In this document: positions 1 through 63,690 of the stretch, in pieces
How the letters are laid out: every line of letters begins with the position of its first letter
How positions within the stretch are numbered: position 1 is the first letter of the stretch
DNA from: a virus
Strand: one strand, 5' to 3'
Virus record (IMG/VR): IMGVR_UViG_3300021963_000126
Coordinates: 1-63,690 of that record
DNA length: 63,690 nt
The notes under the pieces: model-generated
Databases searched by the model: none
What the model saw: only the letters and a program-made list of their open reading frames with translations
What the model was told of the DNA's origin: nothing
Program-made: the position numbers and the translations under genes

Positions 1-3000
1 GAGGTGCGGCTTCGGGGCCGTCTCGCATTATTTTGGTAATAATATCAAAACTTCTTATTATACCCTCTGCGGCAAACCCACCACCTTGATAATATGTGTT
101 AATACGTTGTTTAGTTCCGTTGCCTGAGGTTGGTGTATAGGTAAGATTTCTTACTACAGTTAGAGCAACTTCTTTTGCATGTTCTACTGATGCAACTGTC
201 TGTGGAATTTGACCTTCAATATAACTTCTAGCACCTTTCCAGTACGTTACACCTGCTTCAATTGATTTAGTAGTACCTCCTAGAATTAAATCTTGAGATA
301 CTGCATCAATGATTAGTCCTGCATCTCTGCTACATTTTTCTCTATTATATTTGAAAGCATAAAATTGATTTACGTAGGCAACTGTTTCAGCTTGAATAAA
401 TTCACGATTAGCTGACAAAATAAATCCTGCATTAATTTTATTAGTAGATGTTGATCGAGTAACATTAATAGGTGTTTTTGCACCAGCAACGCTTGGTCCA
501 TTTTCTATAATATTTGTAATTATATCGACTTTACCAACGGCTGTAGCAATAGTAGAAGTATCATTTGTATTCATGTCAAATACTTGTAATACATCGCTCT
601 GATATCTCTCTACTGGTACTCCCCTAATAATATTAGGTACAATACTTCTTATACGATTAAAGGCTGCAATAGTACCAGTAGTTTGACCATATATTGCGCT
701 ACTACTTGCACTATAGCCGTAATAATAAACACCTGATTGAATAGATTGACGATTGCCACCGTATAATAAGTCAAACGACACGCTGTCTACAATGTATCCG
801 ATATCTCTAAAACAAAGTTCTTGATCGTAAGTATACCCCGGATCGTTATTAGCTTTCCAATATTCTACCCAGCGAACAACTTCTTGCTGAATGTATGTTC
901 TATTAGCCTGTAATAGATTAAATGCGTCTAGATCATCATTTTTAAATGATGGTTCTAATCTGTTAGGTATAATTTTATCAGTTACGCCAACAATACCGTT
1001 TGTAATTATATCAATAATAGTGTCAAATTTTTCATAGATGGCAGCAACTTGACTTTGTGTTGCCATTGGCATGTTTACAATCTGTGTACCTGTTGAGAAT
1101 CTAGGAACAGATGTATTAAGCATTACAACTTTGCCTGCTATCTCTTTTGCAAAAGAAATAGCCGCTGTGGTTGTGCTTACTTGACCAGCAATCTGTCCAG
1201 TGTATACATTGTTCTGATTCCAATATTGCAAACCACTAAATGTACTTTGACTGGTTGAGTCAAACATTAAATCTTGTACAATTGCGTCAACAATTAGCCC
1301 AGAATCTCTAAAACATTTTTCTTCGTTGTAAGCATATTGTCTAAAATACTTTTGATTAATTCTAGAAACAACTTCTTCTTTAATAAATTCTTTGTTTGCC
1401 TGTAAGATATCCCAGGCTCTAAAAGTAAGAGGATTAGTTGAAGCAGTAAGAGGTACTGGACGTTTTGCAGGAGCTGCCGCTGGACCGTTAGTAATAATAT
1501 TAATGATATTGTTAATATAACTAGTCAATGCTGTAGCTTCTGTAGCAGATGCGGCAGGTAACGATGTGTCTTGTGCAACAATAGTTTGTGTTCTTACTAC
1601 AGGGATATTTTGTATAATATTACTTACAATATTTGTTAGTGTACTGTAAGCATCTAACGTTTGCGGAATTTCGTTTTTAATTGCACTGTCGCTTCCGTTA
1701 AAGTCGTAATAGTATACACCACTTTGAATAGCCATTCTATTGCCGCCGTGTAACAAATCAAAACATACTGAATCAATCATGAATCCAACGTCACGTTCGC
1801 ATTTTGCTGTATCGTAAGCAAATCCTGTTGTTTTATTTTGTTCAACGAATGCAATAGCTTCTGTTTGAATGTAAGATCTATTTGCAACAAGTAAATTATA
1901 TGCATTCCATACGCTTACCCTAGAACTAGTTGTGGCACTATTTGGTATAACTCTATCAGTAACTCCAGTTGTTCCATTGATAATAATGTCAAGAATTGTA
2001 GTAAATTCTGATTTAATAAAATCAGCTTCTACATACGATCCAGGGTGTGTTGTTCGAGCTGTTTGAGTTGCCACTCCTTGGTAACGGACACCTGTTGTAA
2101 CATTTTGTACAATTTCCTGTGCCAACAAACTTACATATTTGATAGCATTTGTTGTTGTACTCAGCTCGTTAGCAATTTCTCCAGTATAACTAGATTGATT
2201 CCAATATTGCAAACCGGCAAATGTACTTTGAGACTTGTAAGTATTGTCGGGATATGTTAAATCAATTCCAATACTGTCAATAATAATTCCTAAATCTCTT
2301 TTACATTTTGCTGTAGAATAATTAATATTAGAATAATTATAGTCTGTCCATGCAGTTACTTCATTTTGAATAAACGACCTGTTGTCTTGTAATAACGTTT
2401 CTGCACTTATAGTTTGTTGGTCTGGGCCGGAACTTTTATAAATTGCCGGTGCAACTGCGGGGCCGTTAAGAATAATATTAGTAACTATATTAATATTTCT
2501 AGCAAACGCAGGGCCTGCAATAGCACCACCTTTTAGGTTGTAATTATAAACTTGAGGAATAGTAGCCGGACCATAAATTGTTGCAGAAGAATTAACTATA
2601 ACTCGTTGTGTAAGACTGTTTATATAATTAATTGCTTCAAGAGTTTGTCTTTCTTGTCCGGCAATAAGACTGATAACACCTTGATAGTATGCTAATCCGC
2701 TCTCAACAGATTTTTCATTGCCGCCAAATGTTGTGTCGTATGATATATTTTCTAAAATAATTCCTACGTCTCTATGACATTTTGCTCTACTGTATTTGAA
2801 ATCATACCAATAAGATGTTGAAGTCGAGTTTACAATTTGATACGTAATATAATTAATTACTTGGTCTTGAATAAAAGATTTGTTTGCTAAAATAAGTGTT
2901 CTAGCATCAAAAAATCCAAGATTTTGTGGGCCTGCATTGATACTATCACCTACTGAAATAGTTCCAGTAGTCATGCTTATAGTAAGAGATGTTGCGCCAG

Positions 3001-4183
3001 CTGGCCAAGAACCAATACCTACGCCGCTTGGAATCTGCACTGTTTGATTAGGAGCAAACATTGTACCATCTTTTAACCACGGACCTGATTGATTAGTACA
3101 GTTCTGAATATACGGTGAATGGAATACATCAATCTTTTTTCCGTCAACTAATGGAGGGAATGCTGTTGCATATGCTCCTCTATTATAACCACTAGAATTT
3201 TCAATAGGTAATAGACCACTACGTCCGTTACTCATTTGTAGCTGGGCAATATAGCAACCAGACTGTACGTGAAATAAATCTTGTGTTTTATTTAGAGGTT
3301 CAATAAATGTAGTACGTAAGTCGCTTCCAATAATACTAGTGTTAGGTAACATTAATACTGGATTATTTTCGTAGAACCTACCTGGAGCAACCTTAATACT
3401 AGTGCCAGGTGCATACAGCGGACTCTTTGTTGCTCCACTTACTGTGCGACAAGCACGAGTTGGATCCATAGCAGAGCCATCGTTTGTATCACTACCATCC
3501 ATTGTTACATATAAAATATTTGTAACAATTGGTGCAGTTCCTAATGGTTTGTTAGGACTATTAACTCTTATTTGACCGTTAATTTCTAATAGGCCGCCTG
3601 CTGGATTAATTTCTATATTTCCAGAAGTACTGGTCAATGCGTTACTTACTAGAGTATCAACATAGGCTTTGGCCCAATTTGCATCTGGTCCGCCAAGGTT
3701 ATATCTTTTATCAATTGCAGGAATTATATCACTATCAACTTCGGCAAGTACACGAAGTTTATCAGTAGGAACGTTACCTAATTCAATGTTTCCATCTGCT
3801 GAAATGTTTCCAGTTGCATGTAAGCTACCGTAGACTGTTGTATCTGCAAATAAATTAATATCATCGCCGCCTACTGGGGCAATATTTACTGGACCTGTTA
3901 CACTAGAAATAGTGTTTGTTGAGATAAAGATCTTACCAATAGTACCAACACCGGTACCACTATCATTATTGGTTTGAACAATGCGTAAAACATCCCCGTT
4001 GATTGTTCCTTTAACATCTAAAGGAAATAATGGTGTATCTTTTCTTATACCTACACGGGTATTTGTAACATCAAGATATAAAACTGGTTCTTCAGTACTA
4101 TTGATATTATAAAATGCTAATGGGACATTATCACGGAATAAGTTCCTTGCCAATAACGGACCTGATATGCGACCTACAGCCAT
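1..4183 (-). CDS. Giant fibre-like virion protein with tandem repeats (3' end outside window)
   Basis: Probable tail or baseplate-attached structural protein; 1,394 residues are visible and the frame stays open to the window edge. The ATG is preceded by GAGGAG at 5 nt. The N-terminal part has a fibre-type segment (PLDVKGTINGDVLRI). About residues 225-300 contain YVTMDGSDTNDGS and GRFYENNPVLML, a pattern typical of the right-handed beta-helix segment in structural proteins of T4-like marine phages. From about residue 428 to the edge the protein is built from six repeats of about 163 residues, each with a K/L-C-x-R-D-x-G core. A perfect late promoter lies 85 nt upstream, so it is a late gene. 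I infer a host-contact or whisker role; no enzyme motif is seen. It is the last visible gene of the minus-strand structural cluster. Confidence 0.8.
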   Translation of the reverse strand, partial: MAVGRISGPLLARNLFRDNVPLAFYNINSTEEPVLYLDVTNTRVGIRKDTPLFPLDVKGTINGDVLRIVQTNNDSGTGVGTIGKIFISTNTISSVTGPVNIAPVGGDDINLFADTTVYGSLHATGNISADGNIELGNVPTDKLRVLAEVDSDIIPAIDKRYNLGGPDANWAKAYVDTLVSNALTSTSGNIEINPAGGLLEINGQIRVNSPNKPLGTAPIVTNILYVTMDGSDTNDGSAMDPTRACRTVSGATKSPLYAPGTSIKVAPGRFYENNPVLMLPNTSIIGSDLRTTFIEPLNKTQDLFHVQSGCYIAQLQMSNGRSGLLPIENSSGYNRGAYATAFPPLVDGKKIDVFHSPYIQNCTNQSGPWLKDGTMFAPNQTVQIPSGVGIGSWPAGATSLTISMTTGTISVGDSINAGPQNLGFFDARTLILANKSFIQDQVINYITYQIVNSTSTSYWYDFKYSRAKCHRDVGIILENISYDTTFGGNEKSVESGLAYYQGVISLIAGQERQTLEAINYINSLTQRVIVNSSATIYGPATIPQVYNYNLKGGAIAGPAFARNINIVTNIILNGPAVAPAIYKSSGPDQQTISAETLLQDNRSFIQNEVTAWTDYNYSNINYSTAKCKRDLGIIIDSIGIDLTYPDNTYKSQSTFAGLQYWNQSSYTGEIANELSTTTNAIKYVSLLAQEIVQNVTTGVRYQGVATQTARTTHPGSYVEADFIKSEFTTILDIIINGTTGVTDRVIPNSATTSSRVSVWNAYNLLVANRSYIQTEAIAFVEQNKTTGFAYDTAKCERDVGFMIDSVCFDLLHGGNRMAIQSGVYYYDFNGSDSAIKNEIPQTLDAYSTLTNIVSNIIQNIPVVRTQTIVAQDTSLPAASATEATALTSYINNIINIITNGPAAAPAKRPVPLTASTNPLTFRAWDILQANKEFIKEEVVSRINQKYFRQYAYNEEKCFRDSGLIVDAIVQDLMFDSTSQSTFSGLQYWNQNNVYTGQIAGQVSTTTAAISFAKEIAGKVVMLNTSVPRFSTGTQIVNMPMATQSQVAAIYEKFDTIIDIITNGIVGVTDKIIPNRLEPSFKNDDLDAFNLLQANRTYIQQEVVRWVEYWKANNDPGYTYDQELCFRDIGYIVDSVSFDLLYGGNRQSIQSGVYYYGYSASSSAIYGQTTGTIAAFNRIRSIVPNIIRGVPVERYQSDVLQVFDMNTNDTSTIATAVGKVDIITNIIENGPSVAGAKTPINVTRSTSTNKINAGFILSANREFIQAETVAYVNQFYAFKYNREKCSRDAGLIIDAVSQDLILGGTTKSIEAGVTYWKGARSYIEGQIPQTVASVEHAKEVALTVVRNLTYTPTSGNGTKQRINTYYQGGGFAAEGIIRSFDIITKIMRDGPEAAP
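290..2900 (-). repeat. Six tandem ~163-codon repeats arranged as alternating A/B units
   Basis: The codons for the RD pair of the KCxRD core lie at 2768, 2294, 1790, 1304, 803 and 323. Spacings are 474, 504, 486, 501 and 480 nt, alternately short and long, so like units are 978-990 nt apart. Units 2 and 4 share a GLQYWNQ motif; units 1, 3 and 5 share GGN followed by S-G-x-x-Y-Y. The basic repeat unit is therefore a pair of about 328 residues. All units are in frame and diverged at DNA level. More units may lie beyond the window edge. Confidence 0.85.
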
Positions 4184-4198
4184 TTGTGCTCCTCAACA

Positions 4199-4213
4199 AG
4201 GGTATTTCACCCT
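4199..4213 (-). other. Leader hairpin just upstream of the ribosome binding site
   Basis: AGGGT and ACCCT arms flank a GAAAT loop in the mRNA leader of the giant repeat protein. The hairpin ends 4 nt before the GAGGAG ribosome binding site. It could help hold the site open or protect the 5' end. The stem is only 5 bp, so the functional claim is weak. Confidence 0.4.
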
Positions 4214-4274
4214 AGAACCACCTTACATTGCGGGTTTACCACAGTTATTTCTGCCAATCATTAGGCATCGAACT

Positions 4275-4282
4275 TATTTATA
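4275..4282 (-). promoter_or_regulatory. T4-type late promoter (perfect TATAAATA)
   Basis: The minus strand reads TATAAATA, identical to the T4 late promoter consensus recognised by gp55 with RNA polymerase and the sliding clamp. It lies just after the stop codon of the preceding 175-residue gene. The predicted start at 4269 gives an 85-nt leader for the giant fibre-like gene. Confidence 0.8.
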
Positions 4283-4303
4283 CCAAAGTAAATTTTATGC
4301 GGA

Positions 4304-4831
4304 TTAAGGAGTCGGGAACGGAGGGAAATAACCGTCAAATCCTAACAGGGCAGTTACACGCTTATTTGGTGGTGCGCTTGAAAATACAATTGAAACTGTT
4401 CCCCCAGTGCCTTGCACTAGAGTATAATTAAGAACAGGTATTTGATAAACGTTTTCAACAAAGACTAAAATATTTTGAGGATCACTGAAATTAGTATACT
4501 GATCACCGGTAGAATAGTTCAATGGTCCGAAGACAGTTTTTGTGTAATCTCCATCTCCTAAATTTTGCACAGTAATAGGAGCAGGTCTTACAGTTCTTAT
4601 CTTTTCCCATCCCCTACCAGGGCTAGTTCCGTTATATACTTCATATTCATTAATATCACTATTATAACGAATAGTACCATTTTCATTTATTATTGGTCGT
4701 GACCCGTCACCGCCGACTGGCAAAGTAAGTCCTACATTTGTATCAGTAACAATCCTATCGTCCGCTAGAACTGCCCAGCGATTGCTCATTACATTATTAT
4801 TATCTAGTGGTAATCTTTTAATGAATTTCAT
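4304..4831 (-). CDS. Virion structural protein, fibre-like (unknown role)
   Basis: A 175-residue protein rich in beta-forming residues, ending in a proline-rich PPFPTP tail. The middle region (NENGTIRYNSDINEYEVYNG followed by GWEKIR) resembles the short peptide-display module found in many phage fibre proteins, where a line of the type 'G-T-I-R-Y-N..E-Y-E-x-Y-N-G..W' recurs. It starts 1 nt after the stop of the 109-residue gene, so the two are probably translationally coupled. No catalytic motif is visible. Position among late structural genes supports a virion role; exact location is unknown. Confidence 0.65.
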   Translation of the reverse strand: MKFIKRLPLDNNNVMSNRWAVLADDRIVTDTNVGLTLPVGGDGSRPIINENGTIRYNSDINEYEVYNGTSPGRGWEKIRTVRPAPITVQNLGDGDYTKTVFGPLNYSTGDQYTNFSDPQNILVFVENVYQIPVLNYTLVQGTGGTVSIVFSSAPPNKRVTALLGFDGYFPPFPTP

Positions 4832-4832
4832 A

Positions 4833-5162
4833 TTAAATTTGTACCGAACTTACCGTTGCACACACTATATCGCCGACTGCTAGTGGATCTACTTTAGCAA
4901 ATATTTTATCACCGCCGCCTAAAATTAATTTTTCAGAATCCATTACAAACGTTTCGCCTGCTGGAATTTTTACAGATTTAAGAATTTGTGTAGCTTGAGA
5001 TGGAACACCACCGTTAGGTACTGCAAACAAATTAAGTTCAGCATCAGCAAGTTCATCTGTATTACAGAATATTATTGTTGTAATTGCATATTCTGTACCG
5101 GTGTTAGCTATAAAAATAGGAGTAGTTGCGGCAGAACTTAAAAGTGTTGTTGAAATAGCCAT
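4833..5162 (-). CDS. Small conserved virion-associated protein
   Basis: A 109-residue, Ala/Thr/Ile-rich protein with an all-beta look. It has no signal peptide, membrane segment or catalytic motif. The pattern (IANTGTEYAITTIIFCN near residue 20, then IPAGETFVMDSEKLILGGGD near residue 68) resembles small beta-sandwich proteins in cyanophage structural clusters that are annotated only as hypothetical or structural. It sits between the 340-residue and 175-residue genes with very tight spacing, so it is part of the same late unit. Function is unknown. Confidence 0.6.
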   Translation of the reverse strand: MAISTTLLSSAATTPIFIANTGTEYAITTIIFCNTDELADAELNLFAVPNGGVPSQATQILKSVKIPAGETFVMDSEKLILGGGDKIFAKVDPLAVGDIVCATVSSVQI

Positions 5163-5173
5163 TTGTTAAAACC

Positions 5174-6196
5174 TTAAAAAATTATTCCGTAAATTATTGC
5201 ACGTTTTCTGCTTACTAATTCGTCGGCTTGTTCTGTATTTACAAAATATAATCCAGTTCCGCCACCACCTATAGTTGCCGTAGAATAAACTTGCGTCTTT
5301 CCTTGAACTGCATCTCCCGGAGTGCTGTTTGTCAAACTTAATACAGAATTAACTATAAACGTACCTGTAGAATTTGGAGTTACAGAAATATTAACACTTC
5401 CGCTGTATTGATTAGTTCTTATTTCAGTGTCGTTAAGTGTAAGTCCGTTGAAAATAGCCTCTTGGCCTTCTAATTGTAAAACTACATTGGTAGTAGTTCC
5501 TAAAGATACAACAACTTTATCAGACACATTATAGTAGGGATCTGAAGGAACAACAACGTTTGACCTTAATTCAATTTGAGTTTCGCCTACTTTTAATTTT
5601 CTTGCTAATTCATTTCCGTTAAAAAATCTATCATCGACATATTTTTTATTTGGAATATCATCATCGTCTAATACATGTTGTTCGTAATCCGTTGTTCCCT
5701 TTACATTAATAACTGCTAAAGGATTGTCTTGACCAAATATATTAAAAGAATTAGAATTTGCACCAACTCGAATTGCGGCCATTCTAACAGCGGTTGGCGA
5801 TCGTTCTAAATTTCCACTACCAACTGCGGCTTCCCATATTCCTCTAAAAGATGTATTGTTATCATAGCTCCAATACACTGTGTCGTCGTACAACAATGTT
5901 GCCGCATTGGTAAGTGTAGAAATTGATCCTCTAGAAACTGCGATACCAGCTGTTCCTAGTGTCACATACTCGTTTGTTTCTCCGCTATTAAGAATTAAGA
6001 TATTATCAAGAATATTAGTATTAGTGCTATTAATATAGGTGGTTGAACCAATGACGTTGAGATCGCCATAAATTGTAACAGTTCCGGTATTGGCGGCACG
6101 CAAGGTAGATGTAGTTGTCACATCAATAACAACTCCACCTGACCTTGCAACTATTTGATAATCGCCGGGTACGCGGACAACACTAGTAGTTCCCAT
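5174..6196 (-). CDS. Fibre-like virion structural protein
   Basis: A 340-residue beta-rich protein. The N-terminal 80 residues are Thr/Val repeats (VTTTSTLRAANTGTVTIYGD, then INSTNTNILDNILILNSGE), a layout seen in trimeric fibre shafts. A central LDDDDIPNKKYVDDRF segment (about residues 177-192) matches the short linker common in tail-fibre proteins just before a C-terminal beta region. It has its own late promoter, with AAGGA placed close to the 5' end of the predicted short leader. The partner genes downstream are nearly contiguous. I infer a tail or head fibre subunit; the receptor is unknown. Confidence 0.65.
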   Translation of the reverse strand: MGTTSVVRVPGDYQIVARSGGVVIDVTTTSTLRAANTGTVTIYGDLNVIGSTTYINSTNTNILDNILILNSGETNEYVTLGTAGIAVSRGSISTLTNAATLLYDDTVYWSYDNNTSFRGIWEAAVGSGNLERSPTAVRMAAIRVGANSNSFNIFGQDNPLAVINVKGTTDYEQHVLDDDDIPNKKYVDDRFFNGNELARKLKVGETQIELRSNVVVPSDPYYNVSDKVVVSLGTTTNVVLQLEGQEAIFNGLTLNDTEIRTNQYSGSVNISVTPNSTGTFIVNSVLSLTNSTPGDAVQGKTQVYSTATIGGGGTGLYFVNTEQADELVSRKRAIIYGIIF

Positions 6197-6211
6197 ATTC
6201 TTCCTTTTTAA

Positions 6212-6219
6212 TATTTATC
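6212..6219 (-). promoter_or_regulatory. Late promoter (GATAAATA)
   Basis: The minus strand reads GATAAATA, 7 of 8 with the T4 late consensus. By the T4 rule (last A at -6) transcription starts at 6206, giving a leader of about 10 nt that begins next to AAGGA, the ribosome binding site of the 340-residue gene. Confidence 0.65.
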
Positions 6220-6221
6220 GA

Positions 6222-7301
6222 TTATTGTAGTATTGCAGATCCAGTATTACTAAACCGGTATCCGTCCCACGCCCAAAATGTTTGTGTAGATCTAACAGCA
6301 TAAGCAGACCCCATAGAATAAGATGCATTGGGATTAAATCGAACATCCAGAGGTAGTTGGTCAGGAGTATCGACCACTCCTAACAATTTTGTTATTGTAA
6401 TAATTTGGACTCCAGGCCAGAATGTAGATGTAGTTGCTGTAGCAGACGAGTCATTTATAACAGTATTTGTTGCAGTATTAACTTGTGTACTTGTATTAAC
6501 AAAAATAGTAAAAATTCCTGTTGATCCAAGATACTGCCCAATATCTCCCGGGTCAATTGGGTCTCTAGGACCAAAACCAGTGTCTCCACCATCTCCCCAT
6601 TGTGGGTCTCCGACAGCACCACCTGCGCCCCCTTGCGGCGGGCCTGGGTCTGGATCTAACCCTTCGCCCGGATCTTTGCCCTTGTTGCCTGACAGTGGGA
6701 GGGTATCGATCAACCGAATTGCAACATATTCAACCATCGGTGTAGTTGAGTGCGGGATTGTGTTATTGCTTTTAAATCTTAATCCTATTCCAAAAGACGG
6801 ATCAGATATACATGCTTTAAACCAACTTAAATTTGCAGTAGACGTATTAAGATCTTGGATTGTTATTCCCCAGTAAGGATTTTCATCAGATATACTTGTA
6901 ATTTGACCTATACGTTTGATAGAATCTATATTGTCGCTGGCCCTGTTTAACCCTATCCAATTATTATTCCATCTTAATTGAATAGTATCTTCCATTACTC
7001 GACCGCCGGTATTCATTACTAGTTTAACTTCTATACCGTATAATTTTTCTGGAATGTTAAAATTAAATCCAGTACAATACAAATAATTTGTTTTGTTTAA
7101 TCTTGGCCCAGTAGACGAATTTACTACATGTGCCACTGGCGACATAGTTTTAACATGTCCTTTATCGTATGATTTAATAAGCCAAAAATTTCCTGTATTA
7201 TCCCATGGGATGTGTGACGGATCTTCAGCTACTTGAGTAACTTCTGTAGGAAGGCACCATCCTGTGCCATTAAATTCGTATCCAGATATATCTATACGCA
7301 T
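6222..7301 (-). CDS. Virion structural protein with Pro/Gly linker
   Basis: A 359-residue protein with three visible parts. Residues 1-205 have a lectin-like or jelly-roll look with scattered Trp and Tyr. Residues about 208-255 form a Gly/Pro/Asp-rich linker (PGEGLDPDPGPPQGGAGG). A C-terminal part has Thr/Asn-rich sequence, then VRFNPNASYSMGSAYAVRSTQTFWAWDGYRF, split here as a W-A-W-D-G-Y type display motif. The flexible linker joining two folded parts is typical of phage appendage proteins. It lies 7 nt downstream of the 265-residue gene. Only a weak GGT-type ribosome binding site precedes the ATG, so coupling to the upstream gene is likely. Confidence 0.6.
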   Translation of the reverse strand: MRIDISGYEFNGTGWCLPTEVTQVAEDPSHIPWDNTGNFWLIKSYDKGHVKTMSPVAHVVNSSTGPRLNKTNYLYCTGFNFNIPEKLYGIEVKLVMNTGGRVMEDTIQLRWNNNWIGLNRASDNIDSIKRIGQITSISDENPYWGITIQDLNTSTANLSWFKACISDPSFGIGLRFKSNNTIPHSTTPMVEYVAIRLIDTLPLSGNKGKDPGEGLDPDPGPPQGGAGGAVGDPQWGDGGDTGFGPRDPIDPGDIGQYLGSTGIFTIFVNTSTQVNTATNTVINDSSATATTSTFWPGVQIITITKLLGVVDTPDQLPLDVRFNPNASYSMGSAYAVRSTQTFWAWDGYRFSNTGSAILQ

Positions 7302-7308
7302 TATTTTT

Positions 7309-8106
7309 TTACCAATTTAATAATTTAACAACAGTAGTTGTTAGACTAGTGTCTGTTCCGTTAGCATCTACAAAAGTCCATTTAGCTCTGTCATTTGTGT
7401 TGTAGACAAACGGGCCTTGACCGTAAAATTGTTTTCTATGAAGTGTAACATTGTGTGCTTGAATTTTTGTAACCCAGTAGACATTTTTATTTGAATCTTC
7501 TGCAAAGATAGAACACGTTCCTGTTGTTATTGTTCCCGTTGTAAGAACACACACGCCTTTGCTTATTTTTGTTTTTAAGTAAAATTTCTTATCACTTATC
7601 TGTTTAACTATATCAGCAGGATACGAAATATTGGTTATAGGTTGACCAGATATTAATGGTTCAGGCGGAATAGCATATACTCCTATTGTGTTTGGAGTAA
7701 TATTTCTTAATTGAGCTTGAAATACTGCACGTTGTTGAACTGGTTGATTTACATAATCCCAAGCTAGGCTTATTGTAGGTGGTTGAATATATCCCGATCC
7801 TTTATCAAACCAATATATTGAGTTAGGAATAACTCCCCCAGTAGTCACACTAATACCTAGTTGCCCGTACGCTTGTACTCCCCCAGGTAATTCTGGAGAA
7901 GATGCATACCAATAAGTTGCTAACGGACTACTTAATGTTTGACCTGTTTGTATTTGCCATGCTGGGTACCAATCCATGTATCCTGAACCGGTATTTAAAA
8001 TTTTAATATCCCATACTCCTTCACCACCTATAAAATTGTCAGCGGCAGTATTGTGAACATTAATTGTGTCATTGCCGAACAGGCGGCGATTTAAAGGTTT
8101 GGCCAT
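7309..8106 (-). CDS. Virion structural protein (leaderless late gene)
   Basis: A 265-residue beta-rich protein with many aromatic residues and no catalytic motif. Its C-terminal third (LTTGTITTGTCSIFAED, then VYWVTKIQ) looks weakly related to the C-terminal half of the 165-residue protein encoded just upstream (TALTTGQMAIKAI, then VFWASRITNKYVW), so the two may be paralogues. There is no Shine-Dalgarno sequence before the ATG. A late promoter ends 5 nt before it, placing the predicted start site on the A of the ATG. A terminator separates it from the upstream gene. Exact virion location is unknown. Confidence 0.65.
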   Translation of the reverse strand: MAKPLNRRLFGNDTINVHNTAADNFIGGEGVWDIKILNTGSGYMDWYPAWQIQTGQTLSSPLATYWYASSPELPGGVQAYGQLGISVTTGGVIPNSIYWFDKGSGYIQPPTISLAWDYVNQPVQQRAVFQAQLRNITPNTIGVYAIPPEPLISGQPITNISYPADIVKQISDKKFYLKTKISKGVCVLTTGTITTGTCSIFAEDSNKNVYWVTKIQAHNVTLHRKQFYGQGPFVYNTNDRAKWTFVDANGTDTSLTTTVVKLLNW

Positions 8107-8111
8107 ATCAA

Positions 8112-8119
8112 TATTTATT
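8112..8119 (-). promoter_or_regulatory. Late promoter placed for a leaderless mRNA (AATAAATA)
   Basis: The minus strand reads AATAAATA, then five bases, then ATG. With the T4 rule the start site is 8106, exactly the A of the start codon of the 265-residue gene. No ribosome binding site is present in the five intervening bases. Confidence 0.65.
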
Positions 8120-8121
8120 CA

Positions 8122-8146
8122 ATAAAAAACGCCCTTGCGGGCGTTT
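8122..8146 (-). terminator. Intrinsic terminator after the 165-residue gene
   Basis: On the minus strand AAACGCCC and GGGCGTTT form an 8-bp stem with a GCAA tetraloop, followed by TTTTATT. It lies between the 165-residue gene and the next late promoter, so it closes a one-gene transcription unit. Confidence 0.85.
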
Positions 8147-8165
8147 CTTATCTAGGTTAAATTAA

Positions 8166-8663
8166 TTAAACACCTTGAACTACTGCATAAGTTAGAGTAG
8201 CATTTGCAGTGTCAACCGCAGTTATAGTACCACTACTTACTGTTGCATAACGATAACGGTTATCGCCGTTCCAAACATATTTGTTAGTAATTCTACTGGC
8301 CCAAAAAACAACACCAGTATTACTAATAGCCTTAATTGCCATTTGACCGGTAGTAAGTGCTGTCGTTGCAGTTACGGCTGTAAGAGTGGCCCTTGTAACT
8401 GTAGAAGTGCTAGGACTCTTTATTACAAATTGTTTTCGACCTTTTTGTGAATCGATATAACCGTCGGAATATGCAACACCGTCGGAATCTTTATACCATA
8501 CTTTGATAGTTAACGTATTAACTACATCTGGATTACCACCAACACCACCGAAGTAAACTGTTTCGTTAGTTGTTGTAGTAATTGGAACATCTATTTGCTC
8601 TGGGGTAATTGACACATCAATTTGTGGTGAACTACCTTTTGCGATTTTCATACCTTTTGCCAT
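8166..8663 (-). CDS. Probable high-copy virion protein in a one-gene unit after gp23
   Basis: A 165-residue Thr/Val-rich protein with a basic N-terminus (MAKGMKIAKG) and an Ig-like or beta-sandwich composition (DVSITPEQIDVPITTTTNE). No membrane or catalytic motif is seen. It has a strong ribosome binding site (AAGGAG), its own late promoter, a hairpin-protected leader and its own terminator, and it directly follows the major capsid gene. That set-up is usual for abundant virion proteins, so a capsid decoration protein or a tail-tube-like subunit is possible. Neither is proven by sequence motifs. The C-terminal half resembles part of the 265-residue protein encoded next. Confidence 0.6.
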   Translation of the reverse strand: MAKGMKIAKGSSPQIDVSITPEQIDVPITTTTNETVYFGGVGGNPDVVNTLTIKVWYKDSDGVAYSDGYIDSQKGRKQFVIKSPSTSTVTRATLTAVTATTALTTGQMAIKAISNTGVVFWASRITNKYVWNGDNRYRYATVSSGTITAVDTANATLTYAVVQGV

Positions 8664-8699
8664 TTTATTTCTCCTTGATTAGCGTTCTGGGCCTACGCG

Positions 8700-8727
8700 G
8701 TGGCGACCGCTATAAGTTCATTTGAAC
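8700..8727 (-). other. 5'-terminal stem-loops of a late mRNA leader
   Basis: Transcription from the adjacent late promoter is predicted to start at 8727. The RNA would then begin exactly with GTTC-AAAT-GAAC, a hairpin at its very 5' end, followed by a second stem GCGGT-CGCC-ACCGC. The leader runs about 64 nt to the ATG of the 165-residue gene. Terminal stem-loops of this type are known to stabilise mRNAs in bacteria. Confidence 0.5.
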
Positions 8728-8732
8728 ATTGT

Positions 8733-8740
8733 TATTTATT
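8733..8740 (-). promoter_or_regulatory. Late promoter (AATAAATA)
   Basis: The minus strand reads AATAAATA, located just after the terminator that ends the gp23 unit. It drives the 165-residue gene independently of the capsid operon. Predicted start is 8727. Confidence 0.65.
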
Positions 8741-8744
8741 GTGT

Positions 8745-8775
8745 AAACAAAAAGGACTCCGAAGAGTCCTTTTGT
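8745..8775 (-). terminator. Intrinsic terminator after gp23 (UUCG loop)
   Basis: On the minus strand AAAAGGACTC and GAGTCCTTTT form a 10-bp stem with a TTCG loop followed by TGTTT. It lies 17 nt after the gp23 stop codon and ends the capsid operon. Confidence 0.9.
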
Positions 8776-8791
8776 TTTGAGTAATTTCAAA

Positions 8792-9973
8792 TTACTTGAA
8801 GCTTACTGTTGCGCTAGTGATAGCAACTTTACCTAGGTAGTCAGCGGCATTACCTAGAGAAGAAGCAGTATTGTTCAACTCTACATAACCGTAACGTGTT
8901 AGGAAGCCAACTACTGGCTCGAATGTTGCTGGGTCAAGAACAACACCAGAAGACATTAGAGGAATATATGGGCAATAGAACGCGGCAGCATCTGCTTCGC
9001 TAGTACCTTTGTATCCAACTAATACTTGGTTGTTGTCATCGCTGTCTGTCTTATATGCGTCAACATAAATTCTCATTGCGCCATTCAATGTACCAACAAA
9101 CTTGGTGTTTGTAGGAGCTTCGAATGTACCTTCTGTTGTTCTTGCGAACGCAGAAGTTGTAGCACTTTGTAGAATTGTAAGAGCTTGGTTAGAAACAACA
9201 GCCCAGTTAGCCGCACCACGACGTGTACGCTGAGCAATTAAGTTAGCAACACGGTTGATTTGGATAGCTAGAGCGGCATGCTCATCACCTACGAACGTAG
9301 CTGTACCAGAAACTAGTGACTGGTCATATGTTTGCTCAACTGAAGCTAGAGTACGTAGAGATTGTAGAATCTCTTGGTCAATTTCAGCAGTGATTTCTTG
9401 TGCTAGAGCAGCCATAATTTCTGCTTCGATGTCAATACCTTGCATGGCTTGTGCATCTTGTGCAGCCTCAAAAGTCCAACGAGCGGATAGCTTGCGGCTT
9501 TTCGCTTCAACTGGAGCTTTCAAGATTTGAATGCTCATACGCTTGCCTGGTTGACCTTCTAGAACAGCAGTGGTGTTAGCCTTTGGTGTTCCATCAACGT
9601 TGTTACCAGAATAAGCGGCAGCAATCTTGAATGGGCTTAATGCCTCGTCACCCGCAACTACGCTGTCACCAGATGATGTATCTGCGTAACGTACACGTAG
9701 AGTGTGGATTTGTCCAACAGGGCCAGTCATTGGCTGAACGCCGATGATTTCGTTGGCGATAACTGTTGGCATAACACGACGGATAACTGGAAGAATAACA
9801 CGGTTAAGTGTTGCAATGTTACCGGAGCTTGTTGCACCAGTAGTTGCACTTTCTGCTAGATATCTACGTGTGTTTTCTAAACAAACACTCATGCTCGACT
9901 TGCGGGTACCGGATAGGCCTTCAAGTAGAGCGTCTTTGGTCTCTGACCATCTTTCATTTAATAGTTGTGACAT
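8792..9973 (-). CDS. gp23: Major capsid protein gp23
   Basis: Forms the icosahedral head lattice. The N-terminus (LLNERWSETKDALLEGL), the RRVMPTVIANEIIGVQPM segment near residue 67 and TLRVRY are hallmarks of T4-type gp23. An L-A-E|S site at residues 39-42 fits the gp21 prohead-protease rule (cleavage after E in L/I-x-E), leaving a mature protein of about 352 residues. At 393 residues it is clearly shorter than T4 gp23 (521), so surface insertions are reduced or absent. The ATG has AAGGAG at 7 nt. It follows gp22 closely and is ended by a strong UUCG terminator. No late promoter was seen directly upstream, so expression probably depends on the upstream promoters. Confidence 0.95.
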   Translation of the reverse strand: MSQLLNERWSETKDALLEGLSGTRKSSMSVCLENTRRYLAESATTGATSSGNIATLNRVILPVIRRVMPTVIANEIIGVQPMTGPVGQIHTLRVRYADTSSGDSVVAGDEALSPFKIAAAYSGNNVDGTPKANTTAVLEGQPGKRMSIQILKAPVEAKSRKLSARWTFEAAQDAQAMQGIDIEAEIMAALAQEITAEIDQEILQSLRTLASVEQTYDQSLVSGTATFVGDEHAALAIQINRVANLIAQRTRRGAANWAVVSNQALTILQSATTSAFARTTEGTFEAPTNTKFVGTLNGAMRIYVDAYKTDSDDNNQVLVGYKGTSEADAAAFYCPYIPLMSSGVVLDPATFEPVVGFLTRYGYVELNNTASSLGNAADYLGKVAITSATVSFK

Positions 9974-9995
9974 TTTCTGTCTCCTTGAATATTAA

Positions 9996-11084
9996 TTATT
10001 TTAGTCCCGCCAACTTGCGGATATCTAAAATGTTATCGAAGCCTACCTCTGGCTTGCTCTCTTTATCGCCTGTGATTTCGGTGCTCTCTGTTAAAGCAAC
10101 TTTTTGAGTTGTCTTCTTCTTCTCGCCTTCAATTACTGCTGGTAGGTATTTGTCATATGCATCACGAAGTTTGGCAGTTTTTACACTTTCTAACAACGAT
10201 TGCATAACTTCTTTTTTGTCGGCACTTAAAGGTGCTAGCATTTCTGCCATTACAGCTTTGCGCTCCATCAAATCTTTAGTAATGCGAATTTCGCGGTCTT
10301 TAGATTCTACGATAGTGCTTTTTTCTGCTACGACTTGCTTTGCTTCAGCTAATTCTTGATCTTTCTTTTGGATAATCTGTAACAATTTACTTGTTTCAGA
10401 TTTTTCGTTAAGGTAAGATGTAGAATATTCTTGGGCAAATGCTTCAAACAGGCGGCGACCAAAGCTGTTCTCGCGGGCACTATCAATATCTTCTTTGAGT
10501 TGTTTCATCTCAGAAGTTAATTTGGTAGTGACTGCTTCTTGAACTACTGCGGCGCTACGTTGAATGAACTGCTTCTTAATAGCTTCAAATTGTGTTTTAG
10601 CTTCGCGAACAAGTTTAACCTTGGTCTCTGCTAAATCACGCTTATCGGCTGCGAATTCACTGATTTCTCTTGCAAGTGCGTGAACCACGAACTGCTCGAG
10701 TTTCTGGAAGTTTTCCGAAACTTTCTGACGATCATTTTGGAATTCTACCAATTCTTTTCCTAGCTGACCTAGCACAAACGATTCTAATACTTTCGCATCA
10801 GATTTCATTTTATGTTGATAAGCAACTTTAGCTTCTACTAAAGATTTCTTATCTTCTGCAAGTTCAGCCATTTCTGCGGCCAATCTCTCGCTCAACATCT
10901 TGTCGATTGCTTCAACCATGACACCTTTATCGTGTTCATACTTGTGTGCAAATTCTTCACGAAGTTCAGCGGTGACTTGGTCGCGATTCTCTTGAATTTT
11001 TTTAGCGAAGGCAGACTCGATAACGGATTGTGTTTCCACGGTCATCACGCCTGACTCAACTAGTTGTTTGAATGCGTCCAACAT
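9996..11084 (-). CDS. gp22: Prohead core scaffold protein gp22
   Basis: Internal scaffold around which the capsid assembles and which is later degraded by gp21. The 362-residue sequence is almost wholly charged, helical and coiled-coil-like, with repeats such as AEDKKSLVEAKV, AADKRDLAETKV and SADKKEVMQSLL. This matches the gp22 family, as does its place between gp21 and gp23. I chose the ATG at 11084 (GGAG 6 nt upstream) over the GTG directly before it. Several L-x-E tripeptides suit protease processing. The C-terminus (GFDNILDIRKLAGLK) resembles the family's gp23-contacting tail, which is inference. Confidence 0.9.
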   Translation of the reverse strand: MLDAFKQLVESGVMTVETQSVIESAFAKKIQENRDQVTAELREEFAHKYEHDKGVMVEAIDKMLSERLAAEMAELAEDKKSLVEAKVAYQHKMKSDAKVLESFVLGQLGKELVEFQNDRQKVSENFQKLEQFVVHALAREISEFAADKRDLAETKVKLVREAKTQFEAIKKQFIQRSAAVVQEAVTTKLTSEMKQLKEDIDSARENSFGRRLFEAFAQEYSTSYLNEKSETSKLLQIIQKKDQELAEAKQVVAEKSTIVESKDREIRITKDLMERKAVMAEMLAPLSADKKEVMQSLLESVKTAKLRDAYDKYLPAVIEGEKKKTTQKVALTESTEITGDKESKPEVGFDNILDIRKLAGLK

Positions 11085-11100
11085 CACGTTCTCCTTCCGG

Positions 11101-11730
11101 TTATTTCAAACCGTTGATTATGTTAAGCATCGCCTCGCGGAGATACTTGTCTTTTTTTGGGTCTTGTTGTACTTCTTGCGCCACCCTAAACGCTCTACTA
11201 CCACCTCTTGCATTTAAAAGATGTTCATAAACCGGTGTAGGATAAGCTCCTGGCGCTGAAGGCTGGGCAACTACGTCTACTGTAATAATTTCAAATTCGG
11301 CTACTTCGCCAGTTCTCTCATCAACGTTTCCGCTTCCTCTAGAACTTACACCAAGTTTTACGCCGCTTTCAAGCATAGTACGAATTAAATTACCCATTGG
11401 AGTTGGCAAAATCTTCATTTTGCCATATCCGTTAGGACCTTCCATCCACATGTTTGTGATCATATGGCTTACTCGGTCCAAATTAACTTTAAGATCATCA
11501 GGATGATCTACCTCACCTAATACACTGTAACCATTTTGAATTTGGTCGTTGAGAGTCTTAACAGCATTCTCGATTTCTCGAACTGGATAAACCCGCTGGT
11601 TTTGATTACGAATGCCGCCTTGAATAGCAATACCTTTAAGATAAAGATTTTTGCCTTCCTTGTCGTCAGACTCTAATACAACCCCTGCCTGATCAAAACT
11701 TAAATGTTCTCGTAGATAAGATAGTTTCAT
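11101..11730 (-). CDS. gp21: Prohead maturation protease gp21
   Basis: Serine protease (peptidase S77 family) that cleaves the scaffold, gp23 and other head proteins after L/I-x-E sites. The catalytic His is in LGEVDHP (H76) and the catalytic Ser in VKLGVSSRGSG (S129/S130), followed by the typical FEIITVDVVAQPSAPGA segment near residues 147-161. At 209 residues it is close to the size of T4 gp21. It sits in the canonical order gp20, small head genes, gp21, gp22, gp23, with 13-16 nt between neighbours. The N-terminal SYLREHLSFD is a likely self-processing leader, which is inference. Confidence 0.93.
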   Translation of the reverse strand: MKLSYLREHLSFDQAGVVLESDDKEGKNLYLKGIAIQGGIRNQNQRVYPVREIENAVKTLNDQIQNGYSVLGEVDHPDDLKVNLDRVSHMITNMWMEGPNGYGKMKILPTPMGNLIRTMLESGVKLGVSSRGSGNVDERTGEVAEFEIITVDVVAQPSAPGAYPTPVYEHLLNARGGSRAFRVAQEVQQDPKKDKYLREAMLNIINGLK

Positions 11731-11743
11731 TAACGATCTCTAA

Positions 11744-12769
11744 TTAAAACTTTCTATCAACTGGTGAACGTGTATTTGTGTTTCCGCCTGTTTGGCCAGC
11801 TTTGTCGCCGGAACCAGAACCAACTGGAGCACCTTCACCTGTCTTGTTGCCTTGTGGAACTTTGTTTAGTGAAGATCCGTTACCAAAGCTAGATTTTGAA
11901 CTGCTAGATAGGTTCTTTTCAACACCTTTTGTAAACTCACCCTTTGTACTGCCAACTAGGCCACGTGAACCTTTGTCTGCATTTGGGCTTGTACCACTCA
12001 TTTCTCCTACGCCAGTACCGCCTTGTGCAATATTTTTTGCACTAGCAGTTGTTGTAGGACGTCCTTTTGGATTTTGTAATCCAGGACTCTTTGTATTTGT
12101 TTCAGTAGCTTGACCAGCTTTGTCGCCGCGACCAGAACCAACTGGGCCAGGTGACTTCATGCTGTTTTTATGCCAATCGTTACCGACAGTTTCTACATAC
12201 TCACGCATTGGTTGTCCCATGCTTTCTGCATCTGGTTTGTCTTCATCATCGTCTTGGCTGTCATCATCTGCAGGAGCAGAATCATCATCACCAAAAGTTG
12301 GTTCTGCTGGTTCGTCTTCACTGCCGTGGCTTTGAACGATGTCTTGGAATTCTTGTTTTAGTTGAGTAAGAATGTCGATGATTTGTTCTTCACCTGCGCT
12401 CATATCTCCACCAGCTGCTTGATTATCATCATCTGGGGCTGCTACATCTGCAGAAAAATCGTCACTGGCATCACCATCACCGCCAATAGACATAGATGTC
12501 TCATCATCGGCAGGTGCATCGTCGTCAGCGCCAAAGCCTTCTTCAATTGACTCATCTTCTTCTACATCTTCATCTGCTTCTTCAACAGACTCATCTGCAT
12601 CATCTGCATTATCAGCTTCGTCAACAGATTCTTCTTCTGCTTCTTCAGCTATCATATTTTCGTAAATTTCTCTAGATTTTTCTACAACGATCTCATGGAA
12701 TAATTCGTTTGCCTTGTCCATTTCCTCGTTGACAAGATAATCTAGAAGTTGTTCAAACTTTTTAGACAT
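11744..12769 (-). CDS. Acidic prohead core protein, gp67/gp68-like, enlarged
   Basis: A 341-residue protein. Residues 1-45 are a helical segment (FEQLLDYLVNEEMDKANELF) similar in pattern to T4 gp67. Residues 45-185 are extremely acidic Asp/Glu-rich. Residues 200-341 are Gly/Ser/Lys/Asn-rich and likely disordered. A motif, PVGSGRGDKAGQ, is duplicated near the end as PVGSGSGDKAGQ. Position between gp20 and gp21 matches T4 genes 67 and 68, whose products are internal core proteins. T4 gp67 is only 80 residues, so this is a greatly enlarged version. ATG follows GGAG. Two late promoters and a terminator lie upstream. Confidence 0.65.
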   Translation of the reverse strand: MSKKFEQLLDYLVNEEMDKANELFHEIVVEKSREIYENMIAEEAEEESVDEADNADDADESVEEADEDVEEDESIEEGFGADDDAPADDETSMSIGGDGDASDDFSADVAAPDDDNQAAGGDMSAGEEQIIDILTQLKQEFQDIVQSHGSEDEPAEPTFGDDDSAPADDDSQDDDEDKPDAESMGQPMREYVETVGNDWHKNSMKSPGPVGSGRGDKAGQATETNTKSPGLQNPKGRPTTTASAKNIAQGGTGVGEMSGTSPNADKGSRGLVGSTKGEFTKGVEKNLSSSSKSSFGNGSSLNKVPQGNKTGEGAPVGSGSGDKAGQTGGNTNTRSPVDRKF

Positions 12770-12810
12770 TGCGGGTTTCTCCTATATTAGACTGGCAAGG
12801 CTGTCAATGT

Positions 12811-12818
12811 TATTTACA
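12811..12818 (-). promoter_or_regulatory. Possible proximal late promoter overlapping a hairpin (TGTAAATA)
   Basis: The minus strand reads TGTAAATA, 36 nt upstream of the acidic prohead gene by the T4 start rule. It sits inside a GGCTGT/ACAGCC inverted repeat that spans 12799-12821. It matches the consensus less well than the distal promoter. Confidence 0.4.
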
Positions 12819-12848
12819 GCCAAGATGATTTACTTATGCGAAATAGGC

Positions 12849-12866
12849 CAAAAACGGTCGTTTTTG
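12849..12866 (-). terminator. Probable intrinsic terminator between head genes
   Basis: CAAAAAC and GTTTTTG form a 7-bp stem around a 4-nt loop, in either direction. The arm ends in five T residues. It lies in the 183-bp gap after the 80-residue gene. The AT-only stem makes it a moderate candidate. Confidence 0.45.
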
Positions 12867-12916
12867 ACAACAGTCAGGAAATTTATAACCCATTTTGAGG
12901 TTTTTTTCTGTCAAAA

Positions 12917-12924
12917 TATTTAGT
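12917..12924 (-). promoter_or_regulatory. Late promoter for the prohead/capsid operon (ACTAAATA)
   Basis: The minus strand reads ACTAAATA followed by TT. It lies after the stop of the 80-residue gene and upstream of the acidic prohead gene, gp21, gp22 and gp23. The predicted leader is about 142 nt and contains the terminator-like stem and a second promoter-like motif. Confidence 0.55.
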
Positions 12925-12952
12925 TTGACGTCAATAATGTTAAAGTACAATA

Positions 12953-13195
12953 TTATTCCGTCGGTTCTTCTTCGGGAATTGCATACATTATTCTTACTAA
13001 TTCAAGATCTTCTTTCGTCTCTTGTTCTCGAGCATCGCCTGCTTTGCGTAAACTGTTTAACATTTCAAGAGTAAGACGCATTTTTCTTGTGTCTTTATTA
13101 ATAATAACACTAGTGTCTCTATCAGAGTCATAGCGATTATTAGACTTTAGGTCTCCAGAATCTTTTTCAAAGTAAATAAATTCTTGTAATAACAT
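12953..13195 (-). CDS. Small conserved head-cluster protein
   Basis: An 80-residue charged protein (LQEFIYFEKDSGDLKSNNRY, then RKMRLTLEMLNSLRKAGDAR and an acidic IPEEEPTE end). A similar small protein occupies the slot right after gp20 in T4-like cyanophages. T4 has gp67, also 80 residues, in this slot, but this sequence lacks gp67's acidic composition, so homology is not claimed. A late promoter ends 5 nt before the ATG, with the predicted start on the A of the ATG and no ribosome binding site in between. Function is unknown; a head-assembly role is inferred from position. Confidence 0.7.
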   Translation of the reverse strand: MLLQEFIYFEKDSGDLKSNNRYDSDRDTSVIINKDTRKMRLTLEMLNSLRKAGDAREQETKEDLELVRIMYAIPEEEPTE

Positions 13196-13200
13196 GTTAA

Positions 13201-13208
13201 TATTTACC
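13201..13208 (-). promoter_or_regulatory. Late promoter placed for a leaderless mRNA (GGTAAATA)
   Basis: The minus strand reads GGTAAATA, five bases, then ATG. The T4 rule puts the start at 13195, the A of the start codon of the 80-residue gene. It lies in the short gap after gp20. Confidence 0.6.
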
Positions 13209-13211
13209 TAA

Positions 13212-14924
13212 TTATACCGCAGGAGTCGGTGTAGTTTCTGGAGTGCTTGGCATTGGAGCCATACCTGTTTCACCGTCTTCCATATCTTCCGGAGGCTCAG
13301 TTGCTCCTTCGAGACTGTCAATATCCCCTTGAATTCCGCTTGCAGTAATACCTGCACTACGTAATTCTGCTTGGGCACTTAAATTAGTACCTTGATCGAT
13401 ATTTTCTTCTCTCCAAAGTTTTTCGTTTTCTGCAATTTCTTCTTGTGTCATACCCAAGAATCTCTTAAGAGCAAAGCGTTTACTTACAAAAGGAATCTCA
13501 ACGATAGAAGCAAATGTGCCTACACGAGCAGTATCCATTTCTGCTTGACGGTAAGCGGCAAAATTTTGGGGAGGATTAAACTTAAGATCAAACAAATTGT
13601 TGTCTACGTTAATGCCTTTATTGTATAGATACAGTTTAAATTCTGTATCAAATTGTTCGTTAATTAAAGATTGTAAGCGTTCACAATACTTGTTAAAGCG
13701 TAATTCTTGTATGTAAGCAGTTCCTACTCGACCATCATTAAATGATGATCCCCCGTCATCAGGACCGGTAGGTAAGTAACTGCTAGGAATACGCAAAGCT
13801 CTAAATAGTTTATTAGTAAAATAGCGTAAATCGTCAATTTCACCTAGATTAGTACCGCCTGGCAAAATTTCAACTTTAGATCCTCGGCCTTCTGCGGTTT
13901 GTGGAAAGAAATAGTCTTCATTAATGCTTAACGGATTGTAACTACTGTCGATAACACTTTGTCCGCCACCTGCGGCGCTTGGTATTCTGCGTTGATTTAC
14001 TTCATTTTTAACACGTTCCACAAAGCCCATGGCCAAGTGACTAGGCATGTTACCTACGTCAATATAGAATACTCTACGCTCTGGCGCACGTTGTACACGA
14101 TAGATGATGATGGCATCTTCAAGTAATTCTTTTTGTTTGTAGACTTTAAAAATAGTCTCCATTAGGCTGTTGCCAAACGGAAAATTATTGTCTAATCCTT
14201 CACTCATTGACAAGTGAATAACGTGCTTTGCATCAATTGCCCATTGTTGTATGTTATTTGAAAATCGTCCGCCAGCGCCTGCTTGTCCACCAAAGCCGCC
14301 AACCATGCCTTTTTGTTGGGCGCCACCTGTGAGGTACGCAGTTCCGCCCGGAGTAACGTTTTGATTAGTAGGATTAATTGCAGTAACAGTTAAGTTTTGA
14401 AAATTTACATTAAGATCACGCAATACATATTGTTCAGGTTTTTTACCTTCACTTTCGTTAACAATAACTTTATCAACTTTTTGTGGGTCTACATAAAACC
14501 ATGCTTGTGTTTCAGGGTCACGAATAAAGAATACGTCTCCATACTTAAAGGCATTACGCACCATTTTAAAAATTCGTGTTTGAAATTTATTAAGTTTAGT
14601 CCACTGCTGTAGATACTTTTTAATAATTTTAACTTCAGTACTAGTTGCCTGTTCTTTAAAAAATACTTGAAACGGTGTTCCGTTCTCATCGTTCATCTGT
14701 GTGCAGAATTCAGCAAGAATATCAAAAGCGGCATTAACTTCGCTGTCAGTATCCATTGAATCATATTGACCGTAACGTTCTAAACGATTAGGATGCCCGC
14801 TGTATACATCAGGGAGATAACTGCTGTAATTAGTACGAGACATATTAGGTCTCGAGGCTCCAGATGATATAACACTCATCTGTCCAGTAGTATCAACTGG
14901 TGTAAAATATTTTTTCCAACTCAA
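13212..14924 (-). CDS. gp20: Portal vertex protein gp20
   Basis: Forms the dodecameric portal through which DNA is packaged and to which the neck binds. The 570-residue length is close to T4 gp20 (524). Recognisable family segments include the DSEVNAAFDILAEFC region near residue 60, KMVRNAFKYGDVFFIRDPE near residue 119, RVQRAPERRVFYIDVGNMP near residue 275, and EDYFFPQTAEGRGSKVEILPGG near residue 336. LPTGPDDGGSSFNDGRVGTAYIQ follows near residue 389, each cited here in part only. The C-terminus is Pro/Thr-rich and probably disordered. It lies directly upstream of the small head genes and 14 nt downstream of the tape-measure-like gene. Confidence 0.95.
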   Translation of the reverse strand: MSWKKYFTPVDTTGQMSVISSGASRPNMSRTNYSSYLPDVYSGHPNRLERYGQYDSMDTDSEVNAAFDILAEFCTQMNDENGTPFQVFFKEQATSTEVKIIKKYLQQWTKLNKFQTRIFKMVRNAFKYGDVFFIRDPETQAWFYVDPQKVDKVIVNESEGKKPEQYVLRDLNVNFQNLTVTAINPTNQNVTPGGTAYLTGGAQQKGMVGGFGGQAGAGGRFSNNIQQWAIDAKHVIHLSMSEGLDNNFPFGNSLMETIFKVYKQKELLEDAIIIYRVQRAPERRVFYIDVGNMPSHLAMGFVERVKNEVNQRRIPSAAGGGQSVIDSSYNPLSINEDYFFPQTAEGRGSKVEILPGGTNLGEIDDLRYFTNKLFRALRIPSSYLPTGPDDGGSSFNDGRVGTAYIQELRFNKYCERLQSLINEQFDTEFKLYLYNKGINVDNNLFDLKFNPPQNFAAYRQAEMDTARVGTFASIVEIPFVSKRFALKRFLGMTQEEIAENEKLWREENIDQGTNLSAQAELRSAGITASGIQGDIDSLEGATEPPEDMEDGETGMAPMPSTPETTPTPAV

Positions 14925-14938
14925 AATTTGACTCCAAA

Positions 14939-17008
14939 TTATGCAAATGCATCGCCAGATATGCCTAATACTGCATCATAAGTTCTACGTGAGTTTTCGG
15001 CAATGATCTTTAGTTGTGCAACCATCTCTGCTGTATTTAAGTTCTGTGCAACGGTTCTTAAAGTTTCTGCGGTGTTGGCAGACATTAGACCGGCTATTTG
15101 TTCCGGTTTGAAAACACCTTCTGTACCGTGTAGCATTGCAGGAGTTCCTTTGCCAAAATCTTCAAATGGTTGTCCTGTTGCTCCTAAACTACCATCATCC
15201 CTTGAGACAAAATTTTGGAACATGCCAGCAATCAGACCAGTTATTGCTCCTGCAAGAGCGCCTACGGCTGCGCCGCCTGGACCTCCTAGCATGCCTATTG
15301 TTGCACCAGTAACTGCTCCTGCCCCTGCTCCTGCCAGTGTATATCCGGCAGTTGACGCTACCTTGCCAGCAGTATCTGCCCAACTAGGTTTAACCATTTC
15401 CCATATTTTTCCAAATAGACCTTTTAAAAATTCTGCAATGTCGGTCATTATTTTTTCTCGCCCTGAAGGAGAAAACAGATCATTTATAAATTGTATAATT
15501 TTTGGAACCCAATCTCGTAACGTAACAATGACTTTACCAAGATTTTCGTTTAAATAATTAAGAGTCGGTATAACAATTCCAGCAATTAATGGAGTTAATG
15601 CTTGACCTAATGTTATTGCCAATTTCCTTAATTGTTCTTCTGACGCTAATTGTGCTTGTAATTCTGCTTGATTAGCCGCAGTTGCATCTTCAATACTTTT
15701 AAGTCTTATTTTTTCTGCTTCAATTACTCGATACAGTTGTTCTTCACTGGTTATATTTGCATTTGTTAATCTTGCGTATACTTCTGGCATTACTGAAAGT
15801 TTTGCATATGTTTGATCACCTTGTAATGCTAATGCCTGAAATACACTTGCCAGTTGAGGGTATGCTTTGGCTAATTCCATTTGTAATTTGGCCTGTCGTC
15901 TTGACGACTCTTCTTCAATTTGTTTTACTGATACAGATCCATTGCTGGCGCTGTCAATCATTTGATCAATAGACCGTCCTGCGTTTGTTGCTAGAGAATA
16001 TAGCATCTGGCCCGCTTCACTTTGAACAGCAAACCCCATAGCCCTTGCCTTGGCAATATCTCCTCCAGCTTCTCCGTAGACCGCAGTAACATCTTTAAGA
16101 ACTTTTTGTAGTTTTAATTGTGTTTTTTCATCTTTTGATGCCATAAATGCTTTCCAGTTAGATTCTTGAGTTTGTTTTTCTAGATCTTTCTGTATCTGCT
16201 CTCTACTCTTACCTGTAATTTTAGATAGTAGGTCTAATTCTTTTCCGTATTCTGCAACCAGTTTAGCTGTGTATTTTGAATCTCTTTGTTGTTGTTCAGA
16301 TAAACCTCCCATTGCTTTGGCATAATCTAAAGTAAGATGATTAAGTTGTTCGTAACTAAACCCTAAACTTAATAGGCCTTTATGATTGGCAAGTAATTCT
16401 TTATTGACAGCTTTAAGTTGTTTTGCTCCTGCGGTAGCATTTACTCCCATTGTAACTAGAGTCTCTCCTGCATCTTTTATAAGACGAGTAAACGATTCAG
16501 CAGTAAGTCCCATTTCTAAAAAATCAACTCGTAACTGACTTAATGATGTACCAAAGTTAACACCGCTTGAATTGAGGTCCCTGTATACTTGTAAATTTTC
16601 TTCTTGTAATTTTACTATTGCTCCAAATAAAGAAGCAACTGTACCAATAATAGGAAGGTCTTTGAATGCGTCAAACAGGCCACTCATCTGTGCTTTACCA
16701 GATAGAGTACTGGCAGCAAACTTAACTAAATTTCCAACTGTAGCTGTAAGTCCGCCTACTAGATCAGATAAAAGACTACCTACAACACTGCCTACCTTAC
16801 CAAGTTTATTCTGTGCCGTTGCGGCCGTTTCTGCTGAATCGCCTAGATCTTTGAGTCGAGCTTCAGCTTCTTTAATAATTTTTGGATCAAGACCCGCGGC
16901 TTTGGCCAGCCTTATAAACATTGCTGTTGATTGCTTACCTTGAGCTCTTGCTTCTTTGAGAAGATCAGTAAGCAGAACTTCCATTGCTGCCGTGTCCATA
17001 CCAGCCAT
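14939..17008 (-). CDS. Tail tape-measure-like protein
   Basis: Likely sets tail length and occupies the tail lumen. The 689-residue protein has long helical/coiled-coil regions. A Gly/Ala-rich hydrophobic stretch lies around residues 555-600 (GAGAGAVTGATIGMLGGPGG). The C-terminal segment, KGTPAMLHGTEGVFKPEQI, resembles the 'G-T-x-x-x-x-x-G-E-x-V' end motif of many tape-measure proteins. I chose the ATG at 17008 (AGGGA upstream) instead of an in-frame start 14 codons earlier that has no ribosome binding site. T4 gp29 is 590 residues, so the size is reasonable. The alternative is another baseplate hub component. Confidence 0.65.
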   Translation of the reverse strand: MAGMDTAAMEVLLTDLLKEARAQGKQSTAMFIRLAKAAGLDPKIIKEAEARLKDLGDSAETAATAQNKLGKVGSVVGSLLSDLVGGLTATVGNLVKFAASTLSGKAQMSGLFDAFKDLPIIGTVASLFGAIVKLQEENLQVYRDLNSSGVNFGTSLSQLRVDFLEMGLTAESFTRLIKDAGETLVTMGVNATAGAKQLKAVNKELLANHKGLLSLGFSYEQLNHLTLDYAKAMGGLSEQQQRDSKYTAKLVAEYGKELDLLSKITGKSREQIQKDLEKQTQESNWKAFMASKDEKTQLKLQKVLKDVTAVYGEAGGDIAKARAMGFAVQSEAGQMLYSLATNAGRSIDQMIDSASNGSVSVKQIEEESSRRQAKLQMELAKAYPQLASVFQALALQGDQTYAKLSVMPEVYARLTNANITSEEQLYRVIEAEKIRLKSIEDATAANQAELQAQLASEEQLRKLAITLGQALTPLIAGIVIPTLNYLNENLGKVIVTLRDWVPKIIQFINDLFSPSGREKIMTDIAEFLKGLFGKIWEMVKPSWADTAGKVASTAGYTLAGAGAGAVTGATIGMLGGPGGAAVGALAGAITGLIAGMFQNFVSRDDGSLGATGQPFEDFGKGTPAMLHGTEGVFKPEQIAGLMSANTAETLRTVAQNLNTAEMVAQLKIIAENSRRTYDAVLGISGDAFA

Positions 17009-17033
17009 TGTTATTTCCCTAGTTAAATGCGTA

Positions 17034-17041
17034 CATAAATA
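17034..17041 (+). promoter_or_regulatory. Late promoter for gp26 (CATAAATA)
   Basis: The plus strand reads CATAAATA, with a predicted start at 17047 and a 36-nt leader to gp26. This excludes an in-frame ATG at 17041, which would overlap the promoter. It faces away from the tape-measure gene. Confidence 0.6.
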
Positions 17042-17062
17042 TGATACCAAAGTACCTTATTT

Positions 17063-17070
17063 TATTTATC
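17063..17070 (-). promoter_or_regulatory. Late promoter for the tape-measure/gp20 direction (GATAAATA)
   Basis: The minus strand reads GATAAATA, with a predicted start at 17057 and a leader of about 48 nt. It overlaps the leader of gp26, so two late promoters face each other within 37 bp and the RNAs would be complementary at their 5' ends. Confidence 0.5.
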
Positions 17071-17082
17071 GGAGTTAAACCC

Positions 17083-17940
17083 ATGGAACAAGAGCACAAG
17101 TCAAATCCACTAGCAAGTCTTATGAGACAGCCAAAAATCTATATTAGACTTCCCAGTAGTGGAAAATACTGGCCTGAAGGTAGTATTAATCCCACTATGA
17201 ACGATGAATATCCTGTATTCTCTATGACTGCTCGAGATGAATTATTACTTAAAACTCCTGATGCACTGATGAACGGACAGGCAGTTGTTGATGTTATCCA
17301 AAGCTGTGTTCCTAATATACTTGATGCATGGCATACTCCTAATATAGATTTAGATGTTATCCTTATTGCTATTCGTCTTGCTACCTACGGACAAAAAATG
17401 GAGACTACTCTTACTGTAGGTAAAGAAGACATGTCTTATAATGTTGACCTACGACAACTATTAGAAAATCTTATGAACACAATTACCTGGGACGAAAAGA
17501 TTGAAATAGGTAATCAAATGGCATTGTATGTACGTCCTATTAACTATGCCGCTATGAGTCAAACAAACATAAAGAATTTTGAAACTCAAAAATTATTAGG
17601 CATTGTTAATGATAGTGAATTAACTGAAGAAGAAAAAATAGCACACTTTAAGAAAAGTTTTGAAGCTATTACTAATATTACCCTAGCTATTATTTCTCAA
17701 TCAGTTTACAAAATTGAAAGTGTAGCAGGCACCACTGATGATCCGGTACATATTGCAGATTTTCTTTCTAACTGTGATAGAGAAATTTTTGAAGCAGTTA
17801 AAAACAGACTAGATACCTTAAGACAACATAACACTCTTAAAGCGATCAAGGTACGGGCAACTCCTGAAATGATTGCAAATGGAAGTGAAGATGAAATCGA
17901 AGTTCCCTTGGTATTTGACGCCGCAAATTTTTTCGACTGA
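17083..17940 (+). CDS. gp26: Baseplate hub assembly protein gp26
   Basis: Member of the T4 gp26 family, needed to assemble the central baseplate hub. The 285-residue sequence shows IRLPSSGKYWPEG near residue 20, YPVFSMTARDELLLKTPDAL near residue 43, and VIQSCVPNILDAWHTPNIDLD near residue 72, a signature region of this family. ILIAIRLATYG follows near residue 93. The ATG at 17083 has GGAG at 8 nt; an upstream in-frame ATG overlaps the late promoter and was not used. It is followed after 11 nt by the small gp51-like gene, the same pair order as T4 genes 26 and 51. Confidence 0.8.
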   Translation: MEQEHKSNPLASLMRQPKIYIRLPSSGKYWPEGSINPTMNDEYPVFSMTARDELLLKTPDALMNGQAVVDVIQSCVPNILDAWHTPNIDLDVILIAIRLATYGQKMETTLTVGKEDMSYNVDLRQLLENLMNTITWDEKIEIGNQMALYVRPINYAAMSQTNIKNFETQKLLGIVNDSELTEEEKIAHFKKSFEAITNITLAIISQSVYKIESVAGTTDDPVHIADFLSNCDREIFEAVKNRLDTLRQHNTLKAIKVRATPEMIANGSEDEIEVPLVFDAANFFD

Positions 17941-17951
17941 GGCTTTTATCT

Positions 17952-18164
17952 ATGACTTTCGCTGAAATTGACCAGTTAGCGGAAAAAATGGAAAAAGAGA
18001 TAAAAGCCTTTAAGTCAGAATTGTTTAAATTATGTTGGTTTATGAGGGGAGGTCTGACTATAGAGCAGGCCTATGATACTGATTTTCAAGATCGAGAAAC
18101 TATAGTAGAACTTATAAAAGAGAATTTAGACACTACTAAAAAGAGTGGTCTGCCATTCTTTTAA
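17952..18164 (+). CDS. Small gp51-like baseplate hub assembly protein
   Basis: A 70-residue helical protein (FKSELFKLCWFMRGGLTIEQ, then a C-terminal LDTTKKSGLPFF). The F-M-R-G-G core and the K-S-G-L-P-F end match small proteins that follow gp26 in T4-like phages, and its place corresponds to T4 gene 51 (249 residues, hub assembly catalyst). It is far shorter, so I infer a related chaperone-like role but do not assert orthology. It overlaps the convergent downstream gene by 4 bp. Confidence 0.55.
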   Translation: MTFAEIDQLAEKMEKEIKAFKSELFKLCWFMRGGLTIEQAYDTDFQDRETIVELIKENLDTTKKSGLPFF

Positions 18165-19135
18165 AGTTTCATATTTAAAAAACGACTATACTCTATACTT
18201 TCAGTAACCCCCGGTTGAGGAGGCGCTACCGGAGCAGCCTGTTGTGCAACTGCTTTTTGAGGCAGTGCAGAATTTAATGTTTCTATTGCTTTACGTAGTT
18301 TTCTAGTAACTTGGCCACCGTTATCTAAATATTCTTGCCACTGTGCTAAAAGTTTACCTGGATTGTTAAATGGATTATCTGTAGCTACTGGTGACGCAGG
18401 TTCTGCCGCAGTAGATTGTGATCGTCCTAAAGAAACACCACTGCCTCCACGAGAAGGGAGACTACGACCTCTCTGTGCCGCAACAATAGCAGAATAATTC
18501 TTTTCTACGGCTGTTTTAATAATAGTATCTATTTGTGAGTTATTAAGAGTAGCGGCTCCTTCTACATCTTCTCGAACTGTAGCAAATTTTGGAGAACCGT
18601 CTGGATTCTTTCCTACTAGTTTTTGTACTGGAACACCCACTCTTGAAGTTTTAAATCCTGTTCCAGTTTTACCTGCTATGCCTGCACCACCTTTTAATCT
18701 GCCCTTTAATTCAGCGGCTTTTTTTGGGTCAATTTTAGTTGGAGTAGTCGGAGTACTTGTCGGTGCTGCCGGAGTAGCTGTTGGTGTAGAACTTGGTGCG
18801 GTTGCTGTAGTTGCAGGAGATGCTGATTGAGCAGGTGCTGTAGTAGGATCAGTAATACTATCTAAATCTTGTAATCCGTGACTACCAAGAAAATCTATGA
18901 GACTAGAGTATGTTGCATTATTTCCGCCACCTACAGTCTTCATGTATTCAGCTTTGAGATTTGCAACAATTTTAGACGAATGTTCTTCACCTTGCCTACT
19001 AGATTGACTAGCTTTAAAACCACTTACTGCACCTCGAACTCCGTTGTCCATAGCACCTTTAAAGCCTGCCTTAATGTCTTTAAAGATACCTAACTCATCA
19101 AGTTGTTCTTCATTTAAAACATCGTTATATCTCAT
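18161..19135 (-). CDS. Low-complexity protein, possibly packaged in the head
   Basis: A 324-residue protein. The N-terminus (MRYNDVLNEEQLDELG) has two L-x-E tripeptides, matching the gp21 cleavage rule for proteins targeted into the prohead. Residues 25-90 are helical and basic. Residues about 95-135 are a Thr/Pro/Ala-rich linker. Later parts are basic and Gly/Ser-rich, and the end is GVTESIEYSRFLNMKL. There is no catalytic motif. It has a perfect late promoter with a short leader and AGGAA. I infer a late virion protein, perhaps internal; a tail or neck role remains possible. Confidence 0.55.
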   Translation of the reverse strand: MRYNDVLNEEQLDELGIFKDIKAGFKGAMDNGVRGAVSGFKASQSSRQGEEHSSKIVANLKAEYMKTVGGGNNATYSSLIDFLGSHGLQDLDSITDPTTAPAQSASPATTATAPSSTPTATPAAPTSTPTTPTKIDPKKAAELKGRLKGGAGIAGKTGTGFKTSRVGVPVQKLVGKNPDGSPKFATVREDVEGAATLNNSQIDTIIKTAVEKNYSAIVAAQRGRSLPSRGGSGVSLGRSQSTAAEPASPVATDNPFNNPGKLLAQWQEYLDNGGQVTRKLRKAIETLNSALPQKAVAQQAAPVAPPQPGVTESIEYSRFLNMKL

Positions 19136-19157
19136 GATAGTTCCTAAAATTGTGTTG

Positions 19158-19165
19158 TATTTATA
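19158..19165 (-). promoter_or_regulatory. T4-type late promoter (perfect TATAAATA)
   Basis: The minus strand reads TATAAATA, with a predicted start at 19152 and a 16-nt leader that contains AGGAA. A 7-bp hairpin (AGTGAGC-TACT-GCTCACT, 19165-19182) ends exactly where the promoter begins. Confidence 0.8.
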
Positions 19166-19181
19166 GTGAGCAGTAGCTCAC

Positions 19182-19214
19182 TTGCTTCATCGCTTACGCT
19201 CGAAGCAATTTTTT
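19182..19214 (+). terminator. Plus-strand intrinsic terminator
   Basis: TTGCTTC and GAAGCAA form a 7-bp stem with a 13-nt loop followed by six T residues. It would stop plus-strand RNA that has passed gp26 and the gp51-like gene and run antisense through the 324-residue gene. It can equally be read as part of the structured block next to it. Confidence 0.6.
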
Positions 19215-19223
19215 ATTATGATT

Positions 19224-19614
19224 AATGCGAAGCATTTTAATATTATCCAGATCGTTCAGTCACACTTTGCCCAGAGAGGGCAAAGTAAAACAACATTATC
19301 CGAGTCGAACATGTGTCACCTAGCGTTAGAGCATTACAGTGGCGGTTGGCCGGTACCACGAGCTCAGTCTTATTCCAGCGGCGGTAAGCAAATATACGCT
19401 AACATACTTACTTACGTGGGGTGTCTCTATCCCCTCATTTTACCTATTCATCTATCTTCAAACAACTAAATCGCAGGTTTTATTAGCAATCTTCATCCTT
19501 TCGGGTAGTAGTTGAGTACTCTTAACGGCGAGAGATTTCCATCCCTGTGATCCGAGATCCAGGTTTAGGGCACCAGAAATTAGCAGGTGCGAGCTTAATA
19601 CCGTATAATGAGCC
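19224..19614. ncRNA. GC-richer, hairpin-dense non-coding block (candidate structured RNA)
   Basis: About 390 bp without a convincing gene in a genome that is otherwise densely coding and AT-rich. Visible stems are AATGC-GAA-GCATT (19224-19236), a perfect 9-bp stem ACTTTGCCC/GGGCAAAGT (19264-19286), and GTGG/CCAC with GC-rich interior (about 19339-19359). CTTA/TAAG around a GC core (about 19368-19387), GGGG/CCCC (19418-19434), an 8-bp stem CCTG-GATC/GATC-CAGG with one bulged T (19544-19563), and GCACC/GGTGC (19570-19590) complete the set. If transcribed it is more likely from the minus strand, continuing from the gp46/GIY-YIG unit. It does not match tRNA, RNase P, SRP or intron signatures that I know. 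Confidence 0.5.
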
Positions 19615-20043
19615 TTAAGATTTTTTAATTATATGTGAGCCATGTACACGAACAGATATCTGTCCGTTATAATATTCATTTGATTCTAATACTTTGCGGT
19701 CGAATTGTTCACGGGCCTCAATGTAAGATGTTTCTGCTTTACTTTTACAGTAGTGTAATATTTCTCTTGTGAAGTTTTCTTTGCCGTATAACTCAACGTC
19801 TTTGTTAAGTTCTATATTTGAGCCATAATAATCTTGCCAGTCGCTTTCTATTTTGCTTCTGATCTTCTTTTTCTTCTTGGTGCCGTTCTTTAACTTTACA
19901 GTCTTGTAGGTCGTTTTACTAAACTTCGCTAATTTTTTGCCAACATAAAGCCTGCCAGAAGTATTACATGAGATAAGATATACAAATCCCACGCAATCTT
20001 CAGGTAATTCTGTAACTATAGAACCTTTATAGTACCAAGTCAT
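19615..20043 (-). CDS. SegE-like GIY-YIG family protein
   Basis: A 142-residue protein of the GIY-YIG nuclease superfamily, SegE-like branch. The GIY equivalent is GFVYLI (Y22), the YIG equivalent is RLYVGKK (Y33-V-G35), the likely catalytic Glu is E109 in SYIEAREQF, and an Asn follows in YYNG (N126). The D-Y-Y-G-S-N stretch and NFTREILHYC near residue 90 are family marks. A Lys-rich insertion lies at residues 50-64. In T4 such proteins act as homing endonucleases, but many phage homologues in this branch are fixed genes of unknown role. It is the last gene before the structured non-coding block and lies 3 nt after the histone-like gene. Confidence 0.75.
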   Translation of the reverse strand: MTWYYKGSIVTELPEDCVGFVYLISCNTSGRLYVGKKLAKFSKTTYKTVKLKNGTKKKKKIRSKIESDWQDYYGSNIELNKDVELYGKENFTREILHYCKSKAETSYIEAREQFDRKVLESNEYYNGQISVRVHGSHIIKKS

Positions 20044-20046
20044 TGG

Positions 20047-20244
20047 TTACTTTGCCGTCTTGGCTTCCTTGCGAGCATTTTTCTCAGCAGTAATTTCGTT
20101 GCGGCGTGCCTTAACTAATTTGCCAACTTCACCTAACGCCTTACGAGCACGAGTTCCTGCGGCGCTGTTACCTGCTGAAAACTTTGCATCTTCTGCTAGG
20201 AATGCTTCAAATTCTGCTTTAATCTGTTCAACTGTTGTTGTCAT
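20047..20244 (-). CDS. Histone H1/Hc1-like small DNA-binding protein
   Basis: A 65-residue helical, Lys/Ala-rich protein. The core GNSAAGTRARKALGEVGKLV with following ARRNEI closely matches the bacterial histone H1-like (Hc1-type) family, in which a G-N-x-A-A-G-T-R-A-R-K-A motif recurs. Such proteins bind and compact DNA nonspecifically. The C-terminus is basic (AEKNARKEAKTAK). It overlaps the upstream 105-residue gene by 17 bp. A role in DNA packaging, nucleoid disruption or recombination is inference. Confidence 0.7.
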   Translation of the reverse strand: MTTTVEQIKAEFEAFLAEDAKFSAGNSAAGTRARKALGEVGKLVKARRNEITAEKNARKEAKTAK

Positions 20245-20545
20245 TTTGTTTTTCCTTCTTTGGTTTTGGCCCTGGTTTTTTAGGGTTTAATTTTCTTTCT
20301 TCAGCTTTACGCTGTTTTTCTTGTTGTGTTTTAAGTCTAGTTAACACGCGATGTTCTTTAGAAACTAACTTCGAGGATCTCCATAACTTTTTTTCTATTA
20401 CTCGTATAGAACGATACACTTTACGAACTTTAAATCCATCTCGTTCAGTCGGTGCAACATTAAACGATACACTCAAATTATGTAACTCAACTAATAAGCT
20501 CACAAATTGATTGTAGAGTTCTCTATACTTCTCTAACTCTGACAT
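20228..20545 (-). CDS. Small basic protein of unknown function
   Basis: A 105-residue protein. The first 75 residues are predicted helical, with an amphipathic start (LEKYRELYNQFVSLLVELHN). The last 30 are a Lys/Pro tail (RKLNPKKPGPKPKKEKQ), typical of nonspecific nucleic-acid binding tails. It begins 6 nt after gp46 and overlaps the histone-like gene by 17 bp, so the three are probably cotranscribed. I do not recognise the family. Confidence 0.65.
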   Translation of the reverse strand: MSELEKYRELYNQFVSLLVELHNLSVSFNVAPTERDGFKVRKVYRSIRVIEKKLWRSSKLVSKEHRVLTRLKTQQEKQRKAEERKLNPKKPGPKPKKEKQNDNNS

Positions 20546-20551
20546 TTATCC

Positions 20552-22333
20552 TTACGCCTCGATGTAGTCCACATCATTTGAGTAACTAGTAAACCCATTT
20601 TCTTTTGTTACCCTTAATACATTATTAACTCGTCCAATTAATTCATCTTTGTGAGAAATAAGATATATATTTTTATTTCTTTCTCTGCCCATTTTTTTCA
20701 ATACGGCTAACCCAGCTTCTACCCCTGCGGCATCCATACCTGCATCGATAAGCTCGTCTATGAACAATAAATTAATATGTTGATATAAGTTTTCCCAAAC
20801 ATCTCTAAACGCAAAACTTAAACTTAAAATAAGTCTATTTCGTTCACCGCGTGACAAATTATCAAAATCTAAATCTTGTCCTAGTTGGGTAATTTCAACG
20901 TTAAGGTCATTAAGGAATTTTACCTGATGTGGTAATCCTAGTTTATCAATATAATATCCTAATCGTTTATTAAGATATGAAAGATTTTGATCGATAATTT
21001 TTTTACGAACAAATGAATCTTTGTTAGTTAATAGTTTAAGAAGAAACTCTTGATGGTCTTTAAGTTTTACAAGAGTGTTAACCTGAGTCCAGTCAATTGC
21101 TTGAATAGCACTATTTCTTAATTCTTCAATTTGTTCATCATACGGATTAATTTCAGAAATCTTTTCTTCAAGCGTATTTTCTAAATTTGTAAGATTATTT
21201 TGATGTCCTAATGCTTCTGCCTCTGTTTCATAATAAGGTTCCGGTCTAGTTGGCAAGTCCCCGGTTCCTATCTCTTCTATGATTTTTTCGCAGTCTCCTG
21301 CAACCTTGTCAAAATATTTTTGTGCATCTGTTAGATTAGCAGTTGCAACAGCAGTCATTTCTTCATGTTTATGATCGTGCAATTCTTGCTCGCAAGCGTG
21401 ACATTTTTTGTCTGAAAGACTTTCTAATTCTTTTTCGTATTTTTTAAGAGACTTTTCTGCCTGTATTAATGCACTTTCAAGAGTTGATTTCTGTTTATTA
21501 AGTTCTCGAACTTTATTAGAATGCTCTAACCATGCTTTCAAATCAATATGTAATTGTAATTCAGTTGCAATATCAACATTCTGTAATGCTAAAATTGCAT
21601 TAAGCATTTTAGTAATATCTGCTTCTTTCTTATTATTCCATGCAGAACTTTTAATTTCTAAACTGTTGATGCTCTTTTGAATATTTTCATTGGCTGTTTT
21701 AATACTTTCAATTTTAAATGTTTCTACTTGTATGTTATCTTTAGTTTCTTTAACTTCGACTTTTAATTTTTCAGCTTTTTCACTTAATATAGTAATGCCT
21801 AACAATTGTTCGATTACTTCTCTTTGATCAGCGGCTCGCATACTTAAAAATGGTTCAGTATACGTATTCAACGCAACAAGATGTTTGAACATAGTATGAG
21901 ACATCTCAAGCATTGTTTCAATTACCTTTTGCGTTTCTCGACTATCTCCTTGACTCTCGTCATCGTCGTTTGCAGATTTTTGTTCAGTGTCATTGACAAA
22001 TAGCCGCATTACATTGGGTTTTCGTCCCCGCTCAATTCTATAAAGACTTCCGTTATTCTCAAACTCAACTGTGACTAACATGTGCTTCCCGTTAGTTTTA
22101 TTAATTAAGTTTTCTTTTTTAATGTTAGTTAACGCCTGTCCATATAGTGCATAAGACAGAGCATTTACAATAGTAGTTTTGCCAGTACCGTTACGACTTC
22201 CGCTGTCATCTCCGCCTAGATCTAGGTTTTCACCTAGTACAAGTGTAAGTTGTTCTTTATCAAAGTCTACGGCTTGAGTTTGATTTCCGACAGATAAAAA
22301 GTTTTTTACCGTAATATTTTTTACTTTAAACAT
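20552..22333 (-). CDS. gp46: Recombination endonuclease subunit gp46 (Rad50/SbcC-like)
   Basis: ATPase subunit of the gp46/gp47 complex that resects DNA ends for recombination-dependent replication and host DNA breakdown. Walker A is GSRNGTGKTT (residues 45-54). Two long coiled coils flank the zinc-hook C-H-A-C near residue 309. The ABC signature LSRGERNRL lies near residue 491, and Walker B LLFIDE near residue 520. At 593 residues it is close to T4 gp46 (560). Its ATG overlaps the last base of the gp47 stop codon. Transcription comes from the gp55/gp47 promoters. Confidence 0.95.
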   Translation of the reverse strand: MFKVKNITVKNFLSVGNQTQAVDFDKEQLTLVLGENLDLGGDDSGSRNGTGKTTIVNALSYALYGQALTNIKKENLINKTNGKHMLVTVEFENNGSLYRIERGRKPNVMRLFVNDTEQKSANDDDESQGDSRETQKVIETMLEMSHTMFKHLVALNTYTEPFLSMRAADQREVIEQLLGITILSEKAEKLKVEVKETKDNIQVETFKIESIKTANENIQKSINSLEIKSSAWNNKKEADITKMLNAILALQNVDIATELQLHIDLKAWLEHSNKVRELNKQKSTLESALIQAEKSLKKYEKELESLSDKKCHACEQELHDHKHEEMTAVATANLTDAQKYFDKVAGDCEKIIEEIGTGDLPTRPEPYYETEAEALGHQNNLTNLENTLEEKISEINPYDEQIEELRNSAIQAIDWTQVNTLVKLKDHQEFLLKLLTNKDSFVRKKIIDQNLSYLNKRLGYYIDKLGLPHQVKFLNDLNVEITQLGQDLDFDNLSRGERNRLILSLSFAFRDVWENLYQHINLLFIDELIDAGMDAAGVEAGLAVLKKMGRERNKNIYLISHKDELIGRVNNVLRVTKENGFTSYSNDVDYIEA

Positions 22334-23346
22334 TATAGATTGTTATAAATTTCTAATAAGGTGGTTGCATTAATACTATCAGATTCGATATTAAGTATTT
22401 GCTCTGTAACAATTTGATCAACACTTTCAAAAGTACTATCAGGATTGTCGTCTGTAGTCAATTCAATATTGTTTTTTTCTTGTATTAAACTTATATCTCG
22501 AATATCATGTTCCTGCATATAAGTTTCTTTAACAAAGTTTGCTTCTTCGTAGGTAATGTCAATATCAAGATGCACTTTAAGATACATCTTACTTTTCATA
22601 ATTTGATCTTTTCCGTCGATCAATTTACTTAAAGCTATTGTTCTATATTTTGGAGCGTCCGGCCATGATTTGTATTCAGGCTTGCCGCCCCACTCTAATA
22701 TCATCATGCCGCGATCGTCATCCCACGTGTCTGCATAGTTGTGTGGAAACGCATTTCCTATATATACAATATTTCCATTATGTTGACGCTTGTGGAAATG
22801 TCCGCTGAATACATACTCTGGTTTTGTAAGATCTGCTCGTTGTAGCTCGCCGTGATCCGGCATTTGTACCATGGCGTTCATGTAGAAACTAGGAAGTTCA
22901 AAGTGACCGAACACATATTTGCTTTGGATCTCTTTCATGGTTTTCCACTCATCACCTACTAACCACGGAACTAGGGTGACACCATCAAGAGTTGTAATAC
23001 CGTCTACGACGGTAACTCCTGGAATGTGCCGACCAAAGGCACTAGAATGAATGTCACGCTTGTCTTTATAAAATAGATCGTGATTGCCCGGAAACCAAAA
23101 GAACTGCTCAAAAGCCGCTCCTAGTTTTTCTAAACATCGTAGACTGGTATCTAACGTAATTAGGTTAATCGAATTACGATTGTGATGCCAATCTCCTAAA
23201 AAGATACAGGTATCACACCCTTCTTTTTTAGCTTCTAAAATAAACCAGTCAACAAATTCTTCACAATCTTGATTGTGAGTAACGCTATTTGATTTTAATC
23301 CAAAATGTATATCTGTAAAACAAGCAACTTTTTTAAACAAAGGCAT
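22333..23346 (-). CDS. gp47: Recombination endonuclease subunit gp47 (Mre11/SbcD-like)
   Basis: Nuclease partner of gp46. The metallophosphoesterase motifs are in order: FTDIHFG (D12, H14), FLGDWHHNR (D and H near residue 47), WFPGNHDLF, and the C-terminal metal-binding SGHFHKR. The 337-residue length matches T4 gp47 (339). The ribosome binding site is GTAGGAG, 11 nt before the ATG, and forms one arm of a hairpin. A sigma-70-type promoter whose -35 overlaps the gp55 stop codon lies just upstream, so gp47 and gp46 can be expressed separately from gp55. Confidence 0.95.
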   Translation of the reverse strand: MPLFKKVACFTDIHFGLKSNSVTHNQDCEEFVDWFILEAKKEGCDTCIFLGDWHHNRNSINLITLDTSLRCLEKLGAAFEQFFWFPGNHDLFYKDKRDIHSSAFGRHIPGVTVVDGITTLDGVTLVPWLVGDEWKTMKEIQSKYVFGHFELPSFYMNAMVQMPDHGELQRADLTKPEYVFSGHFHKRQHNGNIVYIGNAFPHNYADTWDDDRGMMILEWGGKPEYKSWPDAPKYRTIALSKLIDGKDQIMKSKMYLKVHLDIDITYEEANFVKETYMQEHDIRDISLIQEKNNIELTTDDNPDSTFESVDQIVTEQILNIESDSINATTLLEIYNNL

Positions 23347-23357
23347 CGATTATTATT

Positions 23358-23388
23358 CTCCTACGTATAATATAACAAACTGTAGGAG
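23358..23388 (-). promoter_or_regulatory. Hairpin that can hide the gp47 ribosome binding site
   Basis: CTCCTAC and GTAGGAG form a perfect 7-bp stem with a 17-nt loop. The 3' arm is the gp47 ribosome binding site. RNA from the gp55 promoter contains both arms; RNA starting at the internal promoter (predicted near 23362) would lack the 5' arm. Confidence 0.55.
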
Positions 23389-23398
23389 TAAAAGTCAA
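23369..23398 (-). promoter_or_regulatory. Sigma-70-type promoter before gp47
   Basis: The minus strand reads TTGACT, 18 bp, TATATT. The -35 hexamer includes the TGA stop codon of gp55. The -10 lies in the loop of the hairpin that covers the gp47 ribosome binding site. Confidence 0.55.
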
Positions 23399-24306
23399 GC
23401 TTCTTCCTCTTCATCTTCTATACTAGTTTCTTCAGATTTAGGTAATCGAACGTTCTTATACAGCTCGGCCTGCCTTGCAGTTTCTTCAGCAAATTCTGCT
23501 TGGGTTTGTCTAGTCAAACTAGGAGTTAATCCAGCAATTTCTAATAAGTCATCACGAATATTTTGGTTCTTTTTTTCCAAATTTAACACACGAGTGAAGC
23601 TATTTGTGACTGCCGCAGTATAGTAGGCAAAGGGATTTTCTGACTTGGATTCGTCAAATTGAAGCCCAATTTGACTTAACTGTAATACGGCCTGCCCCCG
23701 CATTTCTTCGACATAGGTATAGCCGCGCCAGTTACTACGTTGTGCATATCTTTCACTTAATTTAATATACATTTTACCTAAATTTTCAGTAATTCTTCCA
23801 TGATCCTTACTAAAATGTCCCTTTTCAACAGTTCCTTTCCAGTGACTTTTACCTATACATATTAAATTGTCGGTCTCGTCAAATTTAAAATGTTGGAAAG
23901 GAGGAAAATTTACTCTATCATGCCCGTCGGCTGTGCTTTTAACAGTTTTCTTTCGTCCTGGAGCAAGCGGAATATGATCAAATGTCATTATTCGAATTAC
24001 AATATCTGTTTTAGCTATAGTTTTGTAATCCGGAGTCACTTCGAGTAATTTAATTTTTTTATCACCCGATAATCTGGCTGCAACAAATGCTTCTAATCCT
24101 AGTCGTTTTGCCTTGTTTCTTTTTGCTTCTGCTATTGTTCTTATATTAATTTTATCTATACTTGGCAAAATAATATCATGTTGACTATATTCTGGCTTGG
24201 TAAAACTACTAAATGAACATTTGCTTTTATGTATTTCTGCTAATAAATCTCTGTTATTGAGATATTTTACTTTACGCCCTGTAGTCAGGGATGTTGTTAT
24301 GGTCAT
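23395..24306 (-). CDS. gp55: Late-transcription sigma factor gp55, N-terminally extended
   Basis: Directs host RNA polymerase to TATAAATA late promoters. The conserved sigma-like core is in the C-terminal half, about residues 172-250: ITENLGKMYIKLSERYAQ, SNWRGYTYVEEMRGQ, and SENPFAYYTAAVTNSFTRVL. The protein has 303 residues against 185 in T4, because of a 165-residue N-terminal extension. That extension starts VKYLNNRDLLAEIHKSKCSF and includes a basic AKRNKAKRLG stretch; its role is unknown. The C-terminus is acidic (EDEEEEA). The ATG has AAAGGAGG and a near-consensus sigma-70 promoter is upstream, consistent with early expression. Confidence 0.88.
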   Translation of the reverse strand: MTITTSLTTGRKVKYLNNRDLLAEIHKSKCSFSSFTKPEYSQHDIILPSIDKINIRTIAEAKRNKAKRLGLEAFVAARLSGDKKIKLLEVTPDYKTIAKTDIVIRIMTFDHIPLAPGRKKTVKSTADGHDRVNFPPFQHFKFDETDNLICIGKSHWKGTVEKGHFSKDHGRITENLGKMYIKLSERYAQRSNWRGYTYVEEMRGQAVLQLSQIGLQFDESKSENPFAYYTAAVTNSFTRVLNLEKKNQNIRDDLLEIAGLTPSLTRQTQAEFAEETARQAELYKNVRLPKSEETSIEDEEEEA

Positions 24307-24329
24307 CTTGATGCGACCTCCTTTTAGCT

Positions 24330-24358
24330 AGTGTAGTGGAACGGAAAAAGTTTGTCAA
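24330..24358 (-). promoter_or_regulatory. Strong sigma-70-type promoter for the gp55-gp47-gp46 unit
   Basis: The minus strand has TTGACA, a 17-bp spacer and TACACT, then about 24 nt to gp55. The -35 matches consensus in all six positions and the spacing is optimal. This is the expected class for an early gene read by unmodified host polymerase. Confidence 0.75.
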
Positions 24359-24390
24359 CCGAAATAGTTAACTATAGCTATTATTTATTG

Positions 24391-24398
24391 GGTAAATA
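24391..24398 (+). promoter_or_regulatory. Late promoter heading the 32-kb baseplate operon (GGTAAATA)
   Basis: GGTAAATA with a predicted start at 24404 and a 16-nt leader containing TAGGAG. It faces away from the gp55 early promoter, so one 113-bp gap holds both the early promoter for the late sigma factor and a promoter that sigma factor uses. Confidence 0.65.
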
Positions 24399-24419
24399 TA
24401 ATACTAGGAGCGTTTAAGA

Positions 24420-25268
24420 ATGCTAAATGACGAATTTGACAAAACAAAACCAAAAAACTTTCTCGAAGCAGTAGGTAAAGATCTTTTACAAAAAACCCAA
24501 CTAGGCAGATTAGCAAAGGCGGTTGGCACCCTTTCTGACAAAATAGGCCTTACAAGGTTAGGAAAACTTGAAAAGGGAGGAAAGCAACCGCTACCTAGTT
24601 TTGATGTGCTATATCAAGAAGAAAAAGATTTTAGGACACGATTGGTAGTTCCGGTGAACTATATGTTCAGTCAAGATTTTCAATGGCCGGCAGGCTCGCC
24701 CTATCCGTTTAAAAAAGGTATTACTTTTCCTTTTACTCCAGTAATTACACAGGAATGGAGTGCAAACTACTCAACATTAAATCCTACTCATTCTAACTAT
24801 TCTTTGCATTTTTATAAACACAGCTCTGTAGGCCCAATAAGTGTGAGTGGAAAATTTGCAGTTCAAAATAAACTGGATGCAGTTACGTGGTTACAAACTG
24901 TACACTCTCTCCGTGCTCTTACCAAAATGCGTTTTGGTAAAGATACTAATAAAGGCCTTCCACCGCCAGTATGTAGATTTTTTGCTTACGGAGAACTGCA
25001 ATATAACAATGTCCCAGTTGTAGTACAATCTGTAAGAGTTGACCTACCCGATGGCGTAGATTATTATGCCGCAGACATAAATCAAGATAGATTAGATAAA
25101 GATAAACCTGTCTCCGGAACAATGGTGCCAACGTTGTCTACTATAACTATTAATCTATTACCTATGTATAGTAGAGCAGAATTGCTTAATCTAGCGCACG
25201 TTGATGATTATATGGCAGGATTAGATTCAACTAAATCAAAGTCAAGTAAAACTCAAGGATTCCTATAA
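24420..25268 (+). CDS. Baseplate tail-tube junction protein (gp48/gp54-like)
   Basis: A 282-residue protein, first of the plus-strand late operon. The central region has ITFPFTPVITQEWSANYST near residue 102, then a long beta stretch with HSLRALTKMRFGKDTNKG near residue 158 and PPPVCRFFAYGELQYNNVPVV near residue 180. TMVPTLSTITINLLPMYSR near residue 238 follows. This pattern is shared by tube-like proteins that cap the baseplate hub and start tail-tube polymerisation (T4 gp48 and gp54). Which of the two it corresponds to is not resolved. Its stop codon overlaps the gp53 ATG by one base. Confidence 0.65.
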   Translation: MLNDEFDKTKPKNFLEAVGKDLLQKTQLGRLAKAVGTLSDKIGLTRLGKLEKGGKQPLPSFDVLYQEEKDFRTRLVVPVNYMFSQDFQWPAGSPYPFKKGITFPFTPVITQEWSANYSTLNPTHSNYSLHFYKHSSVGPISVSGKFAVQNKLDAVTWLQTVHSLRALTKMRFGKDTNKGLPPPVCRFFAYGELQYNNVPVVVQSVRVDLPDGVDYYAADINQDRLDKDKPVSGTMVPTLSTITINLLPMYSRAELLNLAHVDDYMAGLDSTKSKSSKTQGFL

Positions 25269-25564
25269 TGTCTTTTAAAAATACTAGCCCTTACTATCAA
25301 ACTCCATTTAACGGGTCGTACCTTGATATTATGACTATGAGAAACATACCTGCTCTTTCAGAAGATGTTGAATATGAAATTCTTCCTCAATATGAATATA
25401 GGCCTGATTTATTGGCATTTGACTTATATGACGATGTTAATTTATGGTGGGTGTTTGCTGTAAGAAATAAAGATGTTATTAAAGATCCAGTATTTGACAT
25501 GTTTGCAGGTCAAAAAATAAGAATACCTCTTATGGAAACACTTCAACGTTCGTTAGGTTTATAA
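25268..25564 (+). CDS. gp53: Baseplate wedge protein gp53
   Basis: A 98-residue protein matching the gp53 core: MRNIPALSEDVEYEILPQYE, YRPDLLAFDLYDDVNLWWVF, and a LysM-like end, VFDMFAGQKIRIPLMETL. T4 gp53 has 196 residues, so only the conserved core is kept. gp53 joins the wedges around the hub. The LysM-like end, found in many phage gp53 proteins, may be structural. It is tightly coupled with its neighbours on both sides. Confidence 0.85.
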   Translation: MSFKNTSPYYQTPFNGSYLDIMTMRNIPALSEDVEYEILPQYEYRPDLLAFDLYDDVNLWWVFAVRNKDVIKDPVFDMFAGQKIRIPLMETLQRSLGL

Positions 25565-25565
25565 A

Positions 25566-27818
25566 ATGGGCACAGTTACTCGAAAAACTGCATCCGTAAA
25601 CGTAGCTACAGGTAGTACTAACGGACAAAAATCCAATGATAGTTTTAATGTTAGCTCAAATAACGGAACAACAAGCGGCGATGTTAATAGAAAAACTGAA
25701 AACAACGCAGAAAAAATAGGAAATCAAAACAATTCTGCAGTTAAACAGGCTGACGTTGGAATTCCGCCGTATGCCTGGAAAGGAGACAGAAATCCATTAC
25801 ACGAGTTTAGGACTTTTAACTATTTGTTTACCTTGGCAGCGGTACAAGAAAGCGCACTAAAAAATCCCAAATCTATAAGACAATCAACTGAAAAGTTTGT
25901 TGTTGCTAAATCTGCAGGTAAAGGCTCAAACAAACCTGACACTAATCCCTTTGCTATAACTACGGAGTTAACAAAGGCTTCTAAATTAGTTGAAGATTTT
26001 AATGAATTAAGTCCCGGTAGATTTGACCTGTACTTAAACAATGTTGAAATTGAAACGTTAATGGCTTTTAGTAAAACAACCAATCTTGCAATGGCTACTA
26101 AAATTAGTTTTGAAGTTCACGAGCCCTTAAGCGTCTCTGGATTTTTAGAAGCAATACAGGTAGCCGCCATTGCAGCTGGTCATAAATCTTATATGGGAGC
26201 ACCATTTGTTCTTAAAGTTGAATTTCTTGGATATTCTGACAAAGAACCCGGCCCGTCTACTAGACCCATGACGGTAGATAACGGAAATAGATATTTTGTT
26301 CTTAATCTTACAAAAATAGATATTGATGTTACAGAAGCAGGAACAAAATATAGAGTCCAAGCTATAGCTCACAACGAAACAGGTTATGGAGATAGTAACG
26401 ATCTAAAGACACCTATACAAATAAGTGGTACTACTGTAGGAACTATTCTACAAAATTTAATGAGTTCTTTAGAACAATCAGAACTAGAAGCACTAAAAAA
26501 AGAAACTGGTCAATCGACTAACAATTACGACAGATATGAAATTGTGTTTCCTAGTCTAGTAGGAGATAAACTAGTATATGATCAAGTTAATACAGCTTTA
26601 CGAGATTCACCTGTTACTGAATTATTAAATTCTGGAGGTTTATATTCAATGCCCCCTCCTGGGCCAATATTATCTGAAATGTATTCTTCGGGTAATGTTC
26701 CAAAATTTACTTTTAATCCAGCACTCAACGCAAACAAACAACCAAAATTTGAAATATCTAAAACAATGATGCAGTTTACAAAAGGAGCAAAGGTACATGA
26801 TATTATTGCTTCTATTGTCCGAGATAGTGCCTGGGGCAAAAGAATATTTTCCGAACCTCCAGAGAAAGTTATTAAAAACGGAATGGTTGAGTTTGTTCAT
26901 GTAGCTATTGAAGTTGAATATGTCGACGGTCAATGGAATCCGCATACAAGGCGTCCAGTGTACCGTTATAGATATCTAGTAATACCTTATAAAATGCATT
27001 TTACAAGAATACCATTATTTCAAAAATTTATTTCAAAAGCAGAAATGCAAAATTTTGTAGACAAATATGTTAAAAGAAAATACAGTTATTTGTATACAGG
27101 AGAAAATGTTGATATTATTAAATTTAATATTACTTTAAATCATCTTTTCTACCAATCATACGCACAAAATTTAGGTAATAAAACTATACCTATATACACT
27201 GATTCAAATAAAAAACAAAATTCAGTAAACAAGGGTCTTAACTCTACAGACCCCGATGTAGCACTGAACACGTTTATTCCAGAAACTCCAAGACGAGCTG
27301 ATTCTAAATTAAGTAACATTGTTAAACACGGTTCAAATGCTGGCCAAAGAGATTATTATTCTTACGATGTATTGGTGGGTGCCATGCATCAGGCTATTCT
27401 TGACAATACTGATATGATAAAGTGTGAAGTAGAAATAATAGGAGATCCTTATTATCTAGTAACCGGAGGAATTGGAAATTACAGACCCGTATTACTTGAC
27501 GGCGGAATAACAACCGATGGTGAAGCTCCTTATCAAACTCATGATGTTGTTGTAGTTTTAGAATTTAAAAACCCGTCAGATATTAATCAATCCACAGGCA
27601 AAGCTACAAAATTTGATGAAGGTGCGGTTTCGTTTAGTGGTTGTTTTAGGGTAATTAAAGTACAGAACAAATTTGTAGACGGAATGTTTACTCAAAGATT
27701 GCATCTTGTAAGAATTCCGGGACAACCGTACGATAGTGCTAAACCTCCAGTAGCAGGAAGTTCAGCATCGACAGTTGGCCTAGTTGACGTTGACGCTCCT
27801 TCCCCACCAACAGAATAA
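25566..27818 (+). CDS. Putative baseplate hub protein upstream of gp5
   Basis: A 750-residue virion protein. The first 70 residues are Ser/Asn/Thr-rich and likely disordered. Then comes a folded region with HEFRTFNYLFTLAAVQESAL near residue 79, FDLYLNNVEIETLMAFSKTT near residue 154, and FVLKVEFLGYSDKEPG near residue 215. GTKYRVQAIAHNETGYGDSN lies near residue 260, and the C-terminus is Pro/Ser-rich. Position between gp53 and gp5 and the FLGY/hub-like pattern suggest an equivalent of the gp27 hub ring that holds the gp5 needle. It is about twice the length of T4 gp27 (391), so the assignment rests mostly on context. Confidence 0.5.
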   Translation: MGTVTRKTASVNVATGSTNGQKSNDSFNVSSNNGTTSGDVNRKTENNAEKIGNQNNSAVKQADVGIPPYAWKGDRNPLHEFRTFNYLFTLAAVQESALKNPKSIRQSTEKFVVAKSAGKGSNKPDTNPFAITTELTKASKLVEDFNELSPGRFDLYLNNVEIETLMAFSKTTNLAMATKISFEVHEPLSVSGFLEAIQVAAIAAGHKSYMGAPFVLKVEFLGYSDKEPGPSTRPMTVDNGNRYFVLNLTKIDIDVTEAGTKYRVQAIAHNETGYGDSNDLKTPIQISGTTVGTILQNLMSSLEQSELEALKKETGQSTNNYDRYEIVFPSLVGDKLVYDQVNTALRDSPVTELLNSGGLYSMPPPGPILSEMYSSGNVPKFTFNPALNANKQPKFEISKTMMQFTKGAKVHDIIASIVRDSAWGKRIFSEPPEKVIKNGMVEFVHVAIEVEYVDGQWNPHTRRPVYRYRYLVIPYKMHFTRIPLFQKFISKAEMQNFVDKYVKRKYSYLYTGENVDIIKFNITLNHLFYQSYAQNLGNKTIPIYTDSNKKQNSVNKGLNSTDPDVALNTFIPETPRRADSKLSNIVKHGSNAGQRDYYSYDVLVGAMHQAILDNTDMIKCEVEIIGDPYYLVTGGIGNYRPVLLDGGITTDGEAPYQTHDVVVVLEFKNPSDINQSTGKATKFDEGAVSFSGCFRVIKVQNKFVDGMFTQRLHLVRIPGQPYDSAKPPVAGSSASTVGLVDVDAPSPPTE

Positions 27819-27820
27819 TT

Positions 27821-30130
27821 ATGACAATTAATAAAAGAACTGGTTTTAAATTACCACATCCTGGACCTTATATAGGACGGGTTACAAATCATATTGATCC
27901 TACATACATGGGAGATCTAGAAGTTGTACTCGAATTAGGAGCATGGGCTACTACAGAACTTAAATCAAAAAGTATTACAGTGCGTTATCTTAATCCTTTT
28001 TACGGTGCAACTTCTGCACAGTTTGAAGGTAACAACCCTTCTAATTTTAATGATGTTCAGAAGTCTTACGGAATGTGGTTTATTCCTCCTGATATTGGTT
28101 GTAGGGTACTGTGTACATTTGTCGAAAGCGATTCAAATCAAGGTTATTGGTTTGGTAGCGTCCAAGATAGATTTCAAAATCATATGGTTCCTGGTATTGC
28201 TACTCCATCAACACCTGCTGAAATTGCTTGGGGCCCGGGAGAAAAAGAAAAATATGACGGCGTTCCTACTCCTGTTGCAGAATTTTTAACAAGAAATTTT
28301 GACGGTGCGTTTAATCCCAACGGTATCCCAAAACCTGTCCATCCTTTTGCCGAACGTCTATTAAGACAGGGCCTACTTGCAGACACTAACCGTGGCGCAA
28401 CATCTAGCACTGCTAGGAGAGAAATTCCTAGCAGAGTTTTTGGAATAAGCACTCCGGGGCCAGTTGATTTAACCGGCCCCCGTCGAACTATTAGTTCAGG
28501 ATCATTAAGCAATGAAAGATATACAATTCCTGTAAGCAGACGTTCAGGTCACACTTTTGTAATGGATGATGGCGATATTTTAGGAAACAACCAATTGGTT
28601 AGATTACGATCTTCGTCGGGGCATCAAATTTTATTGAATGATTCAATTGGAGTTGTATATATTGCTAATGCTGAAGGCTCGGCGTGGCTTGAAATGACCG
28701 CGTCTGGGAAGATAGATATCTATGCACAGGATTCAGTAAGTATCCATAGTGAAGGTGATTTTAATTTTAAAGCAGATAGAAATATTAATCTCGAAGCAGG
28801 CCAAAATATTTGTATGAAATCGGCCGCAGATACCATCATTAACTCTGATGCTAATTTTCATTTACTTACAAGCGGTGATGTAAGAGTAAGAGCAGAAGGT
28901 GATTTAGAAATGTTATCTATCCATGCTTTAAATCTTACATCTGCTAAAACTATGAATTTTAGGTCTTACGAAAAACTCAACCTTATGTCGTCTGGAGGAG
29001 ATTTAAGCCTTATTGCAGTCGGTGGTGATGTTAAAGCAGGACCAAAAGTACGACTTAAAGTAGTCGGCGATCAAGCCGCAACTGCAACAAAGGCGTCAGG
29101 CTCTACTACCAAACTTAATACAGTTCCGGTTCCAAAGACTAGTGTTAGTGCAGGATGGCCTGCAAGATATCAGGACGGAACACTTGATAGTATTATGTCT
29201 CGGGTACCTATGCACGAGCCTTGGGCGGCACATGATTCATATAATCCTGGTGCTAATGCATCGTTTATAACATCTGATGGAACGGTGAATCCGCCAGCCT
29301 CTGGAGATTCACCGGTTTCTTCGGCACCTGTAGTAATGACATATTTTACAGATGCATGGTTTGAGTTTGACAAAGCAGTTTTATTACCAGCAGGTGAAGC
29401 GGCACTTAAAGCCTTTGCTGATAAAATTAAAGCATCTTCTGGCCCGCACACTATTACAGTAATAGGTCACACTGACAGTAAAGGTACTCCAAGTTATAAT
29501 CTAGACCTGTCTCAAAGGAGAGCTGGCTCAGCAAAAACTTTCTTGGTATCACAGGGGCTCGATTCGAGTTCAATTATTACTAGGGGCAAAGGTGCAACAG
29601 AACCAGTTGCCGCAAATGAAATAAACGGTAAAGATAATCCCGAAGGCAGAGCAAAAAATAGAAGAGTTGAAATTAAAGTTGTAGGAAGTTTTGCAGATGT
29701 CCCAACATCTACGTCAGATGAAGGATTAACATTTACTGCTAGAACAGGCGATAAGGCACACTTTGAACAATTATCTACGCCAATGAAAAATGCCATGCGA
29801 GCAATGGCTAACGAATATAAAATAAAAACAAACAAATCTATTATTATTAGCAGTTCATATCGATCAAGCGCCGAAGAAACGGATTTATATAATAGATGGT
29901 TAGCGGCCGGCGGCCGGCCAAAAGGAGCACTAGGCCCGGGCGATCCTGGAGTACCAAAAGCTGGCGGAATTACAACTCCAGTAAAACCGGGAGGAGTAAG
30001 TCCTCATACAAAGGGCATTGCAGTAGACACTCCCCAAGCTTCTACACTACAGTCGTTGGGACTATTGGCAAAATACGGTCTACGCATTCCGTATCCATGG
30101 GACCCAGATCATATACAATTAGGTCAATAA
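27821..30130 (+). CDS. gp5: Baseplate needle gp5 with OmpA-like and M15 peptidase domains
   Basis: Central cell-puncturing needle. Visible domains: OB-fold start (residues 1-125; LPHPGPYIGRVTNHIDPTYMGD and G-Y-W-F-G-S-V-Q-D), a repeat beta-helix needle (about 240-420; short V-x-V and D-I-x-I repeats), and a Pro/Ser linker. An OmpA-type peptidoglycan-binding domain follows (505-622; GHTDSKGTPSYNLDLSQRRA and AKNRRVEI). The last is an M15-type peptidase domain (640-769; SSYRSSAEETDLY, zinc ligands H729 and D736 in SPHTKGIAVD, H764 in WDPDH). T4 gp5 carries a glycosidase lysozyme domain instead; none is seen here. The activity would be cleavage of peptidoglycan peptides in the periplasm. All M15 ligands are present. 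Confidence 0.88.
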   Translation: MTINKRTGFKLPHPGPYIGRVTNHIDPTYMGDLEVVLELGAWATTELKSKSITVRYLNPFYGATSAQFEGNNPSNFNDVQKSYGMWFIPPDIGCRVLCTFVESDSNQGYWFGSVQDRFQNHMVPGIATPSTPAEIAWGPGEKEKYDGVPTPVAEFLTRNFDGAFNPNGIPKPVHPFAERLLRQGLLADTNRGATSSTARREIPSRVFGISTPGPVDLTGPRRTISSGSLSNERYTIPVSRRSGHTFVMDDGDILGNNQLVRLRSSSGHQILLNDSIGVVYIANAEGSAWLEMTASGKIDIYAQDSVSIHSEGDFNFKADRNINLEAGQNICMKSAADTIINSDANFHLLTSGDVRVRAEGDLEMLSIHALNLTSAKTMNFRSYEKLNLMSSGGDLSLIAVGGDVKAGPKVRLKVVGDQAATATKASGSTTKLNTVPVPKTSVSAGWPARYQDGTLDSIMSRVPMHEPWAAHDSYNPGANASFITSDGTVNPPASGDSPVSSAPVVMTYFTDAWFEFDKAVLLPAGEAALKAFADKIKASSGPHTITVIGHTDSKGTPSYNLDLSQRRAGSAKTFLVSQGLDSSSIITRGKGATEPVAANEINGKDNPEGRAKNRRVEIKVVGSFADVPTSTSDEGLTFTARTGDKAHFEQLSTPMKNAMRAMANEYKIKTNKSIIISSSYRSSAEETDLYNRWLAAGGRPKGALGPGDPGVPKAGGITTPVKPGGVSPHTKGIAVDTPQASTLQSLGLLAKYGLRIPYPWDPDHIQLGQ

Positions 30131-30133
30131 ATA
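30126..30133 (+). promoter_or_regulatory. Late promoter almost on the gp25 start codon (AATAAATA)
   Basis: AATAAATA, then CACT, then ATG of gp25. The T4 rule puts the start at 30139, one base into the ATG; a 1-base shift would give a leaderless mRNA. The motif overlaps the end of gp5. Confidence 0.5.
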
Positions 30134-30137
30134 CACT

Positions 30138-30572
30138 ATGTCATACAAGAATCTTGTTATTAAACCTCCAAAATATACCAATAACGACGGAGTAAAAGAA
30201 AGTCAATTTTATAAAGGCTTTAGTACGGTTAATGATACCGCATCGGTATCTCTTTTTGACTATGAATTAATAAGACAAGATTTAATTAATCGCCTTTCAA
30301 CAGCTAGGGGCGAGCGTGTAATGAATCCCAATTTTGGTACAATTATTTGGCATCTAATTTACGACCCCCTTACTGATCAGTTAAGGGATGAAATCAAAGA
30401 CGATCTTGTTTCTGTAATTACAAGCGACCCTAGAATAAGTCCGGTAAAACTAGAACTAGTTGATAAAGATTACGGCATACTTGTTGAGATTACTCTAGCA
30501 GTTCTTTCTACTAATCAAATTGAAAAAATGAGTTTAACATTTGATAGAGAACTAGGTTTAATAGCACAATAA
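30138..30572 (+). CDS. gp25: Baseplate wedge protein gp25
   Basis: A 144-residue member of the GPW/gp25 family, which has a lysozyme-like fold but is structural in contractile tails. Visible marks are FSTVNDTASVSLFDYELIRQ near residue 28, LSTARGERVMNPNFGTIIW near residue 54, and the DPLTDQLRDEIKDDL helix. The size matches T4 gp25 (132). The gene begins 7 nt after gp5. No good ribosome binding site lies at normal distance; a late promoter is almost on the ATG. Confidence 0.93.
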   Translation: MSYKNLVIKPPKYTNNDGVKESQFYKGFSTVNDTASVSLFDYELIRQDLINRLSTARGERVMNPNFGTIIWHLIYDPLTDQLRDEIKDDLVSVITSDPRISPVKLELVDKDYGILVEITLAVLSTNQIEKMSLTFDRELGLIAQ

Positions 30573-30576
30573 AAAC

Positions 30577-30604
30577 CCAATATTTTTAATTAAATAAATA
30601 TTGG
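30577..30604. repeat. Inverted repeat around the gp6 late promoter
   Basis: CCAATATTT and AAATATTGG are perfect 9-base arms separated by 10 bases. The late promoter is within the right half. It could be an operator-like palindrome or a weak stem at the end of gp25 mRNA. It does not cover the gp6 ribosome binding site. Confidence 0.5.
30593..30600 (+). promoter_or_regulatory. Late promoter for gp6 and gp7 (AATAAATA)
   Basis: AATAAATA with a predicted start at 30606 and an 18-nt leader to gp6. It is the last late promoter seen before the 16-kb gp6/gp7-like pair. Confidence 0.6.
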
Positions 30605-30623
30605 TATCGGAAAAACAAATTAT

Positions 30624-33600
30624 ATGATACCATCAACAACTAATCAGCTTCTTGTAGCCGAAGATTGGAAAAAAATATACCAATCTTATAAAAACGCAGA
30701 CTTTAAAAGCTACGATTTCGAAACGCTTCGTAGGACAATGATATCGTACCTGCGAGAAAATTACCCAGAAGATTTTAATGATTACATCGATTCTAGCGAG
30801 TATATTGCTCTAATTGATCTTATTGCGTTTCTAGGACAGAATTTAAGTTTTCGTGTAGATTTAAATGCTCGTGAAAATTTTTTAGAAACTGCAGAACGAC
30901 GTGAAAGTGTTTTACGATTAGCAAGATTAATTAATTATAATGCTAAAAGAAATTATCCTGCAACAGGATTATTAAAGATTGTGTCAATTCAGGGCACTGA
31001 CACTGTATTCGACAGTAGCGGTCTTAATTTGTCCAACGTACCGATATCATGGAACGACCCAACTAATCCAAATTGGTTTGAACAGTTTATAACTATTCTT
31101 AATTCGGCAATGCCTTCGACTATGAGTTTTGGAAAACCTGCTGCCAAGGCAACAGTTGATGGTATATCTACAGAAAAATATACCATTTCTAGTAATAATG
31201 ATAGTGTTGCTGTATTTTCTTTTAATAAAAGTATTAACGGAAGCAATTTTACATTTGAAATTGTATCATCTAGTTTTGATACCACAATTTACGAAGATGT
31301 TCCAAAGCCAAGAAGCCCTTTTGGAATTTTATATAGGAACGATAACAAAGGAACCAACTCAGCTAACTCTGGATTTTTTGTCCAGTTTAAGCAAGGTACG
31401 TTAAATGTTTCTGATTTTAATCTTGACAATCCTGTACCAAACGAAATTATAGGTATTGATGCTCCTAATATTAACGAAACTGATGTTTGGCTATGGCAAC
31501 TTAATCAAGACGGTACTTATCCTGCTAATCCTTGGAAGAAAGTTTCGTCAGTATCAGGAAACAATGTTATATACAACAGCTTGTCGACAGACGAAAGGAA
31601 TTTATATTCAGTTATCACAAGAGAAGATGATCAAATTGATTTAAATTTTACTGACGGTAGTTTTGGAAATTTACCTAAAGGACAATTTAAACTGTGGTAT
31701 AGACAAAGTACTGGTATTTCTTATTTGATTAAAGCATCGCAAATGCAGAATATTAGTTTTAGCATTCCGTACGTCAACAGTCAAGGCCAAGCACACACAA
31801 TTTCTTTTATAGCATCGTTACAATACAATGTAGGAAATAGCTCACCGGCCGAAACTAACGTACAAATTAAAACAAAAGCTCCTCAAGCATTTTATAGTCA
31901 AAATAGAATGGTAACAGCAGAAGATTATAATATTGTACCTCTTACAGTTGGTACGGATATATTAAAAGTTAAGACGGTTAATAGAATATCTAGTGGAGTT
32001 TCAAGATATTATGAACTTACTGATGTATCGGGAAAATATAGTAGTGTAAACATCTACGGTGATGACGGTATTCTTTATAAAGAAGTTAAAGAATATAATT
32101 TTGAATATAAAATTAGTACAAGAAATGAGATTAAATTTGCTATTAAAAATAATCTCGTATCAGTGTTTAATTTAAAAGAGTTTCGAAATTTCTATTACGA
32201 ATATTATCTCCGTCCTAATTTTGAAAATTATAGTGTAAACTGGACACAGGCTACAAAAAATACTAATCAAGTTACCGGTTATTTTAATTTAGATGGATTG
32301 CCTACTCCTGCCGGAGACTTTTCATCTAATAATCTTAAGTATGTAACTACGGGTGCTCTTGTAAAATTTATTGCCCCTAGAAAAATTAATCCGTTACTCA
32401 CTAACGACTCTACTCTTTATCAACAATATTTTTTACCGAACGGTAAACTTACATTTACGTCAGACGGTACAACAAGTTTATACAAATGGGCAAAAGTAAT
32501 TTCTATTGTAGGCGACGGATATAATGAAGGTAAAGGTACACTGCTTAACGGTAGTGGTCCTGTTACATTGAGCACATCTCTTCCTACTGGAGCTATTCCA
32601 GTTGAAGTTATTACTAAATTTATTAATATTCCTTCAGAAGCATTACAAGCTCAATTAGTCAACATAAGTTTAACAAAAAGAAATTTTGGCATAAGTTTGG
32701 ACCAAGATACAAAATCTTGGTATATTGTTTCAGATTCTAACATTGATCTTACATCTCCTTTTAGTTTAATAAATCAAAAGGATACTACTGATACAAATAA
32801 AGACGCAAGTTGGATGGTATCTTTTGTATGGACAGGAATAAACTATAAAGTTACATATAGGGTAATTGAATATATATTTGAAAGTCTTAATAATACTTCT
32901 TTCTTTGTCGATAATCAAAAAATAAATTATGATTATATTAATGATACTATAATAAAAGATAGTATTACAGTGTTAGGTATCAATCGATCACCACTAGTAT
33001 CAACTGGAGAAAGTTTAAAAGTCGATCAACCTTGGCAAGTTGATGCACCAGTAATAGAACTTGACGGATATCAAGAGCCTAGGAAAGTAAAAATAAGTTT
33101 TTATGACATTGACGAGGACGGCCAAATTGATAATCCTGACTCATTTGTAGACATTGTTAATCCCGATTATTTTGATTCTGTTACAGGATTTAAAAGTAAT
33201 TTTGTATTTTTTAAATGGAATACTGGTAGGACTCGTTACACGGTAGCTGATCCTACACAGTTTTTCTCTTGCCCCACTGAAAATGATGTTCCTCAATCAA
33301 TGTTAACTGACGGACAGTTATTTTACTTCTATGACGATGCGGTTAATGTTATTAAAATTTGGGACGAATCAATTTTAGATTACGTTTTACAGACAGATTA
33401 TTTCGCAAGACCAGGACGGTCAGATCTTAAATTTCATTATATACACAAGGCATCTCAAGACAGAAGATTAGATCCTGGTAAAACAAATTTAATGGATATC
33501 TACTTACTGACTAAATCTTACGACACTGAATTTAGAAATTGGTTATATACTGGAGACGGTACAGAACCATATCCTCCAACAACTCAGGGATTAGACACTT

Positions 33601-34067
33601 CTTATTCGTTGTTATTAAATCCTCTTAAAAGTATTAGTGACGAATTAGTGTTCCAACCTGCAAAATACAAAATATTATTTGGCGATAAGGCACCCGCAGT
33701 ACTCCAAGCAACTTTTAAGGCAACAAAAAATCCTGCTAGATCCAATAGCGACAATGATCTTAAAACACGAATTCTTACAGCAATTGACCAGTTCTTTAGT
33801 ATAGACAATTGGGATTTTGGTCAAACTTTCTTTTTTAGTGAATTGTCAACCTATGTAATGAATATAATGACTCCGGACATTACTAATTTTATTATTGTTC
33901 CTAAACAAGAATATGCGTTTGGTAGTTTATATGAAATTAAATGCAAAAGTAATGAAATTTTTGTATCCGGTGCAACCACCTTTAATATTGAAATTATTGA
34001 TTCTATGACAACTTCACAACTAAAAGCAAGTGGTAACATTACAAATACCGTAAGGGGTCAACAATAA
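30624..34067 (+). CDS. gp6: Baseplate wedge protein gp6, enlarged
   Basis: Core wedge protein whose dimers make the inner baseplate ring. The N-terminus is diagnostic: LVAEDWKKIYQSYKNADFKS, SEYIALIDLIAFLGQNLSFR, DLNARENFLETAERRESVLR, and LARLINYNAKRNYPATG, each family-typical. The core then continues with VTAEDYNIVPLTVG near residue 430. T4 gp6 has 660 residues, and this one has 1,147, mostly from beta-rich insertions in the middle and C-terminal half. The C-terminal region (NDLKTRILTAIDQFFSIDNW) is also gp6-like. Its stop overlaps the next gene's ATG by one base, so the two are coupled. Confidence 0.9.
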   Translation: MIPSTTNQLLVAEDWKKIYQSYKNADFKSYDFETLRRTMISYLRENYPEDFNDYIDSSEYIALIDLIAFLGQNLSFRVDLNARENFLETAERRESVLRLARLINYNAKRNYPATGLLKIVSIQGTDTVFDSSGLNLSNVPISWNDPTNPNWFEQFITILNSAMPSTMSFGKPAAKATVDGISTEKYTISSNNDSVAVFSFNKSINGSNFTFEIVSSSFDTTIYEDVPKPRSPFGILYRNDNKGTNSANSGFFVQFKQGTLNVSDFNLDNPVPNEIIGIDAPNINETDVWLWQLNQDGTYPANPWKKVSSVSGNNVIYNSLSTDERNLYSVITREDDQIDLNFTDGSFGNLPKGQFKLWYRQSTGISYLIKASQMQNISFSIPYVNSQGQAHTISFIASLQYNVGNSSPAETNVQIKTKAPQAFYSQNRMVTAEDYNIVPLTVGTDILKVKTVNRISSGVSRYYELTDVSGKYSSVNIYGDDGILYKEVKEYNFEYKISTRNEIKFAIKNNLVSVFNLKEFRNFYYEYYLRPNFENYSVNWTQATKNTNQVTGYFNLDGLPTPAGDFSSNNLKYVTTGALVKFIAPRKINPLLTNDSTLYQQYFLPNGKLTFTSDGTTSLYKWAKVISIVGDGYNEGKGTLLNGSGPVTLSTSLPTGAIPVEVITKFINIPSEALQAQLVNISLTKRNFGISLDQDTKSWYIVSDSNIDLTSPFSLINQKDTTDTNKDASWMVSFVWTGINYKVTYRVIEYIFESLNNTSFFVDNQKINYDYINDTIIKDSITVLGINRSPLVSTGESLKVDQPWQVDAPVIELDGYQEPRKVKISFYDIDEDGQIDNPDSFVDIVNPDYFDSVTGFKSNFVFFKWNTGRTRYTVADPTQFFSCPTENDVPQSMLTDGQLFYFYDDAVNVIKIWDESILDYVLQTDYFARPGRSDLKFHYIHKASQDRRLDPGKTNLMDIYLLTKSYDTEFRNWLYTGDGTEPYPPTTQGLDTSYSLLLNPLKSISDELVFQPAKYKILFGDKAPAVLQATFKATKNPARSNSDNDLKTRILTAIDQFFSIDNWDFGQTFFFSELSTYVMNIMTPDITNFIIVPKQEYAFGSLYEIKCKSNEIFVSGATTFNIEIIDSMTTSQLKASGNITNTVRGQQ

Positions 34068-37000
34068 TGGCTTCTAGAAAATCAGTTAATCTTTTACCGT
34101 CTTTTTTAAGAACAGAAAAAAATAATAAATTTTTATCAAGTACGCTTGACCAATTAATATCTCCGCCTGAAATTACAAGAATAGATGCATATGTAGGTAG
34201 CAAAGATACTCCTAGTTATCGAACTGGTGATGAATACCTGCAAGAGTCAAATCCATTGCGAGAAAAATATCAATTAGAACCAGCGTTGGTAGTAAGGACA
34301 TTGACTCGTAGCATTAAAAAGGCATTTGCGCTTGACGATCTTTTAAATCAAGTAAAAGTTAATGGAATTGATTCTTCTAATATTGACAGAATTCTTAATC
34401 CTAAATTTTATTCTTATGATCCTAAAATTAATTGGGATAAGTTTGTTAACTTTCGAGAATACTATTGGCTTCCATCTGGTCCTTCCGCAGTAGAAATTGC
34501 AGGAAGAACATTATCTCCAGTAACTGAATTTAATATTGTTGATGCAGACGATAAAATTCAATTCTTGTTTGATGCAAAGACAACTTCTCCTACTCTTACG
34601 TTGTATAGAGGCGCCACTTATGTTTTTAATGTTAAGTCGCAACATAATTTTTATATAAAATATACAAATAGTGTAGGTAGTAATGATTCTGTTCCTTTAA
34701 CTAATAATGGAACTAAAGACGGTCAAATAATTTTTACTGTCGATTGGTCTGCTCCTGAACGTTTATTTTATGTCAGTAACGATGACCAGCTATCAACTGG
34801 TAATATTTTTGTTAAAGACCCAATTGACAGCACTCTTATTGATATTGAAAATGAGATTGTTGGTAAAAAACACTATACCTCAGGTAACAATGTTACTTTT
34901 ATTGATGGTCTTAAAGTTCGATTTTCGGGAACTGTTATACCTGAAACATACAAAGACAACGAATATATTGTTGAAGGTGTAGGCAATGCAATAAAATTAA
35001 TTAAATTTACTGATTTAGATACTCCTGATGTGACTGCCGATGCTTATAATTCTAGATTTGACGGCACAAACTTTGATCAGTTTCCGTTTGATAATTTTAA
35101 AAATATTCCGTTAGTACCTGAATATGTTACAATCAATCGTGCTAGCAAAGATCTTAATCCTTGGTCTCGATACAATCGTTGGTTTCATTCGGACGTAATT
35201 AGAGAAGTTGCTAAAGCAAATAATCAATTAGTAATATATCCTGCCGAATATAGAGCAACTAGACCTATTGTAGAATTTATTCCAGATTTGCAATTATATA
35301 AATTTGGTACTACTGCAATTCCTAACGTTGATTTAATTGATACTTTTACAACTAACATCTTTAAAACAATTGAACAAGAAGACGGATACGATATTGATCA
35401 GATTACAGTAGAAGAAGGATTTAGAGTTGTTTTTAATGCAGATTCTGATCCTGCAATACGCGGAAAAGTTTTTAAAGTTAACTTTGCTAGATTTGGCGAT
35501 AGGTTTAAGATTAATTTAACACAAGAATCAGATATTCCTGTTGTTGGAACATCTGTTCTTATCAAGAAAGGTATTGAACACGGCGGTTCTTCTTGGTTTT
35601 ATAACGGCATTACTTGGGTTAAAGGACAACAAAGAACAAAAAGGAATCAAGCTCCATTATTTGATTTGTTTGACGAAAACGGAATAAGCTATAGTAGTAG
35701 TGAATATACTACTGATTTTAAAGGAAATGCGTTATTTGGATACGGAGTAGGCACCGGCCCCGTTGATCCTGTGTTAGGATTTCCGTTAGCTTATAGAAAT
35801 ACAGGTATTGAAGGCACTTATCTTTTTAAGAATTATTTTGCAATAGGATCTATTCAATTAGTAAACGCAGATCAATCAGCTACAATTTCAACTGCTCAAA
35901 CATATTTTAAAATTAATAGTGATAATGGCACAACAGTTTCTAATATATGGTTGTCGGTAGAACCTTACGAAATTCCAAACGTAAATGGAATATATGACAC
36001 ACCACTTAATTTAACAAATAATCCTTCTAATAAAAATATTACAGAATTTACATTAACTGAATTATCAGACCATGTACGCTCTATGGTATCTAGAGACCCA
36101 GAGTTTAAGGGAGATTTTCCTGGAGTAAGTAATCTTAAAGATTTACCATTTATTACTCGATTTGGTACAAAACTTATTACAAATATAAATCCGTTAAGTT
36201 TTGCCCAACATTTTATTACAGACAATGATAATTCTGTTATTAATGCAATGCGCCTTGTGGGAGAAAATTATCAGACTTTTAAATTTAATCTTATAAAAAC
36301 AATCAGCGACTTAAATGATAATTTGTCCCCCATTGATGCACTAGATGAAGCATTAAGAATTTTAAATCAAAACAAAACTACTACATTCCCATATTATAGT
36401 AGTGACATGGTTCCATATGGAGTAAGTCCAGTTATTCGAACTTATAGGATTACTGATTCTCGCAAGACAAAATATGCTCTTCCGCCCGATGCAAGTGTGA
36501 CAATATTAAGTTCTAGGGGCCTGTTAGTATATCTTAATACAACACAATTGATACGAGGTCGAGATTATAAATTTGATTCTTACGATGCTAACGTAGAAAT
36601 TTTAGTTCCTATTGTCCGAGGAGACGTTATTACTATTAAGGATTATCCTACAACTGATGGTAATTTTGTTCCTCCTACTCCTAGTAAATTAGGATTATAC
36701 CCTGCATACGAGCCTGCTATCTTTGAAGATGATTCTTATATTAACGGACCTAAAACTGTTATTCAAGGTCATGATGGCAGTATTACGATTGCGTTTGGTG
36801 ATTATCGAGACGAAATATTATTAGAATACGAAAAACGAGTTTACAATAACATTGGAACAGAATACAGAGCTGACATTTTTGATATCACTGCAATTTTACC
36901 CGGCGTATTTAGAAATTCTAAATTTTCTTATAGAGAAGTAATTAATCCAGTTTTACAAGATTTCCTTAAATGGAAATCAACATTCGGAGTCGAAATAGAA

Positions 37001-40000
37001 AAAAATCTAACATTTGATGTTAACGAACCTAAAACCTATAATTACAGTTCAGTAAAATTATCATCAGGCGATTATCTTCCTGGAAATTGGAGAGCAATAT
37101 TCAAATTATATTTTGATACTGATCGTCCGCACATTGCTCCTTGGGAAATGTTAGGGTTCAGTGTTAAACCAGCATGGTGGGAATCCGAATATGGTCCTGC
37201 TCCATATACTTCTGGCAACACAAAATTGTGGGAAGATTTAAAATTAGGAAAAATTGCACAAGGTACAAGGAAAGGGTTTGACCTTAACTATGCAAGACCG
37301 GACTTAATTAACATTTTGCCAGTTGACTCTTACGGTAATCCAATTCCAATTAGAAATTGGGGAATTTTAAACGCTAATAGTTCAGTTGATGGTATAACTA
37401 ATAATTGGAAATTTGGGGACATGGGTCCTGCTGAAACTGCATGGAGGAGAAGTAGTTATTGGCCTTTTGCTCTACAAATAATTTCTGCACTTACTAATCC
37501 GGCAACTTACACTGCTTTGATGTTTGACACAAGTAGAATAGTTAAAAATGCCGTAGATAAATTGGTGTATAGCAATGACAACCTTCCTATCAATTCTTCT
37601 AAAGTTATACTTCCATATGAAACAATAAATGGACAAAAACAATTTGCAAGCGGTTATAGCGTTATTGTTATTGAAGCAGGGCTAATTAAAAATTCTAATT
37701 ATATTAAAAATTTAAAATTAGAATTAACAAATGCTGAATTTAATCTTATGAATAAAGTTGGCGGATTTGTTAGCAAAGACAAATTAGAAGTTGTGATCGA
37801 TTCTGTTAATCCTAACAGCATTAATCCTGGAATATTATTGCCTACAGAAGATTATTCTATACATTTTAATGTAAGCAACCCTATCGATACAATTGAAATA
37901 AGCGGAGTTATTGTACAAAAAGTACAAGGCAATTATATTGTAAGAGGGTATGATAAGACCAATTCATATTTTAAAATTAATGCTCCTATTCGACAACAAG
38001 TGGACCCATATATCACTGTGGGTGCTATTTCTGAAGATTATACCGTGTGGAGTCCAAATACGTTTTACTCTATTGGTCAAGTAATTTTAAACGATAATGT
38101 CTTCTATAGGGTGTCTTCAAATCATAGTAGTGGTCTTATCTTTGATACCTTAAATTCTCAAAAGTTATCAACTTTGCCGACAGTAGGCGGAATTACTGCA
38201 CAACTATCAACAGGATTCGACGATACTGAAACTACTATCCCATACGGAACATTGTATCAAACTCCGCAAGAAGTTGTAGATTTCTTATTAGGGTACAGTC
38301 GTTATCTTACAAATAAAGGATTTGTGTTTGATGAATATAGTAAAGAATTGGGCGAGCTACTTGATTGGAAGTTAAGCATTAAAGAATTTTTATTTTGGAC
38401 AACGCAGAACTGGAACGAAGCCAATATAATAACATTAAGCCCCTTTGCAAGCAAAATTAAATTAACAACAAAAAATGCAGTTGTTGATAATGTGTTTAAT
38501 CCTTATTACGAATATTCAATATATAAGGCAAATGGAGCACCATTTCCGTACTCTGATATATCGTTAAGTCGTGAAGACGGATTTTGTACAATTTCTACTG
38601 ACAACGAACTAGAAGGTATTTTTTACGCTAAATTAAGATTAGTACAAAAAGAACACGCAATTATTCTTAATAATTTAAGTCGATTCAATGATGTAATATA
38701 TGACACCGCAACAGGATATAGACAGCGTCGAATTCGTCTTATCGGATTTAGAACAGCAAATTGGAACGGAAATTTTGTTAGCCCTGGCTTTGTTTATGAT
38801 GATGTTAAAATAACACCTTGGGGACCCTATACAGATTATACAGCAGGTGATGTTGTTGAATATGCAGGAAAATATTATAGTCTAATTAGATCGTCGGCAG
38901 GAGAAGAAACGTTTGATTTTTCTAAATGGTATAAGTTAGATAATAAACCGACAGCACAACTAATTCCTAATTTTGAATATAAAATTAATCAGTTCGAAGA
39001 TTTTTATAGTCTTGATATTGATAATTTTGATATAGGTCAACAACAATTAGCACAGCACCTTATAGGTTATAGTTCTAGAGTTTATCTTGATAATATATTT
39101 TTAAATCCAATTGCACAATACAAATTCTTCCAAGGATTTATAAGAGAAAAAGGCACCCTTAATGCTTTAAAAAAATTAGAAAGAGCAAGTGTTCATAACT
39201 TACAGGGAAATATTGAATTTAACGAAGAATGGGCATTTAGAATAGGAACGTTTGGAGCATTTGCGGCTCTTGATGAAATTGAATTTCCTCTCAACGAACT
39301 AGATTTTGTCGATAATTCTCAAATTGTTAAATTTGTTGAAAAAGCTCCTAACATATCTTACGATCCAACAAATTATATCACCCCAGATAAATTTACAATT
39401 AAAAACCCAGAAATTGATATTCTTAATCTCTTTGACACAGTACCGCCGTCGACAAATGAAGAATTGTTAGTATTACCTTATGCTGGTTATGCAACATTAG
39501 AAGATGTTGATTATACAGTAGTTTCAAAATCAGAACTTATATCGGGTCCTGTAAATTCTAACATTAAAGTTGGCGATACTGTTTGGGTAGGGTTTGACGA
39601 TAACGAAGACTGGGGTATATATAGATATTCTAGATTACCTATTGCAGTTAAACAAGTTTATTCTTACCGAGACGGCGAACAAATAAGTTTTATAACAGAT
39701 AAAAACCACGGGTTAAAAGTGGGCGATGTTGTTGCAGTTGTTCGATTTTCAGATACATTAGATAGAACATATGTTATCTCTGAAATTAATAGATTAGACG
39801 AATTTGTAGTAGACTACACCGGATCAATTCCTGATTTTGTAAGTCAATTTGGTTTATTGTTTAAGTTTGTATCATCTAGATTTGAAACATTTGACGATAT
39901 TATCAATACAACATATCTTGCAGACTTTAGACAAGGTAAAAAAGTTTGGATTGATAATAATATATCTGGTAATTGGGAAGTTTATGAAAAAACTAACAAC

Positions 40001-43000
40001 TATTTTATAAGTAGACTTCCAAATGTAATTGATTATGATTATGCTAGATACGGACAAGTGGTCAAGGCCGAAGAAAATTCTAATATATTAATTGTTGGTG
40101 CACCTGATTACGATGATGGAAATGGGTCGGGTAAAGTATTTGTTTATACAAATGTAAATGGAGTGCTGACCCAACTATTCTATTATGGAGTCAACAGATT
40201 CCTTAACCAATATTATAATAATAATCTTTCACCTGCTCCAAAAGGTGGATTTGGATCAGCAATAGAGTATGACCCTATTGACGGGTATATTATTGCTTCT
40301 GCTCCATATGCGTCCTATATTAGGTCAGAAACTTCCGGAAATACACGGTTTGTTTTATCTACCGCTCCTACTAGTTCATACCAAAAAGAGGGACTAGTAG
40401 TTATATCGTCGGTAAATTTAGCAAATAATGGAGAAACTCGATATTTTACATTATCTTGTTCTGAGCCGGAGAATGGATTAGAATTTGGTAAGAGTTTATA
40501 TGTTACAAACACAGCAACACACAAATTATTATTTGTAGGAGCTCCTGGTAAATCTTATAATGCAGGCGCAGTCTATTTCTATGATTTAGCAATAGTTAAA
40601 TCAGTTCCTGATGTATTAACTTTTGATAATAATCTTACTACCTTTGATAAAAATACCTGTCTGTTTGATGCAGTAGGTGCTGTTAAAATTGATACAAACG
40701 TTACAGCAACGTCACAAATAAAATTACCAACACCTCCTATTGTTTCTGCTGGTAGTAGATTTGGTGAAGTTATTTCTGGAAATAATTTAGGAACAAGAAT
40801 AGCAGTATCTGCTCCTCAATATAATAATGGAAATGGTGCAGTCTTTGTTTATAGAAAGAGCTCAACTGTAAATTCTTATACCTTAATTCAAACCTTACTG
40901 CATTCTGATGTAGCGCATGGCGGAAAATTTCCGTTGTATTCTAGATTTGGTGCATCAGTAAGTATGACAGACGACGGTAACTGGCTAATTGTGTCTGCTG
41001 ATTTAGCCGATGATAAGAATGTAGAAAAGGGAAAAGTTGCAATCTATAAATGGTCGACTAGTCTTAATTTATTTGTGTTCTCTCAACTACTACAAAATCC
41101 TTCTAGTACTAGAGGTCTTAAATTTGGTCATAAAGTTGAAACAGATAAATCTGGCGAAATTTTAGTTGTATCTGCTCAAGGACCAAATTATTTTTATGGT
41201 CTAACTTATGACGATGGGTCTACTACTTTTGATGCCGAGTCAACAAATTTTGGTGCAGTTATAAATGACTCTGGCTCTGCGTATGTCTATAATAGGTACA
41301 ATGATAAATTTATATATGCAACTGAGCTTTTTGATTATCAAGTTGATGCCGGAAGTTTTTATGGTGCAGATATTGCGGTAACAAGAAATTATGTATACGT
41401 TGGAGCACCGTTAGATATAACAACAGGTACTACACGTGGCGGCCAGGTGTTTGCATGGAACGCAATTGACCCATTAGCAAATACGTGGAAGTTAATAAGA
41501 CAACAGTCTAATTTAGTAGATACTCGAAATATTAAATCTATTAAAACAATTGATTCATTTAACGAACAAGTATTAGATTATCTTGAAATATATGATCCTA
41601 TCAAAGGATTTATTCCAAGTCCTGCCGAAAACGAATTAAGATATAAGTCTTTGTTTGACCCTGCGGTCTACAATACTGGTACCAATACAAAAGTTAATAT
41701 TGACATAACTTCTTATTGGGGGAAAGAACATGTAGGCGAGCTTTGGTGGGACTTATCGGCTGTTAAGTACATGTTGTATGAACAGGGCAATATTGATTAT
41801 AGGCGCAACCTATGGGGAAGTCTGTTTCCAGGAGCATCTATTGATGTATATGAATGGATAGAAAGTGATTTTATTCCTAGCGAATGGGGATTAAGCGCAG
41901 ATACAACTGCCGGCATTGCTCTAGGTATAAGCGGTACTCCGAAGCATTTAGATGATTCTGTGTACGTTGAAGAACAAATTTATAGTCCTATATCTGGACA
42001 ACTTATAAGCAAATACTATTTTTGGGTTAAAAATTCAATTTTAGTACCAAGCAGGCAAGGTAGAAATATTTCTGCAAACGAAGTAGCCGGGTATATAGAA
42101 GATCCAAAAGGTTACGGTTTAAGATATCTACAAGTTCATTCTGCAAATTCTTTATCTGTTGTTAATACTAAAGAAACATTGGTTAACGAAAGAATATTAT
42201 TGAACATACAATTAAACAATAGTGATTCAAATAAACACTCTGATTGGTTGTTAATAGAAGAAGGATCAGCTAATAGTCTTCCTAATCCATTATTAGAGAA
42301 AAAATTTGTTGATAGTCTATTAGGTCGAGATAGTTTAGGAAACGTTGTTCCTGATCCGTCGTTGACAGAAAGACAAAAATACGGAATTCAAATTAGACCA
42401 CGCCAATCTATGTTTAAAGATAGATTAGAAGCATTAAGGAATCTTATCAGTTATGTAAATGCAATATTTGTTAATAATTTAATTACTGATTTTTATAACT
42501 TATCTACTCTTAATCTTAAAGACGAAATTCCTCCGATCACTAGTCGAGCGTATGATTTAATTGTAGAAGATTTAGAAAAAAAATTAACTATATCGACTAA
42601 AGAATTAGTTCAGGCTGAATTCACAGCAGTATTAACTGATGGAAAAATTACTAATGTTAATATTATAAATTCAGGACATGGTTACGGTAAACTAGATCCA
42701 ATCGCTTATAATCAGGCCGGTGAACCAATTTTATGGCATGGTCCAGATATTACAATTGACAATGATACCAACGGGGCTATTATTAATACAGAAATTAATA
42801 GTGTAGGGTCAATTATTAATGTAATAATTAAAAATTCAGGGAAAAACTATAATACTCCTCCTGTTTTAGTAGTAAGACCGTATACTTTAATTGTTCAAAC
42901 AGATTCTGACTCAAAAGGTCGATGGACAAAGTATGCGCTAATTAACGGCGACTGGGAAAAAATACAAACTCAAAGCTACGATACTACATTGTATTGGGAT

Positions 43001-46000
43001 TATATAGATTGGGTATCACCAAACTATAATCCTAATCAAGCGATTAGTGCAACTCTTGATCAGATATATCAAATACCAGAAATTGAAGTAGCGACAAATG
43101 AGTATATAAAAATTAACAATAACGGTGCCAACAGATTTATTATCCTTAAGAAAGTTGAACCAGGAACGTTAGGTACATATAACAATAATTTTGATATAAT
43201 GTACAGCGAAAAGGGAACTATTAAGATTAAAGATAGTATATGGAAGTTATCTGATTCACAGTTAGGGTTTGATCAAATATCACCGTATGATGATACGTTC
43301 TTTGATCAAACTCCTGATGTAGAGTTAGAAAAAATTATATATGCTCTTAAGAATGATTTGTTCACAGACAATTTAAAAGTCTATTGGAATAAATTCTTTT
43401 TTGCAGGAGTTAAGTACGCACTAACAGAACAAAAATTTATTGACTGGGCATTTAAAACAAGTTTTATTAATGTTAAAAATATAGCTGGAGAGTTGAATCA
43501 ACGACCAATTTATAAATTTCAAGATTCTCAGTGGTATGAAAATTATCTCGACGAAATTAAACCATTCCATACTAAAGTAAGAAATTACAAATTAAGTTAT
43601 TCAGTGACAGATCCTTCACTAACCTTTGCAACTGATTTTGATCTTCCTGGCGTATACGATAAAACAATAGGTAAGTTTAAACCATTATCGGCTGTTGATA
43701 TTGAAGCTCAACAATATCCTTACAAAGGCTGGTTTGACAATTATAAACTTCATTTAGATAGGATAATTCTTGTCAATGCTGGTAAGGGATATACAGAAAC
43801 TCCTCAAGTTCAAGTAATTCCTGCATTAGGTGAAACTGTTACAAGGCCAGCAATTGTAAGAGCAGTATTAAGTGGCGGTAGTATATTAGATTTTGAAATT
43901 TTAGATTCAGGAGAAGGATATATTACTAACCCTACAATTCTATTTGTAGGTGGCGGTGGCGCAGATTATACTCCGGCCAAAGCTACTGCGGTCATGTCTA
44001 ACGGAAAAATAAGAACTAATCTTATTTCTCTAAAATTTGATAGAATATCAACAAATAGAGAAGTGGGATCAAAATTAGCAACTGATCAATTTACTGTTGT
44101 GGGAAATGAAAACGAATTTGTTTTATCGTGGCCTGCGCTATATGACAAGACTAATATTACGTTAAAAGATAACGGTATTATTGTGTTATCTTCAAACTAT
44201 ATACTTGAGAATTTTTCATCAAAAGTTAACGGTTACAGTAAACAATTTACAAGATTAATTCTTAATTATACTCCGGATCTAGGACATATAATTTCTATTA
44301 CATATCCAAAAAGTCTTAAAATTTATCAAGCATTTGATAGGATACAAGACTATTATAATCCGTTGCCAGGAATGCCAGGTAAGGATATAACTACTGGATT
44401 TTCTCAATTAATGAAAGGAGTAGAATATCCTGGAACTGAAATTTCAACACAGGCGTTTGATAACAGTTATCCATGGGACGGTGATCCATGGGGAGAAATT
44501 CCTTGGGATATCTTAAATTATTCAGTTACGGGATATATTCCAACTAGGGCAAATCTTCCTAGTTCGTATTCAGGTAGCATAGGCGATAGTTACATGACCA
44601 CAGACAACAATCACAAATGGGAATGGTCTGGTACTACATGGATTGACAGGGGCGAAATTAATAAAGACCTTGACACTCTTATTGATGGCGGCAATTTTAT
44701 AAAAACGTTAGCTGGTGGATTTGCCACTGCGGCAGGCACAACTGCTACTGACGTTATTCTTGACGGTGACGAATTTATATCTCCTTATAGGAGTCATGCT
44801 CCTGAAGAGTCTATTCCTGGTGAAGTTCATGATTCTCTTGCTATAGATGTCTTTACACGACGATCTTCAGGTAGTGGAATGATCTATACCCTAGTTCAAG
44901 ATGTAGTAGCTGGCCAACCTACTACAATCCAGTTAACTATTAAACCTCCAAATTATGATTCAGTCACTGTTACGTTAAATCATACATTATTACAACCTCG
45001 AGTAGATTATAGTATTAATTTCCTTGACAATTCCTTGTTTGTCGTGCAAAAAGCGGTAGGAGGCACACTTGAAGTTACCTATATGGAATTTGGAGGCACC
45101 GGTTTCTTAAGCAAAGATTCAGCTGTTGTTGAAGGGGAAGCTGAGGGAGCGGTTATAGGTTCTTGTGCATTTAGAGATGTTAAGAGTGTATTTGTAAGTG
45201 TTAATGGAGTAAGAATATACCCTCAAGGAACGTTCTATGCTCAATTGCAATATTTTGAGTTAACTAAAGCAGATGCTAAAAACAGTGCTAGAGCAAAAGT
45301 TACAGTATACGGATTAGGTATAGGTGAACCTAACACAATTACGGCTATATTCTTTAATGGTGATAAAAAGTTTAGTGAGATTAAAGAACAAGTTTGGCTT
45401 AATTTAGATAATAATAATAGAGATGTTGCCTTATCTCAACCTCCAGGCCTGCTTGGTCCTGCTTCTGCAAATTCTATTGTAGAATTAAACAGAAGAAGAC
45501 TTGTTCCTCCCAATACCACTTATTATGAGATAACAAACTTATCTCAAACACAATTTGATATTAATACTCGAAAAGTTTATCCGGCTAACTCTTTTGATAA
45601 TACAATTATTGAAGTTTATAAGAACGGAATAAAACTCTCAATTGGCCAATATGAACTTAACCAATACTACAATAGAGTTGAATTTGCAGACAACTTCTTT
45701 AATTTGGGCGATGTGTTAGCAATTACTTCTATTGTTGATTATGATTATGTAATAAGAGGCAATGTTCTTACCATCTCGGAGAGAGTTGATATTACAGGCT
45801 CTAATAGATTCAATGTTCTTAATGAACCCGGTTATGACGGAGTTACATATCTTCGAGCTATTACATTCACTAATCAAGATAACAGTTTTATAAGAACTGA
45901 AGTGTATGAAGCAAATAGTTCAAGAATTTATAAACTCACTCGAGTGGTAGTAAATGATAACTTTGTTTGGGTATCTATTGGAGATAAAGTTTTAACTAGC

Positions 46001-46975
46001 GGATATGATTTTGAAATAATGGAAGATTTAAGAACAATTCGTATTGATCCAGATATTCCTTATAACGAAGGCGATCAAGTTATTATTACTAGTTTTACTG
46101 AACAAGTGGCTAGCCTTACAATTGGATATAAAATATTTAGAGATATTTTAGGCAGAACACATTATAAGAGATTGAGCTCTGCAGAAACTACATACCTAAC
46201 TGAAGCATTGTTACCTACATCTACAACAATTAAAGTTCATAATGGAGCAATATTACCAACACCTGCATTAGAATATAAAACACCCGGTGTAGTATTTGTT
46301 GCGGGAGAACGTATCGAATATTTAGAGAAACACGGAAATGTCCTATCTAAATTGCGTCGAGGAACATTGGGCACTGGAGTAAAAGAACAGTACGGAGTCG
46401 GAACTTGGGTAGTTGATCAAAGCAAGACCCAAACTATTCCATTTGCAGAATCTGTTATCACACAAACATTCACTAATACTAGTGTTATAAGCACATTTAC
46501 TCTAACTCATAATAAATTTATATTTGCTAACGATGTTAAACCACACGATGCTATAGAAATATTTGTTGGCGGAGTAAAATTAGAAAAGCCGTTGCAAACT
46601 GGTAACTACCGTGTAATACATGACGGGACTTTATCGTTTGACTCGGGTGTAAATGATACAATTTTAGAACCGGATTTTACAATTACAACCAGCACACAAA
46701 CATTTGGAACTATGTATACAGTCAGCTTGTTAAAACCAGTTGATCCGCATTTAACTATATCTGTAGTACAACGTAGATCAACAACTTGGTATGATATAGT
46801 TCCTCCAAGTTTTACAGCTTCCTTATTTGATCAAAATACTGTACCTGCTACATTTATTAAACAACGAGAAGCTATTACCCCCGATCGATTCTCTTATGGA
46901 GGCGATTCTGTTTTACGTTTAGATGATGGAACCGCTCTATTATTAGATGACGGACGAGAAATTAAAGAGTATTAA
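34067..46975 (+). CDS. Giant gp7-position baseplate protein with an FG-GAP propeller
   Basis: A 4,302-residue protein in the slot of T4 gene 7 (1,032 residues, wedge initiator). The N-terminus (LLPSFLRTEKNNKFLSSTLD, then EKYQLEPALVVRTL and FREYYWLPSGPSA) is shared by very large structural proteins of T4-like marine phages. Residues about 1990-2465 contain seven FG-GAP-like repeats (for example ILIVGAPDYDDGNGSGKVFVY and IAVSAPQYNNGNGAVFVY), as in a seven-bladed integrin-type propeller. Residues 2860-3300 have G-x-G-Y-x-x-P beta repeats. Near residue 3505, MTTDNNHKWEWSGTTW is a fibre-type display motif. I infer one protein doing the work of gp7 and perhaps gp8, gp9 and gp10. No stop or frameshift is seen. 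Confidence 0.75.
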   Translation: MASRKSVNLLPSFLRTEKNNKFLSSTLDQLISPPEITRIDAYVGSKDTPSYRTGDEYLQESNPLREKYQLEPALVVRTLTRSIKKAFALDDLLNQVKVNGIDSSNIDRILNPKFYSYDPKINWDKFVNFREYYWLPSGPSAVEIAGRTLSPVTEFNIVDADDKIQFLFDAKTTSPTLTLYRGATYVFNVKSQHNFYIKYTNSVGSNDSVPLTNNGTKDGQIIFTVDWSAPERLFYVSNDDQLSTGNIFVKDPIDSTLIDIENEIVGKKHYTSGNNVTFIDGLKVRFSGTVIPETYKDNEYIVEGVGNAIKLIKFTDLDTPDVTADAYNSRFDGTNFDQFPFDNFKNIPLVPEYVTINRASKDLNPWSRYNRWFHSDVIREVAKANNQLVIYPAEYRATRPIVEFIPDLQLYKFGTTAIPNVDLIDTFTTNIFKTIEQEDGYDIDQITVEEGFRVVFNADSDPAIRGKVFKVNFARFGDRFKINLTQESDIPVVGTSVLIKKGIEHGGSSWFYNGITWVKGQQRTKRNQAPLFDLFDENGISYSSSEYTTDFKGNALFGYGVGTGPVDPVLGFPLAYRNTGIEGTYLFKNYFAIGSIQLVNADQSATISTAQTYFKINSDNGTTVSNIWLSVEPYEIPNVNGIYDTPLNLTNNPSNKNITEFTLTELSDHVRSMVSRDPEFKGDFPGVSNLKDLPFITRFGTKLITNINPLSFAQHFITDNDNSVINAMRLVGENYQTFKFNLIKTISDLNDNLSPIDALDEALRILNQNKTTTFPYYSSDMVPYGVSPVIRTYRITDSRKTKYALPPDASVTILSSRGLLVYLNTTQLIRGRDYKFDSYDANVEILVPIVRGDVITIKDYPTTDGNFVPPTPSKLGLYPAYEPAIFEDDSYINGPKTVIQGHDGSITIAFGDYRDEILLEYEKRVYNNIGTEYRADIFDITAILPGVFRNSKFSYREVINPVLQDFLKWKSTFGVEIEKNLTFDVNEPKTYNYSSVKLSSGDYLPGNWRAIFKLYFDTDRPHIAPWEMLGFSVKPAWWESEYGPAPYTSGNTKLWEDLKLGKIAQGTRKGFDLNYARPDLINILPVDSYGNPIPIRNWGILNANSSVDGITNNWKFGDMGPAETAWRRSSYWPFALQIISALTNPATYTALMFDTSRIVKNAVDKLVYSNDNLPINSSKVILPYETINGQKQFASGYSVIVIEAGLIKNSNYIKNLKLELTNAEFNLMNKVGGFVSKDKLEVVIDSVNPNSINPGILLPTEDYSIHFNVSNPIDTIEISGVIVQKVQGNYIVRGYDKTNSYFKINAPIRQQVDPYITVGAISEDYTVWSPNTFYSIGQVILNDNVFYRVSSNHSSGLIFDTLNSQKLSTLPTVGGITAQLSTGFDDTETTIPYGTLYQTPQEVVDFLLGYSRYLTNKGFVFDEYSKELGELLDWKLSIKEFLFWTTQNWNEANIITLSPFASKIKLTTKNAVVDNVFNPYYEYSIYKANGAPFPYSDISLSREDGFCTISTDNELEGIFYAKLRLVQKEHAIILNNLSRFNDVIYDTATGYRQRRIRLIGFRTANWNGNFVSPGFVYDDVKITPWGPYTDYTAGDVVEYAGKYYSLIRSSAGEETFDFSKWYKLDNKPTAQLIPNFEYKINQFEDFYSLDIDNFDIGQQQLAQHLIGYSSRVYLDNIFLNPIAQYKFFQGFIREKGTLNALKKLERASVHNLQGNIEFNEEWAFRIGTFGAFAALDEIEFPLNELDFVDNSQIVKFVEKAPNISYDPTNYITPDKFTIKNPEIDILNLFDTVPPSTNEELLVLPYAGYATLEDVDYTVVSKSELISGPVNSNIKVGDTVWVGFDDNEDWGIYRYSRLPIAVKQVYSYRDGEQISFITDKNHGLKVGDVVAVVRFSDTLDRTYVISEINRLDEFVVDYTGSIPDFVSQFGLLFKFVSSRFETFDDIINTTYLADFRQGKKVWIDNNISGNWEVYEKTNNYFISRLPNVIDYDYARYGQVVKAEENSNILIVGAPDYDDGNGSGKVFVYTNVNGVLTQLFYYGVNRFLNQYYNNNLSPAPKGGFGSAIEYDPIDGYIIASAPYASYIRSETSGNTRFVLSTAPTSSYQKEGLVVISSVNLANNGETRYFTLSCSEPENGLEFGKSLYVTNTATHKLLFVGAPGKSYNAGAVYFYDLAIVKSVPDVLTFDNNLTTFDKNTCLFDAVGAVKIDTNVTATSQIKLPTPPIVSAGSRFGEVISGNNLGTRIAVSAPQYNNGNGAVFVYRKSSTVNSYTLIQTLLHSDVAHGGKFPLYSRFGASVSMTDDGNWLIVSADLADDKNVEKGKVAIYKWSTSLNLFVFSQLLQNPSSTRGLKFGHKVETDKSGEILVVSAQGPNYFYGLTYDDGSTTFDAESTNFGAVINDSGSAYVYNRYNDKFIYATELFDYQVDAGSFYGADIAVTRNYVYVGAPLDITTGTTRGGQVFAWNAIDPLANTWKLIRQQSNLVDTRNIKSIKTIDSFNEQVLDYLEIYDPIKGFIPSPAENELRYKSLFDPAVYNTGTNTKVNIDITSYWGKEHVGELWWDLSAVKYMLYEQGNIDYRRNLWGSLFPGASIDVYEWIESDFIPSEWGLSADTTAGIALGISGTPKHLDDSVYVEEQIYSPISGQLISKYYFWVKNSILVPSRQGRNISANEVAGYIEDPKGYGLRYLQVHSANSLSVVNTKETLVNERILLNIQLNNSDSNKHSDWLLIEEGSANSLPNPLLEKKFVDSLLGRDSLGNVVPDPSLTERQKYGIQIRPRQSMFKDRLEALRNLISYVNAIFVNNLITDFYNLSTLNLKDEIPPITSRAYDLIVEDLEKKLTISTKELVQAEFTAVLTDGKITNVNIINSGHGYGKLDPIAYNQAGEPILWHGPDITIDNDTNGAIINTEINSVGSIINVIIKNSGKNYNTPPVLVVRPYTLIVQTDSDSKGRWTKYALINGDWEKIQTQSYDTTLYWDYIDWVSPNYNPNQAISATLDQIYQIPEIEVATNEYIKINNNGANRFIILKKVEPGTLGTYNNNFDIMYSEKGTIKIKDSIWKLSDSQLGFDQISPYDDTFFDQTPDVELEKIIYALKNDLFTDNLKVYWNKFFFAGVKYALTEQKFIDWAFKTSFINVKNIAGELNQRPIYKFQDSQWYENYLDEIKPFHTKVRNYKLSYSVTDPSLTFATDFDLPGVYDKTIGKFKPLSAVDIEAQQYPYKGWFDNYKLHLDRIILVNAGKGYTETPQVQVIPALGETVTRPAIVRAVLSGGSILDFEILDSGEGYITNPTILFVGGGGADYTPAKATAVMSNGKIRTNLISLKFDRISTNREVGSKLATDQFTVVGNENEFVLSWPALYDKTNITLKDNGIIVLSSNYILENFSSKVNGYSKQFTRLILNYTPDLGHIISITYPKSLKIYQAFDRIQDYYNPLPGMPGKDITTGFSQLMKGVEYPGTEISTQAFDNSYPWDGDPWGEIPWDILNYSVTGYIPTRANLPSSYSGSIGDSYMTTDNNHKWEWSGTTWIDRGEINKDLDTLIDGGNFIKTLAGGFATAAGTTATDVILDGDEFISPYRSHAPEESIPGEVHDSLAIDVFTRRSSGSGMIYTLVQDVVAGQPTTIQLTIKPPNYDSVTVTLNHTLLQPRVDYSINFLDNSLFVVQKAVGGTLEVTYMEFGGTGFLSKDSAVVEGEAEGAVIGSCAFRDVKSVFVSVNGVRIYPQGTFYAQLQYFELTKADAKNSARAKVTVYGLGIGEPNTITAIFFNGDKKFSEIKEQVWLNLDNNNRDVALSQPPGLLGPASANSIVELNRRRLVPPNTTYYEITNLSQTQFDINTRKVYPANSFDNTIIEVYKNGIKLSIGQYELNQYYNRVEFADNFFNLGDVLAITSIVDYDYVIRGNVLTISERVDITGSNRFNVLNEPGYDGVTYLRAITFTNQDNSFIRTEVYEANSSRIYKLTRVVVNDNFVWVSIGDKVLTSGYDFEIMEDLRTIRIDPDIPYNEGDQVIITSFTEQVASLTIGYKIFRDILGRTHYKRLSSAETTYLTEALLPTSTTIKVHNGAILPTPALEYKTPGVVFVAGERIEYLEKHGNVLSKLRRGTLGTGVKEQYGVGTWVVDQSKTQTIPFAESVITQTFTNTSVISTFTLTHNKFIFANDVKPHDAIEIFVGGVKLEKPLQTGNYRVIHDGTLSFDSGVNDTILEPDFTITTSTQTFGTMYTVSLLKPVDPHLTISVVQRRSTTWYDIVPPSFTASLFDQNTVPATFIKQREAITPDRFSYGGDSVLRLDDGTALLLDDGREIKEY

Positions 46976-46987
46976 AGGATTATAAAA

Positions 46988-48274
46988 ATGGCCGCAATTT
47001 CACAACTACCAAGAACAACTTCAATAACAGGTAACTCCCTCTTTATTGTCACTGAAAACGGAGTATCAAAAGTAGTTTCCTTTGATTTTATCAAAGCAAA
47101 TATAACTGGATTTTCTGGATCTTTTGGATTCCAAGGAAGTGCAGGACTACAAGGATTTGTAGGATCAGCTGGTTTAGGTTATACAGGTAGTACAGGACCA
47201 AAAGGTGACACTGGTTCTCCTGGCGGTTATACAGGTAGTGCAGGCCGGGGACTTGTTGGATATATAGGAAGTCCAGGGTTTATTGGACGAGACGGCTATG
47301 TAGGAAGTGAAGGACCTAGAGCGTATACAGGTAGTCAAGGCCCGGCAGGTGAATTTGCAGGTATGGGCTATGTAGGCAGTCAGGGAACTCAAGGTAATCT
47401 AGGTTATACAGGCAGCGCCAGTAGTGTAATAAATTTATCTGGGTTAAGCCAAAGCATAATTCCTTCTGCTGCATTGGCGTTTGATATAGGTACTACAACT
47501 ACTTTTTGGAGAACTGGATATTTTTCCGCAGTAGTTGCAAATTATGTCGTCGACTACCTTGGCAATTCTTTAGTGGGCGGAGCTAACGGTTATACAGGTA
47601 GTAGGGGCGGCGGCTTCGTTGGTAGTGCAGGTCCACAGGGTGATCCTGGTTCGCCCGGCGGTTATACCGGCAGTGCAGGTACAGCAGTGGCGTATGTAGG
47701 TAGTCAAGGTGCTGCCGGCAGTCCTGGCGGTTTTATGGGCAGTAGGGGCTATATTGGTAGTCAAGGATATGCCGGATCGACTGGTCAAGGATTTGTTGGT
47801 AGTAAAGGTTACTCTGGCAGTTTTGGATTTGTGGGTAGTTTAGGACCTGTAGGGTATACAGGAAGTCCTGGTACCGGCGGCGGTGGAGTTGGATTAACCA
47901 GCAGACAAACTTTGTCCGGAGTTACTGGATCGTTAGCAAATAGTGCAACTGGAACATTTACAATTAACGGATATAAATCATATGCATTACTTAAAGTTCA
48001 AACGAGTGCGGCAGCATGGGTAAGAATATATTCAAGTTTAGCCGCTCAAGCAAGTGATGCAAGTCGTACTAGCTTTACTGAACCTCTTCCTGGTAGCGGA
48101 GTAATTGCAGAAATTATTACAACGGCTGCTGCCACTCAGTTAATAACTCCGGCAGCAATAGGATTTAACGATGATAGTCCTGCAGCCAGCACAATCTATT
48201 TACGAGTAACAAATCAAAGTGGTTCAACAGCGGCTATTACTGTTACATTAACAACATTACAACTTGAGGCTTAA
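46988..48274 (+). CDS. Collagen-like tail fibre protein
   Basis: A 428-residue fibre. The first 40 residues are a likely attachment domain (ISQLPRTTSITGNSLFIVTE). Two collagen-like Gly-X-Y blocks follow (about residues 40-145 and 200-300), with a repeating G-Y-T/V-G-S motif. They are separated by a short globular part (about 150-195). The C-terminal 125 residues form a beta-rich tip (LLKVQTSAAAWVRIYSSLAA, then EPLPGSGVIAEIITTAA). Trimeric collagen-like shafts are common in phage fibres. The gene is just downstream of the giant baseplate protein, where T4 has its baseplate pins and fibres. ATG has AAAGGA. Confidence 0.75.
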   Translation: MAAISQLPRTTSITGNSLFIVTENGVSKVVSFDFIKANITGFSGSFGFQGSAGLQGFVGSAGLGYTGSTGPKGDTGSPGGYTGSAGRGLVGYIGSPGFIGRDGYVGSEGPRAYTGSQGPAGEFAGMGYVGSQGTQGNLGYTGSASSVINLSGLSQSIIPSAALAFDIGTTTTFWRTGYFSAVVANYVVDYLGNSLVGGANGYTGSRGGGFVGSAGPQGDPGSPGGYTGSAGTAVAYVGSQGAAGSPGGFMGSRGYIGSQGYAGSTGQGFVGSKGYSGSFGFVGSLGPVGYTGSPGTGGGGVGLTSRQTLSGVTGSLANSATGTFTINGYKSYALLKVQTSAAAWVRIYSSLAAQASDASRTSFTEPLPGSGVIAEIITTAAATQLITPAAIGFNDDSPAASTIYLRVTNQSGSTAAITVTLTTLQLEA

Positions 48275-48276
48275 AA

Positions 48277-49953
48277 ATGTCTAATTTACGAGAATATGTA
48301 ATAACTCTACATAAACATGAAGACCTTGATGAGTTTTACCTAGATATGGAAACACTTCGTACAACTATGTACGGAGTTATGCCAGAGCGAGCAGTAGACT
48401 GTTTTGAGCGCCGGCCGATTAGTAGAAATACTCATTATAAATTAACAGCCGATGAAGTAGAAGAATTAAAAAAAGATCCGAGGATACTAGCAATTGAATT
48501 ATCAATGGCCGAAAGAGGCATTGAAGCAAGACCGTTTTTTACTCAAACAAACCCATATTGGGATAAAAGTAATACCATAAACAACGGTCACCGAAATTGG
48601 GGACTATATAGATGTACTCGTTCAGGACAAATTACAGGGTGGGGATCTGATAATACTCCTAACAAGTCAGGAACAGTAACTACAACTTCGAGCGGAAAAA
48701 ATGTAGATGTAATTATATCTGACGGTCATTTTGATCCAGCTCATCCAGAGTATGCAGTTAATTCGGACGGAACTGGTGGAAGTCGAGTTAATCAATTTAA
48801 TTGGTTTACATATCTTCCTGAAGTTAGAGGAACGGCCGCTGGCGTGTATACATATACGCCTTATTTTAATGTACTTAATAAAACTAATGAAGAAAATAAT
48901 CACGGGGCGCATGTAGCCGGAACTGCGTGTGGTAATACTCAAGGATGGGCAAGGGACGCTACTATATACAACATAAATCCTTATGCTTCAAACCCAAATG
49001 CTAATGCTACTGGTGACTTCCATTTTGATTATATTAGACAATTTCATTTACAAAAAGCCATTAATCCTGAAACAGGATTAAAAAATCCAACAATAGTTAA
49101 TTGTAGTTGGGGGAATACTATTGGTATCAACATATCAGATATTCAAAAACTTTTTCATCGAGGAGTTACAACTGATAATCCAACGATGCAAAATTGTATA
49201 GATGCAGGTTTTGGTCTTGCTGTTGATCCTGATACAGGTGACGACCAAGTCATACTTCCAATCCTAGTTAGCAGTGTTGAAGCAGATGTTAATGATTGTA
49301 TTGCCGCAGGAATTATTCTAATAGGCGCTGCCGGAAATGATGGAATGCGTGGTACAAGATCATCTTTAGATTCGTCATATGGGGACTATATTTTATTCAC
49401 ATATGCCGGTAGCACATATTTAAATTATTATGGACGAGGCCATAGCCCTGGTTCATATATGATAACTGTCGGTGCATCAGACAGCACTTCAGCTGAATAT
49501 AAAGCTGATTTCAGTAACTGTGGTCCTAACATTGATATATTTGCTCCAGGCACATTTATTATAAGTTCTGTTAACAATATTAACAGTTGGGGAGGAACCT
49601 GGGACTTTAGAGATACTGAACGATTCCATTCAAAAATAAGTGGAACCAGCATGGCTAGTCCTCAAGTGGCAGGAGTAATTGCCTGTGTAGCAGAAACTTA
49701 TCCCAAATTTAATCAGACTGATATGTTAACATATTTGCAAAAATCAGGTGAAACAAACAGCATGGGTGATAGTGGAAATTATCCAAATGATAATTCTGAT
49801 CTACAAGGTGCGCCTAATTTGTATCTAAAATATAAACTTGAAAGGCCAGTTGATGGATTAATGTATCCAAGATCTAATACTCTTTACAGACCTACGTCTG
49901 GACAAGTTTATCCCCGACCTAGAGTATATCGCTTTGGCAAAAATCCTCAATAA
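48277..49953 (+). CDS. Subtilisin-like serine protease (S8) in the virion gene cluster
   Basis: A 558-residue protein with an intact subtilase core. The catalytic Asp is D149 in VDVIISDGHFD, the His is H209 in NNHGAHVAGT, the Ser is S458 in SGTSMASPQVAG, and the oxyanion Asn is N354 in GAAGNDG. Residues 1-90 look like a prodomain or attachment region (LREYVITLHKHEDLDEFY, with LTADEVEELKKDPRILAIEL typical of inhibitor-type propeptides). There is no signal peptide. A 50-residue Pro/Arg/Tyr-rich tail ends the protein. It lies between two fibre genes, so it probably acts in or on the virion: fibre maturation or digestion of host surface protein. The substrate cannot be told from sequence. Confidence 0.9.
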   Translation: MSNLREYVITLHKHEDLDEFYLDMETLRTTMYGVMPERAVDCFERRPISRNTHYKLTADEVEELKKDPRILAIELSMAERGIEARPFFTQTNPYWDKSNTINNGHRNWGLYRCTRSGQITGWGSDNTPNKSGTVTTTSSGKNVDVIISDGHFDPAHPEYAVNSDGTGGSRVNQFNWFTYLPEVRGTAAGVYTYTPYFNVLNKTNEENNHGAHVAGTACGNTQGWARDATIYNINPYASNPNANATGDFHFDYIRQFHLQKAINPETGLKNPTIVNCSWGNTIGINISDIQKLFHRGVTTDNPTMQNCIDAGFGLAVDPDTGDDQVILPILVSSVEADVNDCIAAGIILIGAAGNDGMRGTRSSLDSSYGDYILFTYAGSTYLNYYGRGHSPGSYMITVGASDSTSAEYKADFSNCGPNIDIFAPGTFIISSVNNINSWGGTWDFRDTERFHSKISGTSMASPQVAGVIACVAETYPKFNQTDMLTYLQKSGETNSMGDSGNYPNDNSDLQGAPNLYLKYKLERPVDGLMYPRSNTLYRPTSGQVYPRPRVYRFGKNPQ

Positions 49954-49994
49954 CAGCTCCCATGCACAGGTAGTTTATGATACTAATTTAATCG

Positions 49995-50002
49995 GATAAA
50001 TA
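49995..50002 (+). promoter_or_regulatory. Late promoter placed for a leaderless mRNA (GATAAATA)
   Basis: GATAAATA, then five bases, then ATG. The T4 rule puts the start at 50008, exactly the A of the start codon of the 218-residue gene. No ribosome binding site lies in the five bases. Confidence 0.65.
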
Positions 50003-50007
50003 TCACT

Positions 50008-50664
50008 ATGGAAAATAATAAAAATTCAGAAAATCAAGTTAAAACTGAACCGCAAACGCCGCCTAACGAGCAAGGCAATGTAAGATTACAGGGCCATATA
50101 AAGATCTTTAATCCAGAAACTAAAGAAGTTTTTGTAGATAAACGTAATGCTATTCATTATGAAAATTTTAGTATTGCTTTAGCTAGTGGAGTTAGTAATC
50201 AAGAATCTGGTGTTATTGCAGAAATGGCTTTTGGAAACGGCGGTAGTAGGATTGATCCTACAGGAATTATCACCTATCTTACTCCAAACGTAACAGGTAG
50301 TGCCGCGGCATTATACAACCAAACTTATTATAAAATTGTTGATGCAAGAAATTTTAATTCAAGCGATCCTAGTAGAAATTTTATGGAAGTTCGACACGTT
50401 GCTGGCACAAATTATAGTGATGTTCTAGTAAGTTGTTTACTAGATTTTGGAGAACCTAACGATCAATCTGCATTTGATAACGCCACCAATCAAGATGGTG
50501 CATATGTCTTTGACGAGTTAGGACTTAAAAGTTATAATTCAAACGGACCAAATACAGGTTTATTATTAACCCATGTTATTTTTCACCCGGTTCAAAAATC
50601 CCTTAATAGATTAATTCAGATAGACTACACTATTAGGGTGCAAAGTTTATCTAGCGGAGCATAA
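50008..50664 (+). CDS. Conserved virion structural protein of the fibre region
   Basis: A 218-residue protein. A disordered N-terminus (about 25 residues, Asn/Lys/Pro-rich) leads into GHIKIFNPETKEVFVDKRNA, then HYENFSIALASG and FGNGGSRIDPTGIITYLTPN. FDELGLKSYN and THVIFHPVQKSLNRLIQIDY end the protein. This is a pattern I recognise from T4-like cyanophage structural clusters, where function is not assigned. Its promoter predicts a leaderless late mRNA, separate from the run-through operon. It probably connects or anchors the following fibre genes, which is inference from position. Confidence 0.65.
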   Translation: MENNKNSENQVKTEPQTPPNEQGNVRLQGHIKIFNPETKEVFVDKRNAIHYENFSIALASGVSNQESGVIAEMAFGNGGSRIDPTGIITYLTPNVTGSAAALYNQTYYKIVDARNFNSSDPSRNFMEVRHVAGTNYSDVLVSCLLDFGEPNDQSAFDNATNQDGAYVFDELGLKSYNSNGPNTGLLLTHVIFHPVQKSLNRLIQIDYTIRVQSLSSGA

Positions 50665-50666
50665 TA

Positions 50667-52139
50667 GTGTCGTATTCAGTACCATATACTAACTCTACAA
50701 AAGATCCTATCATAGTAGCTGATAGCACTATTAATCACGATACCAGTATCAATTTAGTAGGAAAAAATGCATCTGGTTACGGACAATCAGTTGCTGAAAA
50801 TTTCTTACATATTTTAGAAAGTTTTGCAAATGTAACTCCTCCCCTGGCACCAGTTGAAGGTCAATTATGGTACGATACTGGCCTTCCGACTAATAAAATT
50901 TTAAAAGTGTACGACGGCGCAAATTGGTTTCCTGCCAACGGCGTACATCAAACAAGCGAAGAACCTCAATTCAAAAAAACAGGCGATGTATGGGTAGCTA
51001 CTTCTACTGGCCAAGTTAAAATTTGGAATGGCACAACATGGATTTTGATTGGTCCGACTACTACAAGTGGTTTAAAGAATGGCATATATGTAGAACAAAT
51101 TTTAGATAATCTAGGACAGAATGCTGTTTATCATACAGTTGTTATTAGTTACGTAAATGATAATGCTATAACTATAGTGTCACAGGATCAATTTACTCCT
51201 AACCCTTCTATTTTAGGATTTTCTACTTTATATCCAGGTCTTAATGTAAGCACACGAACATTTGGTACAGTTCAAGCAAAGTTAATAGGATTATCTAATT
51301 CTGCACTTAATCTTCAAGTTTCTGAAACAGTTGAACCAATACCTGCTGATAACTTTTTAAGAAATGATGTTGCCGGCCAATCGTCGAGAACAATTCAGGG
51401 TTTTATTAATATTTCAAGTAATGCAGGATTAAGAATAGGTGCAGTAACTCAGACAGTATTACTAGAAAGACAAGGAAATGATGCAGTCCTTTCAAATAGG
51501 ACTAGTGGTGCAAAGATACATTTGTCTATTGTTAAAAGTGGTTTACTAAAACAAATAGTTTCAGTTGATGGCAATACACAACGAGTAGGAATTAATAACA
51601 ATGCTCCTACAAAAACGTTAGATGTCAACGGAGATGCAAGGATAGATGGTAAAACTTCAATTACATCTGCAGATGTTGAAGCATTATCTGTAACAGGCGG
51701 TGTTAAAATTAGTGGAGCACTTACAGTAACAAATGCTGTATTTGTCGGCAATAATTTAACAGTAGCCGGAAAAACAACAATAGGCCAAGGCGGGTCAAAT
51801 GGTATCGGCATTGAACCAATTAGTTCACATAATTGGGACATTGGTTCAGCTAATAAACCTTTTAGAACAGTATACGCAGACAATTTTTCAACTACTGCAA
51901 CATCATTCTCAATGGTCGCAACAGGTATGATTTTACCGTTTGCAGGAACTGCAACACCTGACGGGTGGTTAGTTTGTGATGGGTCACTTGCTCTTAAATC
52001 GTCTTATAAGAATCTATACGATGTTATAGGAGATCAATTTGGAACAGGATCAGCAACTGAATTTGTATTGCCGGCAATTCCAGTAACGGTAACAGCTAAT
52101 TTTACCCCTGCTAATATAAATTATTTTATAAAGTTTTAA
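50667..52139 (+). CDS. Tail fibre protein with tail-collar tip (paralogue 1)
   Basis: A 490-residue fibre starting at GTG, with GGAG 7 nt upstream. The N-terminal module (about residues 1-95) contains NLVGKNASGYGQSVAENFLH, then APVEGQLWYD, shared with the next three genes. The middle has a beta-helical fibre segment with the DVNGDARIDGK motif. The C-terminus is a phage tail-collar domain (MILPFAGTATPDGWLVCDG). Collar tips trimerise and can bind receptors. Its start is 2 nt after the upstream stop, so translation is coupled. Confidence 0.75.
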   Translation: MSYSVPYTNSTKDPIIVADSTINHDTSINLVGKNASGYGQSVAENFLHILESFANVTPPLAPVEGQLWYDTGLPTNKILKVYDGANWFPANGVHQTSEEPQFKKTGDVWVATSTGQVKIWNGTTWILIGPTTTSGLKNGIYVEQILDNLGQNAVYHTVVISYVNDNAITIVSQDQFTPNPSILGFSTLYPGLNVSTRTFGTVQAKLIGLSNSALNLQVSETVEPIPADNFLRNDVAGQSSRTIQGFINISSNAGLRIGAVTQTVLLERQGNDAVLSNRTSGAKIHLSIVKSGLLKQIVSVDGNTQRVGINNNAPTKTLDVNGDARIDGKTSITSADVEALSVTGGVKISGALTVTNAVFVGNNLTVAGKTTIGQGGSNGIGIEPISSHNWDIGSANKPFRTVYADNFSTTATSFSMVATGMILPFAGTATPDGWLVCDGSLALKSSYKNLYDVIGDQFGTGSATEFVLPAIPVTVTANFTPANINYFIKF

Positions 52140-52143
52140 GATT

Positions 52144-54273
52144 ATGGCATATACTATTAAAAACGCAGACGGTACAGTACTACTTAATTTAGTAGACGGT
52201 ACAACCGATATTAAAACTACAAGCCTTACACTTATTGGCAAAAATACAGATGCTTACGGAACAGCATTAAACACAAATTTAGTTAATATATTGCAAAATT
52301 TTGCCAGTATATATCAACCTAGGGCTCCCCTTACTGGACAACTATGGTATAGTAAAGCTGACGGTCGATTAAAAGTATATACGTTAAATGGAATTTTTGA
52401 AAATATTTCAACCGCATTTGTAAGCCAAGGCCAACCAGGCGGTCTTAAACAGGGCGATCTTTGGATCGATAGTGAGACAAGTCAATTATATTTTACTATT
52501 GACGGTGCAAACAGCACACTTGCAGGTCCAATATATCCAAAAACTAAAGGGCGGTCTGGTTTTGTTGTAGAATCTTTTAATGACGTATTTGGTAATACAC
52601 AAACAGTTACCTCTGTTTACAGTAACGATGTATTATTAGGAATGTTAAGCACGACATCTTTTTCAATGGTTCCTAGTGTTCTTAATCAAGGAATGAGTGG
52701 AATAAGTATTGGTTTAACATTAAACACTAGCATTCCTGATATTCGATTTGCAGGTACAGCAAGTAATGCAACAGCAATTGCAGGAATATTTCCAGATAAT
52801 TATTTGTTAAAATCTTCAAATAGTAATCAACAAATAGTAGGCACAGGAAAACTTACATTACTTAACGATGTAGGTATTTGGGTTGGAGCATACGAAGATC
52901 TTTCCATATCGAGCGGCGGCCCAATTGAAGCCCGTCGCCCTAATATAACAAATCATATTGTTGATAGTGCGTTATGCCTTATCACACTGAAATCGAATCC
53001 TGGGGGACAAGACTCCGCTGTAACAAGTCTTGCAGCCAAGGGCGATAGAGTAGGTATTAATACAGAAACTCCAATTACAAATTTACACGTTGAAGGTGAT
53101 TCTTACTTTAATGGGGACATTACTGTTACAAAGAATTTAACAGTCTCGGGGACATTTACAACAAGATTATCAGTTATTACTAGAATTGACGATAAAAATA
53201 TTGAGCTTGCATATGGAAGTACTTCTGATGCTGATTCAGACGGAGGCGGAATAACCCTTAAAGCTGGCAATGATAAAACATTCCTCTATAGTAAAATAAA
53301 AGAATCTTGGGTATCTAATATTAATATTGAAGTAGGTACCACTAGCAGTTATCGTGGCGGCGCAGGGGTACTAGTTATTAATTCTAGTACTATTGGATCA
53401 ACTGTAGTTTCTTCAAATCTACAAAGAGTTGGAGTTTTAACAGAGTTAACTGTATCTAATGTTCTTATTAAAGGAAATGGAATCACTGCAAGCGATGCAG
53501 TGTTCCGAGTTAGCGATGTGTATGCATCTGCCCTACTGGCATATTCTACAATTACAATTGTAACCAATTCAGCAATTCCTATTATTGGTACTGGAACAAC
53601 AGTTGTTCTTGATGGTATAATTGATGCTGGTTATAATAATACTTATCAGGTTGATAAAGTTACCAGTAGCACACAATTTACTGTTCGCTCTGTAAGCTCT
53701 TTAACTACAATTTCTCCTATTTTAGGAGCTAACCCTATTGTTAAACTTGTAGATTTAATGTTGTCAAGTACCAATGGCGGTGTTGATATTACAAATAAAA
53801 GAGTTAAAAATGTAGCTTATTCAACTGTTGGTACTGATGCGGCCACGGTTCAATATGTTCTAGACGCTCAAGCAATCAACGTATTAAAAGGTTATGTAAT
53901 TACATTAGATGTTACTAAAATGGTTAATCCTAATGTAGAAATTGCCACGCTACTTAATTTATTAACACCACCAGTTAATACAATTCCTCCAGATTATCCT
54001 ACAGAAGCTCAATACGATCTTCCTTTAGGATATAGGGCCCGAGTTTTATGTGCAAACCATTCTATTTCAGTTCCTGCAAGGGCAATTACAGTTCAGTCAA
54101 CGACTACGTTGGTAATGAGTTATCCCGAAGGTGCTGCCGTAAGTGCTGTTACAAACATTGGCGCTCAAACTGATGCATTTGCTACTACTGCAACATACCT
54201 CTATTCAGTTAAAGAATTCCGAGTGAGTGCAGGACCTCCAAAGTCATGGCAATGGTATAGAGATGTTAGTTAA
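52144..54273 (+). CDS. Long tail fibre protein (paralogue 2)
   Basis: A 709-residue fibre. The shared N-terminal module appears as TLIGKNTDAYGTALNTNLVN followed by APLTGQLWYS. The middle is beta-rich with NLHVEGDSYFNGDITVTKNL near residue 310, the usual phage fibre shaft pattern. After that comes a long Val/Thr/Ser region (VVINSSTIGSTVVSS). The C-terminus (LPLGYRARVLCANHSI, ending KSWQWYRDVS) is not a collar domain and I do not recognise it. The gene is 4 nt from the previous one and 10 nt from the next. Confidence 0.7.
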   Translation: MAYTIKNADGTVLLNLVDGTTDIKTTSLTLIGKNTDAYGTALNTNLVNILQNFASIYQPRAPLTGQLWYSKADGRLKVYTLNGIFENISTAFVSQGQPGGLKQGDLWIDSETSQLYFTIDGANSTLAGPIYPKTKGRSGFVVESFNDVFGNTQTVTSVYSNDVLLGMLSTTSFSMVPSVLNQGMSGISIGLTLNTSIPDIRFAGTASNATAIAGIFPDNYLLKSSNSNQQIVGTGKLTLLNDVGIWVGAYEDLSISSGGPIEARRPNITNHIVDSALCLITLKSNPGGQDSAVTSLAAKGDRVGINTETPITNLHVEGDSYFNGDITVTKNLTVSGTFTTRLSVITRIDDKNIELAYGSTSDADSDGGGITLKAGNDKTFLYSKIKESWVSNINIEVGTTSSYRGGAGVLVINSSTIGSTVVSSNLQRVGVLTELTVSNVLIKGNGITASDAVFRVSDVYASALLAYSTITIVTNSAIPIIGTGTTVVLDGIIDAGYNNTYQVDKVTSSTQFTVRSVSSLTTISPILGANPIVKLVDLMLSSTNGGVDITNKRVKNVAYSTVGTDAATVQYVLDAQAINVLKGYVITLDVTKMVNPNVEIATLLNLLTPPVNTIPPDYPTEAQYDLPLGYRARVLCANHSISVPARAITVQSTTTLVMSYPEGAAVSAVTNIGAQTDAFATTATYLYSVKEFRVSAGPPKSWQWYRDVS

Positions 54274-54283
54274 GGAACAGTAA

Positions 54284-55189
54284 ATGTCATATCAAATAAG
54301 AAAATCAGACGGAACATTGCTTATAGATTTACAAGTTGGCGAAACAGACAACACTAGATCTCCGCTTACACTAATAGGTAAAAATGTCTCAAACTTTGGA
54401 CAATCGATTAATCAAAATCAAGTAAGACTATTAGAAAATTTTGCGGCAGGATTTGAACCACCTAATTCCATTAAAGGACAATTATGGTTCAATACAACTA
54501 ACAATCAACTTTTTGTAAAGACGGCTACTGGTTTTACTTCTGTTGGTCCGTTTACTGCAACAAGTACTCCTGTATTGTCGGACAGATCTACTGCACCTGC
54601 TACAACAGAATTTGTTCATTCTATTCTCCCAGCCGGCGCTATTATAATGTGGTATGGTACTGTTAATAATATTCCTGCGGGATGGGCATTGTGTGACGGA
54701 AGGGCTCAGGGAGCATACATTACTCCTGACCTTCGAGATAAGTTTGTCATGGGGGCAGGATCAACTCATGCACCTAGAACAACTGGGGGTAAATCTTCTA
54801 TTAACACAGTAGTATCGCATAGTCATACATTTGATACTATTACAGATAATAATAATAGAAGCCACTCACACGGTGGAGTTACTGCTGGAAGTGGCACACA
54901 CCAACATGCTTATCCAGGTGATGATCAATTATCATTTGCTAACGGTCGTGCTGGTTGGACTGCAAGCTCACTGGGCGGATTTGGATATGATGCTAGATCA
55001 GTAGGTGGCGGTGGTGGCCAATTATGGCAGACTACTTCTAATGGTAATCATACACATACCTTTACTACAGGTGATGAATCGCAAACACATACGCATTCAT
55101 TGACTGGTGGTACAAATACTGTAGGTTCTGCTACAGTCGATATACTTAATCCTTTTTATGCATTATGCTATATTATGAAAGTTGTTTAA
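54284..55189 (+). CDS. Short tail fibre with His-rich collar domain, gp12-like (paralogue 3)
   Basis: A 301-residue fibre. The shared module (TLIGKNVSNFGQSINQNQVR, then IKGQLWFN) leads directly into a tail-collar domain (AGAIIMWYGTVNNIPAGWAL, CDGRAQGAYITPDLRD). The C-terminal part has clustered His pairs (SHSHTF, RSHSHGG, HTHTF, THTHSL) like the metal-binding receptor tip of T4 gp12. Such His-x-His clusters in trimers usually chelate zinc or iron. It is probably a receptor-binding tip, inferred from domain type. AAGGA precedes the ATG. Confidence 0.75.
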   Translation: MSYQIRKSDGTLLIDLQVGETDNTRSPLTLIGKNVSNFGQSINQNQVRLLENFAAGFEPPNSIKGQLWFNTTNNQLFVKTATGFTSVGPFTATSTPVLSDRSTAPATTEFVHSILPAGAIIMWYGTVNNIPAGWALCDGRAQGAYITPDLRDKFVMGAGSTHAPRTTGGKSSINTVVSHSHTFDTITDNNNRSHSHGGVTAGSGTHQHAYPGDDQLSFANGRAGWTASSLGGFGYDARSVGGGGGQLWQTTSNGNHTHTFTTGDESQTHTHSLTGGTNTVGSATVDILNPFYALCYIMKVV

Positions 55190-55204
55190 TTTTTGGAGTT
55201 ATAG

Positions 55205-56431
55205 ATGGCCTACACGTTATATAAGACAAATGGAGTTAAGTTAACCACAGTTGAAGATGGTTCACTTAACCTTACTACGGATTTGCAATTAGTAGGCAAA
55301 AACTATGCAGGTTATGGTCAGGTAGTTAACGAAAATCTTGTTAAACTATTAGAAAATTTTTCAAATTCTGCGGCACCTACAAAACCTCTTGCAGGACAAA
55401 TTTGGTACGACTCTCTTAATAAGAAGATTCGTTACTATACCGGCGTTCAATGGAACCAACTTCCTGCAATTACTATTTCAACAACTGCACCATCTACATT
55501 AACCAACGGTGAATTTTGGTTTAATAGTAGTACAAAAAAGTTATGGTTAAAACATGAAGACTCGTTAGTAGCTATAAGTGGAACAACATCGGTAGGTTCT
55601 AGCGCAGGTTCTTCTATTACTGCTGGTACTGGTATTGGTACAAGTCAAATATTATCTTCTATTAATGTCGTTTATGATGTAATTAAACTTGCTGTTGGCG
55701 ACATAGTTCCTGTAATTGTTTCCCCTTACTCGTTTAAGGTAAACACCACTGATCCAATTGTATCACAATTTTCAACAGTTACTAATGGAATTACTTTATT
55801 AGGATCTGATCCTTCTACCGGAATATCTAGTAACAATAACACATATTTTTGGGGAACAGCAGCCGATTCAGTAAGACTTAATGGTGCTCTTGCTTCCGAT
55901 TATGTAAAAACTAGTGAAATTAGTATTGTTGCTAATAACATAACTAGATTAGATAGTATCACGTATATAAGTGCTGGAACTCCGTCAACATCGGGGTACA
56001 TTGACGGCGCATGGCAATTAACCGCAGGATCTACAATGCAGGCAACCTATGCTGACATTGCTGAAAGATACGAAGCCGATGATGAGTATAAACCTGGTAC
56101 TGTATTAATGTTAGGTGGCACTAAAGAAGTTACTATTTCTAATGTATATGCTACAACGGCAGTTGCGGGAATTGTGTCTACAACCCCTGCATATATGTTA
56201 AATTCTGCTGCCGGAAATGACAAAACTCACCCTTATATTGCCTTAAAAGGTCGTGTTCCTTGCAAAATTTATGGCCCTGTTAAAAAGGGTGATCTGATGG
56301 TAACAAGTGTACATCCAGGCTATGCTTGTGCTGTTGATTTAACCTATTCAGTGCATCCCGGTGCTATAATAGGAAAAGCCCTCGAAGATTTCTCTTCCGA
56401 GGGCTTTGGAGTAATTGAAGTTAAAATTTAA
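55205..56431 (+). CDS. Tail fibre with a peptidase G2-type C-terminal region (paralogue 4)
   Basis: A 408-residue fibre and the last plus-strand gene. The shared module is at the N-terminus (LQLVGKNYAGYGQVVNENLV, then KPLAGQIWYD). The C-terminal 135 residues (ATYADIAERYEADDEYKPGT, VAGIVSTTPAYMLNSAAG, ALKGRVPCKIYGPVKKGD) match a common C-terminal module of phage tail proteins related to peptidase G2-type autoproteolytic chaperones. Self-cleavage is possible but not shown. The stop overlaps the convergent thyA gene by 4 bp, and a 10-bp inverted repeat lies inside the last codons. Confidence 0.7.
   Translation: MAYTLYKTNGVKLTTVEDGSLNLTTDLQLVGKNYAGYGQVVNENLVKLLENFSNSAAPTKPLAGQIWYDSLNKKIRYYTGVQWNQLPAITISTTAPSTLTNGEFWFNSSTKKLWLKHEDSLVAISGTTSVGSSAGSSITAGTGIGTSQILSSINVVYDVIKLAVGDIVPVIVSPYSFKVNTTDPIVSQFSTVTNGITLLGSDPSTGISSNNNTYFWGTAADSVRLNGALASDYVKTSEISIVANNITRLDSITYISAGTPSTSGYIDGAWQLTAGSTMQATYADIAERYEADDEYKPGTVLMLGGTKEVTISNVYATTAVAGIVSTTPAYMLNSAAGNDKTHPYIALKGRVPCKIYGPVKKGDLMVTSVHPGYACAVDLTYSVHPGAIIGKALEDFSSEGFGVIEVKI
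56375..56407. terminator. Convergent-gene hairpin inside the end of a fibre gene
   Basis: AAAGCCCTCG and CGAGGGCTTT form a perfect 10-bp stem with a 13-nt loop, within codons of the fibre gene and just after the end of thyA on the other strand. On the minus strand the right arm ends in TTTT, giving a fair terminator; on the plus strand the T-run is short. It may serve both directions. Confidence 0.55.
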
Positions 56432-57312
56432 ACAGCCATTGGTGCTGAAATGGCATCATGGCTTTCATACCCTACTAGTTCAATATCGTCCATAGCAAAG
56501 TGAGTAATCACATTTATATCTGCGTTAAGCTGTAATGTAGGTAACTTTTTTGGAGTTCGAGATAACTGCTCCTTAACTTGTTCAACATGATTTTTATAAA
56601 TGTGTGCATCACCTAATGCAATTATCAAGTCTCCGACTTCTAAATTACATACCTGTGCTAACATGTGAGTGAACAATGCATAAGATGCAATATTAAACGG
56701 CACTCCCAAAAACATATCTGCACTACGCTGATACATTTGACAACTTAATTTACCGTTACTAACATAGAATTGTGACATTACATGACAAGGCGGCAATGCC
56801 ATTAATTCTATTTCTCCCGGATTCCATGCTGTAATAATATGACGTCGACTGTAAGGATCATCCTTTAATCCAGCAATTAATTCAAGCAATTGGTCATGGT
56901 TTTGTAAAGCAACTTTGTTAATACGTATTAAAGGTTTACGCCATCTGCGCCATTGTACTCCGTATATTCTTCCAAGGTCTCCTGCGCTTCTTTTTAATTT
57001 TTTATCAACCCAATATGAAGCGTTTGCGTTATCAGACCAAATTGTTTTTTTGTCTGTATAACGTTCACCATGAAGTATTTCTTTTAAACGATTCTCGTCG
57101 CCGCTGCCTTCAATGAACCAAAGTAGTTCGCTGACGCACGCCTTCCATGCTAGTTTTTTTGTTGTAATGGCAGGAAAGCCTTCGTTTAAATCAAAGCGCA
57201 GTTGGATACCAAATTTACTAATCACACCTGTGTTAGTCCTATCTGGTCGATCTTCTCCGTTCTCTAAAATATCTTTTAGAGCGTCTAAATAGACTTGTTC
57301 AGAATTTGACAT
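56428..57312 (-). CDS. thyA: Thymidylate synthase ThyA
   Basis: Makes dTMP from dUMP with methylene-tetrahydrofolate, supplying thymidine for phage DNA synthesis. The 294-residue sequence has DRPDRTNTG near residue 22, GRIYGVQWRRW near residue 114, the SRRH phosphate-binding pair near residue 155, and the catalytic Cys C176 in LPPCHVMSQF. CQMYQRSADMFLGVPFNIAS follows. It equals T4 gene td in role, but here the gene is uninterrupted (T4 td has a group I intron). It overlaps the upstream gene by one base and the convergent fibre gene by 4 bp. Confidence 0.97.
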   Translation of the reverse strand: MSNSEQVYLDALKDILENGEDRPDRTNTGVISKFGIQLRFDLNEGFPAITTKKLAWKACVSELLWFIEGSGDENRLKEILHGERYTDKKTIWSDNANASYWVDKKLKRSAGDLGRIYGVQWRRWRKPLIRINKVALQNHDQLLELIAGLKDDPYSRRHIITAWNPGEIELMALPPCHVMSQFYVSNGKLSCQMYQRSADMFLGVPFNIASYALFTHMLAQVCNLEVGDLIIALGDAHIYKNHVEQVKEQLSRTPKKLPTLQLNADINVITHFAMDDIELVGYESHDAISAPMAV

Positions 57313-57920
57313 TATTCTGCAATAATTTTTTCTGATTTAGATTTCTTTTTAGGAGGATCTAACTCGTCTGCTTTTTTACGAAGAACCTGAGCCTGTTTAA
57401 ATAATGCATCTGCACGTGAACGCATCTCCGAAGGAGTTAGATCAAAATCACCGGTTGTTGATTGAGTAACATTTGCACTCTCTGGATTGACATAGTCATC
57501 GATAATTTTTGAAGTTTTCTTTGCTGGAGGTGTCTGACTTCCATCCGATACAGCCAATTGGTCAATTGTAATTCCCTTTTGTTCTGCAATAATTTTGTTA
57601 AGCTCGTCAAGACCAATAACAGTTTGAGAATCGGGAGTCATATTAACTAGACTGGTTTTTACCTTAATAAGGTGACCACCATTATGTAGGTAACCTAGCA
57701 TATTGCTGCCATCTGGAAATTTACGAGACGAAAGAATATCTGCAAGTTCATTGGCTTGTTGGCCGTTATCACTTTCAATGAGATTCATTAGAGTGTCATG
57801 ATAACTGTCTCCAAGACCTTGTGTTCCAATAACTAAACAGTTATGGGGATCCCCCGGCAATGTTCGGTAAGCTACTGCTACTCTTGCCGAGTTATTTTTC
57901 ATTTTTCCTACATGTTTCAT
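57312..57920 (-). CDS. Conserved phage protein of unknown function
   Basis: A 202-residue protein. The N-terminal 100 residues are folded-looking (MKHVGKMKNNSARVAVAYRTLPGDPHNC in part: KMKNNSARVAVAYRTLPG; then SYHDTLMNLIESDNGQQANE). The rest is charged and likely disordered or helical, with SEMRSRADALFKQAQVLRKK near residue 165 and a Lys-rich end. Similar proteins occur in T4-like cyanophages without assigned function. It has AAGGAG and its stop overlaps thyA by one base. No nuclease, kinase or membrane motif is visible. Confidence 0.7.
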   Translation of the reverse strand: MKHVGKMKNNSARVAVAYRTLPGDPHNCLVIGTQGLGDSYHDTLMNLIESDNGQQANELADILSSRKFPDGSNMLGYLHNGGHLIKVKTSLVNMTPDSQTVIGLDELNKIIAEQKGITIDQLAVSDGSQTPPAKKTSKIIDDYVNPESANVTQSTTGDFDLTPSEMRSRADALFKQAQVLRKKADELDPPKKKSKSEKIIAE

Positions 57921-57932
57921 GTTTTTCTCCTT

Positions 57933-58160
57933 TTAAACAGCTGGTGGTTGTTCTGGTTGCTGTTCTGGTTGTGCAGGTGCAATTGAATTTAAAAATGCAT
58001 CTAATTTATTATAAACAGCACCAACTCCGGCCATTTCTGAAGCTTGGAATGCTCCCCTACGACTTGCGGCATCAATAATAGATCTAATATTTTGTAGGTC
58101 AGTTACTGTAAGTTCAGCAGGTGCAACGGGTGCAGTGGGTTGGGTTTCTTGATTTTCCAT
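57933..58160 (-). CDS. Small conserved phage protein of unknown function
   Basis: A 75-residue protein. The middle LTVTDLQNIRSIIDAASRRG, then AFQASEMAGVGAVYNKLDAF is a helical conserved core; both ends are Pro/Gln/Ala-rich (QPTAPVAPAE and QPEQQPEQPP). A similar small protein with the R-G-A-F-x-A-x-E-M core is found next to replication genes in cyanophages. There is TAGGAG before the ATG. Function is unknown. Confidence 0.7.
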   Translation of the reverse strand: MENQETQPTAPVAPAELTVTDLQNIRSIIDAASRRGAFQASEMAGVGAVYNKLDAFLNSIAPAQPEQQPEQPPAV

Positions 58161-58169
58161 TTAAGTCTC

Positions 58170-58454
58170 CTATGTATTTTTTAGTAAGTATGGACAGGAT
58201 AATGATAGCATTGTAATTTCTTTTGGATCTTCAATTCCAATCTCACAAATTTCTATAAGTTTGTTACTGTCGTCCAATTTATGATTTTTCTTTATACAAT
58301 ATCTACTGTTTAAATTTGTATAAATCCAATCTTCAATGTTATTCATTTCCTTTGTATTACTTGTAAATGTCTTCGCAAAATGTACAGGTATAAAATTTAA
58401 TTTTCTTACACCTAGTACATTGAGCGGATTAACTGTACCTCTACTCAAGGCCAT
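58170..58454 (-). CDS. Small protein of unknown function with a late promoter
   Basis: A 94-residue protein with mixed helix/strand pattern and a few Cys residues (YCIKKNHK and EICEIG). I do not recognise a family. A perfect late promoter overlaps the stop codon of the VWA gene upstream and gives an 8-nt leader, so this gene is likely expressed late even though it lies among early-type genes. AGG precedes the ATG. The coding assignment rests on spacing and the promoter. Confidence 0.55.
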   Translation of the reverse strand: MALSRGTVNPLNVLGVRKLNFIPVHFAKTFTSNTKEMNNIEDWIYTNLNSRYCIKKNHKLDDSNKLIEICEIGIEDPKEITMLSLSCPYLLKNT

Positions 58455-58466
58455 AATATACCTACT

Positions 58467-59723
58467 TTATTTATAATGTGCGGTCTGGCCGAATGGTGCA
58501 ATTATGGCGTCATTTCCGTGGACAATAAACAGGGTATCGCAGTAATCTTCGTCACCCCAACTACCACAAGGATACCCGTCGGTGAACATAATAAAGCGTT
58601 TTGGTTCAATATTTTGCTCTTTCATAAAATCCCAATTAGCTTCAAATGCGGTACCTCCGCCACCTTTGCATTTATATTCCATAATTTCGTCAGCAGTGTC
58701 GCCTGTAAATTGTTTATATCCGTATACTTCTGTGTCAAAGCACCACAAGTCCAATTTAAAGTCGACATATTCGTCCATGATGCCCTTAACTTCACTTAAA
58801 AAGTCTTTAGCCTGTTCGTTTGAAATACTGCCCGACATATCAATTGCAACTGAAACATCGATAGTTTCTTCATTCATCATGCCGGGCAAGATAGCACCGC
58901 AGTGTTGGCTTTTACGATTAGGACGACTAAAGCTAAAGTTACTCTTAAGAATACTTTGGATATTCATACGTAACATTTCGCGCCAGTCCATTTTAGGTTC
59001 AGTAAAATCAGAGATCATACGAGCCACTCCGGCAGGTACTCGTCCTGCGCCAGCGGCATGTGCAGCCGCAACCATTGCCTCTTTAATCTCGTCTCTAATT
59101 TTTTTCTTTTCTTCGGCAGTTAGACGCGGCGGCCCTTTGCCTTCTTTATCCCCATCCCCATCGTCGTCACCTTCACCTTCGCCCTCGCCATCTAGGTGCT
59201 CGTCAAGTAATTCTCCTAACGTTGAGATATCAATTTTTTCAGCTTTATCGTACAAGTCCTGATAGATTTGTTCGTAACTCATACCACGGTATTTGTTATC
59301 CTGAAAGATCTTAATCCAACTTGGTACGTCACCAATTTTCTCATCTTTAAGAATTTGATTGGTAGCAAAGTCGGCGGCAATATTAGACAATGAGGGATCT
59401 CGGTCTTCTCGACGACCCATATGATCAAACACATTATGCAGAACTTCGTGTGCAAATCCAAATTCTGCTTCTTTAGGTTTGAGTTTGTCAACAAACTCGT
59501 TATTGTAGTAGAAGTTCCTACCGTCAGTGGCCAGTGTAGCACACCAGTCATCTGCTTCGACCATTTTAAGACGTGTTGCTAGATTACCAAAAAATGGATG
59601 GCGCAACAACAAACCGACTCTAGCTGTAATTAGTTTATCAAGAATTTTATTTTTATCAGCCGCCGAGTATTGTTTTGTATTTTTTGGTTTACGAATTTTT
59701 TCTGTTTTCATTACCGAAGTCAT
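58467..59723 (-). CDS. Metallopeptidase-like/VWA domain protein (DUF2201 type)
   Basis: A 418-residue two-domain protein. The N-terminal domain has an HExxH site, H92-E93-V-L-H96 with D100-H101 (FAHEVLHNVFDH), as in the predicted metallopeptidase part of the DUF2201 family. An acidic Gly-rich linker (residues 170-197) follows. The C-terminal domain is VWA-like, with a MIDAS motif D295-M-S-G-S299 and a Thr in the GGGGTAFEAN loop. In bacteria such VWA proteins pair with MoxR AAA+ ATPases as metal-insertion or remodelling chaperones. The AAA+ partner is encoded directly upstream. It has its own sigma-70-type promoter. Whether the HExxH is active is unknown. Confidence 0.85.
   Translation of the reverse strand: MTSVMKTEKIRKPKNTKQYSAADKNKILDKLITARVGLLLRHPFFGNLATRLKMVEADDWCATLATDGRNFYYNNEFVDKLKPKEAEFGFAHEVLHNVFDHMGRREDRDPSLSNIAADFATNQILKDEKIGDVPSWIKIFQDNKYRGMSYEQIYQDLYDKAEKIDISTLGELLDEHLDGEGEGEGDDDGDGDKEGKGPPRLTAEEKKKIRDEIKEAMVAAAHAAGAGRVPAGVARMISDFTEPKMDWREMLRMNIQSILKSNFSFSRPNRKSQHCGAILPGMMNEETIDVSVAIDMSGSISNEQAKDFLSEVKGIMDEYVDFKLDLWCFDTEVYGYKQFTGDTADEIMEYKCKGGGGTAFEANWDFMKEQNIEPKRFIMFTDGYPCGSWGDEDYCDTLFIVHGNDAIIAPFGQTAHYK
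58468..58475 (-). promoter_or_regulatory. T4-type late promoter (perfect TATAAATA)
   Basis: The minus strand reads TATAAATA, overlapping the stop codon of the VWA gene. The predicted start at 58462 gives an 8-nt leader for the 94-residue gene. Confidence 0.7.
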
Positions 59724-59750
59724 AATGCGTCCTTTTGTTACCTATATATT

Positions 59751-59779
59751 ATTATATAACCAAATACGTAAATAGTCAA
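59751..59779 (-). promoter_or_regulatory. Sigma-70-type promoter for the VWA gene
   Basis: The minus strand reads TTGACT, a 17-bp spacer and a perfect TATAAT. It lies between a strong terminator and the VWA gene, so the VWA gene is independently expressed from the AAA+ gene. Confidence 0.8.
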
Positions 59780-59781
59780 GC

Positions 59782-59802
59782 AAAAAGGGCCCCGAAGGGC
59801 CC
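59782..59802 (-). terminator. Intrinsic terminator after the AAA+ gene (UUCG loop)
   Basis: On the minus strand GGGCCC-TTCG-GGGCCC followed by TTTTTG. It is 4-5 nt after the AAA+ stop codon and just before the VWA promoter. Confidence 0.9.
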
Positions 59803-59806
59803 AATT

Positions 59807-60889
59807 TTAACCTTCCATTGCTTGGATAATGTATTTTCCGTACTTGTCATGGAACTTGTCAAAATGTTGCAATTTACTTGCATCAAATGGTAGATTGTAG
59901 TTAGTCAATGCTACCTTGGCACCCATAACAACCAATTCAGTCGGAAAGTTTTCCATCATAAACTTAAAGAAATTGTCTGCTAGTGCATCCCAATTTTTTA
60001 CCTTTTTCTCGTCTGCACTCTGCAATTCATAGCAAAGGCTAATAGTCAACGAGTACATTGCAGAGATTTCTTTAATGGTAACTTTTTCAATTTTACCAGA
60101 CAAGATGTCTTCTGGCTTGGGCATTTGTTTTGCTACTTTACGGTGAGCCATGAACTTAACAGCAAGACCTTCACCGATTGCTCCAGCAACTAAATCAGTC
60201 AATGTATTTTCTGGCAAACCATCATCTGATAGCAATTCAGAAACAAAAGACCAACTGCGAGGAGTGGCAAATGAGCGGCTTCCACCCTTTGGATCAAAGT
60301 CGTAAAGGTCCTGTTTAGCAAATCCAACATAGCCAACAACCTGCTCGTGAACACGATTCAAAGTAGCCCAATTGAGCCAATCTTCGTAATCTGTTTTAAG
60401 CTCCAAGTGAACAAAACGGTTAGCCAGCGGAGCAGGCATACGATAAGTAACACCTTTGTCAGTTTCACGGTTACCTGCGGCAACAATACTTACGCCTTTT
60501 GGCAATTTGTAAGTACCAACACGACGATTCAAAATAAGTTGATAAGCCGCGGCCTGTGTAGCAGGAGCCGCTGAGTTAAGTTCGTCTAGGAAGAGGATAG
60601 CAGTTGAGTCTGGATCGGAAGGAAGTTCCTGGGGCGGTGCCCAGCTCATAGTGTTAAGTTGAGTATTATAAAATGGAATACCTTTAATATCTGTAGGTTC
60701 CCAAAGACTCAATCGAACGTCAATTACTTCACGATCTTGTTCGTCTCCGAGTTGTTTAATAATATCGGATTTACCAATACCAGGGGGGCCCCACATGAAT
60801 ACAGGACGATTAACTTTCATAGCAAATCGGACAGCCGCTTTAGCTTCATTAGGACTAACGGTACGATTTGCGCTCATTTTTTCTGCCAT
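59807..60889 (-). CDS. MoxR-type AAA+ ATPase
   Basis: A 360-residue ATPase. Walker A is GPPGIGKS (residues 34-41), Walker B is ILFLDE (98-103), the sensor-1 Asn is N140 in VAAGNRE, and the arginine finger is R158 in LANRF. The E-P-T-D-I-K-G motif near residue 64 and NSAAPATQAAAYQLILNRRV near residue 105 are MoxR-clade features. The C-terminal third is an all-helical region with no known motif. MoxR proteins remodel or load metals into partner proteins together with VWA proteins, one of which is encoded next. A sigma-70-type promoter upstream and a terminator downstream make it a one-gene unit. Confidence 0.9.
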   Translation of the reverse strand: MAEKMSANRTVSPNEAKAAVRFAMKVNRPVFMWGPPGIGKSDIIKQLGDEQDREVIDVRLSLWEPTDIKGIPFYNTQLNTMSWAPPQELPSDPDSTAILFLDELNSAAPATQAAAYQLILNRRVGTYKLPKGVSIVAAGNRETDKGVTYRMPAPLANRFVHLELKTDYEDWLNWATLNRVHEQVVGYVGFAKQDLYDFDPKGGSRSFATPRSWSFVSELLSDDGLPENTLTDLVAGAIGEGLAVKFMAHRKVAKQMPKPEDILSGKIEKVTIKEISAMYSLTISLCYELQSADEKKVKNWDALADNFFKFMMENFPTELVVMGAKVALTNYNLPFDASKLQHFDKFHDKYGKYIIQAMEG

Positions 60890-60935
60890 TTTGTGCCTTT
60901 CTAAAAAACAGTACAGAATTGTTTGCTGTTATATT

Positions 60936-60964
60936 ATTGTAGCGTAAAACAGTCAGAGTGTCAA
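60936..60964 (-). promoter_or_regulatory. Strong sigma-70-type promoter for the AAA+ gene
   Basis: The minus strand has TTGACA, a 17-bp spacer and TACAAT (11 of 12 consensus bases). The -35 contains the TGA stop codon of the 132-residue gene upstream. Confidence 0.85.
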
Positions 60965-61359
60965 TCTATTTTTGTGTTGTATTTTTGCGACATCTCTTTT
61001 GATTTAGTGTATTTTTTTATGTCGCCACCGAATAGTACCAATTGGACAGCAGTTTTTTCTGCAAAAACTTTAATGTATTTTCTGGTAAGAAAATATGGAC
61101 CGCTGATAGTCCTATCTAAATCTAAAAATAATTTATTATGGAAATTTTCTATTGGTTTTGGAAAGTCAACCTGATACGATTTTAAACCTAATTTTTGTTC
61201 AAAATCATCTAAACCTCTTTCTGTTAACCTCATACTATTGGTGCCGTTGTCTCTAGGATTAAGCCACCAAAGTAAATACCAACTTTTGAGTTGCTTCTCA
61301 TTCACAACAACATTAAGTTCATTGAGAAGTGTTTTAGTTAGTTGGAGTTTTTGATTCAT
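60961..61359 (-). CDS. Conserved phage protein of unknown function
   Basis: A 132-residue protein. Its core KSWYLLWWLNPRDNGTNSMR, with LTERGLDDFEQKLGL, then KLFLDLDRTISGPYFL and VFAEKTAVQLVLFGGDIKKY, is one I associate with a widespread hypothetical protein of T4-like cyanophages. No catalytic motif is obvious. It overlaps the upstream 103-residue gene by 26 bp. Its stop codon is part of the AAA+ promoter. A role in replication or nucleotide metabolism is only suggested by location. Confidence 0.7.
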   Translation of the reverse strand: MNQKLQLTKTLLNELNVVVNEKQLKSWYLLWWLNPRDNGTNSMRLTERGLDDFEQKLGLKSYQVDFPKPIENFHNKLFLDLDRTISGPYFLTRKYIKVFAEKTAVQLVLFGGDIKKYTKSKEMSQKYNTKID

Positions 61360-61645
61360 CGCTTTCTACTTTTTCTCCAGTAGTTAGCTTATAGACAGAA
61401 AAATCTTTACAATTAAATAATTTGTTAAGTTTTTCGGCTAGATTAAAGGCATGTCCAGAGTTAGAAAAACTTACTTTTTTATATTTTGGTCCAAGATTTT
61501 GGGCTATAAAACTAGTGGTTTTTAGATTAACTGGCCTATCATTATAAAAAACTGCCCAAATGGCATCAGCTTCTAGAACCTGTTCTGTTTTGTAATTTTT
61601 TTTGTTTGTTAGTTCTAACAAAACTTTTGGTTTTGGTCTAGACAT
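61334..61645 (-). CDS. Conserved phage protein with a gated ribosome binding site
   Basis: A 103-residue basic protein. EADAIWAVFYNDRPVNLKTT followed by GPKYKKVSFSNSGHAFNLAE is a conserved pattern shared with T4-like cyanophage proteins of unknown role. A late promoter and a 9-bp hairpin precede it: the hairpin includes the region between the GGAG ribosome binding site and the ATG, and the late start site lies inside its 5' arm. Late-specific translation is inferred. Confidence 0.7.
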   Translation of the reverse strand: MSRPKPKVLLELTNKKNYKTEQVLEADAIWAVFYNDRPVNLKTTSFIAQNLGPKYKKVSFSNSGHAFNLAEKLNKLFNCKDFSVYKLTTGEKVESDESKTPTN

Positions 61646-61646
61646 A

Positions 61647-61678
61647 ATATATGCGCTCCGAATTTAGTACGCATATAT
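61647..61678 (-). promoter_or_regulatory. Hairpin covering the ribosome binding site of the 103-residue gene
   Basis: ATATATGCG and CGCATATAT form a perfect 9-bp stem with a 14-nt loop that ends in GGAG. The ATG follows 1-2 nt after the 3' arm. Read-through RNA folds; RNA started at the late promoter (61670) keeps only one base of the 5' arm. Confidence 0.65.
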
Positions 61679-61683
61679 TTAGT
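61676..61683 (-). promoter_or_regulatory. Late promoter inside a ribosome-binding-site hairpin (ACTAAATA)
   Basis: The minus strand reads ACTAAATA, with a predicted start at 61670, the last base of the hairpin's 5' arm. Transcripts begin with the loop sequence and the free GGAG. Confidence 0.6.
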
Positions 61684-61690
61684 TGAAAAA

Positions 61691-61906
61691 TTAAAAATTT
61701 CCACCATCCATCTTTATTTGGACAGCGGTGTTTTCGGGCGGTCTAGAAGGACCATCTCCTGCTAATCTTGTCATTGTTACCGCTAAACTGTCCACTAAAG
61801 ATTGTACTTCTTTAATGTCTAAAGTAAGATTTCTCTGATTGCTTTTAATAGCTATTCGAGCTTTGTCTAAAAAATTTTCAATTGGTGCAGTATTAAGATA
61901 ATTCAT
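61691..61906 (-). CDS. Small protein of unknown function
   Basis: A 71-residue protein. Most of it is predicted helical (IENFLDKARIAIKSNQRNLT, then KEVQSLVDSLAVTMTRL), with a short disordered tail (GDGPSRPPENTAVQIKMDGG). It overlaps the 164-residue gene by 14 bp and is followed by the late promoter of the 103-residue gene. I do not recognise a family; the overlap and codon pattern support it as a real gene. Confidence 0.6.
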   Translation of the reverse strand: MNYLNTAPIENFLDKARIAIKSNQRNLTLDIKEVQSLVDSLAVTMTRLAGDGPSRPPENTAVQIKMDGGNF

Positions 61907-62387
61907 TTTTTTTACTCATTAAAACAAGCATTTGTTTCATTTCATCTTCAGTTCTAAACGGACCTTTAAAAACATATCGTTCTAAAGTAATTAGTTTTGG
62001 GCAGAAACTTTTTACCCAACCTTTGCGGAATTTAATAACATAATATCCTGCACAATATAGGCTCTTACTTTTGTTACTCTTTGCATAGATTGGTAATTTT
62101 TTCTTTATGTTATATACAGGATTGTGGGGCCTACTACCGCACGGAAACTCATATACATTGTGTGTTAAGTCGATATTTTTAAGTACTTTGATATTTTTTT
62201 CAATTTCTTCCGTTACCGAAATTCCAAATGTATCTCTTATTTCTGATTTAGTCTGAATATCAATTTTTTGACCTTTACGATAGAAACTAAAACCTTTCTT
62301 TTCTTTATTCAAAGTTCCTAATTTCTTACCACCATCCTCGACAATCCATACTTTATTAGGTACTAAAACTTTAGCAACGGCGCTCAT
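61893..62387 (-). CDS. Conserved phage protein of unknown function
   Basis: A 164-residue basic protein. The C-terminal half has YAKSNKSKSLYCAGYYVIKF, RKGWVKSFCPKLITLERYVF, and KGPFRTEDEMKQML, a set I associate with a hypothetical protein linked to the RNase H-like gene in T4-like cyanophages. It may bind nucleic acid given its Lys content, but no known fold motif is seen. It overlaps the RNase H-like gene by 4 bp (ATGA type), suggesting translational coupling. Confidence 0.7.
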   Translation of the reverse strand: MSAVAKVLVPNKVWIVEDGGKKLGTLNKEKKGFSFYRKGQKIDIQTKSEIRDTFGISVTEEIEKNIKVLKNIDLTHNVYEFPCGSRPHNPVYNIKKKLPIYAKSNKSKSLYCAGYYVIKFRKGWVKSFCPKLITLERYVFKGPFRTEDEMKQMLVLMSKKNELS

Positions 62388-63370
62388 AATGTATACCTCG
62401 CATTTAATGGTTCTGCATAAATCTGTACATTGTCGCTTACTTTTTGTAAATCGTATTCTGCACAGAATTTTAAAAGTTTAAATCCAACTTGTGAAACATT
62501 TTTTGTTTTATGTTCTTTGTTATCAATTACACTATTAATAATTTCTTTGATCTCAGCTGGTTGGGCTGTGAGGTCACATAATAGTTTATTTCGAGTATAG
62601 TCATCTAATACTTTATGTTCGACACCTTCGTGGTCAGTCCAGCGCTGAAGCATCATGTTGTTCCAAGAATAGCCTTTTGTTCCTCTGTCGGCAAAGGCCT
62701 CACGGAGACCAACTTTATTCTTTGTCCCTTTCTCACGTACTCCCGGATAAGCACTAAAGATATTGTCGGAGGTGTCGCCACGCATACACTTCTCAAAAAG
62801 TAACCATTCTGGGTCCGGCGCGGGCTTGACTTGTTTAGTTTTCTTATCAACGATAGGCTTACCCTTCTCATCAAAATACCCCTCATGTGTAGTTGTAATA
62901 CCCATGACTCCGTTATATTGTTTAACATTTGGAGCAATAAGTTGTGCAAAGTCGCCGTCTGTTGAAATGATAACATGGTTATCGTTTGGATGACTCTGTA
63001 TCCACCCTGCAATAAGATCGTCTGCTTCTAGTTGAGCATGTTGCAAAACTGTACAATTAGTTTTACTTTCAATAAATTCTTTAAATTTATCAAAAGTTTC
63101 CCAAAATAATTTTTCTTCTTCTGCTTCTCGGGGACTATGTGCGGCACGGGCATCACTCCGATTTCTTTTATAAGGTGCATAATGATCTTTGCGCCAGCTA
63201 CGCCCCTCTAGGCAAAATACCACATGGGTGCCGTTAAAATCTTTCCATGCTTTTTTAATAGAAGCAAGGATAATGTGCATGGCCATACCGACTTTTTCAT
63301 CAGCGTCGCCTCTTACTACATGCCTTGCACGAAAGAATGTATTTGCGGTATCTACAAGAATATAACTCAT
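62384..63370 (-). CDS. rnh: RNase H / 5'-3' exonuclease of the FEN family (T4 rnh-like)
   Basis: Removes RNA primers from lagging-strand fragments. The 328-residue sequence has the FEN-type metal-binding acids: D7 in ILVDTAN, LEADDLIAGW (E115, D117, D118), ISTDGDFAQL (D138, D140), and MRGDTSDNI (D199, D202). HYAPYKRNR (residues 63-71) is the substrate-binding basic part. T4 RNase H has 305 residues, so size agrees. A Lys-rich 20-residue insertion occurs around residue 170-182. It overlaps the upstream gene by one base (TAATG) and the downstream gene by 4 bp, so it lies in a coupled replication cluster. Confidence 0.9.
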   Translation of the reverse strand: MSYILVDTANTFFRARHVVRGDADEKVGMAMHIILASIKKAWKDFNGTHVVFCLEGRSWRKDHYAPYKRNRSDARAAHSPREAEEEKLFWETFDKFKEFIESKTNCTVLQHAQLEADDLIAGWIQSHPNDNHVIISTDGDFAQLIAPNVKQYNGVMGITTTHEGYFDEKGKPIVDKKTKQVKPAPDPEWLLFEKCMRGDTSDNIFSAYPGVREKGTKNKVGLREAFADRGTKGYSWNNMMLQRWTDHEGVEHKVLDDYTRNKLLCDLTAQPAEIKEIINSVIDNKEHKTKNVSQVGFKLLKFCAEYDLQKVSDNVQIYAEPLNARYTL

Positions 63371-63690
63371 TAGCCTATCTCTGACTTTCCGTCACCTAGA
63401 TTGTTTACATTAACATAACCAGAACCACGTCTGTCCATATTAACCCCTGCTTCGGCCCCTACATTTCGGCAAAGCTCTTGAAACCATAGATCAACTATTT
63501 CTTCTTCGCTCTGCCCTTGAAAGCCGTTAAGTCTTAATTGTACTATAAAATGCTCATTCCAGTCAAGTTCAAAGAATCCGTTCCTTACATTATCTGCATT
63601 AACTTTAGTTTCTAATACAGCAACATACGGTTCTCCTTTTTCGTTTGCTAGTTCTTTTGGAGATAACTTCGAAATACGTTCTTTTTCGGC
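63370..63690 (-). CDS. Conserved phage protein, C-terminal part only (5' end outside window)
   Basis: The last 106 residues of an ORF that enters from the window edge and ends at a TAA overlapping the RNase H-like ATG. The visible sequence contains ISKLSPKELANEKGEPYVAV, LETKVNADNVRNGFFELDWN, and EEIVDLWFQELCRNVGAEAG, similar to a hypothetical protein common in T4-like cyanophages. The end is GYVNVNNLGDGKSEIG. There is no catalytic motif. Coupling to the RNase H-like gene suggests a replication-related role, which is inference. Confidence 0.65.
   Translation of the reverse strand, partial: AEKERISKLSPKELANEKGEPYVAVLETKVNADNVRNGFFELDWNEHFIVQLRLNGFQGQSEEEIVDLWFQELCRNVGAEAGVNMDRRGSGYVNVNNLGDGKSEIG

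Follow-up and report, generated by a model that had tools for sequence, protein, structure and literature searches.

Polynucleobacter-1 as the 5' part of a larger modular RNA predicted in a lineage of environmental jumbo phages

Introduction

The closest described relative of the RNA reported here is Polynucleobacter-1 (RF01718), a model of 141 positions that is listed as 'y y ?' in Weinberg 2010 (PMC2864571). It shares with our RNA the 5' third, the freshwater setting and the link to Burkholderiales. The RNA presented here is longer, by a pseudoknot strand at the 5' end and by a 3' domain and tail of ~300 nt together, and is found mainly in a lineage of jumbo phages. GOLLD (RF02032) is likewise a large and ornate phage RNA of unknown function, for which the 3' part is conserved and the 5' part less so (cryo-EM, PMC12286853). 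Its likeness to our RNA is one of organisation, without a match in sequence or structure, and it sits next to tRNAs, whereas the stretch analysed here holds no tRNA or tmRNA gene (ARAGORN, Rfam). The ROOL and OLE RNAs are also large and pseudoknotted, and ROOL is phage-borne. A lytic phage, ICP1, makes a long noncoding transcript in abundance (~800 nt, PMC7567579); we liken it to our RNA by description, the phage and the location being different.

We analysed a 63,690-nt stretch of viral DNA from IMG/VR (the window), within which a first-pass annotation had marked a hairpin-dense, GC-richer block without a credible gene as a possible structured RNA, which it could not match to a known class. 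Comparison with relatives indicates that this block corresponds to one large RNA, one third of which is Polynucleobacter-1, an Rfam orphan of 141 nt since 2010.

Results

The block is free of credible genes, as first proposed: 19136-19614 holds short open reading frames only. On its 5' side lies, on the same strand, a gene for a SegE-like GIY-YIG protein, an assignment that the profile match upholds (Table 1). An Hc1 histone H1-like protein gene (20047-20244; PF07432, 1.3e-13) is located between SbcC and SegE. On the 3' side, the next minus-strand gene (18161-19135) starts at 19135 and is preceded by a candidate T4-type late promoter. The motif, TATAAATA, is exact, as had been claimed, and the window encodes a gp55-like late sigma factor (23395-24306), consistent with a late promoter. 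Across the whole window TATAAATA is scarcer than chance (3 occurrences, 10.9 expected), as if reserved for late promoters. The rise in GC is real relative to the immediate flanks (42-47% across 19200-19599 vs 32-35%) but not unique to the block, since the coding stretches 18200-18950 and 20000-20250 reach 43-46%.

The minus strand of the block folds better than its shuffles (z = -2.35, matched by 1 of 100 shuffles), unlike the plus strand (z = -0.66). We therefore place the RNA on the minus strand and rejected a plus-strand RNA. The whole window gave a single Rfam match, RF01718, which covers the full model at E 2.2e-24 (cut-off 37 bits) and assigns the 5' third of the block to a known class. 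Relaxing the search to E up to 5 added one chance match; ROOL, OLE, HEARO and the group I and II introns gave no match in the window.

Table 1 Features of the RNA and its surroundings (positions in the window).
Feature	Position	Strand	Evidence or remark
Whole structured RNA, ~450 nt	19166-~19614	-	conserved in ~210 loci; covariation
5' domain, RF01718 Polynucleobacter-1, model 1-141	19460-19595	-	115.6 bits
PK1 5' strand, ACGGU, upstream of Rfam model	19600-19604	-	pairs with 19525-19529 in hairpin loop
PK1 3' strand, GCCGU	19525-19529	-	pairs with 19600-19604
3' domain, outside any Rfam family	19239-19455	-	no Rfam match
Hairpin P9/P10	19384-19415	-	both-side changes in all 7 + 5 pairs
PK2 5' strand, P9/P10 loop, UUAGCGU	19396-19402	-	
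PK2 3' strand, ACGCUAG	19320-19326	-	pairs with 19396-19402
PK3 5' strand	19375-19379	-	pairs with 19345-19349 in P13 loop
Helices P12 and P13 around near-invariant GGUACCGG..ACCGCC	19328-19366	-	covariation; invariant columns
P12	19366-19362:19332-19328	-	
P13	19359-19355:19343-19339	-	
Direct repeat R1, ACUC + GGAUAAU	19295-19305	-	same 7-mer as R2
Hairpin P14, between R1 and R2	19264-19286	-	covariation
Direct repeat R2, AUCU + GGAUAAU	19242-19252	-	same 7-mer as R1
Tail hairpin T1, UUGCUUC..GAAGCAA with inner GAGCG..GCGA	19182-19208	-	
Tail hairpin T2, GUGAGC UACU GCUCAC, last element	19166-19181	-	
Candidate late promoter TATAAATA of next gene, just 3' of RNA	19158-19165	-	exact match
SegE-like GIY-YIG protein gene, 5' neighbour	19615-20043	-	PF19835, 1.3e-31

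Alignment of relatives revealed conservation that extends well past the Rfam model on both sides, and many of the strongest mutual-information signals are Watson-Crick pairs outside it. The covarying structure continues for ~300 nt further 3' and includes one additional 5' strand, which amends the extent of the RF01718 family and not the membership. We set the 5' end by conservation at the SegE stop codon and the 3' end at the last hairpin. The latter adjoins the late promoter, so the RNA fills the block marked in the first-pass annotation, and we read the block from sequence as one ~450-nt RNA, of which RF01718 covers the 5' third only.

We described the fold on an alignment of 88 sequences less than 90% alike, as a set of 83 pairs that takes in three pseudoknots. 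Pairing was found in 92.4% of cells, compared with 78.4% after shuffling and 36-45% when the structure was slid along the alignment, although the percentage is favoured by a structure drawn from closely related sequences and the compensatory changes carry more weight. Both sides change in 63 of the 83 pairs, double-change cells number 960 (276 shuffled, 103-214 slid), and the covariation score is 0.411 vs 0.167. These changes among homologues strongly support the original structured-RNA reading, while a decayed gene, the alternative then named, finds no backing, as the relatives have RNA structure and not a reading frame in common. Two stems noted earlier, the perfect 9-bp stem (19286-19278 with 19272-19264, here P14) and the bulged stem (19562-19556 with 19552-19545), are helices of the conserved RNA; the strand, the known Rfam 5' third, the unity of the block and the wider superfamily had been missed.

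All three pseudoknots show changes on both sides: 3 of 5 pairs in PK1 (92.5% of cells paired), all 7 in PK2 (98.5%) and 3 of 5 in PK3 (96.8%). A strict search recovered tail hairpin T1 in 94 of 156 loci as 59 distinct stems. T2 follows it directly in 86 of those 94 loci, with 46 distinct stems.

The 3' domain carries a pair of direct repeats, R1 and R2, which in all RNA types take the form of ACUC plus seven nucleotides and, ~50-60 nt away, AUCU plus the same seven. The two 7-mers are identical within the locus in 147 of 149 distinct loci, while 17 variants occur among loci. They begin with G in 77 loci and with A in 72, and R1 and R2 agree on this base in 149/149 (0.50 expected). None of 3900 shuffled sequences yielded such a repeat. 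The repeats are not complementary to each other, the RNA contains no complement of either, and the motif is not enriched within the window. Since the repeats covary by identity, whatever one copy fits, the other must fit too. A helix between the sequences preceding R1 and R2 (GUUC:GAAC) was dropped, its mean score being 8.14 vs 7.90 +/- 0.19 in shuffles, and a reading of the repeats as -10 boxes was rejected on inspection (wrong spacing, misfit of rare variants).

We searched IMG/VR with a pattern from the Rfam core, which found 119 stretches, 106 of them real, and with a pattern from the 3' domain, which gave ~100 further matching loci, mostly full-length RNAs like that of the window (type A). 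Roughly 35 loci match only model positions 239-384 (nhmmer), the 3'-most ~145 nt of the 3' domain (about 19385-19239). Their 5' parts are different sequences, which we call types B, C and D, and which at E up to 0.5 matched nothing in Rfam except RF01718 and one chance match. In one locus (L348) a type A 5' domain is linked to a junction resembling that of type B, which indicates that the modules recombine. Thus, by sequence comparison, the 5' module appears to be swapped while the ~145-nt 3' domain stays. The GOLLD covariance model gave no match to the window or the tested type B-D loci at E up to 10, and we rejected membership of that family. One RNA-bearing contig (L261) has a true GOLLD at a different site, so the two are separate RNAs; Phosso also has a true GOLLD.

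We also drew an independent sample by way of the adjacent protein SbcC, in which 67 loci extend far enough downstream. Of these, 63 have the RNA, as a rule 800-950 nt 3' of SbcC, and three of the remaining four have the repeats. Genes are arranged in the order SbcD, SbcC, (Hc1-like), SegE, RNA, variable gene, convergent baseplate gene and portal, and the RNA has the same orientation and place in all mapped loci. Because nearly all relatives in the lineage have it at the same place, the RNA is probably an important part of these phages. The SbcC/SegE/baseplate neighbourhood, checked for functional hints, offered synteny only. Several RNA-bearing contigs measure 260-365 kb, and the nearest GenBank portal proteins belong to the jumbo phages Phosso, PA5oct and Paride (~50% identity). 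By blastn, GenBank phages and plasmids held no homologue of the type A or the chromosomal RNA, and phages none of type B. The syntenic gaps of Paride and Phosso were dropped as members, having neither a model match nor R1/R2. The Phosso gap (a Sinorhizobium jumbo phage; L353 6577-6706) gave a sub-threshold match to EGFOA (RF02955; 29 bits, cut-off 37.7), which has no sequence match to our RNA and is equivalent in place only.

RF01718 also occurs on bacterial chromosomes. Of 399 Burkholderiales genomes, 4 have a match above the cut-off; one further match falls below it, and there is a beta-proteobacterial copy (L214) besides. A pattern scan of genome contigs returned mostly chance matches, the real ones being L214 and L226 only. 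These genomes are assemblies, and several are metagenome bins, so that short contigs may represent phage contamination; two copies are on whole-chromosome-scale contigs (G388 C1, G050 C1). The copies above the cut-off bear R1/R2 with new 7-mers (AGCGAAA, AACAAAA, GGCGAAA), and the L226 copy, which is flanked by two tyrosine integrases, has 6/7. The copies are divergent from a DUF6641 gene, itself present in only 7 of 200 genomes, and appear to lie behind a T4-late-promoter-like motif (GCTAAATAA). TAAATA occurs on the divergent strand, 89-145 nt away, in 11/11 intact DUF6641 upstream regions (6% expected per region), although these regions are related and do not represent 11 independent events. 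Opposite DUF6641 there is in some cases another large RNA-like sequence (L367, L376, L377) and in others a small gene. DUF6641 was rejected as a phage protein partner, with no match in the RNA-bearing phage contigs searched.

Discussion

We propose that the block encodes one free-standing ~450-nt minus-strand RNA that probably acts in trans, with repeats that fit a common partner, an exchangeable 5' module and chromosomal relatives that would be satellites or decoys. Such an RNA would be built from the Polynucleobacter-1 5' module, a 3' module with two pseudoknots and the two repeats, and the two tail hairpins. A trans partner is the simplest reading of the identity of R1 and R2: one partner would read them as two equal copies, candidates being a second molecule of the RNA itself or a protein dimer with symmetry. 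The exchangeable 5' module may bear a lineage-specific contact.

The position of the RNA, directly upstream of the gene at 18161-19135 and on its strand, would suit a cis-acting leader of that gene, a 5' UTR regulator or riboswitch, and so would the second 'y' of the Polynucleobacter-1 entry, whose column we take to be cis-regulatory. We consider a leader unlikely, because the RNA is separated from this gene by both tail hairpins and by a perfect late promoter, and the downstream protein was found by BLAST in only 16 of ~204 loci while the RNA is universal, which is not the consistent downstream gene family of a riboswitch; the chromosomal copies, moreover, have other neighbours, with DUF6641 divergent. 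Rather than a neighbouring gene's leader, the folded RNA would act in trans. The same adjacency can be read from the other side. The RNA starts at the SegE stop codon on the same strand, and we identified no promoter for the phage RNA itself; it could therefore be processed out of the SegE/SbcC transcript, perhaps as a 3' UTR or stability element of that operon. A SegE match adjoins the RNA in 174 of ~204 loci; the ~30 loci without one, the chromosomal copies that lack SegE and begin behind a promoter-like motif of their own, and a fold far beyond the needs of a stability element make a mere 3' UTR improbable.

The adjoining GIY-YIG gene also raises the possibility of a mobile element, either a self-splicing intron or an RNA moved by SegE as a homing endonuclease, as do the integrases around the L226 copy. 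This is very unlikely given that no intron family matched even at E 5 and that the RNA is fixed and syntenic in the lineage rather than sporadic; it is retained where SegE is missing, and isolates have relatives of SegE but not the RNA. Finally, identical direct repeats could form a pair of protein-binding DNA sites, and the inverted repeats could act as DNA in recombination, packaging or replication. That explanation retains hardly any weight with us, as compensatory changes keep the pairs over three pseudoknots, with G-U accepted, and only one strand folds better than chance.

Returning to a free-standing trans-acting RNA, motif, position and synteny suggest that the Burkholderiales copies could be satellites or decoys switched on by the late sigma factor of an infecting phage. 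A bolder version, which we regard as doubtful, would place all these sequences in a superfamily of modular large phage RNAs. In these, like would contact like through the repeats, either in a parallel homo-base-paired helix formed inside one copy or between copies, or by way of a partner with two-fold symmetry; the copies in hosts would be driven by a phage-late promoter at infection and serve as satellites or as decoy RNAs in defence. Covariation by identity, not complementarity, is unusual and points to a concrete contact that can be tested, and, with the late-promoter-like motifs of the chromosomal copies, an RNA conflict between phage and host is open to direct test. The RNA is a further case beside GOLLD and ROOL and gives a defined target for deletion and mutation; its 3' domain is common to RNAs absent from every database searched here.

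Several minor observations accompany these loci. Burkholderiales chromosomes (L366-L377, L381) carry 1-4 DUF6641 genes per genome, each divergent from a putative transcript behind (G)CTAAATAA. The payloads opposite DUF6641 vary between a Polynucleobacter-1-type RNA, another large RNA-like sequence and a small gene, and the arrangement resembles a family of satellites or of defence units. Elsewhere in the window, a single plus-strand open reading frame of 4302 aa (34067-46975) probably encodes a virion protein, followed at 46988-49953, by eye, by a collagen-like repeat protein and a subtilisin-like protease (SGTSMASPQVAGV motif). One RNA-bearing phage contig contains a permuted tmRNA (RF04321, 92.5 bits) and a tRNA at L322 3958-4257. 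In the Pseudomonas phage Paride, the syntenic place (L354 ~6640-7600) is ~1 kb without convincing genes behind TTGACA-N17-TATAAT, possibly an unannotated large RNA in a cultured phage.

Follow-up and report, generated by a model that had tools for sequence, protein, structure and literature searches.

A late promoter within a start-region hairpin as a probable cis-acting switch for late translation of a conserved small gene in T4-related phages

In bacteriophage T4, the genes e, soc, 49 and I-TevI share a mode of control in which a long RNA hides the start region of the gene, while a late RNA lacks the 5′ arm of the structure responsible (PMC3014915). The leader structure of e was found only in close T-even relatives (PMC3014915). 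In T4 genes 25 and 38, a stem between the Shine-Dalgarno (SD) sequence and the AUG promotes translation (PMC3014915), and in Aeromonas phage Aeh1 a hairpin hides the ribosome binding site of mobE (cited in PMC3014915). T4 late promoters consist of an 8-bp box whose first base lies at −13, and the Aeh1-type late promoter consensus carries a/gC at −13/−12 (PMC2988020).

We analyzed a stretch of viral DNA of 63,690 nucleotides, hereafter the window, in which a 103-aa gene on the minus strand (61645–61334) is preceded by the leader ACTAAATATATGCGTACTAAATTCGGAGCGCATATATTATG. An initial annotation, made from the letters of the sequence, had proposed that this leader contains a late promoter embedded in a hairpin that hides a ribosome binding site, with transcription starting at 61670. 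A T4-type late promoter −10 element, ACTAAATA, is present at 61683–61676 and is kept in relatives; its TAAATA lies 36 nt 5′ of the ATG. The element fits the Aeh1 variant, with a/gC at −13/−12. By the T4 numbering, with the box at −13 to −6, the predicted late transcription start (+1) is position 61670, with which the hairpin's 5′ arm ends. The start named in the annotation thus agrees with T4 spacing (PMC2988020) and is retained as a predicted position.

The rest of the window supports the identity of this element as a late promoter. TAAATA is rare overall, with 38 copies against about 120 expected from base composition, and 16 of the 38 lie 8–110 nt 5′ of a same-strand called gene start, where 1.4 would be expected (an 11-fold enrichment). 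The window also carries, on the minus strand, a gene for a late sigma factor of the gp55 family (23395–24306; phrog_12791, E 7e-84; phrog_234, E 4e-24), by which the promoter would be recognised, and T4 gp55 matches the same two PHROG families. Portal, major head, baseplate and gp46/47-type genes are present in the window as well. A single ORF of about 4300 codons (34067–46975) occupies the region between a baseplate wedge gene and tail-fibre-like genes.

On the minus strand, an inverted repeat extends over 61646–61679. Its 5′ arm, AATATATGCG (61679–61670), overlaps the promoter, and its 3′ arm, CGCATATATT (61655–61646), is the entire SD-to-start spacer and abuts the ATG (61645–61643). The arms form ten Watson-Crick pairs without mismatch, and the last G of the SD GGAG (61659–61656) is able to add a G-U pair, U61669–G61656. 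The perfect pairing described in the initial annotation therefore stands, but the stem is 10–11 bp long and not 9 bp; similarly, the spacer is paired as had been claimed, but the GGAG is mostly in the loop and not in the helix. By prediction and by the covariation described below, the spacer and the edge of the start codon would be in the helix on the long RNA. The 51-nt stretch with the hairpin folds as RNA at −13.2 kcal/mol versus −5.0 for shuffles (z −3.9), with 1 of 200 shuffles folding as well, whereas an RNA begun at about 61671 folds at −2.0 kcal/mol, not better than shuffles. An Rfam search of 61000–62400 matched no curated RNA family up to E 1. Since this AT-rich window holds six 10-bp inverted repeats versus 2.3 expected, such a repeat is by itself not rare, and the case against chance rests on position and conservation.

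We then compared the read-through RNA and the late RNA by the opening cost predicted for the start region (the energy to free −16 to +6; energies for 37 °C). For the window, the costs are 14.7 kcal/mol and 3.1 kcal/mol, respectively. Among 131 distinct relatives, the median is 11.9 kcal/mol for the read-through RNA versus 3.2 kcal/mol for the late RNA, the difference being at least 4 kcal/mol in 123 and under 4 in eight. Other TAAATA-led genes of the same loci give 5.6 versus 3.6 kcal/mol, and the two costs are at least 4 kcal/mol apart in 19 of 84. When the 5′ parts were swapped between leaders, the mean read-through cost dropped from 11.5 to 8.1, and the leader's own 5′ part was better than the mean of the swapped ones in 100 of 114 leaders. 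The late-RNA cost is near its floor at the predicted start: it rises if the assumed start is moved 2–4 nt further upstream, and there is little gain further downstream, so that the predicted start lies where the switch needs it to open. As a positive control, the same calculation on T4 gene e gave 17.8/16.4 for read-through versus 4.5/2.1 for late RNA, and T4 soc gave 8.6 versus 6.8. The likeness to e and soc that the annotation had named is described in the literature (PMC3014915), and e computes to the same switch.

Relatives were collected by protein search, independently of promoter or hairpin, and the sample comprised 171 viral-contig loci (a few contigs being present twice) and four kinds of named phage: the PA5oct group, Phosso, Atu_ph07 and SCTP-2. 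A nucleotide search of the phages collection found no relatives. A TAAATA is found 12–61 nt 5′ of the start codon in 131 of the 133 distinct upstream regions. Most leaders have a stem of 7–12 bp that starts within or just past the box and ends at about +1 to +3; its 3′ partner, in most leaders, is the stretch between SD and start codon, and often reaches into the AUG. The loop contains the SD in 86 of 96 leaders. Most 5′ arms terminate at offsets 11–13, the predicted +1 being offset 11, and with +1 set by T4 spacing 2.6 of 9.4 pairs would remain on the late RNA (104 leaders with a stem). The stem pairs themselves differ among relatives, including ATATATGCG/CGCATATAT, AATAAGTGCGT/ACGCACTTATT, ATATATACG/CGTATATAT, TATCTGCGTAT/ATACGCAGATG, ATATAAGCGTAT/ATACGCTTATAT, AGTGTGT/ACACACT and others.

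With MAFFT, the leaders were aligned on sequence and the stems fell out of register, so we measured covariation by swapping arms between leaders. With TAAATA excluded, the pairing of a leader's own arms scored 15.9 versus 12.2 for mixed arms (114 leaders; permutation sd 0.24, about 15 sd). When each distinct 5′ arm was represented by a single leader, the scores were 13.3 versus 9.8 (sd 0.39, 9 sd), and 0 of 20,000 permutations were as high; the leaders are related sequences, so these permutation figures overstate significance. On the protein gene tree, the 5′ base at offset 9 switches between A and G 15 times and its partner follows, with few of the branches well supported, and tests on the starred branches of the tree were underpowered, at 1–3 pairs. 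Judged by this comparison, about 100 distinct leaders have conserved, through covariation, both the pairing and the register of the arm with the predicted start site.

Some lineages depart from this arrangement. In L118, CTCC pairs directly with the SD and the 5′ arm lies upstream of the promoter; the group of L140, L149, L158 and L162 resembles L118, also with the arm upstream of the promoter. In PA5oct (L082:5890–6000) and Phosso (L083:5890–6000), a strong GC hairpin separates the late promoter from the gene before it; the one in PA5oct resembles a terminator (AAAAACCCTGTATAGTCTATACAGGGTTTTT). The papers searched for PA5oct expression data contained none. In L167, L168, L172 and L175, TAAATA lies 12–13 nt before the ATG with no clear SD, and a late RNA from these promoters would therefore be nearly leaderless. 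These outlying devices hint at a conserved demand for late-only expression but fall short of proof. A wider reading, which we put forward tentatively and at somewhat less than even credence, is that T4-type jumbo phages have a deeply conserved need to express this small gene only late, and that several devices, each evolved separately, serve that need. Those devices may be, in most leaders, the hairpin with the promoter in its 5′ arm and, in L118 and the L140 group, an upstream arm that pairs with the SD; with the same reserve, the terminator-like hairpin of PA5oct and Phosso and the nearly leaderless late RNA of L167, L172 and L175 could be counted among them. If such a need exists, the 103-aa protein would harm infection when made early. 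A similar case was seen at another gene, in L066 (6849–6913), where a 434-aa gene, possibly for a tail-fibre-like protein to judge from its first residues, carries a switch of this type: in its leader, CTCCTGAGATATCTT ... TATAAATA ... AAGATATTCCAGGAG, an arm located 5′ of the late promoter pairs with the SD, and the opening costs are 18.6 versus 5.5.

We consider it highly likely that the leader of the 103-aa gene is a cis-acting switch that confines translation of this gene to late infection. Early and middle transcripts would run on from the tightly packed upstream genes and carry both hairpin arms; the presumed source of this read-through RNA is the 71-aa gene directly upstream (61906–61691), which 116 of 175 relatives have at the same position. 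The stem would cover the whole SD–AUG spacer, so that the 30S subunit could not settle, and on read-through RNA the 103-aa gene, perhaps together with the 132-aa gene that overlaps it, would stay unmade. Once the gp55-type late sigma factor takes over, transcription would begin near 61670, where the 5′ arm ends, and the late RNA, freed of that arm, would have a weakly structured leader of about 25 nt with GGAG and be translated. Since the SD is mostly in the loop, sequestration would affect the spacer and the start codon, whereas in the classical cases it is the SD that is hidden; some leaky initiation on the read-through RNA is possible. This model builds on the sequence elements, the conserved pairing, the covariation on the RNA strand, the fixed register and the sigma factor gene, from which we infer the actual start site, the read-through, the silencing and its timing. 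A weak terminator-like stem with a T-rich tail (61728–61701) lies where the 71-aa gene ends, just 5′ of the promoter, and might itself reduce read-through.

Of the other explanations, the one that survives best is that the hairpin is an RNA operator and overlaps the promoter only incidentally; the translational repressor bound there would be RegA-like or polymerase-like, or would be the 103-aa protein itself. T4 gp43 and gp32 do use leader structures, and the 103-aa protein is small and without an assigned function. However, the stem sequence is very variable, with 35 distinct 5′-arm heptamers, and the loop has little fixed sequence besides the SD; the features that are conserved are the pairing and its register with the start site, and a few lineages swap the hairpin for other arms upstream of the promoter. 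We therefore regard an operator as improbable. It could also be argued that the palindrome, which overlaps a promoter element, acts as DNA, either as an operator or as a cruciform. Within the stems, G-U pairs outnumber A-C mismatches by 31 to 6, a preference that is not expected of DNA and that argues for selection on RNA, and the half-site sequences are not conserved, which leaves this explanation very little weight. Even less credence is due to a stem that aids translation by bringing SD and AUG together, in the manner of T4 genes 25 and 38; such stems exist in T4 (PMC3014915), but in this leader the loop holds the SD, and the linear distance from SD to AUG is normal as it stands. Finally, chance complementarity of an AT-rich promoter (TAAATATATA) with an AT-rich spacer, for which the surplus of 10-bp inverted repeats in the window might speak, is refuted by the covariation of the arms outside TAAATA, by the cross-pairing and swap tests and by the far weaker effect at other TAAATA-led genes.

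The protein that would be placed under this late switch is highly conserved, with 20 invariant columns among 46 diverse members, and its AlphaFold model predicts an alpha/beta fold (mean pLDDT 87.6). Searches of Pfam, PHROGs and PDB sequences found no family for it, and the description in the initial annotation of a known strategy on a gene without a known role is upheld, the strategy being that of the T4 e, soc, 49 and I-TevI class. A Foldseek search of the model against the PDB gave nothing below E 0.2, and a search of BFVD returned two uncharacterised phage proteins and a weak match named RNA polymerase (E 0.019); no trustworthy relative of known function was found in these structure searches. 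A PsaD-like fold, the best VIA-align match, had a Z of only 4.3 and was not trusted. The 3′ end of the gene is overlapped by a 132-aa gene (61359–60961), which directly follows it in 147 of the 165 relatives with sufficient sequence; the two are probably co-transcribed and possibly translationally coupled, and the switch may for this reason govern both. Downstream of this cassette, the window encodes a MoxR-type AAA ATPase and then a DUF2201 metallopeptidase/VWA protein (58467–60889), and the DUF2201-like gene is TAAATA-led in several relatives.

The T4 lysozyme switch has so far been known mainly from T-even phages and from homing endonuclease genes. Covariation in about a hundred distinct leaders of environmental phages provides comparative support for the mechanism on an unrelated gene, and it marks the 103-aa family as one whose early synthesis is probably selected against. 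In addition, unannotated jumbo phages could be searched for further strictly late genes by looking for TAAATA together with a stem that has its 5′ arm ending at +1.

As in T4 e, soc, 49 and I-TevI, the late promoter lies in or beside the 5′ arm, and the opening costs computed for e are similar. Unlike the T4 e class, the 103-aa gene is unrelated and its SD is usually in the loop and not in a helix; and unlike the T4 e leader, the arrangement at this gene spans very divergent phages. As at mobE of the T4-type phage Aeh1, a hairpin would hide the ribosome binding site, and the locus shares with Aeh1 the a/gC at late promoter positions −13/−12, but mobE is a homing endonuclease gene whereas a conserved small gene is found here. 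The stem is close to the start codon, as in T4 genes 25 and 38, but the SD in the window is inside the loop and not 5′ of a stem lying between SD and AUG. Taken together, the leader of the 103-aa gene is, by the evidence of sequence comparison, a member of the T4 e/soc/49/I-TevI class on a new gene family, and its arrangement is conserved, with matching changes in the arms, in over a hundred related phages.
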